This document shows, piece by piece, positions 1 to 54,470 of a DNA stretch of 54,470 nucleotides. Source of the DNA: an uncultured Lachnospiraceae bacterium (GTDB lineage Bacteria; Bacillota; Clostridia; TANB77; CAG-508). The position numbers were made by a program, and so were the translations under genes. The stretch is taken from assembly GCA_945917765.1 (NCBI GenBank), contig CAMEHU010000008.1:1-54470 (forward strand). Direction: 5' to 3'. A model generated the notes under the pieces. The model was not told the origin of the DNA. It searched no databases and was given only the letters and a program-made list of their open reading frames with translations. Each line of letters starts with the position of its first letter. Within the stretch, counting starts at the first letter, position 1.

Positions 1-75
1 TTCATTTTTTTATGCATTTATTTATTGTGTTTGCAATCGCACAACAACAATGTGTATTTTGTTACGTTTGATTGT

Positions 76-103
76 ATCATATCACATTCAACACAAATTG
101 CAA
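76..103 (-). promoter_or_regulatory. Possible leftward promoter at the left end
   Basis: On the minus strand TTGCAA and TATGAT are 16 bp apart, with TG one base before the -10 (extended -10). It points off the left edge of the window. In a circular genome it would read toward the small terminase at 54073, but this is inference. Confidence 0.35.
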
Positions 104-408
104 TACATTTTTTCAAAAAATTTTTAAATAACATACATTTTTTAATTTTTGCATAATGACACAAATAAAAAATAACATACAATATTATAATATATATTAT
201 TTATTTATATTATTTATATTATTATGCAATCATTAAAAACACAATATGTTTATAATATGAACATACGCAAATTTTCATATATATAATATGTATGAATCAT
301 ATGCACGTTTCAGTAATATATACATATACATACAGATTCAGTAGAGAGAGAGTATAGAGAGTATAAGATAACAGTAGATATCTTAGGGAGAGGCTTCCTT
401 TATAGGAA

Positions 409-422
409 ATAACAAAAGTTAT
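409..422. promoter_or_regulatory. ATAAC-N4-GTTAT palindrome
   Basis: ATAAC-AAAA-GTTAT is a perfect 14-bp inverted repeat. It matches the palindrome found over several phage promoters (2378, 42529, 53091, 54408). Here no good promoter is attached, and the plus-strand T run that follows also allows a short hairpin terminator. Confidence 0.35.
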
Positions 423-721
423 TTTTTCTGTGAGCTTGACAGTCAACCAAACAAAAGTAAATAAATCATAAATCATAAATCATATCATGTTATCAATTCA
501 TACTCATACAATTATCTTATATTTAATTTTATACATATTATTTTATATATATTTATTTATTAATTGCCAAGTTTACAAAAAGTATAGTTTTGGTTTTAAA
601 TCCGTTTTGCAGTTTTGGAACGGAATTTTTTGGAAACGGAAAATTTTTTTATGCCACTTTTTTGTATATGTGTAATACGAGCTTTTGGCATATGTAGTTC
701 GAGTTTTTGTAATACGAGGAA

Positions 722-922
722 TTATAAATAATACTCAATCATTACTTTTCCATAACCAAAATGGAAAACATTAAAGCAACTACAATTTAAAATCCCATCA
801 GAAAATTTGTTTCTATTTTCAAATGTATGACCTTCATTTATTTCATTATTATAAGCATTACAGCAAATTATAAAATATGGTTTTTGATGTTCTAAAAATT
901 CTTTTATTGTAATTCCTTCCAT
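722..922 (-). CDS. Small hypothetical protein
   Basis: A 66-residue product not assigned to a family. The ATG at 922 is preferred over an upstream in-frame GTG because AAGGAG lies 8 nt before it. The protein is mixed alpha/beta in appearance, has several Cys in the middle, and no membrane segment. It is the last gene of the leftmost transcription unit, followed by the non-coding left end. Confidence 0.55.
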   Translation of the reverse strand: MEGITIKEFLEHQKPYFIICCNAYNNEINEGHTFENRNKFSDGILNCSCFNVFHFGYGKVMIEYYL

Positions 923-934
923 TTTCAACACTCC

Positions 935-1258
935 TTATTTTGCAATATCATTTTTAATATAAAATTTTTCTGTATTTGAATTATAAACAATTATTTTTTC
1001 TTTTCCTGCTATTTCCTTTATATTGTAATAATTCAATAACGGAAAATATTCACGCAAAAACCAACTTATCTGTTTTCGTGTTGTTTGTGAATATGTGCCA
1101 CTACATTCAATATACCACACATTATCTTTTTTTGTTGCATATATAACTACAGTTCTATATGAAATAAAACTTATTTGTGTTGGATTTTCAATATTATCCA
1201 TTTCAACATAACAATTACAATATGGATGATTTTTTAACTTTAATTTTAATTTTTCCAT
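935..1258 (-). CDS. Hypothetical protein, beta-rich
   Basis: 107 residues with a GGTGT-type SD just upstream. The N-terminus is basic, and a central YSQTTRKQISWFL stretch resembles a pattern seen in small phage proteins of unknown function. No catalytic motif is visible. It sits between the gene ending at 1299 and the small gene at 922, probably co-transcribed from the tandem promoters near 1.9 kb. Confidence 0.6.
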   Translation of the reverse strand: MEKLKLKLKNHPYCNCYVEMDNIENPTQISFISYRTVVIYATKKDNVWYIECSGTYSQTTRKQISWFLREYFPLLNYYNIKEIAGKEKIIVYNSNTEKFYIKNDIAK

Positions 1259-1290
1259 TTTTACACCTCACATAGGATTTATTGTGCAAT

Positions 1291-1309
1291 GGGTGATATT
1301 AAATCACCC
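1291..1309 (-). terminator. Short hairpin at the end of the 1299-1760 gene
   Basis: GGGTGAT and ATCACCC form a 7-bp stem with a 5-nt loop, overlapping the stop codon of the upstream gene. No U-run follows on the minus strand, so it may attenuate rather than terminate. Confidence 0.4.
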
Positions 1310-1760
1310 AAGCACTTTTTCTAACTTCATTTTGATTAGCATCATAAATTTTCAAATATTCGACCTGCTTCTTTGAAATTGTTTTCAGGAATTTTTTAAT
1401 ATCGGCACAATTATCAATATTTGTGATTTTTTCTTCCTTCTTTTCATCCTTCTTTTTTAATAAAATGATGTATGAGTTTCCTTTTGCCTTATGTCCTGCT
1501 TTTCCAACTTCATCATTTTCTTTTTTTGTTTTTACCTTTTTTGTTTTTACAATGTCAATAATGACATATCTTGATTTACCATCCTTTGAAGCAACACAAT
1601 ACATATTTTCCTGATTTTTTGATTTTACAATTTTTAATTCATCAGGTAAATTTTCAAGCATTGTATCAAAGTCATTTTGTGACATTTCATAGTGTTTGCT
1701 TGTTTCATTAATTCTTGCCTTGTTTGCGGTTACCATTTCAATTACATTTTTCTTTGTCAT
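1299..1760 (-). CDS. Hypothetical Lys-rich protein
   Basis: 153 residues, very rich in lysine, with an SD (AGGAGG) before the ATG. Residues 1-55 look helical; 60-110 alternate charged and beta segments. No known domain is recognised. It is the first gene after two nearly identical tandem promoters (1828-1856 and 1938-1966), so it is probably strongly expressed and early. A basic, lysine-rich composition would suit nucleic-acid binding, but that is only composition. Confidence 0.65.
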   Translation of the reverse strand: MTKKNVIEMVTANKARINETSKHYEMSQNDFDTMLENLPDELKIVKSKNQENMYCVASKDGKSRYVIIDIVKTKKVKTKKENDEVGKAGHKAKGNSYIILLKKKDEKKEEKITNIDNCADIKKFLKTISKKQVEYLKIYDANQNEVRKSAWVI

Positions 1761-1827
1761 AATTTTGTCCTCCTAGACATTTTTTTGTTTGCATTTAAAA
1801 ATGCGTTTGTTTGTTGTTTACAAGTTC

Positions 1828-1856
1828 ATTTTAACAGGTTGTTTTTTGTTTGTCAA
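1828..1856 (-). promoter_or_regulatory. Promoter, proximal of a tandem pair
   Basis: Minus-strand TTGACA, 17-bp spacer, TAAAAT, with TGT directly before the -10. It is almost a copy of the promoter at 1938-1966: both share CCTATTGACA and CCTGTTAAAATG. Confidence 0.75.
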
Positions 1857-1937
1857 TAGGTTTTTTGGATTTTTTTTATTTTTTTTATTTCACCTCGTTT
1901 CTAAAAACATTTTTTTGTTTTGTTTGTTTGTAATTAC

Positions 1938-1966
1938 ATTTTAACAGGAATAAAAAACAATGTCAA
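1938..1966 (-). promoter_or_regulatory. Promoter, distal of a tandem pair
   Basis: Minus-strand TTGACA, 17-bp spacer, TAAAAT, TGT-extended. It duplicates the neighbouring promoter and drives the 1760-to-722 genes. Confidence 0.75.
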
Positions 1967-1991
1967 TAGGTTTTTTAATTTTTTTTTGTTT

Positions 1992-2207
1992 TTAAAACCT
2001 TTTCCATATATGATATAAAAATTTGTATTCTTCAAATGTTAAAAAACCTATATTTAATGAAAACATAATTTCTGTTAATATATCATCCATACATTTATAA
2101 TAACTATTTATGTTTCCATTATAATAATATTTTTTTGCTAAACTAAAATCAATTCTTAATTGTTTTACTAACAAATTAATAAATTCTTTTTTTAATTGTT
2201 TATTCAT
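1992..2207 (-). CDS. Small hypothetical helical protein
   Basis: 71 residues, predicted mostly alpha-helical, aromatic-rich (many Tyr/Phe), with GGAAA-type SD spacing before the ATG. No family recognised. It has its own promoter at 2272-2300 and ends just upstream of the tandem promoters, so it forms a one-gene unit. Confidence 0.55.
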   Translation of the reverse strand: MNKQLKKEFINLLVKQLRIDFSLAKKYYYNGNINSYYKCMDDILTEIMFSLNIGFLTFEEYKFLYHIWKRF

Positions 2208-2271
2208 AACAATATTTCCTTTCTTAATAAAGATTTATTTATTAGATATAATTTATTTATATCTTATTTAT

Positions 2272-2300
2272 ATGTTAACACATTTTAAAACAAAAGTCAA
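2272..2300 (-). promoter_or_regulatory. Promoter for the 1992-2207 gene
   Basis: Minus-strand TTGACT, 17-bp spacer, TAACAT with TGT before the -10. CCTATTGAC matches the extended -35 of the other left-end promoters. Confidence 0.6.
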
Positions 2301-2554
2301 TAGGTAAAATTAAAATAACAGCAAAGATTTTATTTATAGGATTTCATAACTTCTGTTACATAATTTCTTGGTATTTTATAACTTCTGTTATGTTTCTTAC
2401 AATAAAATTTCTGCTGTTATAGAAAATTTAATGGGTTTGTAAACGTGTATAATCGTCATATACGCATTTTATTTTCATATGTATGTTTTTATATGTATGT
2501 TTCGTATACGTTCCTATATGAGGCTTGTACGCACGTTCAGCATATATATTTTTA
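2301..2554. repeat. Non-coding repeat region with operator-like palindromes
   Basis: Two near-identical units, ATAACTTCTGTTAC (2346-2359) and ATAACTTCTGTTAT (2378-2391), and a partial third (GTTAT at 2415-2419) are spaced about 32-37 bp. Farther right, ATATGTATGTTT repeats and a CGTATACG palindrome lie near 2480-2515. No gene is seen. The clustered repeats in an AT-rich gap could be operators or an origin. Confidence 0.45.
2375..2402 (-). promoter_or_regulatory. Promoter overlapped by an ATAAC-N4-GTTAT palindrome
   Basis: Minus-strand TTGTAA, 16-bp spacer, TATAAA. The palindrome 2378-2391 ends in the -10 at the same offset as in the promoters at 42526, 53088 and 54405. Confidence 0.5.
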
Positions 2555-3289
2555 CTACATATAAAATGTATGATTACAGTATGTAAACACATAGGTTAGG
2601 TTATTACTTTGCCAGGAATCATTAGTAGTTACTTCAAAATATAATTGTCCTTTATTTTGTAACAGATTTAATAACTCTAATGCTTTTTTACTATTTTCTG
2701 TTGGTTGTGCATTTTCATACATTCCATTAGAAAATGTTGTAAATTGTCCAGGTTCTGAAATTACATCATAAATGGTATCAGGAAAGTTTGGTGATTCTAC
2801 ACGATTCAAAACTGTTTGCATGACAAAAGCCATTCCACCAATTCCTTCTGATTGTGCTTCTGCAATTGCTATTTTTTGTAGTACGAGACTTTCCTGTTCT
2901 GTAAATGTAGTACGAGGCTTTTCCACTTCCTTTTTTAAAGTATGAATTTCTATAGTAGGTGGAGCTGCAGCATTTACATCCATTGTTGGAATTAATAAAA
3001 TTAATAAAAACAGTATTTTTGTTTTATTTGCTAATTCCCATAAATGTTTAATAATTTTCTTTTTTAATATTTTTAATTTTTTACTATCATAAATTGATAT
3101 AATAAAAAAGAAAATAGGACCAAGTAATATAACAAATAAACAAGCAACAATTGTTCCAGTTCCAAAATATTCATAGGCACTTTTTTCACTTTCATATTTT
3201 AAATCATGCATAATCATTTTAAAACAACCTATAATACCAAATAAAAACCATATAGTTAATATAATTACATAAATAATATTTTTTAACAT
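2555..3289 (-). CDS. Membrane-anchored SleB-type cell wall hydrolase
   Basis: 244 residues. Three hydrophobic segments (about 3-23, 45-68 and 90-106) precede a C-terminal domain (about 128-240) of the SleB/hydrolase-2 type: an IAIAEAQSEG motif with candidate catalytic Glu144, then QTVLNRV and an EPGQFTTF stretch. Family members cut cortex or vegetative peptidoglycan. The ATG overlaps the preceding stop codon (TAATG), implying coupling. It is far from the main endolysin and among early-type genes, so a role in host wall remodelling or exclusion is as plausible as lysis. The domain call is fairly sure; the biological role is not. Confidence 0.75.
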   Translation of the reverse strand: MLKNIIYVIILTIWFLFGIIGCFKMIMHDLKYESEKSAYEYFGTGTIVACLFVILLGPIFFFIISIYDSKKLKILKKKIIKHLWELANKTKILFLLILLIPTMDVNAAAPPTIEIHTLKKEVEKPRTTFTEQESLVLQKIAIAEAQSEGIGGMAFVMQTVLNRVESPNFPDTIYDVISEPGQFTTFSNGMYENAQPTENSKKALELLNLLQNKGQLYFEVTTNDSWQSNNLTYVFTYCNHTFYM

Positions 3290-3480
3290 TATAATTCTTT
3301 CTCCTCAATTTTAATTTTTAAATATTTACTTTTCTTTTTCTTTCCAACATTCACATCACTTAAAGAACGATAAATTGTATATCTACTTACATTTCTTAAT
3401 TTTGCTAATTCTTCCACAGAATCTGCAACAGCTAATGGTAATTCAAATTTATCTTTTGTTATTTCCATGTATAAAAACAT
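3289..3480 (-). CDS. Small HTH-like phage protein
   Basis: 63 residues. The segment ELPLAVADSVEELAKLRNVS followed by RYTIYRSLS resembles a helix-turn-helix, a form common in Firmicutes phages, and the C-terminus is a basic Lys tail. It is a candidate DNA-binding regulator. The ATG at 3480 follows an AAAGGA SD; an internal ATG four codons in lacks one. It is co-transcribed between the Cys-rich gene and the SleB-like gene. Confidence 0.6.
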   Translation of the reverse strand: MFLYMEITKDKFELPLAVADSVEELAKLRNVSRYTIYRSLSDVNVGKKKKSKYLKIKIEEKEL

Positions 3481-3481
3481 T

Positions 3482-3898
3482 TTAATCTTTTTCCTTTAAG
3501 TCTCTAATTGTTTTACAATCTGAACGTTGCCAATTCATTTTATATGTTCCCTTATCTCCTAATGCACAAAAGTCATTACATTCACAAGCAAATGATTTAT
3601 TACAAAATAGTTTTCTATCACAACCATCACACCAATCTAATGGACAAAATTTACAACAACTTGTTTCTAAATATTTTTTACTTTGTTGTTCAGAATATTC
3701 ACAAAGAAAACAACCATTTTTTATTTCATATACTTCTAACCCAATTCCATTTAAAAACTCCTTTTTTAAATCACTTCTCAATTCTCTAGAATCACATTCT
3801 AATTCTTTAGTTCTTTTATCAATAAAATCCCACATTTCCCTATGTAAACGAATTGCTTCTTCTTTTGTTAAATTTTCAATAATTTTTGGTTTTTCCAT
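3482..3898 (-). CDS. Cys-rich phage protein with likely zinc sites
   Basis: 138 residues. An N-terminal helical part (LTKEEAIRLHREMWDFI) is followed by about a dozen Cys, in CxxC-type spacings (CFLC, CKFC, CDGC). This layout is frequent in Firmicutes phage early regions; function unknown, metal binding inferred. It has its own promoter at 3937-3965 and starts the 3898-to-2555 unit. Confidence 0.65.
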   Translation of the reverse strand: MEKPKIIENLTKEEAIRLHREMWDFIDKRTKELECDSRELRSDLKKEFLNGIGLEVYEIKNGCFLCEYSEQQSKKYLETSCCKFCPLDWCDGCDRKLFCNKSFACECNDFCALGDKGTYKMNWQRSDCKTIRDLKEKD

Positions 3899-3936
3899 TT
3901 TAACATTCCTCCTGATTTACTAACATTTTTGTTTTT

Positions 3937-3965
3937 ATTATATCAAAAATAGATAATAATGTCAA
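3937..3965 (-). promoter_or_regulatory. Promoter for the 3898-2555 unit
   Basis: Minus-strand TTGACA, 17-bp spacer, TATAAT with TGA before the -10 (extended). Confidence 0.8.
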
Positions 3966-3993
3966 ATACCATTTATAATACCTCCTAGACAAC

Positions 3994-4076
3994 GTAGGAG
4001 CCTCATACAGGCATTGTTTTGTTTGATATGATGTTTTAATCATAAAATAAATAAACAATGAAATTGAGGCTCCTAC
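3994..4076 (-). terminator. Bipartite hairpin at an operon boundary
   Basis: A perfect 12-bp outer stem, GTAGGAGCCTCA (3994-4005) with TGAGGCTCCTAC (4065-4076), encloses an inner 7-8-bp stem CATTGTTT/AAACAATG. It lies between the stop at 4085 and the promoter at 3965. There is no U-run, so termination is inferred from position; a structured RNA or RNase site is possible. Confidence 0.5.
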
Positions 4077-4084
4077 AATGTTAT

Positions 4085-4495
4085 TTAATGTTTCACTAAA
4101 TCATTTGATTCTGCATATTCTTCTACTTCATTCAAATAAATAATTGCTTCCTGTAAACTTCCTTTTTTTAACATTACTGTTTCCCCTACTTTTTCTGTGT
4201 ATCGTTTTCTTAAAATAGGAAAACCATTTTTCTTTGATTTACTTATTTCAATAATCTTTTTACACATCATAAGAATAATCTGAATACCAAGTATTATTAC
4301 ACATAAATCTATTACTTTTAAATAAGAAAAACAATAAACAATAATTGTTGGTAAAACAATAATTAAAAGATTAATAACAGAAATAATATTTTCATCAATC
4401 CTTTTCCACATTAAATTAAACAAGTAAAGAATGATAGAAAATATATCCTGGATTGGTTGTAAAATCCTTTTTAATTTATTCTTCTTCCCAGTCAT
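4085..4495 (-). CDS. Small membrane protein
   Basis: 136 residues. A basic N-terminus is followed by hydrophobic segments about 17-32 and two close ones at about 37-75, then a soluble C-terminal tail ending in an acidic helix. It overlaps the preceding gene by 20 nt and has AAAGGAG upstream. No family recognised. It is last in the 5761-to-4085 unit and is followed by the bipartite hairpin. Confidence 0.6.
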   Translation of the reverse strand: MTGKKNKLKRILQPIQDIFSIILYLFNLMWKRIDENIISVINLLIIVLPTIIVYCFSYLKVIDLCVIILGIQIILMMCKKIIEISKSKKNGFPILRKRYTEKVGETVMLKKGSLQEAIIYLNEVEEYAESNDLVKH

Positions 4496-4859
4496 TTTCT
4501 AAAACTCCTTTAATAAATTCTTTCATATTTTTTACATTATCTTCTAATGTTTTTTTGTAACCATGTAATTTACATTCTTCACACCTTGGTTTATCAACAC
4601 AATAAAATATGGTATGAAGTTGTTTACATTTTTTACAATAGTTTTCTTTTATTTCTTTTTCATCAACACAAAGAAAAACAGTTAATAAAAAAGTTGGTTT
4701 TTTCTTTTTTAATTTTTCAATTTTTACAGTAACATAACTTGATAAATTTTTGTTATTAAATATATTAATTGCAGCCCATCTACATAATTCTAAATAAGCC
4801 TGTTTTGAAACATCATTTGTAAAACTTTTTTCAAATACCTTTTCTGAATAGAATCCCAT
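4476..4859 (-). CDS. Hypothetical protein with a zinc-ribbon-like Cys pair
   Basis: 127 residues. CKKC (about 77-80) and CEEC (about 94-97) suggest one zinc site; the N-terminal half is mixed alpha/beta and the C-terminus is acidic (DWEEE). Function unknown. It follows RNase HI by one base and is probably translated with it. Confidence 0.6.
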   Translation of the reverse strand: MGFYSEKVFEKSFTNDVSKQAYLELCRWAAINIFNNKNLSSYVTVKIEKLKKKKPTFLLTVFLCVDEKEIKENYCKKCKQLHTIFYCVDKPRCEECKLHGYKKTLEDNVKNMKEFIKGVLENDWEEE

Positions 4860-4860
4860 T

Positions 4861-5355
4861 TCAAATACCTGCCTTTTTTACATTTTTCTTTATCTCTTCT
4901 TTTGCTAATTGATCTACCATTTCATTAAAGTAATTTCCATTATGTCCTTTTATTTTGGTAAATTTAATTCTAACTTCTAAGAAGAATAATTCATCCAGAA
5001 TTGACATTAATTTTTTCCACAGATCAATATTTTTAATATCTTTTCCATCTGTATTTTTAAAATTATTACTTCTCCATTTTTGTAACCAGTTTAAATTGAT
5101 TGCATTTACAACATAAGCACTATCTGAAATGATTTCAAGGTTTATATTTATTACTTTTATATCTTCTTGGTAAATCATGTTCAATATTTCTTCTAATGCT
5201 TTTATAACAGATAATAATTCCATCCTATTATTTGTTGTATTTTCATTAAATCCAGTTACAGTTTTTGTTTCAACCTCTGTTGCTATCAATGCAGCATAAC
5301 CACCAGGACCTGGATTTGAAGAACAAGCACCATCTGTAAATATTCTAATGTTCAT
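4861..5355 (-). CDS. rnhA: Ribonuclease HI
   Basis: 164 residues of the RNase H type 1 fold, which cuts the RNA strand of RNA-DNA hybrids, for example primers or R-loops. Visible active-site residues are Asp8 (FTDGACSSNPGPGG), Glu46 (TNNRMELLS), Asp78 (ISDSAYVV) and a late Asp in MVDQLAKEE; the loop His is in KGHNG. ATG 5355 is chosen over the upstream TTG because TAAAGGAG lies 7 nt before it. It overlaps the previous gene. In this phage it may remove primers, as no separate 5'-3' exonuclease is seen. Confidence 0.93.
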   Translation of the reverse strand: MNIRIFTDGACSSNPGPGGYAALIATEVETKTVTGFNENTTNNRMELLSVIKALEEILNMIYQEDIKVININLEIISDSAYVVNAINLNWLQKWRSNNFKNTDGKDIKNIDLWKKLMSILDELFFLEVRIKFTKIKGHNGNYFNEMVDQLAKEEIKKNVKKAGI

Positions 5356-5761
5356 CAAAAAACTCCTTTATTCTTTTTTGTCTTTCTTTTCTTAATTTAT
5401 CCCAGTCTTGTTCTGGAACATCATTTTTATTCACTTCATAAAAGAATTTTATACATAACTTCGCAAACAACTCATATAAAGAAGTTCCATAAACATTTTC
5501 CAAATATTGCATTGTATCTGTTCTTTTAATTGTTGCACAATAAATATTTCTTTCCCCAGGAATAAATGTTGGAGTAATATAATTTATCATCAAACAATAT
5601 TTTCTTTCATACTTCCCAACAAGTGTTTCTAACAATAATAAAGGAACTTCCTTATTTTCATCAAAATCCTTAAATGGTTTTATTTTTCTCAATGCTTTTT
5701 GAATTAACTTTTTTGATTCCTCATCATTATAATCTAAATCTAATAATTCTTGTGTTGTCAT
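5345..5761 (-). CDS. Hypothetical protein upstream of RNase HI
   Basis: 138 residues from ATG 5761, which is preceded by AAGGAGG; an earlier in-frame start lies inside the terminator hairpin and lacks an SD. A charged helical C-terminus ends the protein; the centre is mixed alpha/beta. No domain recognised. It is the first gene after the 5783-5816 terminator and may depend on readthrough, since no promoter is obvious in between. Confidence 0.6.
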   Translation of the reverse strand: MTTQELLDLDYNDEESKKLIQKALRKIKPFKDFDENKEVPLLLLETLVGKYERKYCLMINYITPTFIPGERNIYCATIKRTDTMQYLENVYGTSLYELFAKLCIKFFYEVNKNDVPEQDWDKLRKERQKRIKEFFDEH

Positions 5762-5782
5762 TTCAACCTCCTTAAAACAAAA

Positions 5783-5816
5783 GTACGGGTTATCAGAAAT
5801 AACTAACAACCCGTAC
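5783..5816 (-). terminator. Intrinsic terminator after the 5879-6532 gene
   Basis: A 9-bp stem GTACGGGTT/AACCCGTAC with a 16-nt loop, followed on the minus strand by TTTTGTTTT. It abuts the SD of the next gene, so it could also attenuate. Confidence 0.75.
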
Positions 5817-5878
5817 CTTAAATTTAATTATTTAATTTTATTCCGGGATGTTCATATATTTTGAAAAATCTTTATATT

Positions 5879-6532
5879 CTAAATATCCCAGTCGTCGTCT
5901 TCCTTCTCTTCTTTCTTTTCCTTTGCAGCAGGCTTTCTTCCTCTTCCTGATTTCTTTGCGGGAGCGGGTTCCTCCTCTTCCTCCCAATCATCATCAGAAT
6001 CTTCTTCCTCTGTTGTTTCCTCATCAGCAGCCTTTAACAACTTAATGTAATCTTCAGCTTTCTTCTTAGGCTGTGCTGTAATTCCACGCTTCTTGCAAAG
6101 TTTAAACAACTCAATAGCAGACATTCCTTCATAAGGATCTTCCTCAGATTCAGATTCCTCTTCCTCATCATCCTCAGGTTCTTCTACCTTAGTTTTTGCT
6201 GCTTTTCTTGCCTCACGTCTCTTGCGTGCCCTTTCTTTTGCAGCTTCTTTCTTATCCTTCTTTGCAGGTTTTTCCTCGGCTTCCTGTTCATCATTCTCAT
6301 CCTCTTCAACATCAGTATCAACGTCTTCATCAGACTTCATAGATGCCTCCAATGTTCTAACGGTTACTCTTTCAGGAAGTGCATTGATGATTTCCATTGC
6401 TCCTGCATTATCCCCCATCTTTGCGATTGCAACTGTTACGTTAGGGAATCTTTTTCCAAGGTCCTTGATTGCTTCCTTGTCACCATTCTTGATTGCTTCT
6501 ACTGCTTCTGCAACTGTCCAATTCTTTGCCAT
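5879..6532 (-). CDS. Acidic/basic low-complexity protein with a HeH/SAP module
   Basis: 217 residues from ATG 6532 (AAAGGAG upstream). Residues 1-65 look folded; 66-130 alternate acidic and Lys/Arg-rich blocks. About 138-172 is a HeH/SAP-like unit (MSAIELFKLCKKRGI) nearly the same as the two repeats in the SSB-like protein at 22152-23084. An acidic stretch and a DDDWDI tip end it, like an SSB tail. Its GC and codon use are richer than its neighbours. Nucleic-acid binding is likely; the exact role is unknown. It has a long leader and its own promoter. Confidence 0.7.
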   Translation of the reverse strand: MAKNWTVAEAVEAIKNGDKEAIKDLGKRFPNVTVAIAKMGDNAGAMEIINALPERVTVRTLEASMKSDEDVDTDVEEDENDEQEAEEKPAKKDKKEAAKERARKRREARKAAKTKVEEPEDDEEEESESEEDPYEGMSAIELFKLCKKRGITAQPKKKAEDYIKLLKAADEETTEEEDSDDDWEEEEEPAPAKKSGRGRKPAAKEKKEEKEDDDWDI

Positions 6533-6753
6533 TTCTTTTTTTCTCCTTTTCATTTTTTATTGGCTGATTATTATTTTTGCATTCTAGCCATTTTTTATTT
6601 TATATGAACACATAAAGTGTTACATACATTTTTAATAAATTGTATAAACAGAATGTTTATGTGGTGCACTCACATCCCAATGTAAAGGGGAATACATTTT
6701 TAAAAACATTTTTATTTGGGAAACTGTTTGTACAATTCATTGATTACATTATC

Positions 6754-6781
6754 ATTATAACACATACAAAAAATATGTCAA
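6754..6781 (-). promoter_or_regulatory. Promoter with a long leader before the 5879-6532 gene
   Basis: Minus-strand TTGACA, 16-bp spacer, TATAAT with TGT before the -10. Transcripts would carry a leader of about 215 nt before the ATG at 6532, with no long ORF; it has a short CCC/GGG-armed fold near 6690. Confidence 0.65.
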
Positions 6782-6801
6782 TGGTTTTTTTTAAAAAATT
6801 T

Positions 6802-7041
6802 TTATTTTTTTTCAATTTTTGAAATTGCAACATTTAATGCGTCACGCAAATTGTACAATCCTTCAATGTTTTCAATTTGGATTGAATTTTTAACAAACAT
6901 ATTTATTTTCTTCGAACCTTCCTCAACAACAACTTGTTGCCCCAATGTATATCCTCCCTTTGAATACTCAGAAATAACAATATTTCTTTTATCACTAATG
7001 GAGGCAGTAGAAAGTTCTTCATATTCTACGTTCTTTGCCAT
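6802..7041 (-). CDS. Small hypothetical protein
   Basis: 79 residues, alternating short strands and one C-terminal helix (NLRDALNVAISKIEKK). It follows the 7045-7401 gene by 3 nt and so belongs to the 9448-to-6802 unit. It resembles small single-domain DNA-binding or regulatory proteins of phages only in size; no family is recognised. Confidence 0.6.
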   Translation of the reverse strand: MAKNVEYEELSTASISDKRNIVISEYSKGGYTLGQQVVVEEGSKKINMFVKNSIQIENIEGLYNLRDALNVAISKIEKK

Positions 7042-7044
7042 TTA

Positions 7045-7401
7045 TTATTCCTCCTCATTTTCTTCCTCCTCAATTTCAGCTCTCATTAAAATTTGGAACT
7101 CTTCGTTGCAAACAATGCTATTCACATTATTCATTTCTACATAATCATTTAAGGAGTTAAAACATAAAATGCTTTCCCCATCCCCATCAATAATTACTTT
7201 ACTTACACGAAAGATTCCTAACTTAATAGGCTTCATTGAAGGTAATTTTGCTGTCAATTCAACATCATTGTTTAACATTTGTAAAACCTGCATTGATTTT
7301 GTTAACTCACTATACATGGCTGTTAATTTTAAATCAACACTTCCATTCTGTTTTACAGTATGTCCTTTATATTTCACAATTTCTTTTACTTTTACTTCCA
7401 T
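7045..7401 (-). CDS. Hypothetical protein with an acidic tail
   Basis: 118 residues, mostly beta with helices at about 30-50, ending in a run of Glu. Tandem arrangement with the gene at 6802 suggests a shared role. No known family seen. Confidence 0.6.
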   Translation of the reverse strand: MEVKVKEIVKYKGHTVKQNGSVDLKLTAMYSELTKSMQVLQMLNNDVELTAKLPSMKPIKLGIFRVSKVIIDGDGESILCFNSLNDYVEMNNVNSIVCNEEFQILMRAEIEEEENEEE

Positions 7402-7448
7402 TTATTCTTCCTCCTAGTCAATTACATCCTTAACATATTTTATTCTTT

Positions 7449-7925
7449 TCATTTTGCACTCCTTGTTTTTTCATATTTCCTTTTTCTTTCCTCATTAAAT
7501 GAGTTTCTTGCATTCTCTGATGATTTTATTTTTTTCTTTTGTATATTTTCTTCTTCCTCTTCTGTATCATCAATCAAAACATCATATATAGATGGTTTAA
7601 TTACTTCCCCAGTTTTTATATACTCAGATATATTCACAAAATCAACAGGTTTAGCCATTAACCATATTTCCCCAGTATTTAAAAATTGAATTGCAAATAA
7701 AGGTAATTTGTGTGATACTAAAGCATTTTTCTCTAACATCCTAATATCCTTTTGATTAACCTTTATACTTTGTGCATCTGTACTTTTTAATTGACAGATA
7801 ATAAAATCATTTTGTCCATCCTCTTTTTCAATCCAACCACTACCAGAATTTTTTGTTGGTTTTAAGCCTAATGATTTCATTACCTCTTCTTCATTCTTAC
7901 GATAGAACTTTGTTGTCCGTTTCAT
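7449..7925 (-). CDS. Putative PD-(D/E)XK nuclease, Hjc-like
   Basis: 158 residues. The order Glu (12-14), SGSGW (27-31), Asp40, then QLK (45-47) and a following helix KVNQKDIRMLEKNA matches the PD-(D/E)XK core of archaeal-type Holliday junction resolvases and related phage nucleases, with Gln in the (D/E) position. A charged basic tail starts near 120. It might act on branched DNA with the RuvC-like protein or RecA. The fold assignment is from motif order only. Confidence 0.6.
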   Translation of the reverse strand: MKRTTKFYRKNEEEVMKSLGLKPTKNSGSGWIEKEDGQNDFIICQLKSTDAQSIKVNQKDIRMLEKNALVSHKLPLFAIQFLNTGEIWLMAKPVDFVNISEYIKTGEVIKPSIYDVLIDDTEEEEENIQKKKIKSSENARNSFNEERKRKYEKTRSAK

Positions 7926-7929
7926 TTAT

Positions 7930-8388
7930 CTACCTCATGAGAAAATCAATCAATTCTTCTAAAGTATCAAAACCATACAAACAAAAATTTACATTACTTT
8001 CTTTTGTTTTATCTTTCGGAATAAATTCCCTTGCACAATCACAATGGCATTCTTTGTGTTGTAACTCACATTCATCACACATTGTTTTTGATTCATTCTC
8101 TAATCTTTTCAAATCATCATATTGTCTTTTACATTCATTGTGTATTTCTGTTAATGCCTGTAATTCTAAATTTAATCTTGATTTTTCTTTTTGTAACTTT
8201 TCATTCTCAATTTTTAAATTAAAATTTTCTAAAACTATTTTGTTTAATTCTTTTATAATATTTGTTATCGCTTTATCTTTTATTTCCAACAAATCATTCA
8301 AATTCTTAACTCTTTTATTTAATTTATTCAATGTTTCCTCTACATTAACTTCTTTACCATTTTGACATTTAACATTTTTATCTTCCAT
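7930..8388 (-). CDS. Coiled-coil protein with C-terminal Cys/His cluster
   Basis: 152 residues from ATG 8388 (AAAGGAG before it). About 15-95 is a long predicted coiled coil (leucine/lysine/glutamate heptads); then CDECELQHKECHCDC looks like a metal-binding cluster. Function unknown. It is 29 nt from the next gene upstream. Confidence 0.6.
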   Translation of the reverse strand: MEDKNVKCQNGKEVNVEETLNKLNKRVKNLNDLLEIKDKAITNIIKELNKIVLENFNLKIENEKLQKEKSRLNLELQALTEIHNECKRQYDDLKRLENESKTMCDECELQHKECHCDCAREFIPKDKTKESNVNFCLYGFDTLEELIDFLMR

Positions 8389-8417
8389 TTTATTTTTCTC
8401 CTTTTTAACAAACATAT

Positions 8418-8837
8418 TTATTTTCTTCTGAAATGTATTGGAGTTAAATTTTCTAAAATGCAGTCAACACAACCTTTTGTACTACTTGGTATAATCATAT
8501 TACATACATTATTAGAATATCTTTTACATTCACAACACCATTCTTTTTCTAATATCTCCCTTGCCTCTTCTACGGTCATTTTTTTAACATCTGTATCAAC
8601 TTCTTCAAATGTTTCTTTTTCAACATTTTCATTTCTTAAAAATTCTTTTAACTTTTTATAACATTTTGGACATAAATCCCATTGCTCCAAACCACAAGCT
8701 AGACTTCCCTGTTTATTAAACATAAATAATTGTAAGTTTGCTTGAACATTATCTTCCTTATCCCCACCAATAAAATTCTTTAATGGCTGTAATTCAAAAA
8801 GACTTCCACACACATCACATTTAAAAGCATTAGACAT
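8418..8837 (-). CDS. Hypothetical zinc-finger-like protein
   Basis: 139 residues with paired Cys motifs: CDVC (8-11) with CPKC (about 57-60), and a second set CCEC and CVDC near the C-terminus. This suggests two zinc-ribbon units linked by an acidic helix. No named family. It lies 2 nt from the adjacent zinc-ribbon gene. Confidence 0.6.
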   Translation of the reverse strand: MSNAFKCDVCGSLFELQPLKNFIGGDKEDNVQANLQLFMFNKQGSLACGLEQWDLCPKCYKKLKEFLRNENVEKETFEEVDTDVKKMTVEEAREILEKEWCCECKRYSNNVCNMIIPSSTKGCVDCILENLTPIHFRRK

Positions 8838-8839
8838 TT

Positions 8840-9097
8840 TTATTCCTCCAAAAATTTATTTGATAAACGAATCCTTTTTAGATCTTCCTTTGTTTTTAAC
8901 TTTGCTTGATAGTTACAACTTGCTTTCAAAGTCTTTTGGAATATTTCTTCCATACAGTCATAACACAAAGTAAAAATAACAGATTTCCTTTTGTTACTTA
9001 ACTGTAAATCATGCATTTCCTTTGTACGCATATATGGTTTCCCACATAATGTACATTTGCTTTCTTTGTCATGATTTACACGCATTCTAACAGGCAT
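8840..9097 (-). CDS. Small zinc-ribbon protein
   Basis: 85 residues with CTLC (about 16-19) and CYDC (about 45-48), a two-pair zinc ribbon, and a basic helical C-terminus. Probably nucleic-acid or protein binding; not assigned. Confidence 0.6.
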   Translation of the reverse strand: MPVRMRVNHDKESKCTLCGKPYMRTKEMHDLQLSNKRKSVIFTLCYDCMEEIFQKTLKASCNYQAKLKTKEDLKRIRLSNKFLEE

Positions 9098-9112
9098 AAA
9101 AACATTCCTCCT

Positions 9113-9448
9113 TTATTTTCCACGTTTATAATTTCGTAACGTAAATTCTGCTAACATAGTTAAATATTTTTTGTCATATTTATTCAACCTGTCATAAATA
9201 TAAAAACCAGTAGAAGCATCAAAGTCTTTAAACACATAATAATATTCTGTTTGTTTAAATTCTTGTTCTCCTAATTGTTTTTTGTATTTTAACAATTGTT
9301 TTCCTGCTTTATCAAATTGGAAGTCTTCTATAATATTTTCATGCATTTCATAATACAGAATACTATGAATAATAATACAACGTTCTAACCAATTTGCTTT
9401 TTGTTTTATAGACCAATATAAAGCAGGTGGTTTATTTAATGCAAACAT
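9113..9448 (-). CDS. Small protein resembling the N-terminal helical domain of NAD-dependent ligase
   Basis: 111 residues. The pattern YYEMHENIIEDFQFD recalls the Ia-domain motif of LigA (Y..D.P.I.D.EYD), seen also in short phage proteins. The adenylation domain is absent, so ligase activity is not expected. It is first in its unit, after the promoter 9499-9527. The similarity is weak. Confidence 0.5.
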   Translation of the reverse strand: MFALNKPPALYWSIKQKANWLERCIIIHSILYYEMHENIIEDFQFDKAGKQLLKYKKQLGEQEFKQTEYYYVFKDFDASTGFYIYDRLNKYDKKYLTMLAEFTLRNYKRGK

Positions 9449-9498
9449 TTTATTTTCCTTTCTATAAAGATTTATTAATAATTAATATTTATTATGTT

Positions 9499-9527
9499 TT
9501 TATGTTAACACAAATAAAATAATTTGT
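9499..9527 (-). promoter_or_regulatory. Promoter for the 9448-6802 unit
   Basis: Minus-strand TTGACA, 17-bp spacer, TAACAT with TGT before the -10; CCATTGACA matches other extended -35 regions. Confidence 0.7.
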
Positions 9528-9566
9528 CAATGGTAAAATTAAAAATATTTTATAGAATCGTATAAG

Positions 9567-9636
9567 GCCCAAATTTCAATTTTAAAATCAAACACATATA
9601 AAATGTCAATTGATTTATTTCCATTCAAATATGGGC
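9567..9636 (-). terminator. Bipartite hairpin at an operon boundary
   Basis: Outer arms GCCCAAATTT (9567-9576) and AAATATGGGC (9627-9636) pair 9 of 10; inner arms AAATCAA (9585-9591) and TTGATTT (9610-9616). It is between the stop at 9656 and the next promoter, with no U-run, like the structures at 3994 and 25657. Confidence 0.45.
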
Positions 9637-9655
9637 ATTACACAACGTTACAGGA

Positions 9656-9862
9656 CTATTTTAAATGTCTTCTCTTTTGAATGGAACGTAATCTATTACC
9701 AGTACTTTTATAGATTGCATCATTAACACTTAATTCTTTTCGTTTCTGTTCTAAACGTTTATTGTTTTCTTCTACCTCTTTCAAATATAATTCACAAGTA
9801 GAATGGCAAGTAATATGTCTATCTTTACAATGATAGCATACATGAAAGTTTTGTTTTGCCAT
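9656..9862 (-). CDS. Small Cys/His protein
   Basis: 68 residues. CYHCKDRHITCHSTC at about 9-23 is a compact Cys/His cluster found in many small Firmicutes phage proteins; a basic helix follows. Metal binding is inferred and function is unknown. Its ATG overlaps the stop of the RuvC-like gene. Confidence 0.6.
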   Translation of the reverse strand: MAKQNFHVCYHCKDRHITCHSTCELYLKEVEENNKRLEQKRKELSVNDAIYKSTGNRLRSIQKRRHLK

Positions 9863-10473
9863 TAATGTTCCTCCTTTAGTAATTGATTATTAGTAAATCC
9901 ATAAAGACTAATACAAATACTATCAGCAATATTATCATTATAAGTATAACGTTCCCCATTCTTTTCTATAATACCTTTTGATTTTCTTTTTCCTACATCA
10001 TAATTGATAATATATTTTTTATAGCCTTTTGAAACACACCAAAGTATTGTTGGCCATTTCTTTGGGTCAATACCATATTTATTTGATTTTCCTTTTGAAT
10101 TACCAACAACAGAAGATTTCCATGCACGAGTATCAACAGAATAGATAGGATAATCAAATGTAAAAGCTGTATCAACAATCAAAGCATTTAATGCCCCAAT
10201 AGATTTTATATAATCTATATTAATAAAACCTTGTGATTGTAAACGTATTCTTTCAATAATAACAATTACATCAGCATCATAGTCTTCTTTTAATAAATGA
10301 ACAGAACTAAAAATATCAAATAATCTTTTTTGTAACATTCCCCTGCGTTCAGAGTTGTTTTTACATTTTTCTAAATAAACGTGTTTTGCCATTTTTAATT
10401 TACCATTCATTGAAATAGAAATTCCAGTATCTTTATATGATTGGTCTATTCCAATTACTATTTTGTTTTTCAC
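9862..10473 (-). CDS. RuvC-like Holliday junction resolvase
   Basis: 203 residues of the RNase H-fold resolvase type. Motifs: IGIDQSYKDTGISI (first Asp about 9), VIVIIERIRL (Glu), SVDTRAWKSSVVG, and YNDNIADSICISLYG with the late Asp pair. It would resolve recombination or replication junctions before packaging. GTG at 10473 is the start, with GGAGG 7 nt upstream. It overlaps the upstream gene by 41 nt. Phage RuvC-like members are distant from bacterial RuvC. Confidence 0.8.
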   Translation of the reverse strand: MKNKIVIGIDQSYKDTGISISMNGKLKMAKHVYLEKCKNNSERRGMLQKRLFDIFSSVHLLKEDYDADVIVIIERIRLQSQGFINIDYIKSIGALNALIVDTAFTFDYPIYSVDTRAWKSSVVGNSKGKSNKYGIDPKKWPTILWCVSKGYKKYIINYDVGKRKSKGIIEKNGERYTYNDNIADSICISLYGFTNNQLLKEEH

Positions 10474-10786
10474 GCATCTTCCTCCTTATATATTCTTTAC
10501 ATTTTTCTTTATTTGTAAACACAGGAAAAATATTAACCCCAATGTTTTTTAATAAGTCATTATTACAATCTATATGTTTTTCATCAACAGTACCAAAATT
10601 TTGAAACCTTTTTACAACTGAATTATATTTGTTAAAATCAACACTAACATTGTTATAGGAATATGTTATCTTATATTTATATATCTTAATACAAATTATA
10701 TTTGCTTTTAAAATAATAATAGAATCTTTTGAACATTCATAAACAATATAAAGTTTTTGTTCTATTTCATATTTTGGCTTTTTCAT
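10433..10786 (-). CDS. Hypothetical protein
   Basis: 117 residues from ATG 10786, chosen over a longer frame because AGAAGGG lies 6 nt upstream. Beta-rich N-terminal half, basic C-terminus (RRKMREKQ) overlapping the RuvC-like gene by 41 nt, which suggests coupled translation. No family recognised. Confidence 0.55.
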   Translation of the reverse strand: MKKPKYEIEQKLYIVYECSKDSIIILKANIICIKIYKYKITYSYNNVSVDFNKYNSVVKRFQNFGTVDEKHIDCNNDLLKNIGVNIFPVFTNKEKCKEYIRRKMREKQNSNWNRPII

Positions 10787-10788
10787 AT

Positions 10789-11283
10789 CTATCCCTTCTG
10801 CTGATATGGTTGTGGTGGTTCTGGTCTTGGCATCCAATAACTGATATAATTTGAACAATTACCACCAAAATGTCCGTTCGGATAAAATTTACTTGGTTCA
10901 TACCATCTTGTAACAACTGCTCCCCCAGATTTCCCTATTACTAAATAACTTCCTTCTTTTTCTGGTAGTCTTTCTTTTACACTTATCCAGCCGTTGTGAT
11001 TCTCTTCAATTTCCTTCACAGTTTCCTTAATCACTTTGCAGAACTTCGGACAATGATGCTTTTCTTTGTCATATGCTTCGCACTCTCCGCAATCCTTGTA
11101 GCACTCTTCATACTGCTCTGCTTCATGCTTGACGATTTCGATTGCATTTCCCACCCCGTGTGCATATCCTTTGGCAGAATCAAATTGTAGAGGATTTTCC
11201 CTTTCGCATCTTAATTTTTCCTCGTCTGCAAGTTTTAATTCTTCTTCCAACTTCTCAATAATCTTCTCAAATGCCGCTTGCAT
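10789..11283 (-). CDS. DUF551 domain protein
   Basis: 164 residues. N-terminal helices (1-60), Cys-rich middle (CYKDCGEC..., 60-85), and a C-terminal DUF551 domain: WISVKERLPE near 99, then HFGG and YWMPRPEPP. DUF551 occurs in many phage and prophage small proteins; function is unknown. GC and codon use are clearly higher than neighbours, a sign of recent acquisition together with the next gene. Confidence 0.8.
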   Translation of the reverse strand: MQAAFEKIIEKLEEELKLADEEKLRCERENPLQFDSAKGYAHGVGNAIEIVKHEAEQYEECYKDCGECEAYDKEKHHCPKFCKVIKETVKEIEENHNGWISVKERLPEKEGSYLVIGKSGGAVVTRWYEPSKFYPNGHFGGNCSNYISYWMPRPEPPQPYQQKG

Positions 11284-11506
11284 CTACTCCACCTACTTCC
11301 ACAACTTCTATCAAATCTGATAGCAAACCATCACATCCAAACATTTTCATTTCATCACGAAATTCTTCCAACTGCTCAACAACCTTGTCCACATCATATG
11401 CTACAGGCTGCCTGTGAATTAAATTCATCCAGTCAATAGTACTTGACTGCTCCGTAATCGTTTCACGTATTTCGTTCATTAATTTTTCTTCATTAATTAA
11501 TCTCAT
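11267..11506 (-). CDS. Small hypothetical protein (Firmicutes phage type)
   Basis: 79 residues, helical and acidic, with AYDVDKVVEQLEE, a motif frequent beside DUF551 in gut Firmicutes phages. Overlaps the DUF551 gene by 17 nt, shares its higher GC, and was probably gained with it. Confidence 0.65.
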   Translation of the reverse strand: MRLINEEKLMNEIRETITEQSSTIDWMNLIHRQPVAYDVDKVVEQLEEFRDEMKMFGCDGLLSDLIEVVEVGGVDASGI

Positions 11507-11541
11507 ATTTTCCTTTCCCCACTAAAAGTTAATTTAATTAA

Positions 11542-11679
11542 TTATCTTCTACGTCTTTTACTTTCACTAACCCATTTTCTTCTTTTTTCATATTTCTTTA
11601 CTATATTCATTTTATTTTCTACTATTTCTTTTATATCTTCCTTCCAACTTCTGCATAAATCCTGTGTTAATACTTCCAC
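11542..11679 (-). CDS. Very small basic protein, GTG start
   Basis: 45 residues from GTG 11679, with AAAAAGGAG 10 nt upstream. It overlaps the 3' half of the next small gene in another frame. Trp-containing helices and an Arg-rich end (KRRRR). Real translation is uncertain, but the SD and the filled gap support it. Confidence 0.4.
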   Translation of the reverse strand: MEVLTQDLCRSWKEDIKEIVENKMNIVKKYEKRRKWVSESKRRRR

Positions 11680-11773
11680 TTTTATTTTTCTCCTTTTTAC
11701 ATACTTTATCTTCACATTCTAAACAATCTGCATAAATAACAATACAACCATACTTTGGACAATGTTTACTCAT
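11612..11773 (-). CDS. Small Cys-rich protein
   Basis: 53 residues. HCPKYGC, CLEC and a following Cys give a likely zinc site near the N-terminus; a basic tail follows. ATG 11773 lies inside the end of the previous gene (8-nt overlap). The SD is weak, so initiation may be coupled. Confidence 0.5.
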   Translation of the reverse strand: MSKHCPKYGCIVIYADCLECEDKVCKKEKNKSGSINTGFMQKLEGRYKRNSRK

Positions 11774-12182
11774 ATATTCCATAATACCTTTTTAATACAC
11801 AAACAGTTTCTGTGAACGCAATAATTCTACTTTCAAAATAATTAGGATTTTGAAACTCATTATATAAACCTGAATCTAAAATTCCACACATTTCTTCACA
11901 AGTAAAAATAAACTTATATTCATGTTTACTATTTACTTCACATATAATTCCATCCCTATTATAATTACTTCCATTATATAAGAATATAAATTTTCTTTCC
12001 TCTGCATTTACATTTACTAATATAAATTCCCTTTCATTCATTTCTTGTATTAAAGTTTTCTTTACCTCTGAAAACATTTTATTCTTTTTCTCCTTTTCAT
12101 ATTTTTCTTTTTCAATTCCCAATAAATAAATCAAAACTAATGGTGTTAAAATTAAAGTCCATAATAAAAATAATATTAACAT
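11766..12182 (-). CDS. Small membrane-anchored protein
   Basis: 138 residues from ATG 12182 (AAAAAGGA before it). One N-terminal hydrophobic segment (about 2-23), then a basic helix and a soluble C-terminal domain of about 100 residues. No family recognised. The start chosen skips twelve upstream codons that lack an SD. Confidence 0.6.
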   Translation of the reverse strand: MLILFLLWTLILTPLVLIYLLGIEKEKYEKEKKNKMFSEVKKTLIQEMNEREFILVNVNAEERKFIFLYNGSNYNRDGIICEVNSKHEYKFIFTCEEMCGILDSGLYNEFQNPNYFESRIIAFTETVCVLKRYYGIYE

Positions 12183-12214
12183 AGTTATTCCTTTTTTATC
12201 ATATGCACATTCTA

Positions 12215-13078
12215 TCACAATTTAACTCTTCCAATTCCTCTATTCCAACAAGCATCTTTCATTGGACATTTTTCAGATTGTTTACAATCATATGAAGTAC
12301 AATTTTTACAACGAGGAATTATTTCTTTTTTTGTAATAAATTTTTTATAATAATGTTTTACAGATTCTAATCTTTCAATATAAGGTTTTAAAAATTCTTC
12401 ATCATAATCATAAATAAAAACCTTAAATTCTTGTCCTCCTTTATCATCACATAAAACAAAACCTTTTAAATAATCTTTCCCATTCCATGTTCCTTTTCGT
12501 TTTGCTTCTTTTATACATTCATGCATATATAACTGAAGTTGTTTATGTGCAGATGGGTGTGATTCCATTTTTCTAAACTGCATTGGATTTACAGATTTTA
12601 TTTCCCCAATCATTGCCCCGTCATAAAATTCAGGAATACGGCAAACAATATCAGGAGTATAACTCATTTTATAATCTTCATCAAATCTTGTTCTATCTAA
12701 TGTTTTTGCTTTTGCATAACCAGCTCTTATAAACATTCTTTGCCATTTCTCATGGATTGCATTTCCTTCCTCAAATATTCTTTTCAATCCAATTGAAATT
12801 TGCTGCCCTTGTAATTGTTTATAACACAAACTTAAAACTTGTTGTCTTATACAAAATTGATTATCTGATACAATCATTGCAGAAGCATGAAGTCCTACAC
12901 GTTCCTGGGATTCTAATCCTCTTGTCATAACCTGTTTTACAAACTCTGTCTCTTCCTCAATATTTTTTTCTAAGTAAAACATTTTGTTTAATATTCCTTC
13001 AAGTTTTGCAGCTTCTGATGTTTGTACTTTTGAACCATTCCTTAATGCATCTTTTTTTATATTACTTATTATTCCCAT
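12215..13078 (-). CDS. Cas4/RecB-family PD-(D/E)XK exonuclease
   Basis: 287 residues. The nuclease core shows His109, Asp143 (YTPDIVCRIP), and EIK with Glu159 and Lys161, as in RecB/Cas4 nucleases. Cys76 and a C-terminal set (Cys257, 260, 265, 271, 277) resemble an iron-sulfur cluster. Cas4-like phage proteins degrade DNA ends and may help recombination beside RecA. There is no CRISPR array here. It overlaps the dCMP deaminase gene by 17 nt. Confidence 0.8.
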   Translation of the reverse strand: MGIISNIKKDALRNGSKVQTSEAAKLEGILNKMFYLEKNIEEETEFVKQVMTRGLESQERVGLHASAMIVSDNQFCIRQQVLSLCYKQLQGQQISIGLKRIFEEGNAIHEKWQRMFIRAGYAKAKTLDRTRFDEDYKMSYTPDIVCRIPEFYDGAMIGEIKSVNPMQFRKMESHPSAHKQLQLYMHECIKEAKRKGTWNGKDYLKGFVLCDDKGGQEFKVFIYDYDEEFLKPYIERLESVKHYYKKFITKKEIIPRCKNCTSYDCKQSEKCPMKDACWNRGIGRVKL

Positions 13079-13553
13079 TTCTTAACCACCTTTCAGGATT
13101 TCCTCTTTCCCAAACAATTCCCTTCCTTGTTATCACCATTTCAATTCCAGAATTTGCAATCATTCTTTCACATATAGGGCAAGGAACAACATTTTCTATT
13201 TTTTTCCAATACACCCAACAACCCTTTTCTTTGTCAGATACAAACTCTTCCCCATCCAAATACATAACAGAACCAATCATATCAATTCTACTACAACTCA
13301 ACATTGCATTCTGTTCTGCATGAACTGCAGGACAATCAGAATAATTACCGGAATTGCTTGGCTTATTAATTCTTGGGCACTCTCCTTTATCACAACAATT
13401 AATTTCCCCTCGTGCAGAACCATTATATCCCGTTGCAATTATTTGGTCATTCTTTACAATAATACAACCATAATGTCTTTTTAAACAAGTACTACGTTTT
13501 GAAACAGAAAGTGCAATATCTAAATAATACTCTTCCTTAGAAATTCTACTCAT
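13062..13553 (-). CDS. dCMP deaminase
   Basis: 163 residues of the cytidine/deoxycytidylate deaminase fold. HAEQNAM gives zinc ligand His78 and catalytic Glu80; PCPIC supplies Cys125 and Cys128. It converts dCMP to dUMP, the substrate for thymidylate synthesis. Extra Cys/His residues around 52-74 resemble the structural zinc insertion of T4-type enzymes. It overlaps RecA by 8 nt and joins the nucleotide-metabolism genes at 19.5-22.1 kb. Confidence 0.92.
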   Translation of the reverse strand: MSRISKEEYYLDIALSVSKRSTCLKRHYGCIIVKNDQIIATGYNGSARGEINCCDKGECPRINKPSNSGNYSDCPAVHAEQNAMLSCSRIDMIGSVMYLDGEEFVSDKEKGCWVYWKKIENVVPCPICERMIANSGIEMVITRKGIVWERGNPERWLRNGNNK

Positions 13554-14502
13554 CTAAATAATCATCCTCCTCCTGAAATTCTTTTGGAACACGTTTACCA
13601 AATTGAGCAGCACGTTTTGCCATTATCTCTTTTCTAATTTGTTGTACATCATCAAATGAAACAAAACCTCTATCAAAGAATAATGGTATTTCACATTCCC
13701 CCATGGGGTTACATATTTTTGATTTAACAACTTTACATTTCATTATTAAACCAATTTTTTCTGTTGTTGCAGAATTATGTGGGTCTTTGTTTGGTATTTC
13801 AATCCATGCCTTTCTTGCAACCTGTATTCTCAAAGAACAAGCGTGTTTTAATTTCCTACCACCAGGTGTATCTGTTTTTTCCCCAAACATCATTGCACCT
13901 ATTTTATCTCTTACCTGATTAATAAATATAATTGTTGTGCCAGTAACCTCAATTATTTCCTCAACCGTTGGCAAGTATTTATTCATAAGTCTTGATGTTC
14001 CACCTATTCTTTGTTCCTCAATAGAATCTTTTTCCGCTGATTTTAAAACCTTTTCTGCATCCTCTTTTGGAACCATACTTGGAACACTATCAATACCAAT
14101 TAAAGGGATTCCTGCTTTTGAAAACTTAATTGTTTTATTAAAAGCATCCTCCCCATATTTTGCACGATATATTAACATTTGTTTTGGTCTATTCCCAAAT
14201 ACCTTAGCACGTTCTGCATCAAACGTTCCTTCAATAGGTATATCTAAACAAATACTATGCAAACCACATAAATGATAAAGTAATGTTGTTTTACCAGAAC
14301 TTTCAGGACCAAATATTTCAACAACTCTTCCCTCCGGCATACCACCACCAATTATTGCATCTAAGTCCTCAATTCCAGTTGACCATCTATTTATCTTTAA
14401 GTTTGCACTTTCAGAACCTATTGTATATACACTACCTTTTCCTTCTTTTTTGTTTATTTCATTACAAAGTTTTATTATTTCTTCCTTATTTGTTTTACTC
14501 AT
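13546..14502 (-). CDS. recA: RecA/UvsX-type recombinase
   Basis: 318 residues. Walker A GPESSGKTT at 65-73, IPLIGIDSVPSMVP as Walker B region, IFINQVRDKIG L2-type region, and TPGGRKLKHACSLRI. It forms a filament on single-stranded DNA for strand exchange and repair or recombination-dependent replication. Shorter than bacterial RecA, with an acidic C-terminal tail (EEDDYLDE). It lies in a block with RuvC-like and Cas4-like proteins, a plausible recombination set. Confidence 0.93.
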   Translation of the reverse strand: MSKTNKEEIIKLCNEINKKEGKGSVYTIGSESANLKINRWSTGIEDLDAIIGGGMPEGRVVEIFGPESSGKTTLLYHLCGLHSICLDIPIEGTFDAERAKVFGNRPKQMLIYRAKYGEDAFNKTIKFSKAGIPLIGIDSVPSMVPKEDAEKVLKSAEKDSIEEQRIGGTSRLMNKYLPTVEEIIEVTGTTIIFINQVRDKIGAMMFGEKTDTPGGRKLKHACSLRIQVARKAWIEIPNKDPHNSATTEKIGLIMKCKVVKSKICNPMGECEIPLFFDRGFVSFDDVQQIRKEIMAKRAAQFGKRVPKEFQEEDDYLDE

Positions 14503-14747
14503 TATATTCTCCTTAAATATACTTTACCATTTAACATAAATGCTTTTGCATCAAACTGTTCTCTTTTAATACACTTTGATAATACATTTCTTAAATCATT
14601 ATTATTGTTATAAAGTTTTTCATCATCATTTACTTCCACACAATAAATACCTGATTCTAAAAACTTTTCAATAAACTTTTTTAAATTTTTATTTTGCTCT
14701 TTCTTTTCTCTTTTTAATTCATCATAATTTCTTTCTTCGAATAACAT
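14502..14747 (-). CDS. Small hypothetical charged protein
   Basis: 81 residues, N-terminal Glu/Lys-rich helix (1-35), then short strands. Overlaps its downstream RecA gene at one base and the previous gene by 26 nt. No family recognised. Confidence 0.55.
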   Translation of the reverse strand: MLFEERNYDELKREKKEQNKNLKKFIEKFLESGIYCVEVNDDEKLYNNNNDLRNVLSKCIKREQFDAKAFMLNGKVYLRRI

Positions 14748-14907
14748 TGTTTTTATCTCCTTTTATTATATTTCCATTAATATGGATTTCTGTTATTTTA
14801 CCATCTTCAATAACATATTCTTTATTCAATAATCTATTAGCACATTCTAAAGCCATTACCATTGCATAATTTACATTCTCTATCTCTTCATTTGAAAATA
14901 TAATCAA
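14722..14907 (-). CDS. Small hypothetical protein with TTG start
   Basis: 61 residues. TTG 14907 is favoured: GGAGG is 10 nt upstream and TTGA overlaps the stop of the glycosylase gene. A central helix is followed by strands and a basic end (IRRKKL). Function unknown. Confidence 0.5.
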   Translation of the reverse strand: MIIFSNEEIENVNYAMVMALECANRLLNKEYVIEDGKITEIHINGNIIKGDKNNVIRRKKL

Positions 14908-15353
14908 AGTTTTAAATCCTCCCTGTTCAACAATTTGCAAACCTTATCATGTACTAACTTCCATTCATCAGGTGTTAAACCACCACAATCAAATTTTTCT
15001 TGAAGATTGTAAAAACATTGAAGCAAATATCTTTTATCATGCCATGCTTCAAACAATGTATTATCTTTTTCAATTCTTGATGAAACCTGTTGTTCTTCTG
15101 TAGAACAATAACCTCTTATTTTTTCAACAGATTTTTCAGAAACATTATAACCTCTTTTTAACATTTCAGAACATACCAAACAACAATAAGCATATAAATG
15201 AGATTTATTATACCAAAGTATTTTATTGACTAATAAATGGTTTGGTGTTCCTTTATTTTCAATATTACTTATAATTGCACAACATTCTCTCCATTGTGCA
15301 ACTAATTGCTTTTGTGGAAGAACATCAATTAAATCCTTATGCCACAACCTCAA
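14904..15353 (-). CDS. TIGR02328-type protein, pyrimidine-dimer DNA glycosylase relative
   Basis: About 149 residues. The N-terminal pattern (M)RLWHKDLIDVLPQKQLVAQWRECCAI is the signature of the TIGR02328/Pyr_excise group, related to T4 endonuclease V, which removes UV dimers. TTG 15353 gives the usual family N-terminus (M-R-L-W-H) with GGTGA 5 nt upstream; an in-frame ATG at 15365 would add four residues. DNA-repair activity is predicted from family, not shown. Confidence 0.75.
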   Translation of the reverse strand: MRLWHKDLIDVLPQKQLVAQWRECCAIISNIENKGTPNHLLVNKILWYNKSHLYAYCCLVCSEMLKRGYNVSEKSVEKIRGYCSTEEQQVSSRIEKDNTLFEAWHDKRYLLQCFYNLQEKFDCGGLTPDEWKLVHDKVCKLLNREDLKL

Positions 15354-15354
15354 T

Positions 15355-15561
15355 TTAATCACCATCCTTTATGGAATCGAAAACACAACCAACAATCCTT
15401 GATGAAAAATCTTTGTAATCTTTTATTCTTTTTATTAACTCATTTGCAACAACCTCATCAGGATAATGTTTAATGCTTTCTAACATTTCAATTTTTGACA
15501 TCCCTTTTACTCTTGATTTAATTTCTTCCTTTTCCATTTGTGTTAATTCATTTTTTGACAT
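15355..15561 (-). CDS. Small hypothetical helical protein
   Basis: 68 residues, almost all helix, with a strong AGGAGG SD and its own promoter at 15600-15628. First gene of the unit running to 11542 and RecA; function unknown. Confidence 0.6.
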   Translation of the reverse strand: MSKNELTQMEKEEIKSRVKGMSKIEMLESIKHYPDEVVANELIKRIKDYKDFSSRIVGCVFDSIKDGD

Positions 15562-15599
15562 TTTTGTTACCTCCTAGGTTTTTATATTTTATTTTTTAT

Positions 15600-15628
15600 A
15601 TTATAACATATTTATTTCTAAATTACAA
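15600..15628 (-). promoter_or_regulatory. Promoter for the repair/recombination unit
   Basis: Minus-strand TTGTAA, 17-bp spacer, TATAAT with TGT before the -10. It overlaps the end of the small gene 15601-15750. Confidence 0.65.
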
Positions 15629-15750
15629 TACATTTTTTTAACTTTTTTTATTTCATCATCAACTTCATTTATGTCACAACTACAATAAAATTTACCATCT
15701 AAAAATAATTCATAATGTTCCATTACTTTTTTTACATCTAAAACTTTCAA
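15601..15750 (-). CDS. Very small acidic protein
   Basis: 49 residues if TTG 15750 is used, overlapping the previous stop as TTGA; 40 residues from ATG 15723. CSC and a helical acid/base tail. The TTGA junction is also used at 14907 and 20931, which supports the longer form. Confidence 0.4.
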   Translation of the reverse strand: MKVLDVKKVMEHYELFLDGKFYCSCDINEVDDEIKKVKKMYCNLEINML

Positions 15751-15959
15751 ACTATTTTATTCACCACACCTTCATATTTATTCATCAATTCTTTAAAATA
15801 ATCATTTCCCTCTTCTTTTGTAACTCTTCTTTCAAAACCATCACTTGTTTCAATTTTATAAATTATTTCCCCATTATCCTCATAAGTATAAAACTTTGCT
15901 TTCAATAATTTAAAATCAGATTTATAGGAAACAATCCATAGCTTTATCATTTTCATCAT
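15747..15959 (-). CDS. Small hypothetical protein
   Basis: 70 residues, beta-rich then helical. ATGA overlap with the polymerase stop codon indicates coupled translation. No family recognised. Confidence 0.55.
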   Translation of the reverse strand: MMKMIKLWIVSYKSDFKLLKAKFYTYEDNGEIIYKIETSDGFERRVTKEEGNDYFKELMNKYEGVVNKIV

Positions 15960-18700
15960 TTAAAAGACCTTCCTAATAAAGAACTATTATATTTTGTTAC
16001 TCTACTTATATATGTTTTTTTATTAAATTCACTTGCACCAAATTCCCTAACTATTCTAATAACTCTTTCATTTACAACTCTTGATTTACAACGGTCATAG
16101 AAATCATCAAAGGAAGTAAATATTCCATTCTTAATTCTTTCCTCCACAATTTCAACTGCAGCTTTTTCCCCAATTCCTTTAATTTCTGACAATCCTCTTT
16201 GTAAACAAGGTTCTCCTTCTACAGTTCTTATTTTCATTTTTATATCAGAATAATTAATGTGTGGTAAAAATACAACACATCCATCCTTTACTGCATAACT
16301 ACAATACTTATCATAATCATCATCATTTGGAGCATACTTTATTTTTCCAAACCAAAATTGTGTAGGATAGTAAATTTTATAATACATTTCTTCAACACTA
16401 ATTAATGAATAACCACAAGCGTGTCCTTTATTAAATGAATATACTAACATAGTATTAAACATTTCCTCTGCTTGTTCTTTTGTTAAACCATTTTTTATTG
16501 CACCTTTTACAAACTTATCATGCAATTCTTTTTTATTTCTTTCAAATTCAGCTTTAGCATCTTCACTTTGTGATTGCCCACCAATCATTTTCATAACTTT
16601 ATCAGCATCACCCCAAGTCATACCACCAATATTTACACATATCTGTTGTATCTGCTCCTGATAAATTACAGTTCCATATGATTCTTTTGTATAATCATAA
16701 TATAAACTTGATTTTGCTTCTTCTAAATTCATTTTATTTTGTGCATATGCTTCAGGCATTTTTAAACTTAATGGCCCAGGTCTATTCATTGCATTTGCTG
16801 CAACAATATCATCAAAACAATCACAACCTATTTTTACTAATATATCCCTTACAGCTTTTTTATCAAATTGGAATACTCCAATAGTATCCCCTTCCCCAAA
16901 TGCTTTCAATATCTTTTTATCTTTTACAATATCATCATATACAACACGGACTCCTGTTTCTTCACGAAGTTCCCCAATTTCCTCCATTGTTCCAAGACCT
17001 AACATATCAAACTTTATTACATGAATGTTCTCCATATCATTCAAGTCATAGTTTGTATATATATCTCCAGACTTATCAATTCTTAATGAAGTATAATCTA
17101 ATATATTTCCCCCAGTAACAGCAACCCCAGCTGCATGAGTTCCAATAAATCTTAACTTTTTATAAAGTTTTGTAAAATGTATAATAATGTTGTCATACTC
17201 TTTATTATACATTATTGATTCTCTATCACGCAATAACCCTACTTTATCAATATTTCCATCTTCATCAATATATTTATTGCATAATGTTTTAATATTTTTT
17301 ATTTCCTTTTTATTTTCATTAACCTCATTCTCATCAATACTTTTATCAGTTGGTAAACCACAAACCTTTGCTAAGTCATTAATTAAATTATCAACCTTAT
17401 ACAACCCATAACTAGCAATTCTTGCAGTTTTACCTTTATACTTATCAATAACATATTGTATCACTTCATGCCTTCTACTTGTTTCAAAATCCATATCAAT
17501 ATCAGGCATCTTCTTTTTATCTTCACGAAGGAATCTTCTAAAGTCTAATCCAAATAACAAACTATCTACTTCTGTAATTCCAAGTGCATATGCAATTAAA
17601 CAATTACAAGCAGAACCTCTTCCTGGTCCTACATTTATTCCATTCTTTTTTGCCCAGTTTACATAATCAGCAACAATTAAAAAGTAATCTTGAAATCCTA
17701 ATGATTTAATTACTTTGTACTCATCCATTGCTCTAGATATATAATCTAAATTATTTTCAGGATGTTTGTGTGTCCATTTTCCTTTCTTTTTCAATCCTTC
17801 CTTTATATTCTTTTTTATTAATGCATCAGAATCCTCACAATACTTTGGAAGTGTTTGTTCCAATTTTTCAAATATATCTTCATCAACTTTATCTTCAATT
17901 TCTTTTAAATTTAAAATCATTCTTCTACCAAATGATTCTGTATTTTCATTAAAATCTTTTTTATGCATCTTTACAAATCTTTGGTATAATTCTTTATCGG
18001 ATGGCATATATCTTTCTGAATATGTTTCCTCAATATGTTTTAAATCATGTTTTGCAATTTCATGCATTTTTAAATAAGTATCCATATCCTCTTTTCTACC
18101 TCTATGTGAATCAGAAGTAAGAATACATTTTACTTTCAACTTTCTTGCTAATTTAATTGCCCGTACATTTATTTTTTCTTGCAACCCTTTTTCACTAATT
18201 TTATATGGTTGTATTTCAATATAGAAATCATCCCCAAATATCTCAACCATCTTTTTTATATATTTTTCTGCATTTGCATATTTTTCATCTTTTAAACATT
18301 GTGCTAAATATCCTGCTACACAAGCTGAAGTACATATCAATCCCTCGTGGTATTTTTCTAACAACTTAAATGTCCATATTGGGTTATAATATTTTTGTTT
18401 CTCCCCTTCATATTGTAAAGCATTTAGGTTATGATAACCTTTATGATTTTTTGCAAATAAACATAAATGGTAACCTCTATGTTGTTCTTTATATACAGGA
18501 ATAAAATATCCTTCAACACCAAGTATAGGTTTAATACCAACTTCCTTACACGCTATATAATGTTGTACTAAATTATTTGTATTACCATGATTTGAAATCC
18601 CTAAAGCTGTATGTCCTAATTCTTTTGCTAATGCAGCTAATTCTGATGGTTTACCAAATCCATCAAAACTAGACGCCTCGTCATGTCTATGTAAATCCAT
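15956..18700 (-). CDS. dnaE: DNA polymerase III alpha subunit, DnaE type
   Basis: 914 residues, a C-family replicative polymerase. PHP domain at about 1-210; GPGRGSACN near 354; catalytic PDIDMDFE at about 398-405 and a third acidic region near IKFDMLGLG; FQFDKKAVRDIL and MNRPGPL in the fingers; helix-hairpin-helix (IKGIGEKAAVEIV) near 850. It is shorter than E. coli DnaE (about 1160) and ends after the HhH, lacking the OB and tau-binding tail. No clamp or loader is seen, so host factors are probably needed. Confidence 0.95.
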   Translation of the reverse strand: MDLHRHDEASSFDGFGKPSELAALAKELGHTALGISNHGNTNNLVQHYIACKEVGIKPILGVEGYFIPVYKEQHRGYHLCLFAKNHKGYHNLNALQYEGEKQKYYNPIWTFKLLEKYHEGLICTSACVAGYLAQCLKDEKYANAEKYIKKMVEIFGDDFYIEIQPYKISEKGLQEKINVRAIKLARKLKVKCILTSDSHRGRKEDMDTYLKMHEIAKHDLKHIEETYSERYMPSDKELYQRFVKMHKKDFNENTESFGRRMILNLKEIEDKVDEDIFEKLEQTLPKYCEDSDALIKKNIKEGLKKKGKWTHKHPENNLDYISRAMDEYKVIKSLGFQDYFLIVADYVNWAKKNGINVGPGRGSACNCLIAYALGITEVDSLLFGLDFRRFLREDKKKMPDIDMDFETSRRHEVIQYVIDKYKGKTARIASYGLYKVDNLINDLAKVCGLPTDKSIDENEVNENKKEIKNIKTLCNKYIDEDGNIDKVGLLRDRESIMYNKEYDNIIIHFTKLYKKLRFIGTHAAGVAVTGGNILDYTSLRIDKSGDIYTNYDLNDMENIHVIKFDMLGLGTMEEIGELREETGVRVVYDDIVKDKKILKAFGEGDTIGVFQFDKKAVRDILVKIGCDCFDDIVAANAMNRPGPLSLKMPEAYAQNKMNLEEAKSSLYYDYTKESYGTVIYQEQIQQICVNIGGMTWGDADKVMKMIGGQSQSEDAKAEFERNKKELHDKFVKGAIKNGLTKEQAEEMFNTMLVYSFNKGHACGYSLISVEEMYYKIYYPTQFWFGKIKYAPNDDDYDKYCSYAVKDGCVVFLPHINYSDIKMKIRTVEGEPCLQRGLSEIKGIGEKAAVEIVEERIKNGIFTSFDDFYDRCKSRVVNERVIRIVREFGASEFNKKTYISRVTKYNSSLLGRSFK

Positions 18701-18725
18701 TTACTTACCTCCATTATACGAAATA

Positions 18726-18747
18726 AGGGTGGTTTATTTACCACCCT
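18726..18747 (-). terminator. Hairpin between the DUF2786 gene and the polymerase
   Basis: An 8-bp stem AGGGTGGT/ACCACCCT with a 6-nt loop overlaps the upstream stop codon; TTATTT follows on the minus strand. Probably a weak terminator or attenuator ahead of the polymerase. Confidence 0.6.
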
Positions 18748-19390
18748 CGATTCCTCTTTGTTTTACTGCATCCTTACCACTTTGAAAACCTTTATCAAAA
18801 ACTTGTTTATCACTACTAATTTTAACAGCAGTTGATTTTGATTTACCATTAAAACTTTTTTGCAAATCACAATATTTTTCATTTACTTCTTTTGGAATAA
18901 CAATCATTAAAGCAGTACATTGTTTTTCAAGTTCACTTTTTATTCCTGCAACAAAACCCATACAAAATGTATTTCTTATTCCCTTTGCAGTTCCACATTC
19001 CTTTCTTGTTTCACGCTTTAATTTATCAGATAATTTTACACCAATTTTATATAATGAATAAAATACTTCTGAACAAATTTTTACATCCTCTTCATAACCA
19101 TAAAATGTTACATTTCCATTATTCAAATATATTTTACAACGAAAGTTCTTTGCCAATACAACTGCTAATTGTAATCTCCATTTTTGTGTTTTACCATTAA
19201 CAACACATTGCATTGAATCAATTTTACTTTCTGTTAACTCTTCCCCTAATTCACTTTCTTCAATATGAAACTTAGCCATTAACTTTTGTGCTTTCAATGC
19301 TGCAGCTATTGCTTCATTTTGATTTGGGTTATTTTCGGATAAAGCCATTATCTTTTTGATTTTTTCAATTATCTGTTTTTTGTCTTCCAT
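18734..19390 (-). CDS. DUF2786-family protein
   Basis: 218 residues. Residues 6-45 match DUF2786 (IKKIMALSENNPNQNEAIAA then AALKAQKLMAKFHI); the rest resembles the DUF7168-type domain found with it. DUF2786 proteins are common in phages; function is unknown. Own promoter at 19429-19457 and a strong SD. Confidence 0.8.
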   Translation of the reverse strand: MEDKKQIIEKIKKIMALSENNPNQNEAIAAALKAQKLMAKFHIEESELGEELTESKIDSMQCVVNGKTQKWRLQLAVVLAKNFRCKIYLNNGNVTFYGYEEDVKICSEVFYSLYKIGVKLSDKLKRETRKECGTAKGIRNTFCMGFVAGIKSELEKQCTALMIVIPKEVNEKYCDLQKSFNGKSKSTAVKISSDKQVFDKGFQSGKDAVKQRGIEGGK

Positions 19391-19428
19391 TTATTTGCCC
19401 TCCTAAGCATTTGTTTTATTATAGTTAC

Positions 19429-19457
19429 ATTATACACTACATTTTTTTATTTGTCAA
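19429..19457 (-). promoter_or_regulatory. Promoter for the DUF2786 gene and polymerase
   Basis: Minus-strand TTGACA, 17-bp spacer, TATAAT, GTG immediately before the -10. Sits between the TS-fold gene and the DUF2786 gene. Confidence 0.8.
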
Positions 19458-19466
19458 CACTTTTTT

Positions 19467-20165
19467 TTAAAAAACATTTTTTAAATCCTTTTTATAAACA
19501 TGAAGTGAAAACATTGTATGTGTAAATGAACCAACTTCCATTCCAACTTCATTTGCGACATATTCTAACAATTTAATTGCTAAATATACATCATTAATAA
19601 AATGTGTGTTAAAATCACAACTCCTCATTACATAATGCATATTTAACTTACCATCCCTGAATTGGAAGTTATAACCAAGTGAACAAGGAACTCTTGAAAT
19701 TCCACCTAACTTATCTGTATCAGTATTAGGGTCCCAAATGCTTAACCATAATTGTCTAGAATCATGGTCCTCTTTTAACCTTGCAATTATTTTTTCCAAT
19801 TGTTCATTCTGCCAAATACGTTCATTATAAGTATATGCCATTTTACCTTCATGCATATATTCTGTCCAAATATCTTTTCTTAATTCCCATGCTTTACCAG
19901 GATTGATAAATTCCCCAGTTTCAAATGGATTTGAAATTCTTTCTTCAAATTCTGCATCAGCCCAAGGTTGAATTACTCCTGTTATCTCTGAAGATTTTGC
20001 ATTTAATAAAGTGTAACAATAATTTTGAAGTTCCTTTGTTTCATAATCAGAATTTCCTTCAATATTCTTATCCTGCATTGTTTTTGGTTTTACAAGTATT
20101 CCCATTTCAGCAAGATCTCTTTTAATTTCTTCGTAGGCTTCTTCCCAATTCATATAAATTCTCAT
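19467..20165 (-). CDS. Thymidylate-synthase-fold enzyme, probable dCMP-type
   Basis: 232 residues. Without gaps against E. coli ThyA, Cys161 equals catalytic Cys146 (RVPCSLGY), Arg181 equals Arg166 (RSCD), Asp184 equals Asp169, His222 and Tyr224 equal His207 and Tyr209. The residue matching Asn177 is Asp192, as in dCMP hydroxymethylases; Asn177 selects dUMP, so dCMP or a modified pyrimidine is suggested. Asp205 becomes Ser220. Methylation and hydroxymethylation cannot be distinguished from the sequence. It is adjacent to a second TS-fold protein, MazG-like and kinase genes. Confidence 0.8.
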   Translation of the reverse strand: MRIYMNWEEAYEEIKRDLAEMGILVKPKTMQDKNIEGNSDYETKELQNYCYTLLNAKSSEITGVIQPWADAEFEERISNPFETGEFINPGKAWELRKDIWTEYMHEGKMAYTYNERIWQNEQLEKIIARLKEDHDSRQLWLSIWDPNTDTDKLGGISRVPCSLGYNFQFRDGKLNMHYVMRSCDFNTHFINDVYLAIKLLEYVANEVGMEVGSFTHTMFSLHVYKKDLKNVF

Positions 20166-20166
20166 T

Positions 20167-20931
20167 TTATTTTTTCTCCTTTTTCATTTTACTTTCAAAA
20201 AAATCTTTAATAGACAAATCCTTACATAACAATGGTTCATATGTTTCCATTCCTAATGCCATCTTCTGCATTCTTGCCATTGATTGATATGTTGTTATTC
20301 TTGCTCCAGGAACAAAATTATGGTAGTGTTGGTTAATTAAACATTTTGTCCAAGGATGTTCCTTATTCAAATTTTCTAATGGAATACCAAAGTAATCATA
20401 ATATCCATTTATTACCATTGCAGAAATATAAGTTTGAGCCATATAAAATGTTACTCTTTCTATTTCACAACAATCAGGTAATTCACGAATAAAACTATTT
20501 ACTAAACATAAATCTGCAGCCATTCTTCTTTGTGTTTCTGTTGTTCTATAAATGACATTGCATTTATTCCATTTATAATTCCTATCCTTTCTTGACAAAA
20601 CAATAGCAATTAAACAAGAACCATTATTTACTTTCTTTTGATTAAAATAAAATGTTAAACTTAAACCTGTTGCTGTTTTTAATCTTTCATGGAATTTAAG
20701 AAGTTCTTCATAATTAATATAAGTTTTTAATAAATGTGGCCATTTATTTTTCTTATAACCAAACTTTCCTAAATCCAAATTACAATCCCAGTTTTTACAA
20801 GCAATAAAAATATTATCCATATATCCAAGAATACCATTTGTATAATCAAGCATTTCATATGGATTCGTTAATATTTCCTGGTTTAATTTCAAAAACATTT
20901 CATCAAAATCTTTATATTTTCTTACTTTCAA
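20167..20931 (-). CDS. Divergent thymidylate-synthase-fold paralogue
   Basis: 254 residues. YRTTETQRRMAADLCLV resembles the TS motif R-S-x-D with an Asp (Asp140) eleven residues after Arg129, the same offset as Asp192 from Arg181 in the neighbour. A Cys106 in NGSCLIA is a candidate nucleophile, with spacing to Arg differing by three residues. YMAQTYISA recalls the D-x-H-x-Y region. TTG 20931 overlaps the previous stop (TTGA). It could be a partner subunit of the neighbour, or a nucleotide-modifying relative; homology is suggested, not proven. Confidence 0.5.
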   Translation of the reverse strand: MKVRKYKDFDEMFLKLNQEILTNPYEMLDYTNGILGYMDNIFIACKNWDCNLDLGKFGYKKNKWPHLLKTYINYEELLKFHERLKTATGLSLTFYFNQKKVNNGSCLIAIVLSRKDRNYKWNKCNVIYRTTETQRRMAADLCLVNSFIRELPDCCEIERVTFYMAQTYISAMVINGYYDYFGIPLENLNKEHPWTKCLINQHYHNFVPGARITTYQSMARMQKMALGMETYEPLLCKDLSIKDFFESKMKKEKK

Positions 20932-21560
20932 TAATTTGACCTCTGTCTAAATTTATTTACCTGGGATTTCTTTAAATAAACATCAACAATTCCTTCCGGT
21001 GGCAAAACAGTTGAAAGTATTGAGAAATAATCATTCCAAACACATTTTAGCCTTTTTAAAAATTCATTTTTATCTGTCAGCATATTTGTTTGCTTCCATG
21101 GTTTATTTTTCAAACAATTACACATCATTCCTAAATCGGTTACTAAATTTAATATCATTCCGCTTAACTCTATATCTTCCATTACACTTTGATTATACAG
21201 AGTTAATAATAAATCATTTCCTTTAGAATCTTCCCAAACAATATCCTCAGGCCCAAATCCAGATAATATTGTTAACTCCGTCAAGAAATGTAACCCATCA
21301 ATTAACTCTTCTGTAAAATGTTCAAAGTCACTTATTGCATCAAGTGCTTCCCCAACTTCTTCCATTACTCTCCAAGAAAAATCTTTAATTCTTGCCTGTC
21401 CTCTTTTATCATCCAGATTTACAGGACAATCTTCCGTTTGCAATAAACCACTTCTTTTTTCAATATCATGGTATTTTGACATTAATTCTTTTTGTCGATT
21501 AAATATTGCAACTAGTCTATCCCCTACTACTTCTTCTGTTACTGCGTGTGTAATATTCAT
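20928..21560 (-). CDS. MazG-like all-alpha NTP pyrophosphatase
   Basis: 210 residues from ATG 21560 (AAAAAGGAG upstream; a longer frame overlaps the kinase gene). Magnesium-binding motifs EEVGE (67-71) and EELID (84-88) fit the all-alpha NTP-PPase fold of MazG, dimeric dUTPases and phage dCTPases. It would hydrolyse a dNTP to its monophosphate, supplying the TS-fold enzyme and preventing misincorporation. The exact substrate is unclear. Confidence 0.7.
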   Translation of the reverse strand: MNITHAVTEEVVGDRLVAIFNRQKELMSKYHDIEKRSGLLQTEDCPVNLDDKRGQARIKDFSWRVMEEVGEALDAISDFEHFTEELIDGLHFLTELTILSGFGPEDIVWEDSKGNDLLLTLYNQSVMEDIELSGMILNLVTDLGMMCNCLKNKPWKQTNMLTDKNEFLKRLKCVWNDYFSILSTVLPPEGIVDVYLKKSQVNKFRQRSNY

Positions 21561-21576
21561 TTTAATTTTCTCCTTT

Positions 21577-22101
21577 TTAATCAAAAATTTTTTTATAAAC
21601 ATCATACATGGTATCAACCTTATAGTTATATTCAATCACATTATAACCTAAAGATTTTAAAGTGTATGCCATAAGATTATAAGAATTTATTAAATCTACA
21701 GCATTTTCTTTCACCCCATCCATTTGCTCCCGTTCCCCCCAGTTTAATGTATTAAATAAACCAGGATAGCAAAAAACAAATACATTTACCATTTTGAAAA
21801 ATGGAACAACAAGTTCTCCTTCAAAAATATTTTTATGTCTTAAAACATTTCCACAAGTATATTCTTCAATAACAGGAAATCTATCAAAAATAACATTATC
21901 TTCATTAAGTAATTCATCCTTCATAAAGTCAATATACTCATCCACTGTTTTATTTGGGCCAATACTTTTTGCAATATAAATTTTATCACTATATTCTTTT
22001 TTTACATCATGTGTTTTTTCAAATCTATCTTTTATATAATTACACAATGTTGTTTTTCCAGTGTTATCACATCCAAACACTACAATTTTTTTATTTTCCA
22101 T
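21577..22101 (-). CDS. P-loop deoxynucleotide kinase
   Basis: 174 residues from ATG 22101 (AAAAGGAG before it). P-loop GCDNTGKTT at 10-18, a DRF motif in VIFDRFP (about 72-78) and a lid-like REQ region. It resembles thymidylate/deoxynucleoside kinases of phages. It probably phosphorylates the product of the TS-fold enzyme. Similar P-loop kinases act on modified bases in some phages, a less likely alternative. Confidence 0.78.
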   Translation of the reverse strand: MENKKIVVFGCDNTGKTTLCNYIKDRFEKTHDVKKEYSDKIYIAKSIGPNKTVDEYIDFMKDELLNEDNVIFDRFPVIEEYTCGNVLRHKNIFEGELVVPFFKMVNVFVFCYPGLFNTLNWGEREQMDGVKENAVDLINSYNLMAYTLKSLGYNVIEYNYKVDTMYDVYKKIFD

Positions 22102-22123
22102 ATTTTTTCTCCTTTTAAAATTA

Positions 22124-22146
22124 AAGGGCGGAATATATCCACCCTT
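22124..22146 (-). terminator. Intrinsic terminator after the SSB-like gene
   Basis: A 9-bp stem (one G-U pair) with a TATAT loop, followed on the minus strand by TTTAATTTTAAAA. Lies between the SSB-like and kinase genes. Confidence 0.7.
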
Positions 22147-22151
22147 ATATT

Positions 22152-23084
22152 TTACCAATCTTCCTCTTCCTCATCAGAATCTTCCTCTTCCCAATCATCA
22201 TGGGCTTTATCATTTTCCTTCAACAGGTTAATATAATATTTCTCTGATTTTTTAGGAAGTGCCTCAATATCCCTTTCCTGACAAAGTTTATAAAGTTCCT
22301 TTGCAGACATTTCAGAGTAATCAACTTCTTCTTCATCTTCCTCTTCCCAATCATCACTATCAGAGTTTTCCTCATCATCCTCTTCCAATAAATTAATATA
22401 ATAGGAAGGTTTCATCTTAGGCTCTGCCTCAATTCCTCTATCTTCACAAAGATTATATAACTCCTTTGCAGACATTTCAGAATAATCAGTATCTTCCTCT
22501 TTATTCTTTTTTGACTTATTGGATTTCTTAGGTTCATCATCCTCATCTTCATCATCTTTATATTTTGAAGAATGTTCATCAGGATATGCCTTATCCAAAA
22601 TATCAAGGAATTTTTGTTTGCTAAACGGTTTTGCTTTTTCATTTCTAAACTTTTGTTTATCCATAGGAACAACAGAGAATGTTTTATTCTGTTGCTTTCC
22701 TGTTACACTGATAATAAAATCTCTATCTAACAATGTACCATAATTTTCATACATTGCAGCAATTGCTCCTAACGGGGAACAGTTATTCATGGGATACATC
22801 AAAATCTTAACTTCTTTTGATTCATAGTCCCAAACACTCCAAGCATATTGTGAACGTGTTCTAAGACCTTCTTCCTCACAATACATACAATTCTTACCAA
22901 ATATTTCCTGACAAGGAACATTAATTCCTGCTTCAAAATTATCATGGAAAACAACTTCAATTCCGTCTTCCATATCACTTAAGAAACGAATCCTCTTTTT
23001 TTCTCCTTCTTTGAAGAAAATAAACTTACTTTTGTTTTGCCCAGATTTTTGGGCATCTGCTTTAATCTTATCTAATAATCCCAT
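22152..23084 (-). CDS. SSB-like protein with two HeH/SAP repeats and acidic tail
   Basis: 310 residues from ATG 23084. Residues 20-165 form a beta-rich domain with CMYCEEE and a probable third Cys/His zinc ligand, like phage gp32-type SSBs. Two copies of YSEMSAKELY...C...I.A.PK...YYINLL occur at about 207-240 and 258-291; acidic stretches and a tip EEEEDW end it, as in SSB tails that recruit partners. It should coat replication intermediates. The same HeH motif occurs in the protein at 5879-6532. Confidence 0.75.
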   Translation of the reverse strand: MGLLDKIKADAQKSGQNKSKFIFFKEGEKKRIRFLSDMEDGIEVVFHDNFEAGINVPCQEIFGKNCMYCEEEGLRTRSQYAWSVWDYESKEVKILMYPMNNCSPLGAIAAMYENYGTLLDRDFIISVTGKQQNKTFSVVPMDKQKFRNEKAKPFSKQKFLDILDKAYPDEHSSKYKDDEDEDDEPKKSNKSKKNKEEDTDYSEMSAKELYNLCEDRGIEAEPKMKPSYYINLLEEDDEENSDSDDWEEEDEEEVDYSEMSAKELYKLCQERDIEALPKKSEKYYINLLKENDKAHDDWEEEDSDEEEEDW

Positions 23085-23226
23085 TTTCTTTTCCTTTCTT
23101 TGCAACTATCAGGCTACAGTCTACCGTCTTCGACACGCATACCATCTTACCTCTATTCCTGCCACCTTACCGCCTTTACAAATGTAAGTGCAACGATAAT
23201 ACTCTTTGCTTCTGTGTAAGTTTGAC
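23085..23226. other. Non-coding gap of unusual composition
   Basis: The 140 nt between primase and SSB-like genes are clearly more GC-rich than the rest of the phage and lack a convincing ORF. TTACA-TT-TGTAA and several short stems are possible on the minus strand. It may be a structured leader of the SSB mRNA, or a remnant of acquired DNA. Confidence 0.4.
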
Positions 23227-24225
23227 CTACTGCTTCCGCCTATCTTGTGCATACCTTTCTAATGTTTTTTTATACAGGTTATCAAATATTTCCTTTGACA
23301 TTTCCCCTGGGTCCTTAATACCATTTTTGTAAACAAACCTTGTTACTTTTTTAAAAATTGTTTTTAAATAATTCGTTCCTTTTACTCCACATTCATCATT
23401 ATCCAAAGCACTAATTACATGGGTAATTCCTTTTGATTTCAACTTCTTTTCTTGTTCAAACGACATTTTCCAACCAAGAATTGCTACAACATTATTTACA
23501 CCATATTGAATAAATTTTAATCTATCCATATATCCTTCTACAATAAAAACAGTTTCACAATTTTCATAATCACCAACTAAAGTATTAGCTCTACTAAATC
23601 CTTCGTTGTATAAATATTTTCTTCTTTTCTCTACATCCTTTAATGTGGTTCTACAAACCCAACCTTTAAACAATCCATTATCAAACATAGGAAAAATAAT
23701 TGCATACTGTTTATTGTATGTAATTCTTGCCATACATAAATTTAATGTATGTGGTGTAAAACCTCTTTGGTACATATAATGTCTTGCTTCTTTTACTTCC
23801 TTAAAATTTTCAACTTCCCAATCATTTTGATGTAAGCCAAAGTAATAGTCCCATGAAATATCATAGAGTTCTTTGCTTTCTTTTTTTCTATGCATCTTTT
23901 TACGATTAGAGAAATCTAATGCATCTACTTTTTTCGATTTTAAAATTTTAAGAAATTTTAACATTACCTGCAAACTATTCAAATCTTTGTTTAACAGTTC
24001 TACAAATTGAAAAGCATCCCCAGAACAATTACATCCATAACAGAAGAAATTACCTTTTTCCAAATTAACAACCATGCTTGGATTTAAGTCATTATGGAAA
24101 GGACAAACTATTTTGTACTCACTAGAAGAAATATCAGGAATGTAACCATAATATGTTAATACTTTTGCAAGTTCTTCTCCACCACAATTGTAAACATATG
24201 GTTCCCCTTCCTTTATTTTTTTCAT
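23227..24225 (-). CDS. dnaG: DnaG-type DNA primase
   Basis: 332 residues. CHC2-type zinc finger: Cys41, His44, Cys62, Cys65 (CPFHNDLNPS and FFCYGC). TOPRIM core: Glu230 in VFIVEGYMDRLKF and the DND of ALDNDECG (275-277). It synthesises RNA primers. It lacks the C-terminal helicase-binding domain of bacterial DnaG and no fused helicase is present, unlike T7-type primase-helicases. Confidence 0.92.
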   Translation of the reverse strand: MKKIKEGEPYVYNCGGEELAKVLTYYGYIPDISSSEYKIVCPFHNDLNPSMVVNLEKGNFFCYGCNCSGDAFQFVELLNKDLNSLQVMLKFLKILKSKKVDALDFSNRKKMHRKKESKELYDISWDYYFGLHQNDWEVENFKEVKEARHYMYQRGFTPHTLNLCMARITYNKQYAIIFPMFDNGLFKGWVCRTTLKDVEKRRKYLYNEGFSRANTLVGDYENCETVFIVEGYMDRLKFIQYGVNNVVAILGWKMSFEQEKKLKSKGITHVISALDNDECGVKGTNYLKTIFKKVTRFVYKNGIKDPGEMSKEIFDNLYKKTLERYAQDRRKQ

Positions 24226-24227
24226 AC

Positions 24228-24773
24228 TTATTCCTCTAATTCTGTTATTTTAATGTAACCAACATTTTCAGAAATAGTGTAACAACCTTTTAAATCTTTC
24301 ATTTCAATTTCACCTAATTCACCAAGTTCATCCAATTTCTTTGCATCAACTGTTTTTGAAACAGTAATAAAGGATAAAAACTTTTTAGGATTTACACCAC
24401 ATGATTTTAAATATTTCACAAGGTTTTCCCAATCATTTACTTGGTACTCTTTTTTAACAAACTGATTTAAAAGTTCTTTGTCAAACCTTTCCTCTAATTT
24501 TGGAATATCCCAATCAACTTTTCTTTGTTTCACATTAGTAACTTTTAATTGTTTGTTATCCTTTGAAAATCTATCACCAGATTGTGCTAAAAAATTAAAA
24601 GTTTCAACACCATTTACAAACATAAAATTTCGTATCTTTAACTGCAATTCTTCCCTTTTCTTTTCATAGTCATCTTTTATTTGTTTAAACCTTTCCTGAC
24701 TTTCCAAAAGTTCAATTACAGCTAATTTTACTTTTTCATTCTGCTGCTTATTTTTTAATATTTTCTTTGCCAT
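24228..24773 (-). CDS. Hypothetical protein with N-terminal coiled coil
   Basis: 181 residues. A coiled coil at about 12-50 (SQERFKQIKDDYEKKREELQ) is followed by a basic region and a C-terminal domain. The layout loosely recalls Gam-like nuclease inhibitors, but no diagnostic motif is seen. It is coupled to primase (2-nt gap) and overlaps the preceding gene by 26 nt, so a replication role is plausible. Confidence 0.55.
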   Translation of the reverse strand: MAKKILKNKQQNEKVKLAVIELLESQERFKQIKDDYEKKREELQLKIRNFMFVNGVETFNFLAQSGDRFSKDNKQLKVTNVKQRKVDWDIPKLEERFDKELLNQFVKKEYQVNDWENLVKYLKSCGVNPKKFLSFITVSKTVDAKKLDELGELGEIEMKDLKGCYTISENVGYIKITELEE

Positions 24774-25230
24774 TCTTGTTATACCCCTTCAGAATTTCAT
24801 ACACAGGTTTTGGCCATCTGTTCCCTTTTCTTACCCATAATACCTTTTCGTATGGAACAATAAACTCCCAACCAAATTCGGTAATAACCTTAATTACCTG
24901 TCTTGCTGAAGAACGATTTACTAATGCAGCTGTTCTCGGTTTTCCTTTTTCATCATAGAATGCAATCAAACAACCAACTTCTGCTTCCTCAATATACTTT
25001 GTTTTGTCATTCATTGCCCATTCTTTCTTTTCTTCAACAACTTCACTTTCCTGAACCGGTTCTTCCTGTTTTGAAACATCAGGTTTTGTTTCACAAGTAG
25101 CATTTTCGATTTTTTCAATCATTTCGTTTTTTGTAAGGTGTTTCTTTCCAACATAATAAGTAATTCCATACTCCTTACAAATAGTTTCCAGTTCCTTTAC
25201 ATTTTTACTACTAAGTTCATTTTTTGACAT
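24748..25230 (-). CDS. SAP/HeH-domain protein of Firmicutes phages
   Basis: 160 residues. Residues 1-45 look like a SAP/Rho-N-type motif (LSSKNVKELETICKEYGI). An acidic linker follows, then a C-terminal domain with RTAALVNRSSARQV, EFGWEFIVPY and a WPKPVYE motif, a form frequent beside phage replication genes. DNA binding is likely; precise role unknown. First gene after the tRNA. Confidence 0.65.
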   Translation of the reverse strand: MSKNELSSKNVKELETICKEYGITYYVGKKHLTKNEMIEKIENATCETKPDVSKQEEPVQESEVVEEKKEWAMNDKTKYIEEAEVGCLIAFYDEKGKPRTAALVNRSSARQVIKVITEFGWEFIVPYEKVLWVRKGNRWPKPVYEILKGYNKNGKENIKK

Positions 25231-25271
25231 CTCTGTGTCCTCCTTTTTTATTTATGCACGTTTTGTGCTAA

Positions 25272-25343
25272 CAGGGCTAGTTGGATTTGAACCAACGAAT
25301 CCAGGAGTCAAAGTCCTGTGCCTTACCTCTTGGCGATAACCCT
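25272..25343 (-). tRNA. tRNA-Gln (UUG)
   Basis: 72-nt cloverleaf: acceptor AGGGTTA/TAGCCCT (one G-U), D arm GCC/GGC, anticodon stem CAGGA/TCCTG with loop CTTTGAC (anticodon TTG), T arm GTTGG/CCAAC with TTCAAAT. CCA is not encoded. Its codon, CAA, dominates in this AT-rich phage. Confidence 0.93.
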
Positions 25344-25548
25344 TTAATCTAACACAATATGGATTGTAAAACATTAACAAACCTGCACATAAGAATGTAA
25401 GTGTTTTGACAATCCATATTATTTACAAAAACTTCTTGATGAACTACTGTTATTTTTTGAATCAAATTTATTCCAATGGATTTTTTGTAAATTACATTTT
25501 TATGAAGCATATTTTTAAAAATCAATATCGTTTTTTGTTGTTAATTGT

Positions 25549-25577
25549 ATTATATCACTATACAATTCATTTGTCAA
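25549..25577 (-). promoter_or_regulatory. Promoter 1 upstream of the tRNA and replication unit
   Basis: Minus-strand TTGACA, 17-bp spacer, TATAAT with TGA before the -10. One of two tandem promoters. Confidence 0.8.
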
Positions 25578-25617
25578 TACGTTTTTTAAAAAAGTTTTTT
25601 ATGTTATTTTTGTTATG

Positions 25618-25646
25618 ATTATATCATGAAATATTACGTTTGTCAA
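25618..25646 (-). promoter_or_regulatory. Promoter 2 upstream of the tRNA and replication unit
   Basis: Minus-strand TTGACA, 17-bp spacer, TATAAT with TGA before the -10. CGTATTGACAAA and TGATATAAT are shared with promoter 1 69 bp away. About 275 bp of leader without an ORF lie before the tRNA. Confidence 0.8.
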
Positions 25647-25656
25647 TACGTTTAAA

Positions 25657-25730
25657 AAGCCCATATACAAACGATTTGATTAATTGTGACATTATATATA
25701 TGAAACAATTAAAACCGTGTATATGGGCTT
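25657..25730 (-). terminator. Bipartite hairpin ending the 28.8-25.7 kb block
   Basis: A perfect 13-bp outer stem AAGCCCATATACA/TGTATATGGGCTT and an inner 8-bp stem TTAATTGT/ACAATTAA. It starts 4 nt after the stop at 25734; CTTTTT follows on the minus strand, so termination is likely here. Confidence 0.6.
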
Positions 25731-25733
25731 AAT

Positions 25734-26063
25734 TCAAATAATATCATATTTTCTTTGGATTTGATTTAACAGAATATTAGTATCATTAATAATATTTTTA
25801 CCAAACATAGAAATAAATTCTGCTAAACGTTCTTCCTCTTCTATTAAAAAATAAATTCCATAGGAGAATATATATACATGACATAACTCATGACATAATA
25901 CTTTATATAATAATTCCCCATGTAATTGATTAGATAGAAAAACACAATTTACATTTCCATCAGTTACTCCTAAAGTTAATACATTATCAGAACGTAACAA
26001 TTCTTTACTATTACTTGGAACAAATATAATATTCCAAACAATAGAATTAACTATTATTCTCAT
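25734..26063 (-). CDS. Putative zinc metallopeptidase, ImmA/IrrE-like
   Basis: 109 residues. HELCH at 58-62 with EEERLAEFIS downstream matches the HExxH...E pattern of ImmA/IrrE-type phage peptidases. These proteins often cleave regulators, but the target is unknown. Start overlaps the previous stop (ATGA). Small size means only the catalytic core is present. Confidence 0.7.
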   Translation of the reverse strand: MRIIVNSIVWNIIFVPSNSKELLRSDNVLTLGVTDGNVNCVFLSNQLHGELLYKVLCHELCHVYIFSYGIYFLIEEEERLAEFISMFGKNIINDTNILLNQIQRKYDII

Positions 26064-26632
26064 TGCATTGCAGTAACTAATTTTGTTAACTTAGAGCGAA
26101 GCATTGATTTTTCTTCCTGGGAAACATCCTCTAATATTTTATTAATAGATTGGGTAAGGTCTTTTGTATATTCATCCAGCATCTTCATTCTTTCCTGTTT
26201 CTGGGATGCATCAGAAATAGAATAATGTTTTCTACCCTCCATATATTCATCATAGGATTTTCCATACTTAGAATGCTTCATATTTTCATTAACATCAGGA
26301 TAATACATTCTTCCCATATCATAATCTGCATCATACATTCTATCCATATCCATCATGTGCATATAAGGAGGTTCTTCATATCCTCTTCTTGATTTCATAA
26401 ACCTTCCTCTAGAATCTCTAATTCTGGGGTAATACTTTCTTTCTTCATCCCCCCATTCATTTTCTTTTTTCATTGCTTCATAACAAGTATAATAATATAA
26501 AGTCATTGCACAATCTTTAATCATATCAATAACTTTTCCCATTTCATTTGTATCTACTTGTTTCAATCCTTTATCAAATTCACATTTTACACATTCTTCT
26601 AATCTTTCCATAAATTCTTTCATTCTATGCAT
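26060..26632 (-). CDS. Hypothetical Met/Tyr-rich protein
   Basis: 190 residues. Helical N-terminus with CVKCEF, an unusual Met/Tyr/Asp/Arg-rich middle (about 75-145, RDSRGRFM and MMDMDRMYDADYDMGRMYY), and a helical C-terminus. Proteins of this composition recur in gut Firmicutes phages next to the Cys-rich genes here. Function unknown. Confidence 0.6.
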   Translation of the reverse strand: MHRMKEFMERLEECVKCEFDKGLKQVDTNEMGKVIDMIKDCAMTLYYYTCYEAMKKENEWGDEERKYYPRIRDSRGRFMKSRRGYEEPPYMHMMDMDRMYDADYDMGRMYYPDVNENMKHSKYGKSYDEYMEGRKHYSISDASQKQERMKMLDEYTKDLTQSINKILEDVSQEEKSMLRSKLTKLVTAMQ

Positions 26633-26644
26633 ATCTATCCCTCC

Positions 26645-27034
26645 TTATACTGTTGGAGCTGTTCCATTAATAGAACGCAAATTATTATTAGGCTGGCAAC
26701 AAGATTTTCCTAACAATTTAAAAGTACCACTTGTTGGAGTAGTTTCAACACACATACTATACTTTGTTCTTGTTCTAATTCCACAAGCAGCTAATTGTGT
26801 ACAATCACATTTATTTACAGAATATAATTGAGTTCCTGTTCCTATTTGAATAAACACAGGTGCATTTATTGTTGTTGTTACAGGAATATTTTGTGCTACA
26901 ACAATACAATATTTGCAATTATCGCTATAGGAACCTGCAGGAATTGTTATAATTAACCCAGTTCCAGCTGTAAATGTAACAGCAGTTGAAATAATTAATT
27001 TATCACATAACTTACAAACATTTTTACAAGACAT
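26645..27034 (-). CDS. Cys-rich beta-strand protein
   Basis: 129 residues with eleven or more Cys, Thr/Val-rich strands and an N-terminal CKNVCKLC. The layout suggests a beta-sandwich with metal or disulfide links, possibly virion-associated. No named family. After the terminator at 27057-27087; a strong AAGGAGG SD. Confidence 0.6.
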   Translation of the reverse strand: MSCKNVCKLCDKLIISTAVTFTAGTGLIITIPAGSYSDNCKYCIVVAQNIPVTTTINAPVFIQIGTGTQLYSVNKCDCTQLAACGIRTRTKYSMCVETTPTSGTFKLLGKSCCQPNNNLRSINGTAPTV

Positions 27035-27056
27035 AATATTTCCTCCTTAATCAAAT

Positions 27057-27087
27057 ATGGGGCAGACAAAAATAATGCCCACCCCAT
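27057..27087 (-). terminator. Hairpin between 27096-27302 and the Cys-rich gene
   Basis: ATGGGG pairs with CCCCAT, and TGGGCA can pair with TGCCCA in an overlapping fold. Unstable U-run; partial terminator. Confidence 0.55.
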
Positions 27088-27095
27088 AGAATATA

Positions 27096-27302
27096 TCAGC
27101 CTAATTCGGCGAGTTTACTTATTATTAATTTTTGGTTTTCTAAAATCTTTCCTAAATATTCTCTATCTTGTTTTACTAACTCTTTCATCAAATCATCATT
27201 AGAAACTTGTCTAATATCAGATTGATACCCTTTAATTTGTAACATAACAGAAAATATAGTTAATATATCTAAAAAACCAAACTCTTCAAAATCATTTCCC
27301 AT
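27096..27302 (-). CDS. Small hypothetical protein
   Basis: 68 residues from ATG 27302, overlapping the previous stop as TAATG. A hydrophobic helix at about 8-27, then a charged helix (KQDREYLGKILENQKLI). Translationally coupled to the Gly/Cys-rich gene, and perhaps a partner of it. Confidence 0.6.
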   Translation of the reverse strand: MGNDFEEFGFLDILTIFSVMLQIKGYQSDIRQVSNDDLMKELVKQDREYLGKILENQKLIISKLAELG

Positions 27303-28018
27303 TAGCAACAACCACAACCATTATTCAATCCAATTCCATAGGAAGAAGTATAAGGGTTGCAAGTAATGTATGCAGGAACAGGACAAGGTCTAAGCTCATT
27401 TACAAGGAATTGATTTTGTTTTGCCTGTGATGCTGCAAGTTTAAGATTCTGATTTTCAGACTGTAAAGTGGAAATCTTATCCTGTACCAGGAAGTCAAGA
27501 ATACTTCTTGTATTTGCATTTTGGTTATCAATAATATCCCTTGTATTGTTGCACATAGAGTTCTGGATAGCATTTGTTTGTGTAGCAATATTATAATTTA
27601 CTCCATCAATTGCTCTTTGTGTTGTACAGCAGCAATCAGAAAGTTGATGGCTGAGATTATTAAATCCCTGCTGTGTCTGATATCCAAGTGTACAAACAGC
27701 ATTATCTACCCCATGAAATCCATTCATCAAAGTGTTGTTTAAATCATAAGTACTTGTTGCTAAACCATAAGTCTGTTGGTCCAGTTTACTAATTAATGTC
27801 TGTTGGTCAACTGCTTCCCTTACATCAGCCTGAGTAGCACAACCTGATCTAGATCCATTTCCACCAAATCCAAATCCATTACCCCAACCTCCAAATATTG
27901 CAAAGATTAAGATAATCCAAATGAACCATCCACCATCAGCTCCCCAGCCACAATTATCATTCCTGTTTCCAGTTGCAGCTGCAATGTCTGACAAACTATA
28001 ACCTTCGTTTTGAAACAT
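27302..28018 (-). CDS. Membrane-associated Gly- and Cys-rich phage protein
   Basis: 238 residues. Gly-rich WGADGG, a hydrophobic helix (about 30-45), Gly-rich GFGFGGNG, then an Asn/Gln-rich helical region (60-190) and a CxxC-rich end (GCGCC). A recurrent type in gut Firmicutes phages, next to structural genes. Function unknown; a host membrane or virion role is inference. Confidence 0.65.
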   Translation of the reverse strand: MFQNEGYSLSDIAAATGNRNDNCGWGADGGWFIWIILIFAIFGGWGNGFGFGGNGSRSGCATQADVREAVDQQTLISKLDQQTYGLATSTYDLNNTLMNGFHGVDNAVCTLGYQTQQGFNNLSHQLSDCCCTTQRAIDGVNYNIATQTNAIQNSMCNNTRDIIDNQNANTRSILDFLVQDKISTLQSENQNLKLAASQAKQNQFLVNELRPCPVPAYITCNPYTSSYGIGLNNGCGCC

Positions 28019-28050
28019 ACTTTTTACCTCCTTATAAATTTTTATATACT

Positions 28051-28068
28051 AAAATGTGGCCACATTTT
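28051..28068. promoter_or_regulatory. Perfect 18-bp palindrome
   Basis: AAAATGTGGCCACATTTT lies between genes ending at 28073 and starting at 28018, 33 nt before the start. It may be an operator or a loopless terminator. Confidence 0.4.
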
Positions 28069-28072
28069 TAGT

Positions 28073-28309
28073 CTACATGATTCCAAATTGCTTTCTTATT
28101 TGTTTAACTGCTTCATCAGCATTTATCCCTTTTTCTTTTGCTAAATTTCTAGCCATTTCCTCTATACCATTTGTATTTCCAGATTTTGCCATTTCAAATA
28201 CATTTCTTAATATAGGGTTATTAACAGATTGTTGTTGTAATAAATTCATTACAGCTTGTTGTGGATTCCTACATTGCATTAACTGCATAAATTGCATTGG
28301 GTTAATCAT
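28073..28309 (-). CDS. Small hypothetical protein
   Basis: 78 residues, helical, starting INPMQFMQLMQCRNPQ with Gln/Met-rich helices. Overlaps the end of the previous gene and is likely coupled. Proteins of this kind occur in pairs with the Gln/Asn-rich gene below in related phages. Confidence 0.6.
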   Translation of the reverse strand: MINPMQFMQLMQCRNPQQAVMNLLQQQSVNNPILRNVFEMAKSGNTNGIEEMARNLAKEKGINADEAVKQIRKQFGIM

Positions 28310-28766
28310 TCAATGTTTCCTCCTTTCTACTTTTACTAATTGGTTTTGATATAAATAATTTTTCTAACTTATCAAATCTTTCATCAAAACCATTTAACTT
28401 TTGCAAAACCTCATTTACCTCTTTTTCTTCTTCATTTTCTTTAATAGGGTTTTGTTTTGTATAAATAACTATTTCCGTCTTTCCATTTGGTAACCATCTT
28501 TTTGAATAAACTTCTGAACCATCTGCATTAGGAAAATAATATGAATTACCATCCATTGGAATATCAGTTGCCTTTACAACTTCTACGGAATCAACAACTT
28601 TACCACCTAACATATTAAAATTCTGTTGATTATTTTGTGGCAATTGATTCTGTAAAAAATTCATTCTATTTTGGTAATACATATTAGGGTCATATTGCAT
28701 ATTTCCTTGAACAGGTATTTGTTGTCCAAACATTTGCGGATTTTGATATCCATAATTTTGTAACAT
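28302..28766 (-). CDS. Gln/Asn-rich hypothetical protein
   Basis: 154 residues from ATG 28766 (AAAGGAGG). Low-complexity Gln/Asn/Pro/Tyr N-terminus (1-50), then SYYFPNADGSEVYSKRWLPN (about 76-95), a form seen in gut phage proteins, and a helical C-terminus. It is the first gene after the strong terminator 28873-28921; no typical -35 is visible, only a TATAAT near 28828. Confidence 0.6.
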   Translation of the reverse strand: MLQNYGYQNPQMFGQQIPVQGNMQYDPNMYYQNRMNFLQNQLPQNNQQNFNMLGGKVVDSVEVVKATDIPMDGNSYYFPNADGSEVYSKRWLPNGKTEIVIYTKQNPIKENEEEKEVNEVLQKLNGFDERFDKLEKLFISKPISKSRKEETLND

Positions 28767-28872
28767 TTTTATTTTCCTCCTTTTCATTTATAATATTATT
28801 ATATTGGAAATTAAAAGAGATAAAGATAAAAATAGAATATTATAAATATATAGAAAGTATACTTTTATTAAC

Positions 28873-28921
28873 TAAAAAAAATAGAACCACTATTATAAGA
28901 TTTTCTTACAATAATGATTCT
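28873..28921 (-). terminator. Strong intrinsic terminator at the end of the sigma-like gene
   Basis: An 18-position stem (15 matches, three G-U pairs) with a 3-nt loop, then eight U on the minus strand. It overlaps the 3' end of the sigma-like gene and closes the structural gene transcription unit. Confidence 0.85.
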
Positions 28922-29136
28922 ATCTTCTTTAGTGCTCTTTTATGCATTTTCTTAATTCCTGCTTCTGAATAACCTAATTCATCAGCAATAAAATTTATTG
29001 GTTTATTATCTAAATAATATAACCTCAACATTTCCTTTTCTTTTTCATTTAACATAGAATCTTCTAACATTTCATTGAATGTAGATTTTCTATTTATGTT
29101 TTGTATTTTATGTTTTATTTCAATATGTTTTCCCAT
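28906..29136 (-). CDS. Small sigma-70 region-4-like protein
   Basis: 76 residues from ATG 29136 (GGGAGG upstream). LNEKEKEMLRLYYLDNKPIN with FIADELGYSEAGIKKMHKRAL is a sigma region 4-type helix-turn-helix; regions 2 and 3 are absent. It could act as an anti-sigma, a coactivator or a partial sigma factor switching late genes. Overlaps the preceding small gene (TAATG). Confidence 0.7.
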   Translation of the reverse strand: MGKHIEIKHKIQNINRKSTFNEMLEDSMLNEKEKEMLRLYYLDNKPINFIADELGYSEAGIKKMHKRALKKIESLL

Positions 29137-29258
29137 TACATAAACCTCCCACAAGTAGGACATCTATTGGGATTTCCTCTTTTGTTTGAACTTTTACTTT
29201 TCTTAGTTTTTTTCTTTTTTGTAGAAGTTACTTTAACTATAGTTTGTTTTGCTGGCAT
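29136..29258 (-). CDS. Very small basic protein with CPTC
   Basis: 40 residues, too short for a usual ORF search but with GGAGGTG 6 nt upstream and a TAATG overlap with the sigma-like gene. Lys-rich centre (TKKKKTKKSKS) and a C-terminal CPTC. Likely nucleic-acid binding. Confidence 0.65.
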   Translation of the reverse strand: MPAKQTIVKVTSTKKKKTKKSKSSNKRGNPNRCPTCGRFM

Positions 29259-29271
29259 TTACAACACCTCC

Positions 29272-29574
29272 TTATTGGTTATGTGTTGCATTATCATTAT
29301 ATTGATTTCCCTCTACATTATTTATTGTAGAATCTTCCCCAGATACTTCTTGTGTTATTGTTGTTTCAGTTGTTGTTTCCAACTCTGTTTCAAATTGACC
29401 TTCATAAACAAAAAATCCAACAACCATTGAAACTAACAATATAGTCATACAACACATTGTAATAATAAAAACCCTAATCATATTCTTATTATTTTCTTTT
29501 TGATTTTTAACCATTTGTAACAGTAATTTATTTGTAGCCTCTACCTGTTTATTTTTTTCTTCCTCTATAGTCAT
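29272..29574 (-). CDS. Small single-pass membrane protein
   Basis: 100 residues: an N-terminal helix with positive charges, one transmembrane segment (about 33-55), then a Thr/Glu-rich outside tail. No family seen; a lysis accessory or membrane role is possible. Promoter 29606-29634 lies directly upstream. Confidence 0.6.
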   Translation of the reverse strand: MTIEEEKNKQVEATNKLLLQMVKNQKENNKNMIRVFIITMCCMTILLVSMVVGFFVYEGQFETELETTTETTITQEVSGEDSTINNVEGNQYNDNATHNQ

Positions 29575-29605
29575 TTACTTCACCTCTTTTGATTTTTATA
29601 AACAC

Positions 29606-29634
29606 ATTATAAAACAAAAAAATTATTTTGTCAA
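29606..29634 (-). promoter_or_regulatory. Promoter for the 29574-28906 unit
   Basis: Minus-strand TTGACA, 17-bp spacer, TATAAT. TTT before the -10 lacks the TGN extension. Confidence 0.75.
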
Positions 29635-29637
29635 CAA

Positions 29638-29913
29638 TTATTTTTGCATATTTAACTGTTTAAATACAGATTTCATTTCTGTTTGTAATTGTGTAATTTC
29701 CCTTGTATGTTCATCAATTACTGCATCTAACTCATGATTCTTTTCTTTCATTTCCTTTTTAATTTCTTCAATTCCATTTACACACTGGTCTAACTTTGCA
29801 ATTTGCATACCATCTTGTTTTGCTTTTGTTACTTGTGCTGATACAAAAGTTGAAACACCAACAACACAACTTACTATACCAACAATACATCCTATTAAAG
29901 AAATTGTATTCAT
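29638..29913 (-). CDS. Membrane-anchored coiled-coil protein
   Basis: 91 residues: hydrophobic segment (about 4-27) then a coiled coil (42-88). The build resembles XhlA or spanin-like phage lysis accessories, but order is reversed compared with XhlA (TM at the N-terminus). Function unknown. Confidence 0.55.
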   Translation of the reverse strand: MNTISLIGCIVGIVSCVVGVSTFVSAQVTKAKQDGMQIAKLDQCVNGIEEIKKEMKEKNHELDAVIDEHTREITQLQTEMKSVFKQLNMQK

Positions 29914-29930
29914 ATTATATCCTCCTTTCT

Positions 29931-31232
29931 TTAATTTGATTTTGGTACATATACTTGTATTGTTTCCCCTGATATACCACTTGTTTTTGCAAATCCAATT
30001 GCTATATCCCCTGTTGTATAACTTTCAACAATATTTTTATCTATTCTTCTAGATATTAAATCCCTATTTAAACTAATATCATATATATATGATAATGTTC
30101 CAGAATTACTTTTACATATTAATACATTTGCTATATTATCATAACAAATTATACAACCATAGTTTCCCATACTAGATAAACTTGATAAATCAACAGGTAA
30201 ACCTGTTAAAATATTACTACTTAAATAAATAGTTCCATCAGATTGTAAAAATTCAAAAATTGAAATACTATCACTCATGTACAAAACAATATATTTCCCC
30301 TCAAACACATTTGATAACATTCCATTATACCCACCACCACCTGAAATTCCAAACGAACTTAAAGTTTTAGTTTGTTTTGTTCCTGATAATAAATTTATTA
30401 TCAACCAGTTTGTTGATTTACCATTTAAATAAGCTAAACAAACATAATATTTATCAAAAAATACACATCCCCCTGAAATTATCGAAATAGAAGACACACC
30501 CAAATTTAAAGATACTTTTTCCTCAACAACTAATGAACCACTTACAATTGATAATGATAAATAATAAAAATTTCTAGACCAACTTGACGAACTTGATGAA
30601 GAGCCTCCTGTTCCAAAAAATAATAACTTTCCATTATCAAAACTCATACTGTATGGAGGAACTCCCCATGAAGCAGAAGAATATTCATAATATGATACAT
30701 ATTCTATTCCATATCCCTCTGTTACCTTATAATAATGTAATCTAATTTTAGTAGATGATGATGAATAACTTATAACATTAAAAAAATAACCTTCCCAATA
30801 AAAACAACATAATGAAGTTCCAATTGCAGGGGAATTAACTGCAGAATTTAAAAATACAAAATTTCCATTTTCTACTTTAATTCTTATTACATATGGAGAG
30901 CTTTCTATACAACATACTATTGAATTATCCCCCAATATAGTATAATTTTTTATAACATAATCATTATAAACACTAAGTACATTTACATTATAATCTATCA
31001 ACTCTATTAAATATAAACTATTATTTTGTAAAATTAAATAATTATTATCCGAAATTTTATCATTTTTATAAATTTTAGATGAACTATCATGTAAAACCTT
31101 TTCAGAACTAATAGTACCATATCTAACAAAGTCACCAATATCAATTTTTCCACTCATTACCTCTGCTTCTATAATATCCCCATTTACAGGAACTGTTCCG
31201 GATCTTTGTGTTATATTTGTTCTTCCTCTCAT
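29931..31232 (-). CDS. Putative receptor-binding or tail-tip beta protein
   Basis: 433 residues, nearly all beta, with several aromatic-glycine strand repeats (e.g., SSYYEYSSASWGVPPY). This resembles a beta-propeller. It ends ...GETIQVYVPKSN. It follows a BppU-like gene with a TAATG overlap, so it is probably part of the tail tip. No enzyme motif is seen. Confidence 0.6.
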   Translation of the reverse strand: MRGRTNITQRSGTVPVNGDIIEAEVMSGKIDIGDFVRYGTISSEKVLHDSSSKIYKNDKISDNNYLILQNNSLYLIELIDYNVNVLSVYNDYVIKNYTILGDNSIVCCIESSPYVIRIKVENGNFVFLNSAVNSPAIGTSLCCFYWEGYFFNVISYSSSSTKIRLHYYKVTEGYGIEYVSYYEYSSASWGVPPYSMSFDNGKLLFFGTGGSSSSSSSWSRNFYYLSLSIVSGSLVVEEKVSLNLGVSSISIISGGCVFFDKYYVCLAYLNGKSTNWLIINLLSGTKQTKTLSSFGISGGGGYNGMLSNVFEGKYIVLYMSDSISIFEFLQSDGTIYLSSNILTGLPVDLSSLSSMGNYGCIICYDNIANVLICKSNSGTLSYIYDISLNRDLISRRIDKNIVESYTTGDIAIGFAKTSGISGETIQVYVPKSN

Positions 31233-32218
31233 TATAATACCCTCACTCTCATTAAAGCTTTTATCGTTTTAGAAGGTTGTGTTTCAGCAGTTAATGTTAT
31301 CAATCCATCACTACTATCAACATATATTTTACAATCCTCTGCCTCTTGTATTGTATCTGCAGTAAAATATACATCAATTAAACTATTTGCAGTAACTTTA
31401 CTATCTTCAACTGTACATACATTTTCAACAAAAGTTAATTGTTGTTCTGGAATAACATAATCATTATAAACATAATTTTCAATTAAGCTTTTTGATTCAT
31501 TCAAAGTTTGTTGGTAATTTGTATTATATCCTTCAATTTGTGTTTCTACATTTTGTTGATATAAAACAACATTTTGATTTAATTCTTCAAATTCAGCTTG
31601 TAAACGAATTGCTAAATCCCCAGTAACCTGGCCCTTTACAGTTGAAAACCAATCATTAAATAAACTTTCAAATTGTGAAAATAAATCCTCTGTTGAAATT
31701 ACCTCAACCAATCCTTTTACAAAGCCACATTTATTTTCATTTGTTCTTGTATCTGTTATATTAGATGCAGATATTGTAACAGAACCAGGAATAACAATTA
31801 CTTCTGCTAACTCTAAATCATATATTGTTTCCCCACGCACAAGATTTGTATCCCCTGTAAATACTGCCGAAGAAATACTCCTACTACTTTCAGAATATCT
31901 TAACCGAATAGAATCAACCCTATTATTTGATGTTCCATTTGTTACTAATGGTACTTCTAAATTAGAATCATTATGATACCATGCTCCATTTATGAATCCC
32001 CAACCTTCTGTTATTATAACAGATAGACCTGTTCCAGGTATTACCTTTAATTGATTAGTTGGTGAAACAAAAACCCCATTTCCAACAAATAATGAAAAAT
32101 ATTTCATAAATTGATTTGCTGTATAATCTCTATCCCACCAACCTGTATATTCTTCTGTTGTTGGATTTTTTAAACTATCATCCCACATTGCTTGAAAAAA
32201 ACCACTTGTTTCAGCCAT
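31232..32218 (-). CDS. Baseplate or tail-fibre attachment protein, BppU-like
   Basis: 328 residues. An N-terminal domain (1-160) of the form SGFFQAMWDDS...DRDYTANQFMKYFSLF is typical of tail-tip proteins in Firmicutes siphophages; a helical linker (175-245) and a C-terminal beta domain follow. It probably links the baseplate to the receptor-binding protein downstream. Confidence 0.7.
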   Translation of the reverse strand: MAETSGFFQAMWDDSLKNPTTEEYTGWWDRDYTANQFMKYFSLFVGNGVFVSPTNQLKVIPGTGLSVIITEGWGFINGAWYHNDSNLEVPLVTNGTSNNRVDSIRLRYSESSRSISSAVFTGDTNLVRGETIYDLELAEVIVIPGSVTISASNITDTRTNENKCGFVKGLVEVISTEDLFSQFESLFNDWFSTVKGQVTGDLAIRLQAEFEELNQNVVLYQQNVETQIEGYNTNYQQTLNESKSLIENYVYNDYVIPEQQLTFVENVCTVEDSKVTANSLIDVYFTADTIQEAEDCKIYVDSSDGLITLTAETQPSKTIKALMRVRVL

Positions 32219-32231
32219 CGTTTTACCTCCA

Positions 32232-33365
32232 TTATTTATTTATCTTTTTTATCTTTAATCTATCATAACCAAAAGTTATATCAAAATATTCAACCCCATT
32301 AGAAACAGATTTTGTAACGGAAACAATTTGTAAATTAAATATATTCCCATTGTTTTTATCAATTACAGAAACATAATCACCTTTATAAAAATCTTCCTTA
32401 TAAGTATATTTCATATTTCCTTCTACAATACTTCCATCAAATGAAATAAATTTTTTATGTTCCTCTAATTTTTCAATACCTCTTTGTTTCATTAACTCTT
32501 CTAACTCTTCATTTGTAAGTATAGCATTTCCCCCTGAATCCTCTGATTGAATATCCCTTGCATCTACATATAATTCAATTCTATCATAACCTGTTTTTTC
32601 TGTTTCCCCAATTTCAATTATTTTTCTTTCTTTTCCAATACCCTCAGAAGCAACAATGGCAACTGTATTATATTCCATACCATCTTCTTCATATTGCATA
32701 TTTTTTAGATTATTTAATTCAAACGAAAATACAACAGGAATATTCCCATCCAAGTTATTTATTGTTCTATCGGTTGGTTTTAATACTCTAAATTCTATTT
32801 CTGATAAATTTGAATATTGTCCAGTTTCTTCATCATAATCTTTTATAACAGGATACATTTCATAACCAAACCCATATGGAAGAAACATTTCTGAAATAAC
32901 CTTACTCAATTTATCTCCTGTATTTTGCACTCTAACTTTATCCGAAGAAGGAATATATTTTTCATCCGTTGATAATTTAACAAAATGTATATTTCTCTCT
33001 TCATTTCCATTGTTAATCATCAAATCAGAAACCATTTGTCTTGAATTTTCAGACAACGTTCCATAGTATGATGCAGTTAATAAAAAAGAACGAAATGATA
33101 AAATGTTGTTTGTAAGCTTCCCTTTTATTGTAATTCTTGTTCCATCATCTTCCGTATCATTTTTATATTTTATAATACCAACAACACCATCATCAAAAAG
33201 TATAAAATTACCAAATGTCAAATACATTAATGATTCTTCTGTTGTTGGCATTTGAATTTCAAAACTACCTTCCCCATTAAACTCATCTTCATATTGAACA
33301 AAATCATAAGTTTTTATCATTCCTATTCTTGTTCTATTTGACTTTTCAAAAATTTCAAGGTTCAT
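32232..33365 (-). CDS. Tail protein, ReqiPepy6 Gp37-like
   Basis: 377 residues. Opening LEIFEKSNRTRIGMI...YEDEFNGEGSFEIQMP and a C-terminal GDYVSVI...NLQIVSVTK are typical of the Siphovirus Gp37-like tail family (a tail-tip structural component). Coupled (1-nt overlap) to the distal tail gene. Confidence 0.8.
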   Translation of the reverse strand: MNLEIFEKSNRTRIGMIKTYDFVQYEDEFNGEGSFEIQMPTTEESLMYLTFGNFILFDDGVVGIIKYKNDTEDDGTRITIKGKLTNNILSFRSFLLTASYYGTLSENSRQMVSDLMINNGNEERNIHFVKLSTDEKYIPSSDKVRVQNTGDKLSKVISEMFLPYGFGYEMYPVIKDYDEETGQYSNLSEIEFRVLKPTDRTINNLDGNIPVVFSFELNNLKNMQYEEDGMEYNTVAIVASEGIGKERKIIEIGETEKTGYDRIELYVDARDIQSEDSGGNAILTNEELEELMKQRGIEKLEEHKKFISFDGSIVEGNMKYTYKEDFYKGDYVSVIDKNNGNIFNLQIVSVTKSVSNGVEYFDITFGYDRLKIKKINK

Positions 33366-34312
33366 TACATTTCCTCCAAAGCAAACTTCTCAGGATTTAA
33401 TTCAATTGTAATATCCAATAAGTTTTCAGATTGATTTTCAGTTGAATATCCAATTAATGTTGTACCCTTCTGAAATTTAAGCCATTTATTTTCAAAACTC
33501 CAATATTGTAAATAACTTCTTTCAACACCATTATAATAACCAATTATTCCTCTATCTTTTCCTTCATTTGTATTTACTGTTATTATCTCCCCACTTTGCA
33601 TTGTTTTCTTGATAGTAATTTTTTCCCCTGTATTTACATTTTCAATAGATGGATTTTTAACTTCACCTCTTGCTGTAAATATTATCTTACCACCAATTTG
33701 AACATTTCCCTCATTCTCAACAGCTAACAATAAATAATCAATTCTTGTTCCCATTACAATTCCATAACTTGGTAAAATAAGTGGAAAATGAAAAGCAGAA
33801 GTATCACCTGAAATAACTGTTTTTGTTATAGTGTCCTTTTTAAACATAGGATTGTTACAATAAATTGAAATGAAAAAGTTACAAAAATATTCATTATTTT
33901 CACTTTCTTCAATTCCATACTTTACAGAAGAATTTGGTTTTCCTTCTATATAATATCCACCAGTAGATATTCTAACATAATCTGATGGATTTACCAATCC
34001 ATTTAATTTTTCCTTTTTTGATTTTATTTTTGAATATCCATATTCATTCCATTCATTTCTATCAATGTTATCCCTTTCCTGTTCTGATAACATATAATAA
34101 ACATGACCATTAACTGTAATATCTCTTTCCTTTATTTTTGTAGAGAATACAGAAACACCAACTTGATTTGGATAATTATAAGTATTATGTTCAGCAGGAA
34201 CACTTCCCCAATCAATACCACCAGGAGGATATAAATAATCACAGTCTATATCCATTCCAAATGTAACCTTTTCATGTGTTGTTAAATTTTCTAATGTAAA
34301 ACTTGTAATCAT
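33365..34312 (-). CDS. Distal tail protein
   Basis: 315 residues, beta-rich. The N-terminus (FTLENLTTHEKVTFGMD) and pattern fit siphovirus Dit-like proteins, which form the hub at the end of the tail tube. Follows tape measure by 14 nt, as usual. Confidence 0.75.
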   Translation of the reverse strand: MITSFTLENLTTHEKVTFGMDIDCDYLYPPGGIDWGSVPAEHNTYNYPNQVGVSVFSTKIKERDITVNGHVYYMLSEQERDNIDRNEWNEYGYSKIKSKKEKLNGLVNPSDYVRISTGGYYIEGKPNSSVKYGIEESENNEYFCNFFISIYCNNPMFKKDTITKTVISGDTSAFHFPLILPSYGIVMGTRIDYLLLAVENEGNVQIGGKIIFTARGEVKNPSIENVNTGEKITIKKTMQSGEIITVNTNEGKDRGIIGYYNGVERSYLQYWSFENKWLKFQKGTTLIGYSTENQSENLLDITIELNPEKFALEEM

Positions 34313-34326
34313 ATCTATCCTCCTTT

Positions 34327-37269
34327 CTAACCTTCAAATGCTAATTCTTTCTTTGCACGTTTCATTTGTCTTGCATATTCATAAGGGTCTGGTTTAACAT
34401 TATAGAAGTTATAAGTATCGCCACCTTGTGAACTTCCACTTCCTTTATTTTCATTATATTCCTTTGCCTCCTGCTTTGTCAATACCCTTTCCCCTTCATG
34501 TAATTGTGCAACATAACCATTATATGGAACATAGTCTAAACCATTTGCATGAGAACCTGCCCAACCAAATCCAGAAAATGCATTTTGGAATCCAGAAGAA
34601 ATACTACTAAATACACCAGATATCTTATTCCAAATTCCTTGAATCCAATCCCATATTGGTCCCCAAACAACTTTTAAACCATCCCATAAATTTGATAATA
34701 AGTTTTTACCCCATGAAAAGAAATTTTTACCTAAATTAGAAAACCATGAAGATAATTCACTTAATATATTGCCAAGCTTACTAATAATTGTTACAATCAA
34801 ATTTCCAAACCAAGAAATTATATCTGATAATAAATTTCCTAAGCTTTGAATACAATAAGGAATAAGTTTTCCAAAGAAGCTAATTATATTTGATAAAACA
34901 TCCCCTAAAAATCTTATTGTATTTGAAATTAAATTACTAAACCAACTTATAATATTACTAAATAAACTGGATAATGAACCCATTATATTTGATATTATTT
35001 CAGAAAACCATGATAATAACTTTGATGCAAAACTTGTTAAACTTGACCATATATCATTAATTATACCAGAAATAGAACTCCAAATATTTTGTCCAACTTC
35101 TTTTATAGAATTCCATATGTTTTGTCCCGCTTGTACTATTGAATTCCAAATATTTTGACAAGCTTCACTTATTGAATTCCAAATATTTTGTAAAGAATCT
35201 TTTATTGAATTCCATATATTACCAAACACTTCTGAAACAGTATTCCAAATTCCTTGTAAAACTTCACTAACTGAGTTCCATATATTTAACAAAACTTCAG
35301 ATACTGTACCCCAAATTCCAGATAAAACTTCTTTTACAGTATTCCAAATACCACCACAAACTTCTTTTATTGTATTCCATACTCCTGAAATCTTTTCCCC
35401 AATAGTTGTTACTATATTAGATACTGTTTCCTTTATTGCTTCCCCAGCAGTTGAAAAAACTTCTTTTATTCCTTCCCATAAATTTGAGAAAAACTCTTTT
35501 GTTGAACTCCAAGCATTTTGGAACCATTCAACTATTTCTGACCAATGCTCTTTTATAACAACTATAGCTGTTGAAACAGCAGCAACGATTGCAGCAATAA
35601 CACCAGCAACTAATGCAGGAGCACCAAGTATAACTGCACCTACTGCTGCTAATGCAATACCAATAACCATTAATATTTCTTTTAACCAACTAAATCCATT
35701 TTTTAACATATCAAAAAAGTTAGTTATATACATTATAGCCCCAGCTATTATTGAACCTATTCCACCTATAAATTTTGCAACACCACTTATGGCAGAAACA
35801 ACTGTTTTTATAACTCCCCCTATTTTTGATATAACCCCACCTATTCCTGAAAATATTTGGGTTAATTTTGTAAATGAACCACCAAGCCCATTTATTACAC
35901 TACCTATTGTTTTAAATGCTGTTATAATAGTTCCTATTGTTGATAATAAATTACCAAGTACCATAAGTACAGGACCAACAGCAGCAGCAATTGCAGCAAA
36001 TTTTACAATAGATTGTTGTTGTTCTTCTGACAAACTCTTCCACCATTGTATTAATTGTTTTGCCATTTCCATTAATTGTTTTAAAATAGGAATTAATATT
36101 TCAGCTAAATCTCTTTTCATTGCTTTCCATTCTTCATTTAACTGACTTATTTGTGCATCCAAAGTCTCATATCTTTTATTTGCCTCAGTTGTTAATGCAG
36201 TATTTAATTCCCATGCATTATTTGCTGTATCTATAGATTCAGTAAGCTTATCCCCTGCTAAACCTAAAGCCTTCAACATATTACTTTGTCTTACCCCAGA
36301 CATTCCTAATTCATCCAAAACAAGAATTGCACTTTCCCCTTTTTCATCTAATTTTCCAATTCCAACTAAAAAGTTTTCAAGTGCATTTATCGGGTCATTC
36401 TTCCATGCATTTGCAAATTCTTCTGCTGACATTCCTGCAACTTCACCCATTTTATTAACAGTTTCTATTGCACCTTCTTCCCCAGCAAAATATTTTGAAA
36501 CTGCCTTTTCAATTTGAGCCATTGTTGTAGACATAGCAGTACCACCTGCCTCAGCCCTAATTCCAACAGAAGTCATTGCAGTTGCTAATGCCAATATTTC
36601 AGTTTCTGTTAAACCAGCAACGGTACCAGCAGATGCTAAACGTGTTGCCATTAATGCAATCTCATCTTCCTGTGCTGCAAAATTATTTCCTAAGTCTACA
36701 ATTGTTGAACCAAGTCTATCAACATCACTCCAAGCAGTTCCAGTAATATTTGCAAATCTTGCTATTGCAGTTGCTGCATCCTGTGCTGATAAGTTAGTTG
36801 AATCACCCAGCATAACCATTGTTTCTGTAAACTTAGTAATATCTTTACCAGCATCACCAAGTGGAACACCTAATTGTCCAGCAACTTCCATCACACCAGC
36901 TATTTCTTCTGCAGAACTAGCAGTTCTTGTTGCCATATCCTGTATTGCATCTGATAAAACATCATATCCACCAATTAATTCTACCTCTAAATCATCAGTA
37001 GTTTTCTTAACACCAGCAAAAGCACTTTCATAATCACGATATGCTTGTATAGAAGATTCACCAAGTGATAAAATAGGTACTGTCAAATTCTTTGTTAAAC
37101 TACTACCGACATTTGAAGCAACACTTCCTATAGCAGTTAACCCAGTATCTAATTTATACGTGCTGTTAGAAAATGACTGTAATGCTGTTTGTGCATTTTG
37201 TAAACCTGTATTAAAAGCAGTTGTTTCCAACGATAAATAAGCAATAGCTTCCCCGACATTAATAGCCAT
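34327..37269 (-). CDS. Tail tape measure protein
   Basis: 980 residues. An N-terminal TP901-type tape-measure core (about 60-400), hydrophobic helices (about 440-580), then an 11-residue tandem repeat (IWNSVSEVLQG type) and further Trp-rich helices. It fixes tail length and guides DNA entry. The C-terminus DYVPYNGYVAQLHEGERVLT is characteristic. Tail length of roughly 150 nm would be expected by the usual proportionality, an estimate only. Confidence 0.95.
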   Translation of the reverse strand: MAINVGEAIAYLSLETTAFNTGLQNAQTALQSFSNSTYKLDTGLTAIGSVASNVGSSLTKNLTVPILSLGESSIQAYRDYESAFAGVKKTTDDLEVELIGGYDVLSDAIQDMATRTASSAEEIAGVMEVAGQLGVPLGDAGKDITKFTETMVMLGDSTNLSAQDAATAIARFANITGTAWSDVDRLGSTIVDLGNNFAAQEDEIALMATRLASAGTVAGLTETEILALATAMTSVGIRAEAGGTAMSTTMAQIEKAVSKYFAGEEGAIETVNKMGEVAGMSAEEFANAWKNDPINALENFLVGIGKLDEKGESAILVLDELGMSGVRQSNMLKALGLAGDKLTESIDTANNAWELNTALTTEANKRYETLDAQISQLNEEWKAMKRDLAEILIPILKQLMEMAKQLIQWWKSLSEEQQQSIVKFAAIAAAVGPVLMVLGNLLSTIGTIITAFKTIGSVINGLGGSFTKLTQIFSGIGGVISKIGGVIKTVVSAISGVAKFIGGIGSIIAGAIMYITNFFDMLKNGFSWLKEILMVIGIALAAVGAVILGAPALVAGVIAAIVAAVSTAIVVIKEHWSEIVEWFQNAWSSTKEFFSNLWEGIKEVFSTAGEAIKETVSNIVTTIGEKISGVWNTIKEVCGGIWNTVKEVLSGIWGTVSEVLLNIWNSVSEVLQGIWNTVSEVFGNIWNSIKDSLQNIWNSISEACQNIWNSIVQAGQNIWNSIKEVGQNIWSSISGIINDIWSSLTSFASKLLSWFSEIISNIMGSLSSLFSNIISWFSNLISNTIRFLGDVLSNIISFFGKLIPYCIQSLGNLLSDIISWFGNLIVTIISKLGNILSELSSWFSNLGKNFFSWGKNLLSNLWDGLKVVWGPIWDWIQGIWNKISGVFSSISSGFQNAFSGFGWAGSHANGLDYVPYNGYVAQLHEGERVLTKQEAKEYNENKGSGSSQGGDTYNFYNVKPDPYEYARQMKRAKKELAFEG
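35041..35382 (-). repeat. 11-residue tandem repeats in the tape measure gene
   Basis: About ten units of 33 bp, encoding (I/V)WN(S/T)(I/V)(K/S)E(V/A)xx(G/N), give Trp at every 11th residue. Such periodicity is typical of coiled tape-measure segments; length variants would change tail length. Confidence 0.85.
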
Positions 37270-37283
37270 TTTCTACTCACCTC

Positions 37284-37475
37284 CTAATTGTTATATTTAC
37301 CATACAAATCAGAGGGTTTTCTGCATTCTTTTTCATTCCCTTCGTTATTCATAATAGGTTCCTTACCATCACGCATTTCACTTATAATATAAGCACAAGC
37401 TTCATCAAAACAAAATGCTGTATACGCATCACTAATATCCATGAGTTCTGATGGCCTAATGTGCATATCCAGCAT
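37284..37475 (-). CDS. Tail assembly chaperone, frameshifted part (gpT-like)
   Basis: 63 residues as a separate ORF. The frame is open back to codon AAT of the G-type gene, so a fusion with VLRIIGVYKMLDMHIRPSEL is possible. Its frame is +1 (or -2) relative to the G-type gene. ATG 37475 also has AGGAG 8 nt before it, so independent start cannot be excluded. Confidence 0.7.
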   Translation of the reverse strand: MLDMHIRPSELMDISDAYTAFCFDEACAYIISEMRDGKEPIMNNEGNEKECRKPSDLYGKYNN

Positions 37476-37509
37476 TTTGTAAACTCCTATTATTCTTAAT
37501 ACTTCCCCA

Positions 37510-37527
37510 CTACTTACGAAAGGATTT
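37510..37527 (-). other. Possible programmed frameshift site
   Basis: The end of the G-type gene reads TCC TTT CGT AAG TAG. A +1 slip of tRNA-Phe from TTT to TTC enters the T-type frame before the stop; the same frame is reached by -2. Confidence 0.45.
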
Positions 37528-37935
37528 TAAAGCATCTACCCCTCTTTGTGCATATGAAAATACAAACAATTGTTGCTCATCTGTTAATTGAATACCATTT
37601 TCTTTTAATTCCTTATATTTTGGTTCTACAAATGAATCTTCACAAATAATATCCAATACATCAAATAAACCCTTCATCATTTCAGAATCCATTTGATTTT
37701 GTGTTGCAACACTTGCTGTTCCATTTACAAATAATTTATTTGCTTCTACTAAAAGTTCATTTGGGATTCTACCAGATTTTGTCATTGCTAACATTGATGG
37801 TCTTTTTAATCTTGCATAAAATGGAACACCCTGGACAAAACTAGGTAATTCAACAACTTCCCCAAAAGCAACCTTTTTTAATTCCTCAATGCTTGTTACC
37901 TTATTTTCATTTGATACATTTTGAAATTCACCCAT
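37510..37935 (-). CDS. Tail assembly chaperone (gpG-like)
   Basis: 141 residues, helical with an N-terminal strand region, located between the tail tube and tape measure genes. It has the position and size of gpG-type chaperones that coat tape measure during assembly. FAYAQRGVDALKSF-type ending precedes the proposed frameshift. Confidence 0.8.
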   Translation of the reverse strand: MGEFQNVSNENKVTSIEELKKVAFGEVVELPSFVQGVPFYARLKRPSMLAMTKSGRIPNELLVEANKLFVNGTASVATQNQMDSEMMKGLFDVLDIICEDSFVEPKYKELKENGIQLTDEQQLFVFSYAQRGVDALKSFRK

Positions 37936-37979
37936 TTTATTTTTTTCTCCTTTTTTATTTTATATTTTCATTTACACAA

Positions 37980-38555
37980 TTATGATGTTAATACAGGTAA
38001 ATCCTGAACAATCTCTATTTCGTAAGGTCTTTCCCCTTGTGCAGGTGCAGAGTTAATTGTATATTCAGAAGTTCTAAATACACCATCCTCAGAATTAAAT
38101 GCAACAGGAACCCCTTGACAGTTAGGGTAACTAATCTTTTCATAACCTGTTAAAATACCAGCTGCATTATAAATTGCAGAATATGCATTTAATTTAAACA
38201 CCTTACCTTTTTCTGTACTTCCTGCTACCGGAGGTAAATACTTCTTAAATGTTGTACCATCTACATCATATTGAACTTCTCCACCTTGTAACATAACAAC
38301 AAGTTTATCATTAAATACATTGTCTGTTAAAACAATTGTATTTCCCGTAACTGTTGTAACAGGTGGTTTCTGTGCAATTAACCTTCCTTTTACAATTAAT
38401 GCTATTTTATCCTGCGTTTCCGTTGCAACTGTAACATCAATTTTATTGGCGGTATCAAGAATAATTTCATCATCATTCTCCCCATAACCTTGAACTGTTA
38501 CAAGAACAACATCAATTGTAGCAATCTCATTTCCTTTTACTACCTTACCAGCCAT
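37980..38555 (-). CDS. Major tail (tube) protein
   Basis: 191 residues, beta-rich with Gly turns. Position before the chaperone and tape measure genes and length fit siphovirus tail tube protein. No sequence motif is decisive. Confidence 0.8.
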   Translation of the reverse strand: MAGKVVKGNEIATIDVVLVTVQGYGENDDEIILDTANKIDVTVATETQDKIALIVKGRLIAQKPPVTTVTGNTIVLTDNVFNDKLVVMLQGGEVQYDVDGTTFKKYLPPVAGSTEKGKVFKLNAYSAIYNAAGILTGYEKISYPNCQGVPVAFNSEDGVFRTSEYTINSAPAQGERPYEIEIVQDLPVLTS

Positions 38556-38568
38556 AACTTTCTCCTTC

Positions 38569-38934
38569 CTATAAATGTTTATTTCTTACATTGTTACGAT
38601 AAAGTAAAGATCTCATATGAGCTTTATAATTATCATCATAATAGTCTGACATTTTTTGTCCTGTTGGCATAAGAATTGGATACATTTCTCTTGCAAGTAC
38701 TTCTTTCACATCATACTCAAATTTACTCAATTTTGAATATTCATTATATGGAATGTAAAGCATAAACATATAATATTGTCTTTCAGAAGAAAAACTTCCA
38801 ATTTGTGATGAACCATCCTCTTTTAAAACAACATATCTTTTTTTACACTCACCAATTTTTGTACCAGGTGGAAAAACATCAATACCATTTTTTTGTAATG
38901 CTTTTGCAGTCATTTCCCAAACAGAATCTGCCAT
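38569..38934 (-). CDS. Putative tail terminator
   Basis: 121 residues, mixed alpha/beta, directly before the tail tube gene. Size and order match siphovirus tail terminator/completion proteins, which cap the tail and join it to the head. Confidence 0.65.
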   Translation of the reverse strand: MADSVWEMTAKALQKNGIDVFPPGTKIGECKKRYVVLKEDGSSQIGSFSSERQYYMFMLYIPYNEYSKLSKFEYDVKEVLAREMYPILMPTGQKMSDYYDDNYKAHMRSLLYRNNVRNKHL

Positions 38935-38939
38935 TTCTT

Positions 38940-39302
38940 TTACCTATTTAATAACCCTTTCATACCGTTTATTACATCAGGACCTTTTAAGCGTACAGTA
39001 GGTTCCAAAATTGCAAATCTTTTTTCCATTGCGTTTTCAAGATATTTACCATAGATAACACCATGCTTTAAAGCAATTCTATAATAATTATCTTTTGGAT
39101 GTTCAACCTTTGCATTTAAACCTCTTCTTGCATTTCCAGTTCTATCATGCCAAGGAGCATTTTCCTTCATATAATACTCAAGTTCTTCACATGATTTAGA
39201 TAAATATTTTTGTATCTTAATATCAGAGTTAATCTCTAACATATCTAATCCATTAACAACATCAGTTATATCAATTCTAATACTTCTTCTAGATACGCCC
39301 AT
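38940..39302 (-). CDS. HK97 gp10-like tail completion protein
   Basis: 120 residues from ATG 39302 (GGAGG 6 nt upstream). ENAPWHDRTGNARRGL and GVIYGKYLE are typical of the HK97 gp10/tail completion family. Overlaps the preceding gene by 14 nt. Confidence 0.8.
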   Translation of the reverse strand: MGVSRRSIRIDITDVVNGLDMLEINSDIKIQKYLSKSCEELEYYMKENAPWHDRTGNARRGLNAKVEHPKDNYYRIALKHGVIYGKYLENAMEKRFAILEPTVRLKGPDVINGMKGLLNR

Positions 39303-39675
39303 TATCAACCTCCAAAGAAATTTCAAATGCTATATGTAAATTTTTTATATCATTTTTTTCAACAACTTTATAGGTATAATCACCAATATTTACATAATCA
39401 TCAGTATCTACTTCAACAGAATCTTCATATAATGCAAGAACCATTGGTTTCATTTTTGTAACTGTCTTACCGCCATCTCTTCCATACATCTCAATATTTA
39501 ACATTCCGCCATATCCGCCACCTTCATGAAATACACCATTAAAATTAAATTCTTTTTCAACTTCATCAGTTATTTCATTAAAATCATTTCTTTTATGTCT
39601 AATAAATTTAAACGGTTGCCCATTCCATTTAATTTGGCGTTCCAATTTATTTCTTAAAAAAACTTCAACATTCAT
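39289..39675 (-). CDS. Putative head closure/head-tail joining protein
   Basis: 128 residues, beta-rich barrel type, in the order connector, closure, gp10-like typical of siphophages. No diagnostic residues, so assignment is by position. Confidence 0.65.
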   Translation of the reverse strand: MNVEVFLRNKLERQIKWNGQPFKFIRHKRNDFNEITDEVEKEFNFNGVFHEGGGYGGMLNIEMYGRDGGKTVTKMKPMVLALYEDSVEVDTDDYVNIGDYTYKVVEKNDIKNLHIAFEISLEVDNGRI

Positions 39676-39677
39676 TT

Positions 39678-39944
39678 TTATTCCCCCAATACCCTAGAAT
39701 TATTTTTACGATATTGTTGGGCTAATCTTCTAAAATATTTTGATGTATCTCCTAATTCCAAACCACTCATACTTAGGGTTGTATTTTCAGATTTTAAAAT
39801 TAAACATTGATAAGCAGTTTTATTAAAATCATTCCCGTTCTCTGATAAATAAAAAAGTAAATCTTCATCATCAAAGAACGGGCAATCTTTTTCCCTAAGT
39901 ACAACTTTCAATCTTTCTAAAGTTTTAGAAGTACTTAAGTCCAT
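39678..39944 (-). CDS. Putative head-tail connector (adaptor)
   Basis: 88 residues, all helical: LERLKVVLREKDCPFFDDEDLLFYLSENGNDFN resembles gp6/gp15-type adaptor helices. Follows the capsid block. Confidence 0.65.
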   Translation of the reverse strand: MDLSTSKTLERLKVVLREKDCPFFDDEDLLFYLSENGNDFNKTAYQCLILKSENTTLSMSGLELGDTSKYFRRLAQQYRKNNSRVLGE

Positions 39945-39953
39945 ACAAACCTC

Positions 39954-40268
39954 CTATGATAAACTTTTCAGCTTTGCTCTTAACTGCTTCGTATTCATAC
40001 CGGTTGTATCAATCCCTAAGGATTCTGCTTTTTCCTTCAATTCAGCATGGGACATTTCAGATAAATCTTTCTCAATAGGTTCTTCATCTTCATATCCTGC
40101 CCATTCATCATCCTCATTAGAATCATTACCTAATTTTTCATCAGATTCAGAAGAATAAACAACAGAAGAAACTTCATCATCAATTTCCCAACCAGCACCT
40201 TTATAAAAATTATTATATGCTGATTTTGCAACTTTCATTTTACTTTTACCTTTTTTAATTACTAACAT
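39954..40268 (-). CDS. Head-associated HeH/Rho-N-like protein
   Basis: 104 residues from ATG 40268 (GGAGGG before it). Basic N-terminus, acidic linker, then a helix-extended-helix unit (about 65-104: MSHAELKEKAESLGID...TKQLRAKL). HeH domains bind DNA; such genes occur after major capsid in Firmicutes phages. Confidence 0.7.
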   Translation of the reverse strand: MLVIKKGKSKMKVAKSAYNNFYKGAGWEIDDEVSSVVYSSESDEKLGNDSNEDDEWAGYEDEEPIEKDLSEMSHAELKEKAESLGIDTTGMNTKQLRAKLKSLS

Positions 40269-40288
40269 ATTATCACCCTCCATAATTA

Positions 40289-41323
40289 TTAAGCAGATAA
40301 ATCAGCAATTAAAATTTGGTCCATTGCTTCAAATGAAGGTAAATAAATCATAGAAACCTTTGTATCAACATTTACAGGGTCTGTCTTCTTAACAGTTGTA
40401 ACAGCAACACCTGTATCTGTAATTGATACATTAGCAGCAGAACCAGACATTAAATCAGATTGCTCAGGAGTTGTACCAAACCAACCTGTTCCAAGAACGC
40501 CAGGAGGAAGCAATGTAAACAAATCATCAGGAATATAAGACTTAGTTACACCAACTTCATCAATATACTTCTTTGAATAAACAGCAATTGATAACTTAAG
40601 TTCTGTACTTACATACTGAATAACTTTTTCCCTTGTAACAGGAGCAACAGAATCATTACCCCAAATAGCATTTTTAATCAGGGTATTAATCATGAAATAC
40701 TCAAACGTTGCAGGAGAACATACAGCTCTTGTAGGTCTTACACCTGATTCCTCTTCAACCTTATCCTGCCATTTTCTAATATCCTCAATAATTGTTGCAG
40801 AAGGGTCACTCCATGACTTTGTTACAGTAACATTCTGCCAATCCTGCAAACCATAATCATAATCATAATTCTGACCATTTGCTGAAATTGAAATTCCTCC
40901 AGTAGTAATGAGCATCATTCTCATTCTTTCTCTCTGTGCTCTTGCACCTCTTAACAGTGAAATTTCATCATCAAACACTCTTGTCATAATAGAATCAATA
41001 TATGCCTGATTTCCAGTTTCAAGAACCATATTAAGCTGTTGTCTTAACTCTTCATCAACCATCATAGATTCTTTGAAGAACGGCATTTCAGTTGCAATCT
41101 TTTCAAATCCAATTCTATCTCTCTTAAGTGCAACTACATCATATGCAGATGGTTTCAATACAACAGGCAATCCCTTTGAACCCTTTATCCATTTAAGATC
41201 TAAGCCTAATTTTTGTCTTTCATCAAATAATTCTTCCCCCAGAAGATTTTCTGTTTCATTAGATCTTTCCCTCCAATAAGCAACAATATCCTCGGAGTTA
41301 ACTAATTCAAAAATAGAAGCCAT
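40289..41323 (-). CDS. Major capsid protein, gpE type
   Basis: 344 residues of the phage major capsid E family: DERQKLGLDLKWIKGSKG..PVVLKPSAYD near the N-terminus and PDDLFTLLPPGVLGTGWFG near the C-terminus. Builds the shell. Codons are relatively optimised, fitting high expression. Confidence 0.92.
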   Translation of the reverse strand: MASIFELVNSEDIVAYWRERSNETENLLGEELFDERQKLGLDLKWIKGSKGLPVVLKPSAYDVVALKRDRIGFEKIATEMPFFKESMMVDEELRQQLNMVLETGNQAYIDSIMTRVFDDEISLLRGARAQRERMRMMLITTGGISISANGQNYDYDYGLQDWQNVTVTKSWSDPSATIIEDIRKWQDKVEEESGVRPTRAVCSPATFEYFMINTLIKNAIWGNDSVAPVTREKVIQYVSTELKLSIAVYSKKYIDEVGVTKSYIPDDLFTLLPPGVLGTGWFGTTPEQSDLMSGSAANVSITDTGVAVTTVKKTDPVNVDTKVSMIYLPSFEAMDQILIADLSA

Positions 41324-41340
41324 TTATCTTTCCTCCTTCA

Positions 41341-41730
41341 TTATTTTACAAACTGAATCATTCTCATACTTTTCTTAGCAGCTTCTGTAATTAATGCAAC
41401 CACATCACTTTCAAGCTTACTAATATCAATGAACCCAAAAACAACAACCTGGCTATTTGCTTCCCCTTCTGTTACATCAACATCATGAAGAATAACACCA
41501 ACTGCATTGTTACTACCACTAGAATCTTTAGCAACAGTAAATGCAGTATTTCTTGCCGTTAATGAACCAGTTACAGGGGTACCTGCCTTAATAATTTTTC
41601 TTCCATCAGCTCCAGCTTCAACACCTGTATTACCAACAATAATTGAAAATGCTGTGCTATTTAACTCATCAACCAAAATTGTTTTTCTGGTAGTACCAGA
41701 ATATTTTTTTACACTTGTTTGATTTAACAT
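41341..41730 (-). CDS. Putative capsid decoration protein
   Basis: 129 residues, beta-rich, between scaffold and major capsid genes. Resembles head decoration-type proteins (GAGADGRKIIKAGTPV, GVILHDVDVTEG). Probably sits on the capsid surface. Confidence 0.7.
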   Translation of the reverse strand: MLNQTSVKKYSGTTRKTILVDELNSTAFSIIVGNTGVEAGADGRKIIKAGTPVTGSLTARNTAFTVAKDSSGSNNAVGVILHDVDVTEGEANSQVVVFGFIDISKLESDVVALITEAAKKSMRMIQFVK

Positions 41731-41746
41731 TATTCACTTCTCCTTC

Positions 41747-42424
41747 CTAAGCAAAATAATTACTCTTCTTTTCACTATTGTTTTTACTTCTTGAGGCAAG
41801 ATTCTTTCCATAACTTCCCTTATCATTGCCTCCCTTACCACCTGAATGTCCAGGTTCACTTCCTGTTCCATCTTTTCCATCATCACCAGTGGTTTCAAAG
41901 AATGAAGAATATCTCTTTTCCTTCTTCATATCTTTTAATACAGAATCAAGGTCCTTATCATCAGAAACCTTATTTAAAGCAATTGACAAAACATCATCAA
42001 TTGAATCTTTGTTTACACCAGCTAACAAACAAGATAATTTTGATTCTGCAATATTTGCTCTTTTTTCTGCATCACTTTTATCGTTCTGCAAATTTTTATT
42101 CTTCTCTTTCTCTTTTTCATCTTCATTCTTTTGTGAATCAAGTAAAGCTTTTAAAAGGGCAGCTCCCTTTTTTGCTTCCTCTTCACTTTCAAATCCTAAT
42201 GATTTAATTGCAGCTTTTCTACCTTCTTTTTTTTCTCTTGTCATTAACCTTGTTACTTCTTCCTGTGTAAACTTTTTCTCTTTGGATGAATCCTTGCTAT
42301 CATCATCACTTCCACCATTATCATCATTATCATTGTTGTCAGGTTCATTTCCCGGGTCATCTCCCCCGTCAGCAAAAAACTGAAGATTAAATGGTAATAA
42401 ATTTTTTACTTCCTTTTTTTTCAT
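41747..42424 (-). CDS. Capsid scaffolding protein
   Basis: 225 residues. LPFNLQFFADGG near the start, long helical charged middle (50-130), and a Gly/Ser-rich end: the pattern of DUF4355/GP20-type scaffolds. Acts inside the prohead and leaves before maturation. First gene after the promoter-operator at 42526-42553. Confidence 0.85.
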   Translation of the reverse strand: MKKKEVKNLLPFNLQFFADGGDDPGNEPDNNDNDDNGGSDDDSKDSSKEKKFTQEEVTRLMTREKKEGRKAAIKSLGFESEEEAKKGAALLKALLDSQKNEDEKEKEKNKNLQNDKSDAEKRANIAESKLSCLLAGVNKDSIDDVLSIALNKVSDDKDLDSVLKDMKKEKRYSSFFETTGDDGKDGTGSEPGHSGGKGGNDKGSYGKNLASRSKNNSEKKSNYFA

Positions 42425-42525
42425 TTTTAATTTTCTCCTTTTCTTTACTCCATATTAAGGTTATGGTTACCTTCCTTTAAAAGGTTATTAAAGAACATTT
42501 GTTTTGTTCCATTCATCATAATTTT

Positions 42526-42553
42526 ATTATAACATATGTTATTGAAATGTCAA
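42526..42553 (-). promoter_or_regulatory. Capsid operon promoter with palindromic operator
   Basis: Minus-strand TTGACA, 16-bp spacer, TATAAT with TGT before the -10. The perfect palindrome ATAACATATGTTAT (42529-42542) overlaps the -10 and is identical at the TerL promoter (53091-53104). Confidence 0.75.
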
Positions 42554-42561
42554 TAGAAAAT

Positions 42562-43500
42562 TTAAAAATTTTTCAAATCATTTACAAATTTTTCAATTCT
42601 TTCATTCATATCCTCATCCCCTTCCCCTAAATACCAATCAGCAACAGCATCAATTATTTCTTCATCACTCATTGATATTATTGATTCAAAGGTACACATA
42701 CCATTAGGGTGGTCTAATGGTAATTTATCTTTTGGATATATTCCTGGTCCTAAACCATAATGGTCAACTGTCTCCCTATCTAAACATAATGTACAAACAT
42801 TATGTCCACCACTTGTTATCCATCTGTATGCATCAATAAATGGATTGTTAATTGTTGCTCTAACAAAACTTTCCTGATATGCATGGCTTATTGTTGTCCT
42901 AGCAAGTCTTTGTGCATTATAATCAACTTTCTTTCTTGAACCAGGAAACATATTACTCCAACTATATGATTTTCTTGCATTTGGATTTACATATCTTTCC
43001 AAGTCTTTTGAAATATCATACAATCCTTTATTTTTTAAAATTCCTTTTGAAATGATTTTACTTATTTCTATTTGTTTTGCTTTATTATCACCCCAAATAG
43101 CTTTGTTTAAATTCCATTTTCCTTGGTATAATGAACCACTCATTATTCTATTAACCATTTCTTTTTTAATAACAGTATTTGTTATATCAAAATTAAAACC
43201 TAAACTATTAACAAATTGATTGTTATTTTCAAAAACAATAGAAATCATTTTATCAACATTACCATTAATAATTTTTTCTGTTTTTGTATCAACATTTTTC
43301 ATATAACTATTTATTTCCTTTTGCAAAGATTTTAAATAATTTCTTCTTTCATTTGCTGATACATTATTTTTCCCTTTTAATTTTTTAACTTCTTTTTTTA
43401 TTTCATCAGAAGCTTCTTTATAAACACTTTTTATTTGTTTTTTTTGTTCTTTTACAATTTTTTCTCTTTCATTTTCAGAATATGTAAATGGGTTTGGCAT
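42562..43500 (-). CDS. Minor head protein, SPP1 gp7/MuF family
   Basis: 312 residues. Helical N-terminus; C-terminal MuF domain with ARTTISHAYQES and zinc-like CTLC ... LDHPNGMC (about 240-275). It associates with portal and may enter with DNA. Portal gene lies 4 nt upstream. Confidence 0.85.
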   Translation of the reverse strand: MPNPFTYSENEREKIVKEQKKQIKSVYKEASDEIKKEVKKLKGKNNVSANERRNYLKSLQKEINSYMKNVDTKTEKIINGNVDKMISIVFENNNQFVNSLGFNFDITNTVIKKEMVNRIMSGSLYQGKWNLNKAIWGDNKAKQIEISKIISKGILKNKGLYDISKDLERYVNPNARKSYSWSNMFPGSRKKVDYNAQRLARTTISHAYQESFVRATINNPFIDAYRWITSGGHNVCTLCLDRETVDHYGLGPGIYPKDKLPLDHPNGMCTFESIISMSDEEIIDAVADWYLGEGDEDMNERIEKFVNDLKNF

Positions 43501-43503
43501 TCA

Positions 43504-45036
43504 TTATTCCTCCTGATTTACATCCTCATTAATATCAACCAAATCATTTTCATTATAATCTATATAACTTTCTTCTAACATTTGTTTTTCTTTTTGAATT
43601 TGCAGCAATTCCTTATCTGCTTCCTCATCATTTAACTTTCTCCATTTTTTCAAATATGACTTTCTAGACATAACATTTGCCTCTACTTCTGTTATATCCA
43701 TTGTTTTCTCTTCTTGAACATCCTCAGGAAGTGGATAATTATTTTCTACAATAATATCAATTGGTATATTTGGTATAATATTTTTATCTGTATATTTTGA
43801 AATACAGTTCGGATATAAAATTGCACCTTCAATAATTGCATAAGCAATAAATTTCAAAGCAGGTTCCCATGATAGCATTTTTTCATCACAACGAACAGTA
43901 AGACCCCAATACAAAGCTTCAATTGTTTTACCTGATGTAATAACACCAGCCAATTGTTCACTATTTATATTTGGTACATCCAGTTCTGCAAACATTTCAT
44001 TTTCAATTCTATCAAGAGTTACTTTTAACGGATTTGAATAATGCATATTTGCTTCTAATACACCAATTTTTGCAGGTCTATCAACACTCTTTGTATCATC
44101 AGATTGTAAATCCCAATAAGAACCAGGACTTGTTGATAAATTACTTGTACTTTCTTGGGAAGCATCAATAGTATATTTTATTGGGTTCATATTTTTTCTT
44201 TCAGAATCAATATCCCCATTTGCTAACTTACTATATGTTTTTTCATACCTTATTAATGATGTTATTTCTGATTTTCCTTTTAAATCACCAGTCAAGCCAT
44301 CATTTAAAACTACAACTGCAGGAATATAATTAAATTTTATTTTCTTCTTAGGTGTCACAATCTCTTCAATATCACCAGTTCCAGAGTATATTACTTCTTC
44401 CACAGTTACAACATCATCTTTTTTTTCATAAATTTTTTTAAACCATCTTTGCTCTTTTAATGAATCAACTCCAGTCATTTCATAAAAAGAAGTAAACTTT
44501 GATAATTCATTATCCCTACCATTTAATTTTTCATAAGTAAACTCTAATGATGTTAAAAAGTTAATTGATATTCCAGTTTTCTCATTAAAGTTTAAAACAA
44601 TTGCAACTCTCTTACCAATAAAACAATCCTTTGCTGCTTTTAATATATTTCCATTGAAATTATTTTTTTCTAACACCTTATCAAGAAAATCTTGTATAAT
44701 TGCATTTTCTTCCTTATTTTCATCCGTTACATTATCAGGATTTACATTAAATGTTGGTGGATTTGAAAATAAAAATCTTGCCTCTTTATTCATAATCATA
44801 GCAGATTTTTTAAATCTTAAATTTGATGGTACATAATCACCATTTGAACCTTCCGGCACAAATTTATTACCAACTTCATATGCTCTATACAATGCTTTTA
44901 TTTCTTCTATTTCATTTGAATAATCACTTTTCCTTTCATTCCCCATATCATCAAACAAAAAATAAGGAATATTTCTAAAAGCAACAACATAATCTTCTTC
45001 AAATTCCTGATTTTGCATTTTTTCTTCCTCAGTCAT
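43504..45036 (-). CDS. Portal protein, SPP1 gp6 type
   Basis: 510 residues. Belongs to the SPP1-type portal family by order and motifs (IAVVVLNDGLTGDLKGKSEITSL, TVRCDEKMLSWEPALKFIAYAI). Forms the dodecameric channel for DNA. It starts after the recombinase gene with only a 9-nt gap, so it may share the recombinase promoter. Confidence 0.88.
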   Translation of the reverse strand: MTEEEKMQNQEFEEDYVVAFRNIPYFLFDDMGNERKSDYSNEIEEIKALYRAYEVGNKFVPEGSNGDYVPSNLRFKKSAMIMNKEARFLFSNPPTFNVNPDNVTDENKEENAIIQDFLDKVLEKNNFNGNILKAAKDCFIGKRVAIVLNFNEKTGISINFLTSLEFTYEKLNGRDNELSKFTSFYEMTGVDSLKEQRWFKKIYEKKDDVVTVEEVIYSGTGDIEEIVTPKKKIKFNYIPAVVVLNDGLTGDLKGKSEITSLIRYEKTYSKLANGDIDSERKNMNPIKYTIDASQESTSNLSTSPGSYWDLQSDDTKSVDRPAKIGVLEANMHYSNPLKVTLDRIENEMFAELDVPNINSEQLAGVITSGKTIEALYWGLTVRCDEKMLSWEPALKFIAYAIIEGAILYPNCISKYTDKNIIPNIPIDIIVENNYPLPEDVQEEKTMDITEVEANVMSRKSYLKKWRKLNDEEADKELLQIQKEKQMLEESYIDYNENDLVDINEDVNQEE

Positions 45037-45045
45037 TTTAACCTC

Positions 45046-46071
45046 CTATAATTTTGAATGTTCAAATCTTGCTTTCTGTTTATTTAAAGTTGAATATCCA
45101 ACAGTTGTTTTAGGGTTAGAATGTCCCATTAAATACTGTACTGTCAATAAATCTGAATGATTTAACATATTACAACAAAATGTATTTCTATACCTATGAA
45201 CAGTTGAACTATCAACACCTGCATTCTTTGCTAAATTTTTCATTATCCTTCTTAACGATTCTGTTTTCATTTTATCAGCAACAAATCTTCCACATTCTAA
45301 TCTTCTTCTTTCATTACAGAACAAATATTTTGAATGTATTCCTTTCATTTCTCTATCTATTAAATATTGTTCTAAATAATAAATACAAGTATCATTTAAA
45401 AATACTTCCCTTTGTTTTGCACCTTTACCATGTATTAAAATTTGTTTTTGAGTAAAATCAACATCATCCAATTTTATTTCACAAACTTCTTCATTTCTAC
45501 AACCCGTGGTAAGTAACAAATCTAATAGTGCTCTCTGCTTTGTTGATTTACAGGAATCATAAAGTTTTGCTACTTCAACATCATTATATGGTTTTTTTAC
45601 TTTTATTTCTTCTTTTACTCTTTTTATTTTTTTAACAGGATTCTTTTGTATATATTCCTCTTCGACAAGCCATTCAAAAAATACTGATAATTTTTTTCTT
45701 TTATTGTTAAGTGAAACACTACAATTACCTCTTTCTTCCATTTTAATAAAATACATTCTTATTGTATTAACATTAACATTTAACAAATCAACGTCAAACA
45801 TTGTAATAAAATTTTTTAACGTTTGTAAATAACTATCTATTGTTTTTTGTGATTTTCCTTCTATTTTCTTACATGATAAAAACATATTTATTAATTTTAT
45901 ATTTCTTTCCGAATAAACAGAAGGTAATTGTTTTTGTTCTTCAATAAATTCAACGTTATAATTTTCCATTTCACAAATCAAAACATTTTTTAAATATCTA
46001 ATTTCATCCTCTTCCAATTTGTTAGACATTTTTAAAATAATATTTTTGAACAACCTATCTTTTGCATCCAT
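45046..46071 (-). CDS. Tyrosine recombinase, probable fibre invertase
   Basis: 341 residues from ATG 46071 (GGAGG 8 nt upstream; a TTG start 5 codons earlier overlaps the SD). All catalytic residues are present: Arg192 (TTGCRNEE), Lys216 (GKGAK), His292 and Arg295 (VHRYRNTF), His317 (GHSNP) and Tyr326 (TVGYS). SAM-like core-binding domain at about 55-150. XerC/D-like. It lies 105 nt from an inverted-repeat pair in the next fibre gene. With no repressor seen, inversion of fibre cassettes is the favoured role; integration remains possible. Confidence 0.9.
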   Translation of the reverse strand: MDAKDRLFKNIILKMSNKLEEDEIRYLKNVLICEMENYNVEFIEEQKQLPSVYSERNIKLINMFLSCKKIEGKSQKTIDSYLQTLKNFITMFDVDLLNVNVNTIRMYFIKMEERGNCSVSLNNKRKKLSVFFEWLVEEEYIQKNPVKKIKRVKEEIKVKKPYNDVEVAKLYDSCKSTKQRALLDLLLTTGCRNEEVCEIKLDDVDFTQKQILIHGKGAKQREVFLNDTCIYYLEQYLIDREMKGIHSKYLFCNERRRLECGRFVADKMKTESLRRIMKNLAKNAGVDSSTVHRYRNTFCCNMLNHSDLLTVQYLMGHSNPKTTVGYSTLNKQKARFEHSKL

Positions 46072-46114
46072 AGCATTTACCTCCAAATAGAAATTTATTT
46101 ATTTTTATAAATTG

Positions 46115-46143
46115 ATTATAACACATAATTTCTATTTTGTAAA
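46115..46143 (-). promoter_or_regulatory. Recombinase promoter
   Basis: Minus-strand TTTACA, 17-bp spacer, TATAAT with TGT before the -10. It lies outside the inverted repeats, so inversion would not change recombinase transcription. Confidence 0.8.
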
Positions 46144-46176
46144 TGGTATATTTTAAAAAGATTTCATTATTGCATT

Positions 46177-46192
46177 TTAAACAACAGTTTAA
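46177..46192 (+). repeat. Inverted repeat site A (recombination site)
   Basis: TTAAACAACAGTTTAA, identical to the site at 46665-46680 in opposite orientation. TTAAAC and GTTTAA arms flank an asymmetric AACA centre, as expected for a tyrosine recombinase site. It overlaps the stop codon of the fibre gene. Confidence 0.75.
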
Positions 46193-46836
46193 TATCCATA
46201 TAACTGGAACATTGCAAGTTCACCGCAATTTGCAGAAGAAGGTGTAATGGTTTGACTATTTATATACAAACGATAATAGATATATGAAGCATCATTGTTC
46301 AATGCTTGTTTTTCAATATCATTAGAACTTGTTATGTTTGCCGTTAAATCAGTCCATTTCGCCCCATCATTTGAACCTTGAATTTTATAGCTAATAGAAG
46401 AAATATATGATTTAACCCACTTCACATCAAACTTTATAGCTTGTACCGCTTTTGTGAATTTATACATTACCCACTGATTTGTAATACTTCCTGCACCGGT
46501 ATGCAACCATACAGTAGAATCATTATTGTCAAAAGCATAATATGCAGGATAATTACTGTGAGCAGAACTTGCACTAGCATTACCACTAGGAGTTGTATTG
46601 CTTGTCATAGTTGGTATTAACGGATTATTACCCATTATATTTTTAAGAATATTTTGTACACTCGTTAAACTGTTGTTTAACTCCTCAATTTTATTGTTTA
46701 ACACATAAACTGTATTCGCATCAGCGGCACCTTTACCTGCCTGATTTGTAAGAAAATTATTGATAAGAGGGACAGCATCCCCAACTGCCCCAGCTATCTT
46801 TGATAATATTCCATTTTTAAAAATATTAACACTCAT
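46189..46836 (-). CDS. Tail-fibre protein with discoidin-like C-terminus (invertible)
   Basis: 215 residues. Helical N-terminus (1-65) with a LNNSL codon run (53-57) encoded inside an inverted repeat, then a C-terminal F5/8-type-C-like galactose-binding domain (about 75-212: YPAYYAFDNNDSTVWLH, YKFTKAVQAIKFDVKWV, YKIQGSNDGAKWTDL). Such domains bind sugars, fitting a receptor-binding tip. Inversion of the 472-bp segment would fuse the N-terminus to Ile-Ser-Ile-stop, leaving a 60-residue product. Confidence 0.8.
   Translation of the reverse strand: MSVNIFKNGILSKIAGAVGDAVPLINNFLTNQAGKGAADANTVYVLNNKIEELNNSLTSVQNILKNIMGNNPLIPTMTSNTTPSGNASASSAHSNYPAYYAFDNNDSTVWLHTGAGSITNQWVMYKFTKAVQAIKFDVKWVKSYISSISYKIQGSNDGAKWTDLTANITSSNDIEKQALNNDASYIYYRLYINSQTITPSSANCGELAMFQLYGY
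46665..46680 (-). repeat. Inverted repeat site B (recombination site)
   Basis: On the minus strand TTAAACAACAGTTTAA, identical to site A. It encodes L-N-N-S-L in the fibre gene, so strand exchange here keeps the reading frame. Confidence 0.75.
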
Positions 46837-46840
46837 AATT

Positions 46841-46951
46841 TTACTCCTTGTTTTCTTCTAACCATAATTCAACCCTTGCTCTCCAAAATGTTGGAACTTC
46901 ATCAATTGTAATAATACCTGCTTTTACTTTTCTTCCATAAAATGCTGCCAT
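46841..46951 (-). CDS. XkdX-family small tail protein
   Basis: 36 residues: YGRKVKAGIITIDEVPTFWR, typical of XkdX (PF09693). AGGAGG upstream. Small genes of this type lie beside tail-fibre genes in Firmicutes phages. It abuts the fibre gene start and the stop at 46953. Confidence 0.8.
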   Translation of the reverse strand: MAAFYGRKVKAGIITIDEVPTFWRARVELWLEENKE

Positions 46952-46952
46952 A

Positions 46953-47354
46953 TTATATACCTCCTGCAATATCACTAACTGCTGTTCCTAAATCAGAAAT
47001 TGCTGCATCATGTACTTCTGTTGTTTCTTTTAATGTAGCAATTTCATTCATCAACTCTTTTGTTTTTTCCTCTAATAATTCAACCTCAGTTTTCACTCTA
47101 AGATTAATTATTGTATTAACAGTTCCATCATTATTAAAACTTGATGTTTCATTTACAAAAACAAGATTTTCATAATTCGCAATCACTAAACCACTTGAGT
47201 TTTTAATTGTTACTGTTTTTAAATTATCATTTGTTAATTCAGAAATACATTCAATTAATTCATTATAATTTCCAAATACAACACCAATACTTGATAAGGA
47301 AGAACCTTCCTTTATACTTATCTCTTTCAAATTTTTTAAAATTAAAGTATCCAT
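46953..47354 (-). CDS. Tail-associated protein near XkdX
   Basis: 133 residues, beta-rich N-terminal part (1-90), then coiled coil (VELLEEKTKELMNEIATLKE) and a hydrophobic Gly end. This form commonly precedes XkdX in Firmicutes siphophages. Its start is 103 nt beyond repeat C; it lies outside the 17-bp pair. Confidence 0.65.
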   Translation of the reverse strand: MDTLILKNLKEISIKEGSSLSSIGVVFGNYNELIECISELTNDNLKTVTIKNSSGLVIANYENLVFVNETSSFNNDGTVNTIINLRVKTEVELLEEKTKELMNEIATLKETTEVHDAAISDLGTAVSDIAGGI

Positions 47355-47457
47355 AAAAAATCTCCTTTCAATAAAAAATATGTTAATATTAAATTTTACA
47401 TTTTATTAAATTACTAAATATAAAATACATAAAATTTGTTACTACAAACACATTACT

Positions 47458-47474
47458 AATAAACAGCAGTTTAA
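47458..47474 (+). repeat. Inverted repeat site C (recombination site)
   Basis: AATAAACAGCAGTTTAA, 17 bp, identical to site D (48111-48127) in opposite orientation. Arms ATAAAC/GTTTAA flank the asymmetric centre AGCA. Encodes I-N-S-S-L in frame with the silent cassette that follows. Confidence 0.85.
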
Positions 47475-47764
47475 ATTACTCAACAGAAGAAAATATAATC
47501 GGTACTTGGATAGACGGAAAACCAATATATCGTAAGATGGTAAATATATCTACTGATATAATAATGCCAATTGGTTCTTGGAAATCTTCAGGCATTATAA
47601 TCGATAACCTTGATACTTTGGTATATGCCGATTGCAAAGAATATCCAAATACTTTCGGTTTTAAATACGCTAATAACGTATTGCAAATTATAACAGGCAT
47701 ATCTAGTTTTGTGTTAAGAGAAAAAAATTATATTGTAGTTGAATATACTAAGACTACTGATTAA
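47475..47764 (+). pseudogene. Silent, inverted tail-fibre C-terminal cassette
   Basis: A plus-strand open frame of 96 codons plus stop following repeat C, without SD, start or promoter. It begins NYSTEENIIGTWIDGKPIYR, the well-known YSTxE...GTWIDGKPIYRK start of tail-fibre C-terminal domains, then a beta-rich section ending in VEYTKTTD. All other phage genes are on the minus strand. Inversion between sites C and D would join it in frame to the N-terminal 94 residues of the 47821-48393 gene. Confidence 0.9.
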
Positions 47765-47820
47765 TGTGAAAAATAATTATTTAACAGCAGAATTGTTTCC
47801 CACGAATCAGCATATCAAAC
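47765..47820. other. 56-bp spacer between convergent cassettes
   Basis: Lies at the exact centre of the invertible segment (290 + 56 + 290 bp). Contains AACAGCAG, a partial match to the recombination site, and AATAATTATT. No gene. Confidence 0.5.
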
Positions 47821-48393
47821 TTACTTCTTTAATCCATAAGCAACAAAAGTAGATGTTTTACAACTTATTACATCTCCTTTTTTGGCGTATCCATGTGATG
47901 TCGAAATATATAATGTTGACGGAGATATTGATGCTGAATTTTTTGCTCCGACATAAGTGTTATTTACCTTTACTCGGTAGTCTGTGCTAATAGTCGACCC
48001 ATAATACTCGCAGTATAACGACTCAAAATAGATATCTTCTGTTGCCACCCAATCTGTAATAGCACCACTTTTAACGATATTTGTATAATCTGGAAAGGCA
48101 GTATTTTCACTTAAACTGCTGTTTATTTCATTAATCTGTGTTTGAAAACTACTTGTTTCTTCATCATCAGTTATATTAACAACTGCATCTTCTGGAATTT
48201 GCCCTAATGCAATAGCTTCCTCAATAGCAGCTTTCGTTCCAGTATACATTGGTGTTACAACAACACCCCCTGTAATTTGTTCCCCGTTTGCTGCATGAGC
48301 TGTTGCCCCTTGCAAAAGGTTTTCTGATGAAACAGAATCCCCTGTTAAATCAATTAATGTCTCATCTCCTAAAACAACTTTACTTACAGCCAT
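47821..48393 (-). CDS. Tail-fibre protein, currently expressed C-terminus
   Basis: 190 residues. N-terminal part 1-94 is paralogous to the 48403-48975 gene (KVVLGDETLIDLTGDSV with KVIFGSETLIDLTNDTV) and includes site D at I90-N-S-S-L94. The last 96 residues (SENTAFPDYTN...) are beta-rich and unlike the silent cassette. It is probably a receptor-binding fibre whose tip can be exchanged by inversion. Confidence 0.85.
   Translation of the reverse strand: MAVSKVVLGDETLIDLTGDSVSSENLLQGATAHAANGEQITGGVVVTPMYTGTKAAIEEAIALGQIPEDAVVNITDDEETSSFQTQINEINSSLSENTAFPDYTNIVKSGAITDWVATEDIYFESLYCEYYGSTISTDYRVKVNNTYVGAKNSASISPSTLYISTSHGYAKKGDVISCKTSTFVAYGLKK
48111..48127 (-). repeat. Inverted repeat site D (recombination site)
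   Basis: On the minus strand AATAAACAGCAGTTTAA, identical to site C. Located at codons 90-94 of the fibre gene; the reading frame is conserved on both sides. Confidence 0.85.
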
Positions 48394-48402
48394 TTAATTC
48401 AC

Positions 48403-48975
48403 CTACCCTATCGTAGTTGTAATACCACCTGCTGAATTTTCAGAATCAACTCTTGGTATTGCATTTACAGTAACCTGTGACAAATAATCATAACCTTCAT
48501 CAGGTAAAATTGTCTGTGGTGATAAACTAGGAGTAACTGTTTTAGATTGTGCAGAAATTTCTTCACCACCATAAGTACCTGTTACCCCAAGAACTTCAAT
48601 TCCTGCCTTAATATTACCAGGAATAATTTTTGCCTTTTCTACTGAATCAATATCTACAGTTCCAGACCCATCATGGAAACCTAACGGTACGGTATAAGGT
48701 GTCTCTAAATTACTAATTTTACCTGCAACAGCACCATTGTTAGGCATTGTACCAGTCACCTTTGAGCCCCTGACATATGCAGTTTTATTTAACAATAGTT
48801 CAGCTGCCGAAGCAGTTGCATCCTGTGTATCTGCATCATTTGTATTAGTACCTGTTATAATTGCACCAGATTTATCATGTGCTGTAAGTCCTTTTGCAAG
48901 TTTATCTGCTTGCACTGTATCATTTGTTAAATCAATTAAAGTTTCACTACCAAATATAACTTTATTTACTGCCAT
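48403..48975 (-). CDS. Tail-fibre-like protein, paralogue
   Basis: 190 residues. N-terminus similar to the invertible fibre gene, then repeats of AAELLLNKTAYVRGSKVTG and LETPYTVPLGFHDGSGTVDI type found in tail-fibre shafts. It carries no inverted-repeat site, so it would be constant. Confidence 0.75.
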   Translation of the reverse strand: MAVNKVIFGSETLIDLTNDTVQADKLAKGLTAHDKSGAIITGTNTNDADTQDATASAAELLLNKTAYVRGSKVTGTMPNNGAVAGKISNLETPYTVPLGFHDGSGTVDIDSVEKAKIIPGNIKAGIEVLGVTGTYGGEEISAQSKTVTPSLSPQTILPDEGYDYLSQVTVNAIPRVDSENSAGGITTTIG

Positions 48976-48976
48976 T

Positions 48977-49228
48977 TCAATTTCCTCCTATTACAACTGT
49001 TTGTCCATTAGATAAATTATCAAACTGATATTTTGGTATTTCTAAAACAACAACATCCTTAGACATTGATTTATTCCTTGTTTCTAACACTTTTTGACTA
49101 ATTGACGGAGTTACATTATATTCCCCTGTATAATATGGTAATCTTTCTGATGTACCACCCTCTGAAACATCAATATCAATAATTTCAGACATAAAAAAAT
49201 CAGAACTCATATCAATAATATTACTCAT
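48977..49228 (-). CDS. Small tail-fibre-associated protein
   Basis: 83 residues from ATG 49228 (AAGGTGT upstream). Mixed beta; GTSERLPYYTGEYNVTP and VVVLEIPK are of a type next to fibre genes. Overlaps the previous gene by 8 nt. Confidence 0.6.
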   Translation of the reverse strand: MSNIIDMSSDFFMSEIIDIDVSEGGTSERLPYYTGEYNVTPSISQKVLETRNKSMSKDVVVLEIPKYQFDNLSNGQTVVIGGN

Positions 49229-49532
49229 GGATAACACCTTCTTTCAATATATTATCCAAATTTATCTTTTTTATATTACTTGCATATGCTTTCTTATTTG
49301 AATCAAGAAATCTTACCTGTGTTTCAACATTACTACCATAGAAATTTAATGTATCTTCCTGGGATAATTCTATTGTCAAAGTTTTGTTTTCATTATTAAC
49401 AATAATATCATCTTTACCAAAAGTCTTTTCATACATCAAAGTTTTTAATGTAACCCAAATTTGTAACATACCATTCAAATCTAAGTTAGAATTTACATTA
49501 TAAATTAATGTTGGGGTAGTTCCTCTATACAA
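49221..49532 (-). CDS. Firmicutes phage protein (YRGTTPT family type)
   Basis: 103 residues from TTG 49532 (AAGGAGG 8 nt upstream). N-terminal YRGTTPTLIYNVNSNLDL and later SQEDTLNFYGSNVETQVRFLD are typical of a widespread small structural-type protein of gut siphophages; precise role unknown. Confidence 0.7.
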   Translation of the reverse strand: MYRGTTPTLIYNVNSNLDLNGMLQIWVTLKTLMYEKTFGKDDIIVNNENKTLTIELSQEDTLNFYGSNVETQVRFLDSNKKAYASNIKKINLDNILKEGVIHE

Positions 49533-49545
49533 AATAACCACCTCC

Positions 49546-50613
49546 TTAAAATTGACTTACAGAGCTCACCTTACCATTATTATTGATTGCCCAGTATTTT
49601 GTTTCCCTACTATCAATATGAACAAACGTATTGTACCTTATAATTCCATTTATTCCTAATGATTGTGCATACTTAGCAACCTCTTGTGGCGTTTTCCCTT
49701 TTACAACAATATCAAATGCCATACCTTTTAAATGGTATGAATTTTTAGCACCACCACATTTTGTATTCCAACTAACTGTTCTATAAGCAGAATTTATTGT
49801 AACAGGAACTCCAAAATGGTCCCTTATTTTTTGCAATTTATCTTTTACAAAATCAACATCAATTAATATTTTATCAGATCCATCCTTGCATCTAAATTCT
49901 TTTACTTTAAAGTTTTTAGATATACTTTGACTTCCTTCTTTTACTAATGAAAAAGTTGAAATTCCATTTTTATTATCTACAGAATTTTCATCCTCATAAC
50001 AAATATTAAAATCAACATTTCCTTCAATTCCATCAATAATTCCATAGGATGTATACTGCCAACCCCATAAATTATTTTTTATCACAGGTTTCTTTAAATC
50101 ATTTGGATTTTGTGTAAACAACATATTTGCTTTACTTGGATATCTTGCAATCCAAAACGGACAATCAAGTTCATTATAATACTTACTAAATTCTGTATTA
50201 TAAAAACTAAGTCCTGTATATACTCCAAATTTATACCCATTACTTTCTATCACATTTTGATATTCTTTTACAATATCTATCAATGTATGACCAAGTCCAT
50301 GTTGGGTTTCATCCTCTACATCCATCCAAATTTCTTTTTTAAAACTTTTCATTTTATCAATATTATTTTTCTTAATTATATCAACAACTGCATTTGCATC
50401 AACTCTTGCCTTTTCCCTTGTTAACGCATAAGTATAATTATATACACTAAATGGTATATTATTAACAATACAACCAGTTGAATTACTTAAGAATTGTTTA
50501 TCAATTGTTAAATCTTTTCTTATAATTTTTAAAATAGCAAATGAAACACCATTACTTTTAACTTTTTTCCAATCAATTACTCCCTGATAAGAACTTACAT
50601 CAATTCCCTTCAT
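49546..50613 (-). CDS. Endolysin, GH25 muramidase plus M15 peptidase
   Basis: 355 residues, two domains. GH25 at about 1-205 with GIDVSSYQG and the catalytic pair Asp98/Glu100 (WMDVEDE). M15-type carboxypeptidase at about 233-340: SAYRT, H294-xxxxxx-D301 (YHLKGMAFDI) and His332 (FVHID). It cleaves both glycan and peptide parts of the wall. No signal peptide, so release needs the holin. Two activities in one chain are somewhat unusual. Confidence 0.92.
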   Translation of the reverse strand: MKGIDVSSYQGVIDWKKVKSNGVSFAILKIIRKDLTIDKQFLSNSTGCIVNNIPFSVYNYTYALTREKARVDANAVVDIIKKNNIDKMKSFKKEIWMDVEDETQHGLGHTLIDIVKEYQNVIESNGYKFGVYTGLSFYNTEFSKYYNELDCPFWIARYPSKANMLFTQNPNDLKKPVIKNNLWGWQYTSYGIIDGIEGNVDFNICYEDENSVDNKNGISTFSLVKEGSQSISKNFKVKEFRCKDGSDKILIDVDFVKDKLQKIRDHFGVPVTINSAYRTVSWNTKCGGAKNSYHLKGMAFDIVVKGKTPQEVAKYAQSLGINGIIRYNTFVHIDSRETKYWAINNNGKVSSVSQF

Positions 50614-50650
50614 TTACTCACCTCCATTTTATAAACGTGGAAAAGAGGAA

Positions 50651-51010
50651 CTAGTCCTCTTTCACGCTTTCATTTGATACAAGTGTATTTATAACAGCTT
50701 TATTATGTTTTACTTCATTCACAATTCCCTCCACAATAGTATCAATTTGGTCATAAGAAAGATTAATATGTAACTTTTCATTCATAATATTCATAACATA
50801 GTTCATTACATATTCCTTCTTTTCCTGCCATTGTTCAACTGTATAAATTTGTTCTGCACACCTAACAGCAATTTTTACATATTCAAATAATTTACTTAAT
50901 TCCTCTGAACTTATCTTTGATTTGATAAATGGAACAACATATGCTGTTACTAATGCACCACAAATTGAAACAATTGCTAAAATAATCTTTACAAACAATT
51001 CACTATTCAT
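50651..51010 (-). CDS. LL-H-type phage holin
   Basis: 119 residues: one N-terminal transmembrane segment (about 5-29) then a helical cytoplasmic part; VRCAEQIYTV..EQWQEKKEYV is typical of Phage_holin_6_1. It forms the membrane lesion for the endolysin; that gene lies 37 nt downstream. Confidence 0.82.
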   Translation of the reverse strand: MNSELFVKIILAIVSICGALVTAYVVPFIKSKISSEELSKLFEYVKIAVRCAEQIYTVEQWQEKKEYVMNYVMNIMNEKLHINLSYDQIDTIVEGIVNEVKHNKAVINTLVSNESVKED

Positions 51011-51295
51011 TTATCCCTCCATAGACTCATTTGAGTCTTCTATAACATCATTTTTTTCCTGTAATCTTATAATTTCTTCTTGTTTCTTTCCAAAATAACT
51101 TTTTACAAAATAGGGAACAATAACAGCAATAATACTTGTTACTAATGTAATACTTAATGTCTCTAAATGAATTGCATCATTTTTTATTATATCAGTAACA
51201 TAAAATACACTTAACCAAAGCATAACAAAATATTGCCATCTATCCAACCAATTCTTACTATATTCTTTTTTAGTTAGATTCTTTTTTACTTTCAT
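51011..51295 (-). CDS. Small membrane protein, possible second holin
   Basis: 94 residues: basic N-terminus (1-17), two hydrophobic segments (about 22-37 and 46-67), then a charged coiled tail. Between a small gene and the LL-H-type holin; an antiholin or second holin role is likely by position. Confidence 0.65.
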   Translation of the reverse strand: MKVKKNLTKKEYSKNWLDRWQYFVMLWLSVFYVTDIIKNDAIHLETLSITLVTSIIAVIVPYFVKSYFGKKQEEIIRLQEKNDVIEDSNESMEG

Positions 51296-51527
51296 TTATA
51301 ACACCATACTTTACAGCTTTTTCTTTAGGTACAACAGACATACCAGATTTTAATTTCATAATAACATCACCAGGTAAAGCAGTTAACGTTCTTGTTGGTG
51401 CATAAATAGTAACACTAACAACTTTTCTATCATCATCCAAATTAACCTTTGCTCTACCCCTTGCTGTTTCATCATTAAACCAAACAGGCATTTTGTCTTT
51501 TCCTAAAACAAATTTCAATGAATCCAT
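51270..51527 (-). CDS. Hypothetical protein
   Basis: 85 residues from ATG 51527 (AGGAGGTGTG before it). Beta-rich with RTLTALPGDVIMKLKSGMSV. Overlaps the next gene by 26 nt. No family recognised. Confidence 0.6.
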   Translation of the reverse strand: MDSLKFVLGKDKMPVWFNDETARGRAKVNLDDDRKVVSVTIYAPTRTLTALPGDVIMKLKSGMSVVPKEKAVKYGVINESKKESN

Positions 51528-51539
51528 AATCACACCTCC

Positions 51540-51710
51540 TTACCTATAAGTTATTCCTGAACTTGTTTTTCTTACAAATTTTACTTTTTCAACTTTTTCT
51601 TTTTTATTCAATTTCTTCCTAATCATAGACATAACATCATCCCATTCTTGATTCAAATCTGTTTGGGACATATTAAATAGTCTATTCCTATATTCCTTAT
51701 CAACACACAT
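51540..51710 (-). CDS. Small helical basic protein
   Basis: 56 residues, missed by length filters. Starts two nt after the TerL stop (TAAAATG) with AGAGGTG upstream. Helical, Lys-rich in the middle (KKLNKKEKVEKVKFV). Confidence 0.65.
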   Translation of the reverse strand: MCVDKEYRNRLFNMSQTDLNQEWDDVMSMIRKKLNKKEKVEKVKFVRKTSSGITYR

Positions 51711-51711
51711 T

Positions 51712-53058
51712 TTAAACACCTCTATAACTATTATTTTTACGTTTTTTCAAATCAGCAACAGTATAGTCATCTATTGCATACCATATTGCTGAAAATGTAT
51801 GGGGGTCTATATTAAAACGGGAATAGTCAATTGTTCCATTCCTATTTTTCTTGTAAGTTAAATCTTTTAACTCCTTAATTGTATTTACACAATCACTGCT
51901 ACAAATAATTCTTTTAAATCTTTTACATTTTTTTGTATTTGCAATTCTACTTCCCTCAGATTTTTTATCAGCTTGTTTTTTACAAGGAAACATTTTAAAT
52001 CCTTGTTGTCTAAAATAACGAATTGTTTTTGGTTCTGCATTATCAGCTTTAATTTCTTCTTCCTTTATATTTTCATCCCATTCTACAAGAGCAATTGCAG
52101 TTTTATCATCCGTCATTTTATTTTTGTAATATTCCTTGTAAATATACAACCATTTATTTTTATCATCAATTGCAACCTTTATTACTGCATTGTATGAAGT
52201 TTCAAAACCAAAGTCCATACCAATTCTCTTCCATTCCTCACCTAATTCTGCAACATAGTGATTTACTAACTTAGAATTCATAACCTCAAATTGTGGAAGA
52301 ACACGTAAACCAGTTGCACCAAATCTACCTAATCTAGCAACAATCCATAATGCTCGGTCATATTCTTTTAAATCATCCAAACGTTGGATATAATCACGAG
52401 GCAGAAATGGGTTATCATCACAAGTAGAATGGTGATAATAAACTTTTCCTTTTATTAATGTTTTTTTCTGATAAAGAAGTTCATCACTTACAATTCTTTT
52501 TACTGTTCCATCATCCTTTATTTTTTCAAAAAATTGCTGATATACCCAATTGAATTTACCAACAGGGTTGCAACTCAAAATAAAGTGCATAGAAGTTTTA
52601 AACGTTCTGATACGGCCTAATATTTCAAGGTATGCATCATAAGTAACTTCACTACATTCCTCTATCCATACAATGGAAACACCATTTAATGATTTTAATT
52701 TTTCAGTACTGTCCATACCTTTGAAAATTATTCTGGAACCATTCGGAAACTTAAACTCCAATGGACTATTTTTAAAACAAACCTTTGTAGGATGTTTTCT
52801 GACTCCATTATCTGCTAATAAATGCATATCCTCTAATACTTGTTTTATCAAGTCAAATGTAGATTCTTTATGGGTATCATAAACATCACGAAATACACAG
52901 GCTTTTCTTTTTTCGGAAAATAACTTCAAAATAATCTTTTGTACAATTGCATGGGATTTTCCACTACCATAAGATCCTATGGATAAATAAGTTTCATAGT
53001 TCCAGTCAAAAATAAAATCATCAAAAGCAGGACTAATGTTCATAGTTGCTTTTGGCAT
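51712..53058 (-). CDS. terL: Large terminase subunit
   Basis: 448 residues. Walker A GSYGSGKS (28-35), Walker B-type SIVWIEECSE (about 124-133), coupling FILSCNPV, and a nuclease domain from about 250 (GMDFGFETSYNAV). Translocates DNA into proheads and cuts it. Promoter with operator lies upstream. Confidence 0.95.
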   Translation of the reverse strand: MPKATMNISPAFDDFIFDWNYETYLSIGSYGSGKSHAIVQKIILKLFSEKRKACVFRDVYDTHKESTFDLIKQVLEDMHLLADNGVRKHPTKVCFKNSPLEFKFPNGSRIIFKGMDSTEKLKSLNGVSIVWIEECSEVTYDAYLEILGRIRTFKTSMHFILSCNPVGKFNWVYQQFFEKIKDDGTVKRIVSDELLYQKKTLIKGKVYYHHSTCDDNPFLPRDYIQRLDDLKEYDRALWIVARLGRFGATGLRVLPQFEVMNSKLVNHYVAELGEEWKRIGMDFGFETSYNAVIKVAIDDKNKWLYIYKEYYKNKMTDDKTAIALVEWDENIKEEEIKADNAEPKTIRYFRQQGFKMFPCKKQADKKSEGSRIANTKKCKRFKRIICSSDCVNTIKELKDLTYKKNRNGTIDYSRFNIDPHTFSAIWYAIDDYTVADLKKRKNNSYRGV

Positions 53059-53087
53059 ATTTTTACTTCCTTTTACCTTTTTCTTTT

Positions 53088-53116
53088 ATTATAACATATG
53101 TTATGCAATTTGTAAA
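53088..53116 (-). promoter_or_regulatory. TerL promoter with palindromic operator
   Basis: Minus-strand TTTACA, 17-bp spacer, TATAAT with TGT before it. Perfect palindrome ATAACATATGTTAT at 53091-53104. Confidence 0.75.
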
Positions 53117-53130
53117 TAGTAAACTATATT

Positions 53131-53466
53131 TTAAATTCCTAAATTTAAAAATATTTTATTAATCTTGTGCCATTGTATTGCAAACCAGTCAATTGTAGTT
53201 TCATCCTGGCCAAATTCATTTGGATGTTGCCAGTTATTATCCAATCCACTTTCAATCATAAATGCATGGATAATTTCATGACGCATAATTTCTGCTTCAT
53301 ATTGTTTCCAATTTTTAAAACCAGATTCTTCATTATACTTTGTAATATAAATCTTACATTGTGTTTTGTCAACAAAACCATCTTTCCCTTTTATTCTTGG
53401 TTCTTCTTTCTCATCTACAAAAACAATTTCATAAGTAGTACCAAGAACAGTGATAAATTTACTCAT
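53131..53466 (-). CDS. HExxH metalloprotease-like protein
   Basis: 111 residues from ATG 53466. HEIIH at 63-67 follows AEIMR, and a helix with QWHKINKIF ends it, resembling short SprT/metallopeptidase-like phage proteins. Overlaps TerS by 8 nt. Target unknown. Confidence 0.7.
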   Translation of the reverse strand: MSKFITVLGTTYEIVFVDEKEEPRIKGKDGFVDKTQCKIYITKYNEESGFKNWKQYEAEIMRHEIIHAFMIESGLDNNWQHPNEFGQDETTIDWFAIQWHKINKIFLNLGI

Positions 53467-54073
53467 CTTCGTCTTCATCCTCCCAATCTTCAGGCCAATA
53501 ATCTAAATCTTTTTCATCAGATTCTTCTTCCTTTGTTTGTTCCTGTTTTTTCGGTTGGAAATTAACTTCCTGATTTACATTATCACCAAGGCTATCTTCT
53601 TTCGGACCACGAACAATGGTAATATTGATATTACTATCTTCTTCATCCAATTCCAGAACCTTGTCACGATTCCGTTTCCACTGGTCATGCTTTCTATTAT
53701 TCAACCATGCCATACAAGCAGTAACATTTGGTGCAACTTCTCTCGTTGTTGTTTCTTTCAACACTTCAAATGTTTCCCCATTAATAATCTTCTTTCCTAA
53801 TGTTACTTTTATTTCCTTTGTGGTATAACCTAATGCTGCTTTCAATAATGCATTTTCAACTTTGTAATCTACCAGTTCTTTACCAGTATTTAATGCCTGT
53901 GCAATTTCGGGATAGCGTTTCCTCCATTTTGATAAAGTATAACGTTCAATTCCCATTCTATCTGCTATTTCATTTAACAGATATCCATCTCTTGCCCATG
54001 CCTCAATTAATATCAAACCATCGTCTGTTAACCAATAGTCAACTTTGCTATCTCTTTCTTTTCCCAATGTCAT
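53459..54073 (-). CDS. terS: Small terminase subunit
   Basis: 204 residues. Helix-turn-helix at about 30-60 (LLNEIADRMGIERYTLSKWR), helical oligomerisation region, and an acidic C-terminal tail (DEDEDE). Recognises packaging DNA for TerL. It has a strong AAAGGAGG SD. Confidence 0.88.
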   Translation of the reverse strand: MTLGKERDSKVDYWLTDDGLILIEAWARDGYLLNEIADRMGIERYTLSKWRKRYPEIAQALNTGKELVDYKVENALLKAALGYTTKEIKVTLGKKIINGETFEVLKETTTREVAPNVTACMAWLNNRKHDQWKRNRDKVLELDEEDSNINITIVRGPKEDSLGDNVNQEVNFQPKKQEQTKEEESDEKDLDYWPEDWEDEDEDE

Positions 54074-54378
54074 TTCCTCCTTTCATTCCCGGCTAATAGT
54101 CTTTCAAATTTCTGGAAGTAAAAAATTTGGTTAAGACTTTTTCAAATACACAACAAAAAAGTTATTTTGGAGAAAAAAATATGCCACTTTAGAGACGTTG
54201 TATTTGCCTCATTTAAGCGGTTACGTTTCAACATGAGTATTTCATCATCCTTTTGATTACAAGCGATTTAAGAGGCATCTGGCGCATCCTCAAAGGCATC
54301 TGCATCCTATTCAAAAGCGGAGGGCCTTATATATATATGAAACTAGGATTTCTAGGACTTAAGTGGTCCATTTTTAAA
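54074..54378. other. Non-coding leader before small terminase
   Basis: No gene seen. Contains GAGGCATCTGGCGCATCC and AAAGGCATCTGCATCC (near-repeat at about 54272 and 54293) and a run TATATATATA. Might hold the packaging (pac/cos) site, since it is beside TerS. Confidence 0.4.
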
Positions 54379-54432
54379 ATAACACGCATTATGTAACTCC
54401 CGTTATGATAACACACGTTATTGAATACACAA
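54379..54432 (-). promoter_or_regulatory. Three tandem ATAAC-N4-GTTAT sites with a promoter
   Basis: ATAACACGCATTAT (54379-54392), GTAACTCCCGTTAT (54393-54406) and ATAACACACGTTAT (54408-54421) are contiguous 14-bp palindromes. A minus-strand TTGTGT (54427-54432), 16 bp, TATCAT (54405-54410) promoter overlaps them; it would drive small terminase. Confidence 0.6.
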
Positions 54433-54440
54433 TAAAAAAT

Positions 54441-54461
54441 GCACGTGTTATTTTTACGTGC
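54441..54461. repeat. GCACGT hairpin at the right end
   Basis: GCACGT and ACGTGC form a 6-bp stem around a T-rich loop; the partial AATGCACGTGTTATT repeats the operator half-site. Confidence 0.4.
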
Positions 54462-54470
54462 ATAATTTAT

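Follow-up and report, generated by a model that had tools for sequence, protein, structure and literature searches.

Does the inverted repeat that links a phage fibre gene to a start-less open frame on the opposite strand mark a DNA switch, and, if so, which enzyme would turn it? We addressed this question in a window of 54,470 bases that is one whole contig (G000:C8) within a 77-contig, 1.82-Mb assembly. PHROG and Pfam matches revealed a siphovirus-like gene set (terminase, holin, endolysin, portal, major head protein, tape measure, and Dit) together with genes for replication and recombination (DNA polymerase III alpha, primase, and a UvsX-like recombinase). A first-pass annotation of this DNA had described the phage as otherwise coded entirely on the minus strand; the family matches fit that description, but the input to the PHROGs scan was 40 window proteins from minus-strand ORFs only. 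No reverse transcriptase, the mark of a diversity-generating retroelement, was found among these 40 proteins, and no exact direct terminal repeat of 15 to 300 bp was found at the contig ends. The phage carries two different Holliday-junction-resolvase-like genes (7449–7925 and 9862–10473). A further 16-bp inverted repeat, TCCAAAATAACTTTTT, with arms 3 kb apart at 51089–51104 and 54156–54171, is unrelated to the fibre-site motif.

The gene in question, fibre gene B, is a minus-strand ORF of 190 amino acids (47821–48393) that consists of a constant base or scaffold of 94 residues (codons 1–94, 48112–48393, minus strand) and, in the expressed position, a tip of 96 residues plus stop (47821–48111, minus strand). 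At the junction lies site B-right, AATAAACAGCAGTTTAA (48111–48127, minus strand), which is read in frame as I-N-S-S-L, and a perfect inverted copy, site B-left (47458–47474, plus strand), has the same codon phase. As first annotated, the repeat is 17 bp long with 0 mismatches and its right copy occupies codons 90–94 (I90–L94) of the fibre gene; identity stops at both ends of the 17 bp. The left copy does open a plus-strand frame that ends at 47764, reading INSSL, 96 codons, and a stop, while the start given for its tip, 47475, had to be corrected to 47474 because the tip's first codon begins with the final base of the repeat. The silent tip (47474–47764, plus strand), which starts NYSTEENIIGTWIDGKPIYR, thus also has 96 residues plus a stop, and frames and lengths agree with the proposed exchange of 96 residues for 96 in frame through I-N-S-S-L. 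We predict that the 670-bp segment 47458–48127 is very probably an invertible switch by which a recombinase encoded at 45046–46071 swaps 96-residue tips on the 94-residue base. The recombinase would recombine the two inverted 17-bp B sites, the segment 47458–48127 would flip, and the silent tip, formerly on the opposite strand, would replace the active tip on the fixed base of gene B.

If the silent tip is to serve in this way, is it a protein domain, and is it silent? The annotated lack of a start was borne out: the open frame reaches back to 47393, ATG, GTG, and TTG are absent from there to the site, and the first internal start, ATG at 47537, yields a 75-codon ORF. Promoter-like consensus matches between 46000 and 48500 numbered 17, with 16.5 expected. 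A Pfam scan of the silent frame gave 0 families, and the protein search that had been proposed as a check of the silent tip gave 639 matches at E<=0.01; in the best 120 of these 639, its own ORF among them, the sequence YSTEE..GTWIDGKPIYR is attached to many different N-terminal parts. The only near-copy among the matches listed is P0022 (88%), itself a bare 75-codon ORF. The predicted structure is an all-beta domain with a mean pLDDT of 90, and the silent tip is a real domain; a fold search with the model gave no decisive match. That the silent tip belongs to a large family whose members are attached to N-terminal parts of many unrelated kinds is also what one would expect if ordinary homologous or illegitimate phage recombination had shuffled the tips, leaving the opposite-strand tip as a dead remnant with no inversion at all. 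Tip mosaicism is common in phages, and only one orientation of the window locus is known. A dead remnant, however, is hard to square with a frame that is open throughout and whose codon-usage score is 0.12 per codon, versus −0.53 to −0.17 for the other five frames of the same DNA. Both B tips (0.12 for the silent and 0.08 for the active one) score below all 34 phage training genes (0.29–0.63), and therefore codon usage lends no strong support; the low scores fit imported or fast-changing DNA. Between the silent-tip stop and the active-tip stop lies a partial site copy, TTTAACAGCAGAATTG (47780–47795, plus strand), which is perhaps a decayed third site, though AACAGCAG occurs nine times in the window and chance is possible.

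Repeat length by itself is weak evidence in an AT-rich window. When the whole window was shuffled with an order-2 Markov model, an inverted repeat of at least 17 bp with arms 150–1500 apart appeared in 7 of 200 shuffles and a second inverted pair of at least 16 bp in 3 of 200; order-1 shuffles in which the arms could lie farther apart reached at least 17 bp in 4 of 60. For the 3.9-kb region 45037–48975, at least 17 bp arose in 4 of 2000 shuffles, and none of the 2000 had, like the real sequence, two pairs of at least 16 bp. The site motif AAACARCAGTTTAA has 4 copies in the 1.82-Mb assembly, all at the A and B sites, and the reversed control has 0.

The second inverted pair (16 bp) of the B-site motif, which the first-pass annotation overlooked, lies in gene A. 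This gene (46189–46836, minus strand) encodes a 57-residue base ending LNNSL and a tip with an F5/8 type C (discoidin) domain (PF00754, 2.1e-11, by Pfam; phrog_17517, tail protein, 9.9e-19, by PHROGs). Site A-left, TTAAACAACAGTTTAA (46177–46192, plus strand), overlaps the gene A stop codon, and its inverted copy, site A-right (46665–46680, minus strand), is read in the L-N-N-S-L frame of the gene. A 133-aa protein encoded between the two segments (46953–47354, minus strand) matched neither a PHROG nor a Pfam family at E<=0.01. The B site is near-symmetric (TAAA-CAGCAG-TTTA), which would suit a tyrosine recombinase acting on short arms and a 6-bp spacer. The spacers of the A sites (CAACAG) and the B sites (CAGCAG) are one base apart, and therefore within-gene inversion would be favoured. 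Read from its left site, segment A gives LNNSLISI*, and a full alternative tip is absent, so that a flip of segment A alone would cut gene A short and leave an off state or an empty slot. Such a truncation, with the gene A stop codon lying inside A-left, would also be expected if the locus were mainly an on/off switch, segment A alternating between a full-length and a truncated fibre and the silent tip of segment B being seldom used. We consider that most improbable, given that segment B holds two open, equal-length, in-phase tips and that tips of the silent kind are found on base B in 7 of 73 relatives examined (BLAST similarity).

Which enzyme would invert the segments? Adjoining the gene A site pair is a gene that the first-pass annotation also overlooked, encoding a tyrosine recombinase, the predicted invertase (45046–46071, minus strand), with a PF00589 match (2e-32) and a SAM-like core-binding domain. 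The gene was listed as ORF 45046–46086 from a TTG; its relatives begin at the ATG at 46071. In an alignment of the window recombinase with 10 relatives (47–93% identical), R, K, H-x-x-R, H, and Y are invariant, and we take R197, K221/K224, H297/R300, H322, and Y331 (numbered from the TTG start) to have the catalytic roles. XerA, XerD, and XerH are among the sequence relatives of known structure. Residues 1–64 matched no Pfam family at E<=0.01, and an arm-binding domain was not found. Upstream of the gene and outside both segments is a promoter-like TTTACA-17-TATAAT with TG (11/12; 46115–46143, minus strand), a consensus match only, of chance-level frequency.

The best PHROGs families for this recombinase bear the name 'integrase', as would be expected of a prophage integrase that lies near the fibre genes by chance while a host recombinase, or none, uses the repeats. 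Other recombinases are at hand, the assembly having 13 PF00589 matches, of which this one is the sole match on the contig, and 15 matches to PF00239 (serine recombinase), none of them on the contig. Besides the tyrosine recombinase gene, the only lysogeny name that the PHROGs scan gave among the 40 minus-strand proteins, and the sole repressor name, came from an endonuclease-VII-like protein (22152–23105), whose third-ranked match, a weak one (E 1.9e-4), was to an 'Arc-like repressor' family. A chance neighbour that is an integrase is very hard to credit, since no other lysogeny gene was named among those 40 proteins, the gene sits between a fibre gene and the portal gene, the Pfam matches of its product include no arm-binding domain, and relatives of the enzyme adjoin tip arrays, as described below; the site motif is absent elsewhere in the assembly, and therefore no host attachment copy of the motif exists there. 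Under the switch reading, the same recombinase would serve both genes A and B.

We then compared 85 protein relatives of fibre B, the window's own P0141 counted. The base is kept in 74 of them and is full length in 73, where it is 80–100% identical (median 92%). Across these 73 full-length bases, the frequency of the majority residue averages 0.92 in columns 1–90 and 0.17 in columns 95–120, and at N-S-S-L, columns 91–94, it is 0.99, 0.71, 0.96, and 0.95. The junction of the 74 base carriers reads NSSL in 49, NNSL in 16, and otherwise in 9. Clustering of their tips gives 68 groups at a threshold of 90% identity, 56 at 50%, and 29 when any similarity is accepted. Of the 131 pairs with bases at least 98% identical, 126 have tips between which no similarity could be detected. 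The base is identical to that of the window over 90 residues in ten proteins, P0141 counted, and each of the ten has a different tip, no two of these tips being 75% or more alike; in this set, P0145 and P0153 carry an F5/8 tip like that of gene A, and P0147 and P0152 a tip of the silent kind. F5/8 tips occur on base B in 10 of 74 proteins (Pfam), and the silent-kind tips on base B are about 30–65% identical to the silent tip of the window, partly over short stretches, and are not near-copies of it. Tips that are 100% identical stand on bases 84–90% identical in the pairs P0192/P0197, P0148/P0177, and P0165/P0191. Ordinary recombination is further disfavoured by the position of the break, which falls at the same 4 codons in 74 base-B proteins, those codons being the 17-bp repeat, and by a repeat that is inverted, paired twice, in frame, and beside a recombinase gene.

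Tips are also found on other bases. P0142 joins the gene A base (52/53 identical) to the active tip of gene B (86/96 identical), and therefore tips have moved between genes A and B; in P0217, the active tip of gene B stands on a third base. Occasional exchange between the genes is thus implied by P0142 and by the F5/8 tips that base B carries, and rarer A x B cross-inversions may have carried the tips. In a token model of cross-inversions among the four sites, base A with the active B tip was reached in 3 steps and base B with the F5/8 tip in 2 or 3. P0183, which is without base B, has a tip behind a short unrelated leader, and eight relatives without base B have only an N-terminal ETLIDLT module in common. 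The ETLIDLT...TAHxxxGxxITG module at the start of fibre B also opens the product of the gene at 48403–48975, the two being 56% identical over 43 residues; the module is likely a common virion-attachment domain.

Searches for related DNA returned little. Megablast of 42500–54470 against phages found no relative; the fibre matched two loci in IMG/VR, alike solely over the N-terminal 40–60 residues, and was found in genome samples in its own genome only (1/390, 1/385, and 1/391, overlapping samples). DNA of a phage with base B was not found in IMG/VR, in phage records, or in the three overlapping genome samples, and an IMG/VR search with the recombinase alone gave 23 pattern matches with no relative among them.

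We therefore turned to more distant phages, 80 viral contigs with recombinases about 30% identical (the best 80 of 95); the sample codes of many of these contigs presumably denote the rumen. An array beside a related recombinase was observed in 8 of the 80, many of which are short, and in L134, giving 9 distinct contigs. Each array has one site in a longer gene, which is taken as the active fibre, and 3–10 others leading open frames with little or nothing upstream; short frames are few, for example, 5 residues in L092 and 30 in L094. The ratio of plus-strand to minus-strand sites is 10:1 in L094, 7:3 in L134 and L092, 6:1 in L077, 3:1 in L073 and L079, 3:2 in L086, and 2:2 in L084 and L025. 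The listed sites read N-[S/D]-[S/K/N] in L094, L134, L077, L092, L073, L079, and L086, LNGR in L084, and ADL in L025, with one codon phase within each of the nine loci. The tip at L073:1319 is silent and the same tip is active in L092 (92% identical); likewise, the tip at L094:3374 is silent and the same tip is active in L134 (84% identical). Tips are common to phages with NDS and NSS sites (L077/L134, 84–86%). Ordered arrays of open, in-phase silent tips are difficult to reconcile with chance shuffling and dead remnants, and, taking this together with the evidence from the window and its protein relatives, we hold ordinary recombination to be an improbable explanation of the locus. In L134, three consecutive minus-strand sites lie at 8403–8968, two of them behind the active gene, and these may be spent or reserve tips oriented like the expressed gene.

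The arrays were identified by two scans. An 11-mer family scan gave counts of at least 3, on both strands, in 33 of 80 loci, yet also in 60 of 400 shuffles; because such counts are common in shuffles, weight was given to counts of at least 4 (1/400 shuffles). A count of 4 was reached in 12 of 80 loci, with open in-phase tips in L073, L077, L079, L084, L092, and L094. L025 (count 3) was positive when read in the correct orientation, and L055 (count 3) was rejected on reading its sites. L028 was set aside (another motif there has short frames), as were L037 (sites within 230 bp) and, on site positions alone, L038, L064, L098, and L101. The other scan, of coding phase, picked out 19 of 141 loci, versus 0 of 141 shuffles; L069 was set aside after its sites were read, and L029, L098, and L127 for sites in long frames or unequal lengths, and the remaining 15 flagged loci correspond to the 9 distinct contigs, some of which had been fetched twice.

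The window recombinase is only about 30% identical to the array-linked enzymes of these distant relatives. In a recombinase tree of 88 rows (76 of 81 viral rows, without L075, L098, L099, L103, and L104, plus 11 proteins and the window), the window groups with eight of the relatives P0001–P0011 and falls outside the main array clade. The rows linked to arrays were clustered in the tree (0 of 500 label shuffles as low), a clustering that near-copies favour, and the array-linked enzymes are not one clade (6 changes; one origin in 0% of bootstrap trees). Inverted repeats around the recombinase gene were observed in L086 (5936–5955/7172–7191), L089 (5931–5945/7169–7183), L106 (5899–5912/7149–7162), L107 (5902–5917/7146–7161), and both L076 and L117 (5572–5592/7443–7463). 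Because these repeats flank the gene, the recombinase gene may lie on an invertible segment of its own in several relatives. L086 has tip cassettes on either side of the recombinase gene, and the one in L107, a contig of a Candidatus Lachnoclostridium pullistercoris MAG, is surrounded at the contig end by a perfect inverted repeat of 111 bp (5261–5371/7301–7411). The recombinases of L127 and L128 (contigs of 274–288 kb) are 46–49% identical to the enzyme of the L092 array; the coding-phase scan found repeats inside one long frame only in L127 and flagged nothing in L128.

Are the products of genes A and B tail or head fibres? A homologue of the gene 48403–48975 product (65% over 188 residues) in the Oscillospiraceae phage NatCom_27610 sits between 'tail protein' genes and a holin, and the fibre of L092 comes after a baseplate gene. 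The active gene of L084 has a weak match to 'head fiber protein' (E 0.0015). Both products are probably virion fibres of the tail; 'tail' is here an inferred term, because the fibre genes of the window sit between the lysis genes and the portal gene and not behind the tape measure and Dit.

How does the locus compare with known systems? In phages Mu, P1, and p15B, the serine recombinases Gin, Cin, and Min invert DNA and thereby swap fibre C-termini in frame, Min with multiple tips, and in the shufflon of plasmid R64, the tyrosine recombinase Rci and inverted sites swap the C-terminal tips of a pilus protein. The window locus resembles the former in the in-frame swap of a fibre C-terminus but has no serine recombinase (PF00239) on its contig; it resembles R64, by description, in its tyrosine recombinase, inverted sites, and C-terminal tips, whereas R64 acts on a plasmid pilus protein. 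Fibre inversion by Gin, Cin, and Min is described in Mavrich et al. 2018 (PMC6109161), which reports the Rin shufflon of Bifidobacterium prophages; Rin has been reported in Eggerthella lenta prophages as well (PMC8778435). Like Rin, the locus has a tyrosine recombinase that the phage itself encodes, made up of core-binding and catalytic domains without an arm-binding one, a constant N-terminal base with variable C-terminal tips of ~95–100 residues and a short junction repeat, and silent tips beside the active gene. It is unlike Rin in its 17-bp site AATAAACAGCAGTTTAA (pair A: TTAAACAACAGTTTAA) in place of the 11-bp rix TTCCCTAACCC, which has 0 matches in the window, in its two fibre genes with a common motif and a relative that carries a tip on the base of the other gene, in its one silent tip rather than several (3–10 only in distant relatives), and in the lack of a separate integrase on this contig. 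Because rix is absent, there is one silent tip, and the likeness is by description only, we do not class the locus as Rin. In the haloarchaeal viruses phiCh1, phiH1, and ChaoS9, inversion alters the expressed tail fibre, and a tyrosine recombinase (there Int1) likewise lies by the fibre genes (PMC6471424); there, Int1 sits between two opposed fibre genes inside the invertible region, whereas here the recombinase gene is not part of either segment, and what is silent is a tip alone, with no base attached. A literature search of titles and abstract openings, with subscription papers and preprints outside its scope, brought up Rin and the haloviruses and found no description of this phage group, of tips common to two fibre genes, or of the arrays in distant relatives. 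As far as this literature goes, what is new is that each of the two fibre genes has its own pair of sites and one tip is found on either base, that bases and tips evolve independently of each other across a large set, and that more distant phages store as many as ten silent tips in an array.

Taken together, the earlier suggestion of an invertible tip is strengthened by the recombinase gene, the second site pair, and tip replacement exactly at the repeat in relatives, as well as by silent-kind tips on base B, the active B tip on base A, and tips of distant relatives that are active in one phage and silent in another. The best reading of these sequences is that the locus would be a two-gene tip-exchange system worked by a tyrosine invertase, similar to the Rin shufflon with other sites. 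If the fibres bind receptors, inversion would give a phage population whose members differ in host or receptor choice. More tentatively, and with somewhat more doubt than belief, we hypothesize that the 14–16-bp coding site (N-[S/N/D]-S-[L/F]) is a universal in-frame adaptor for pooled tips, which a phage tyrosine recombinase would move by local inversion, between fibre genes of one phage, and, through recombination of co-infecting phages, across the group, so that base and tip evolve independently in an integron-like manner.

If this is correct, phage-range prediction from one assembled fibre gene would be unreliable, because an assembly shows one state only. Tip and base could be read apart in sequence data, the site would predict which tips are interchangeable, and array-bearing relatives would give the number of stored tips, making the upkeep of tip diversity testable. 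The common site would let two fibre genes and many phages use one stock of tips, and phages of this group would need no mutation, but a single step, to change a surface fibre.
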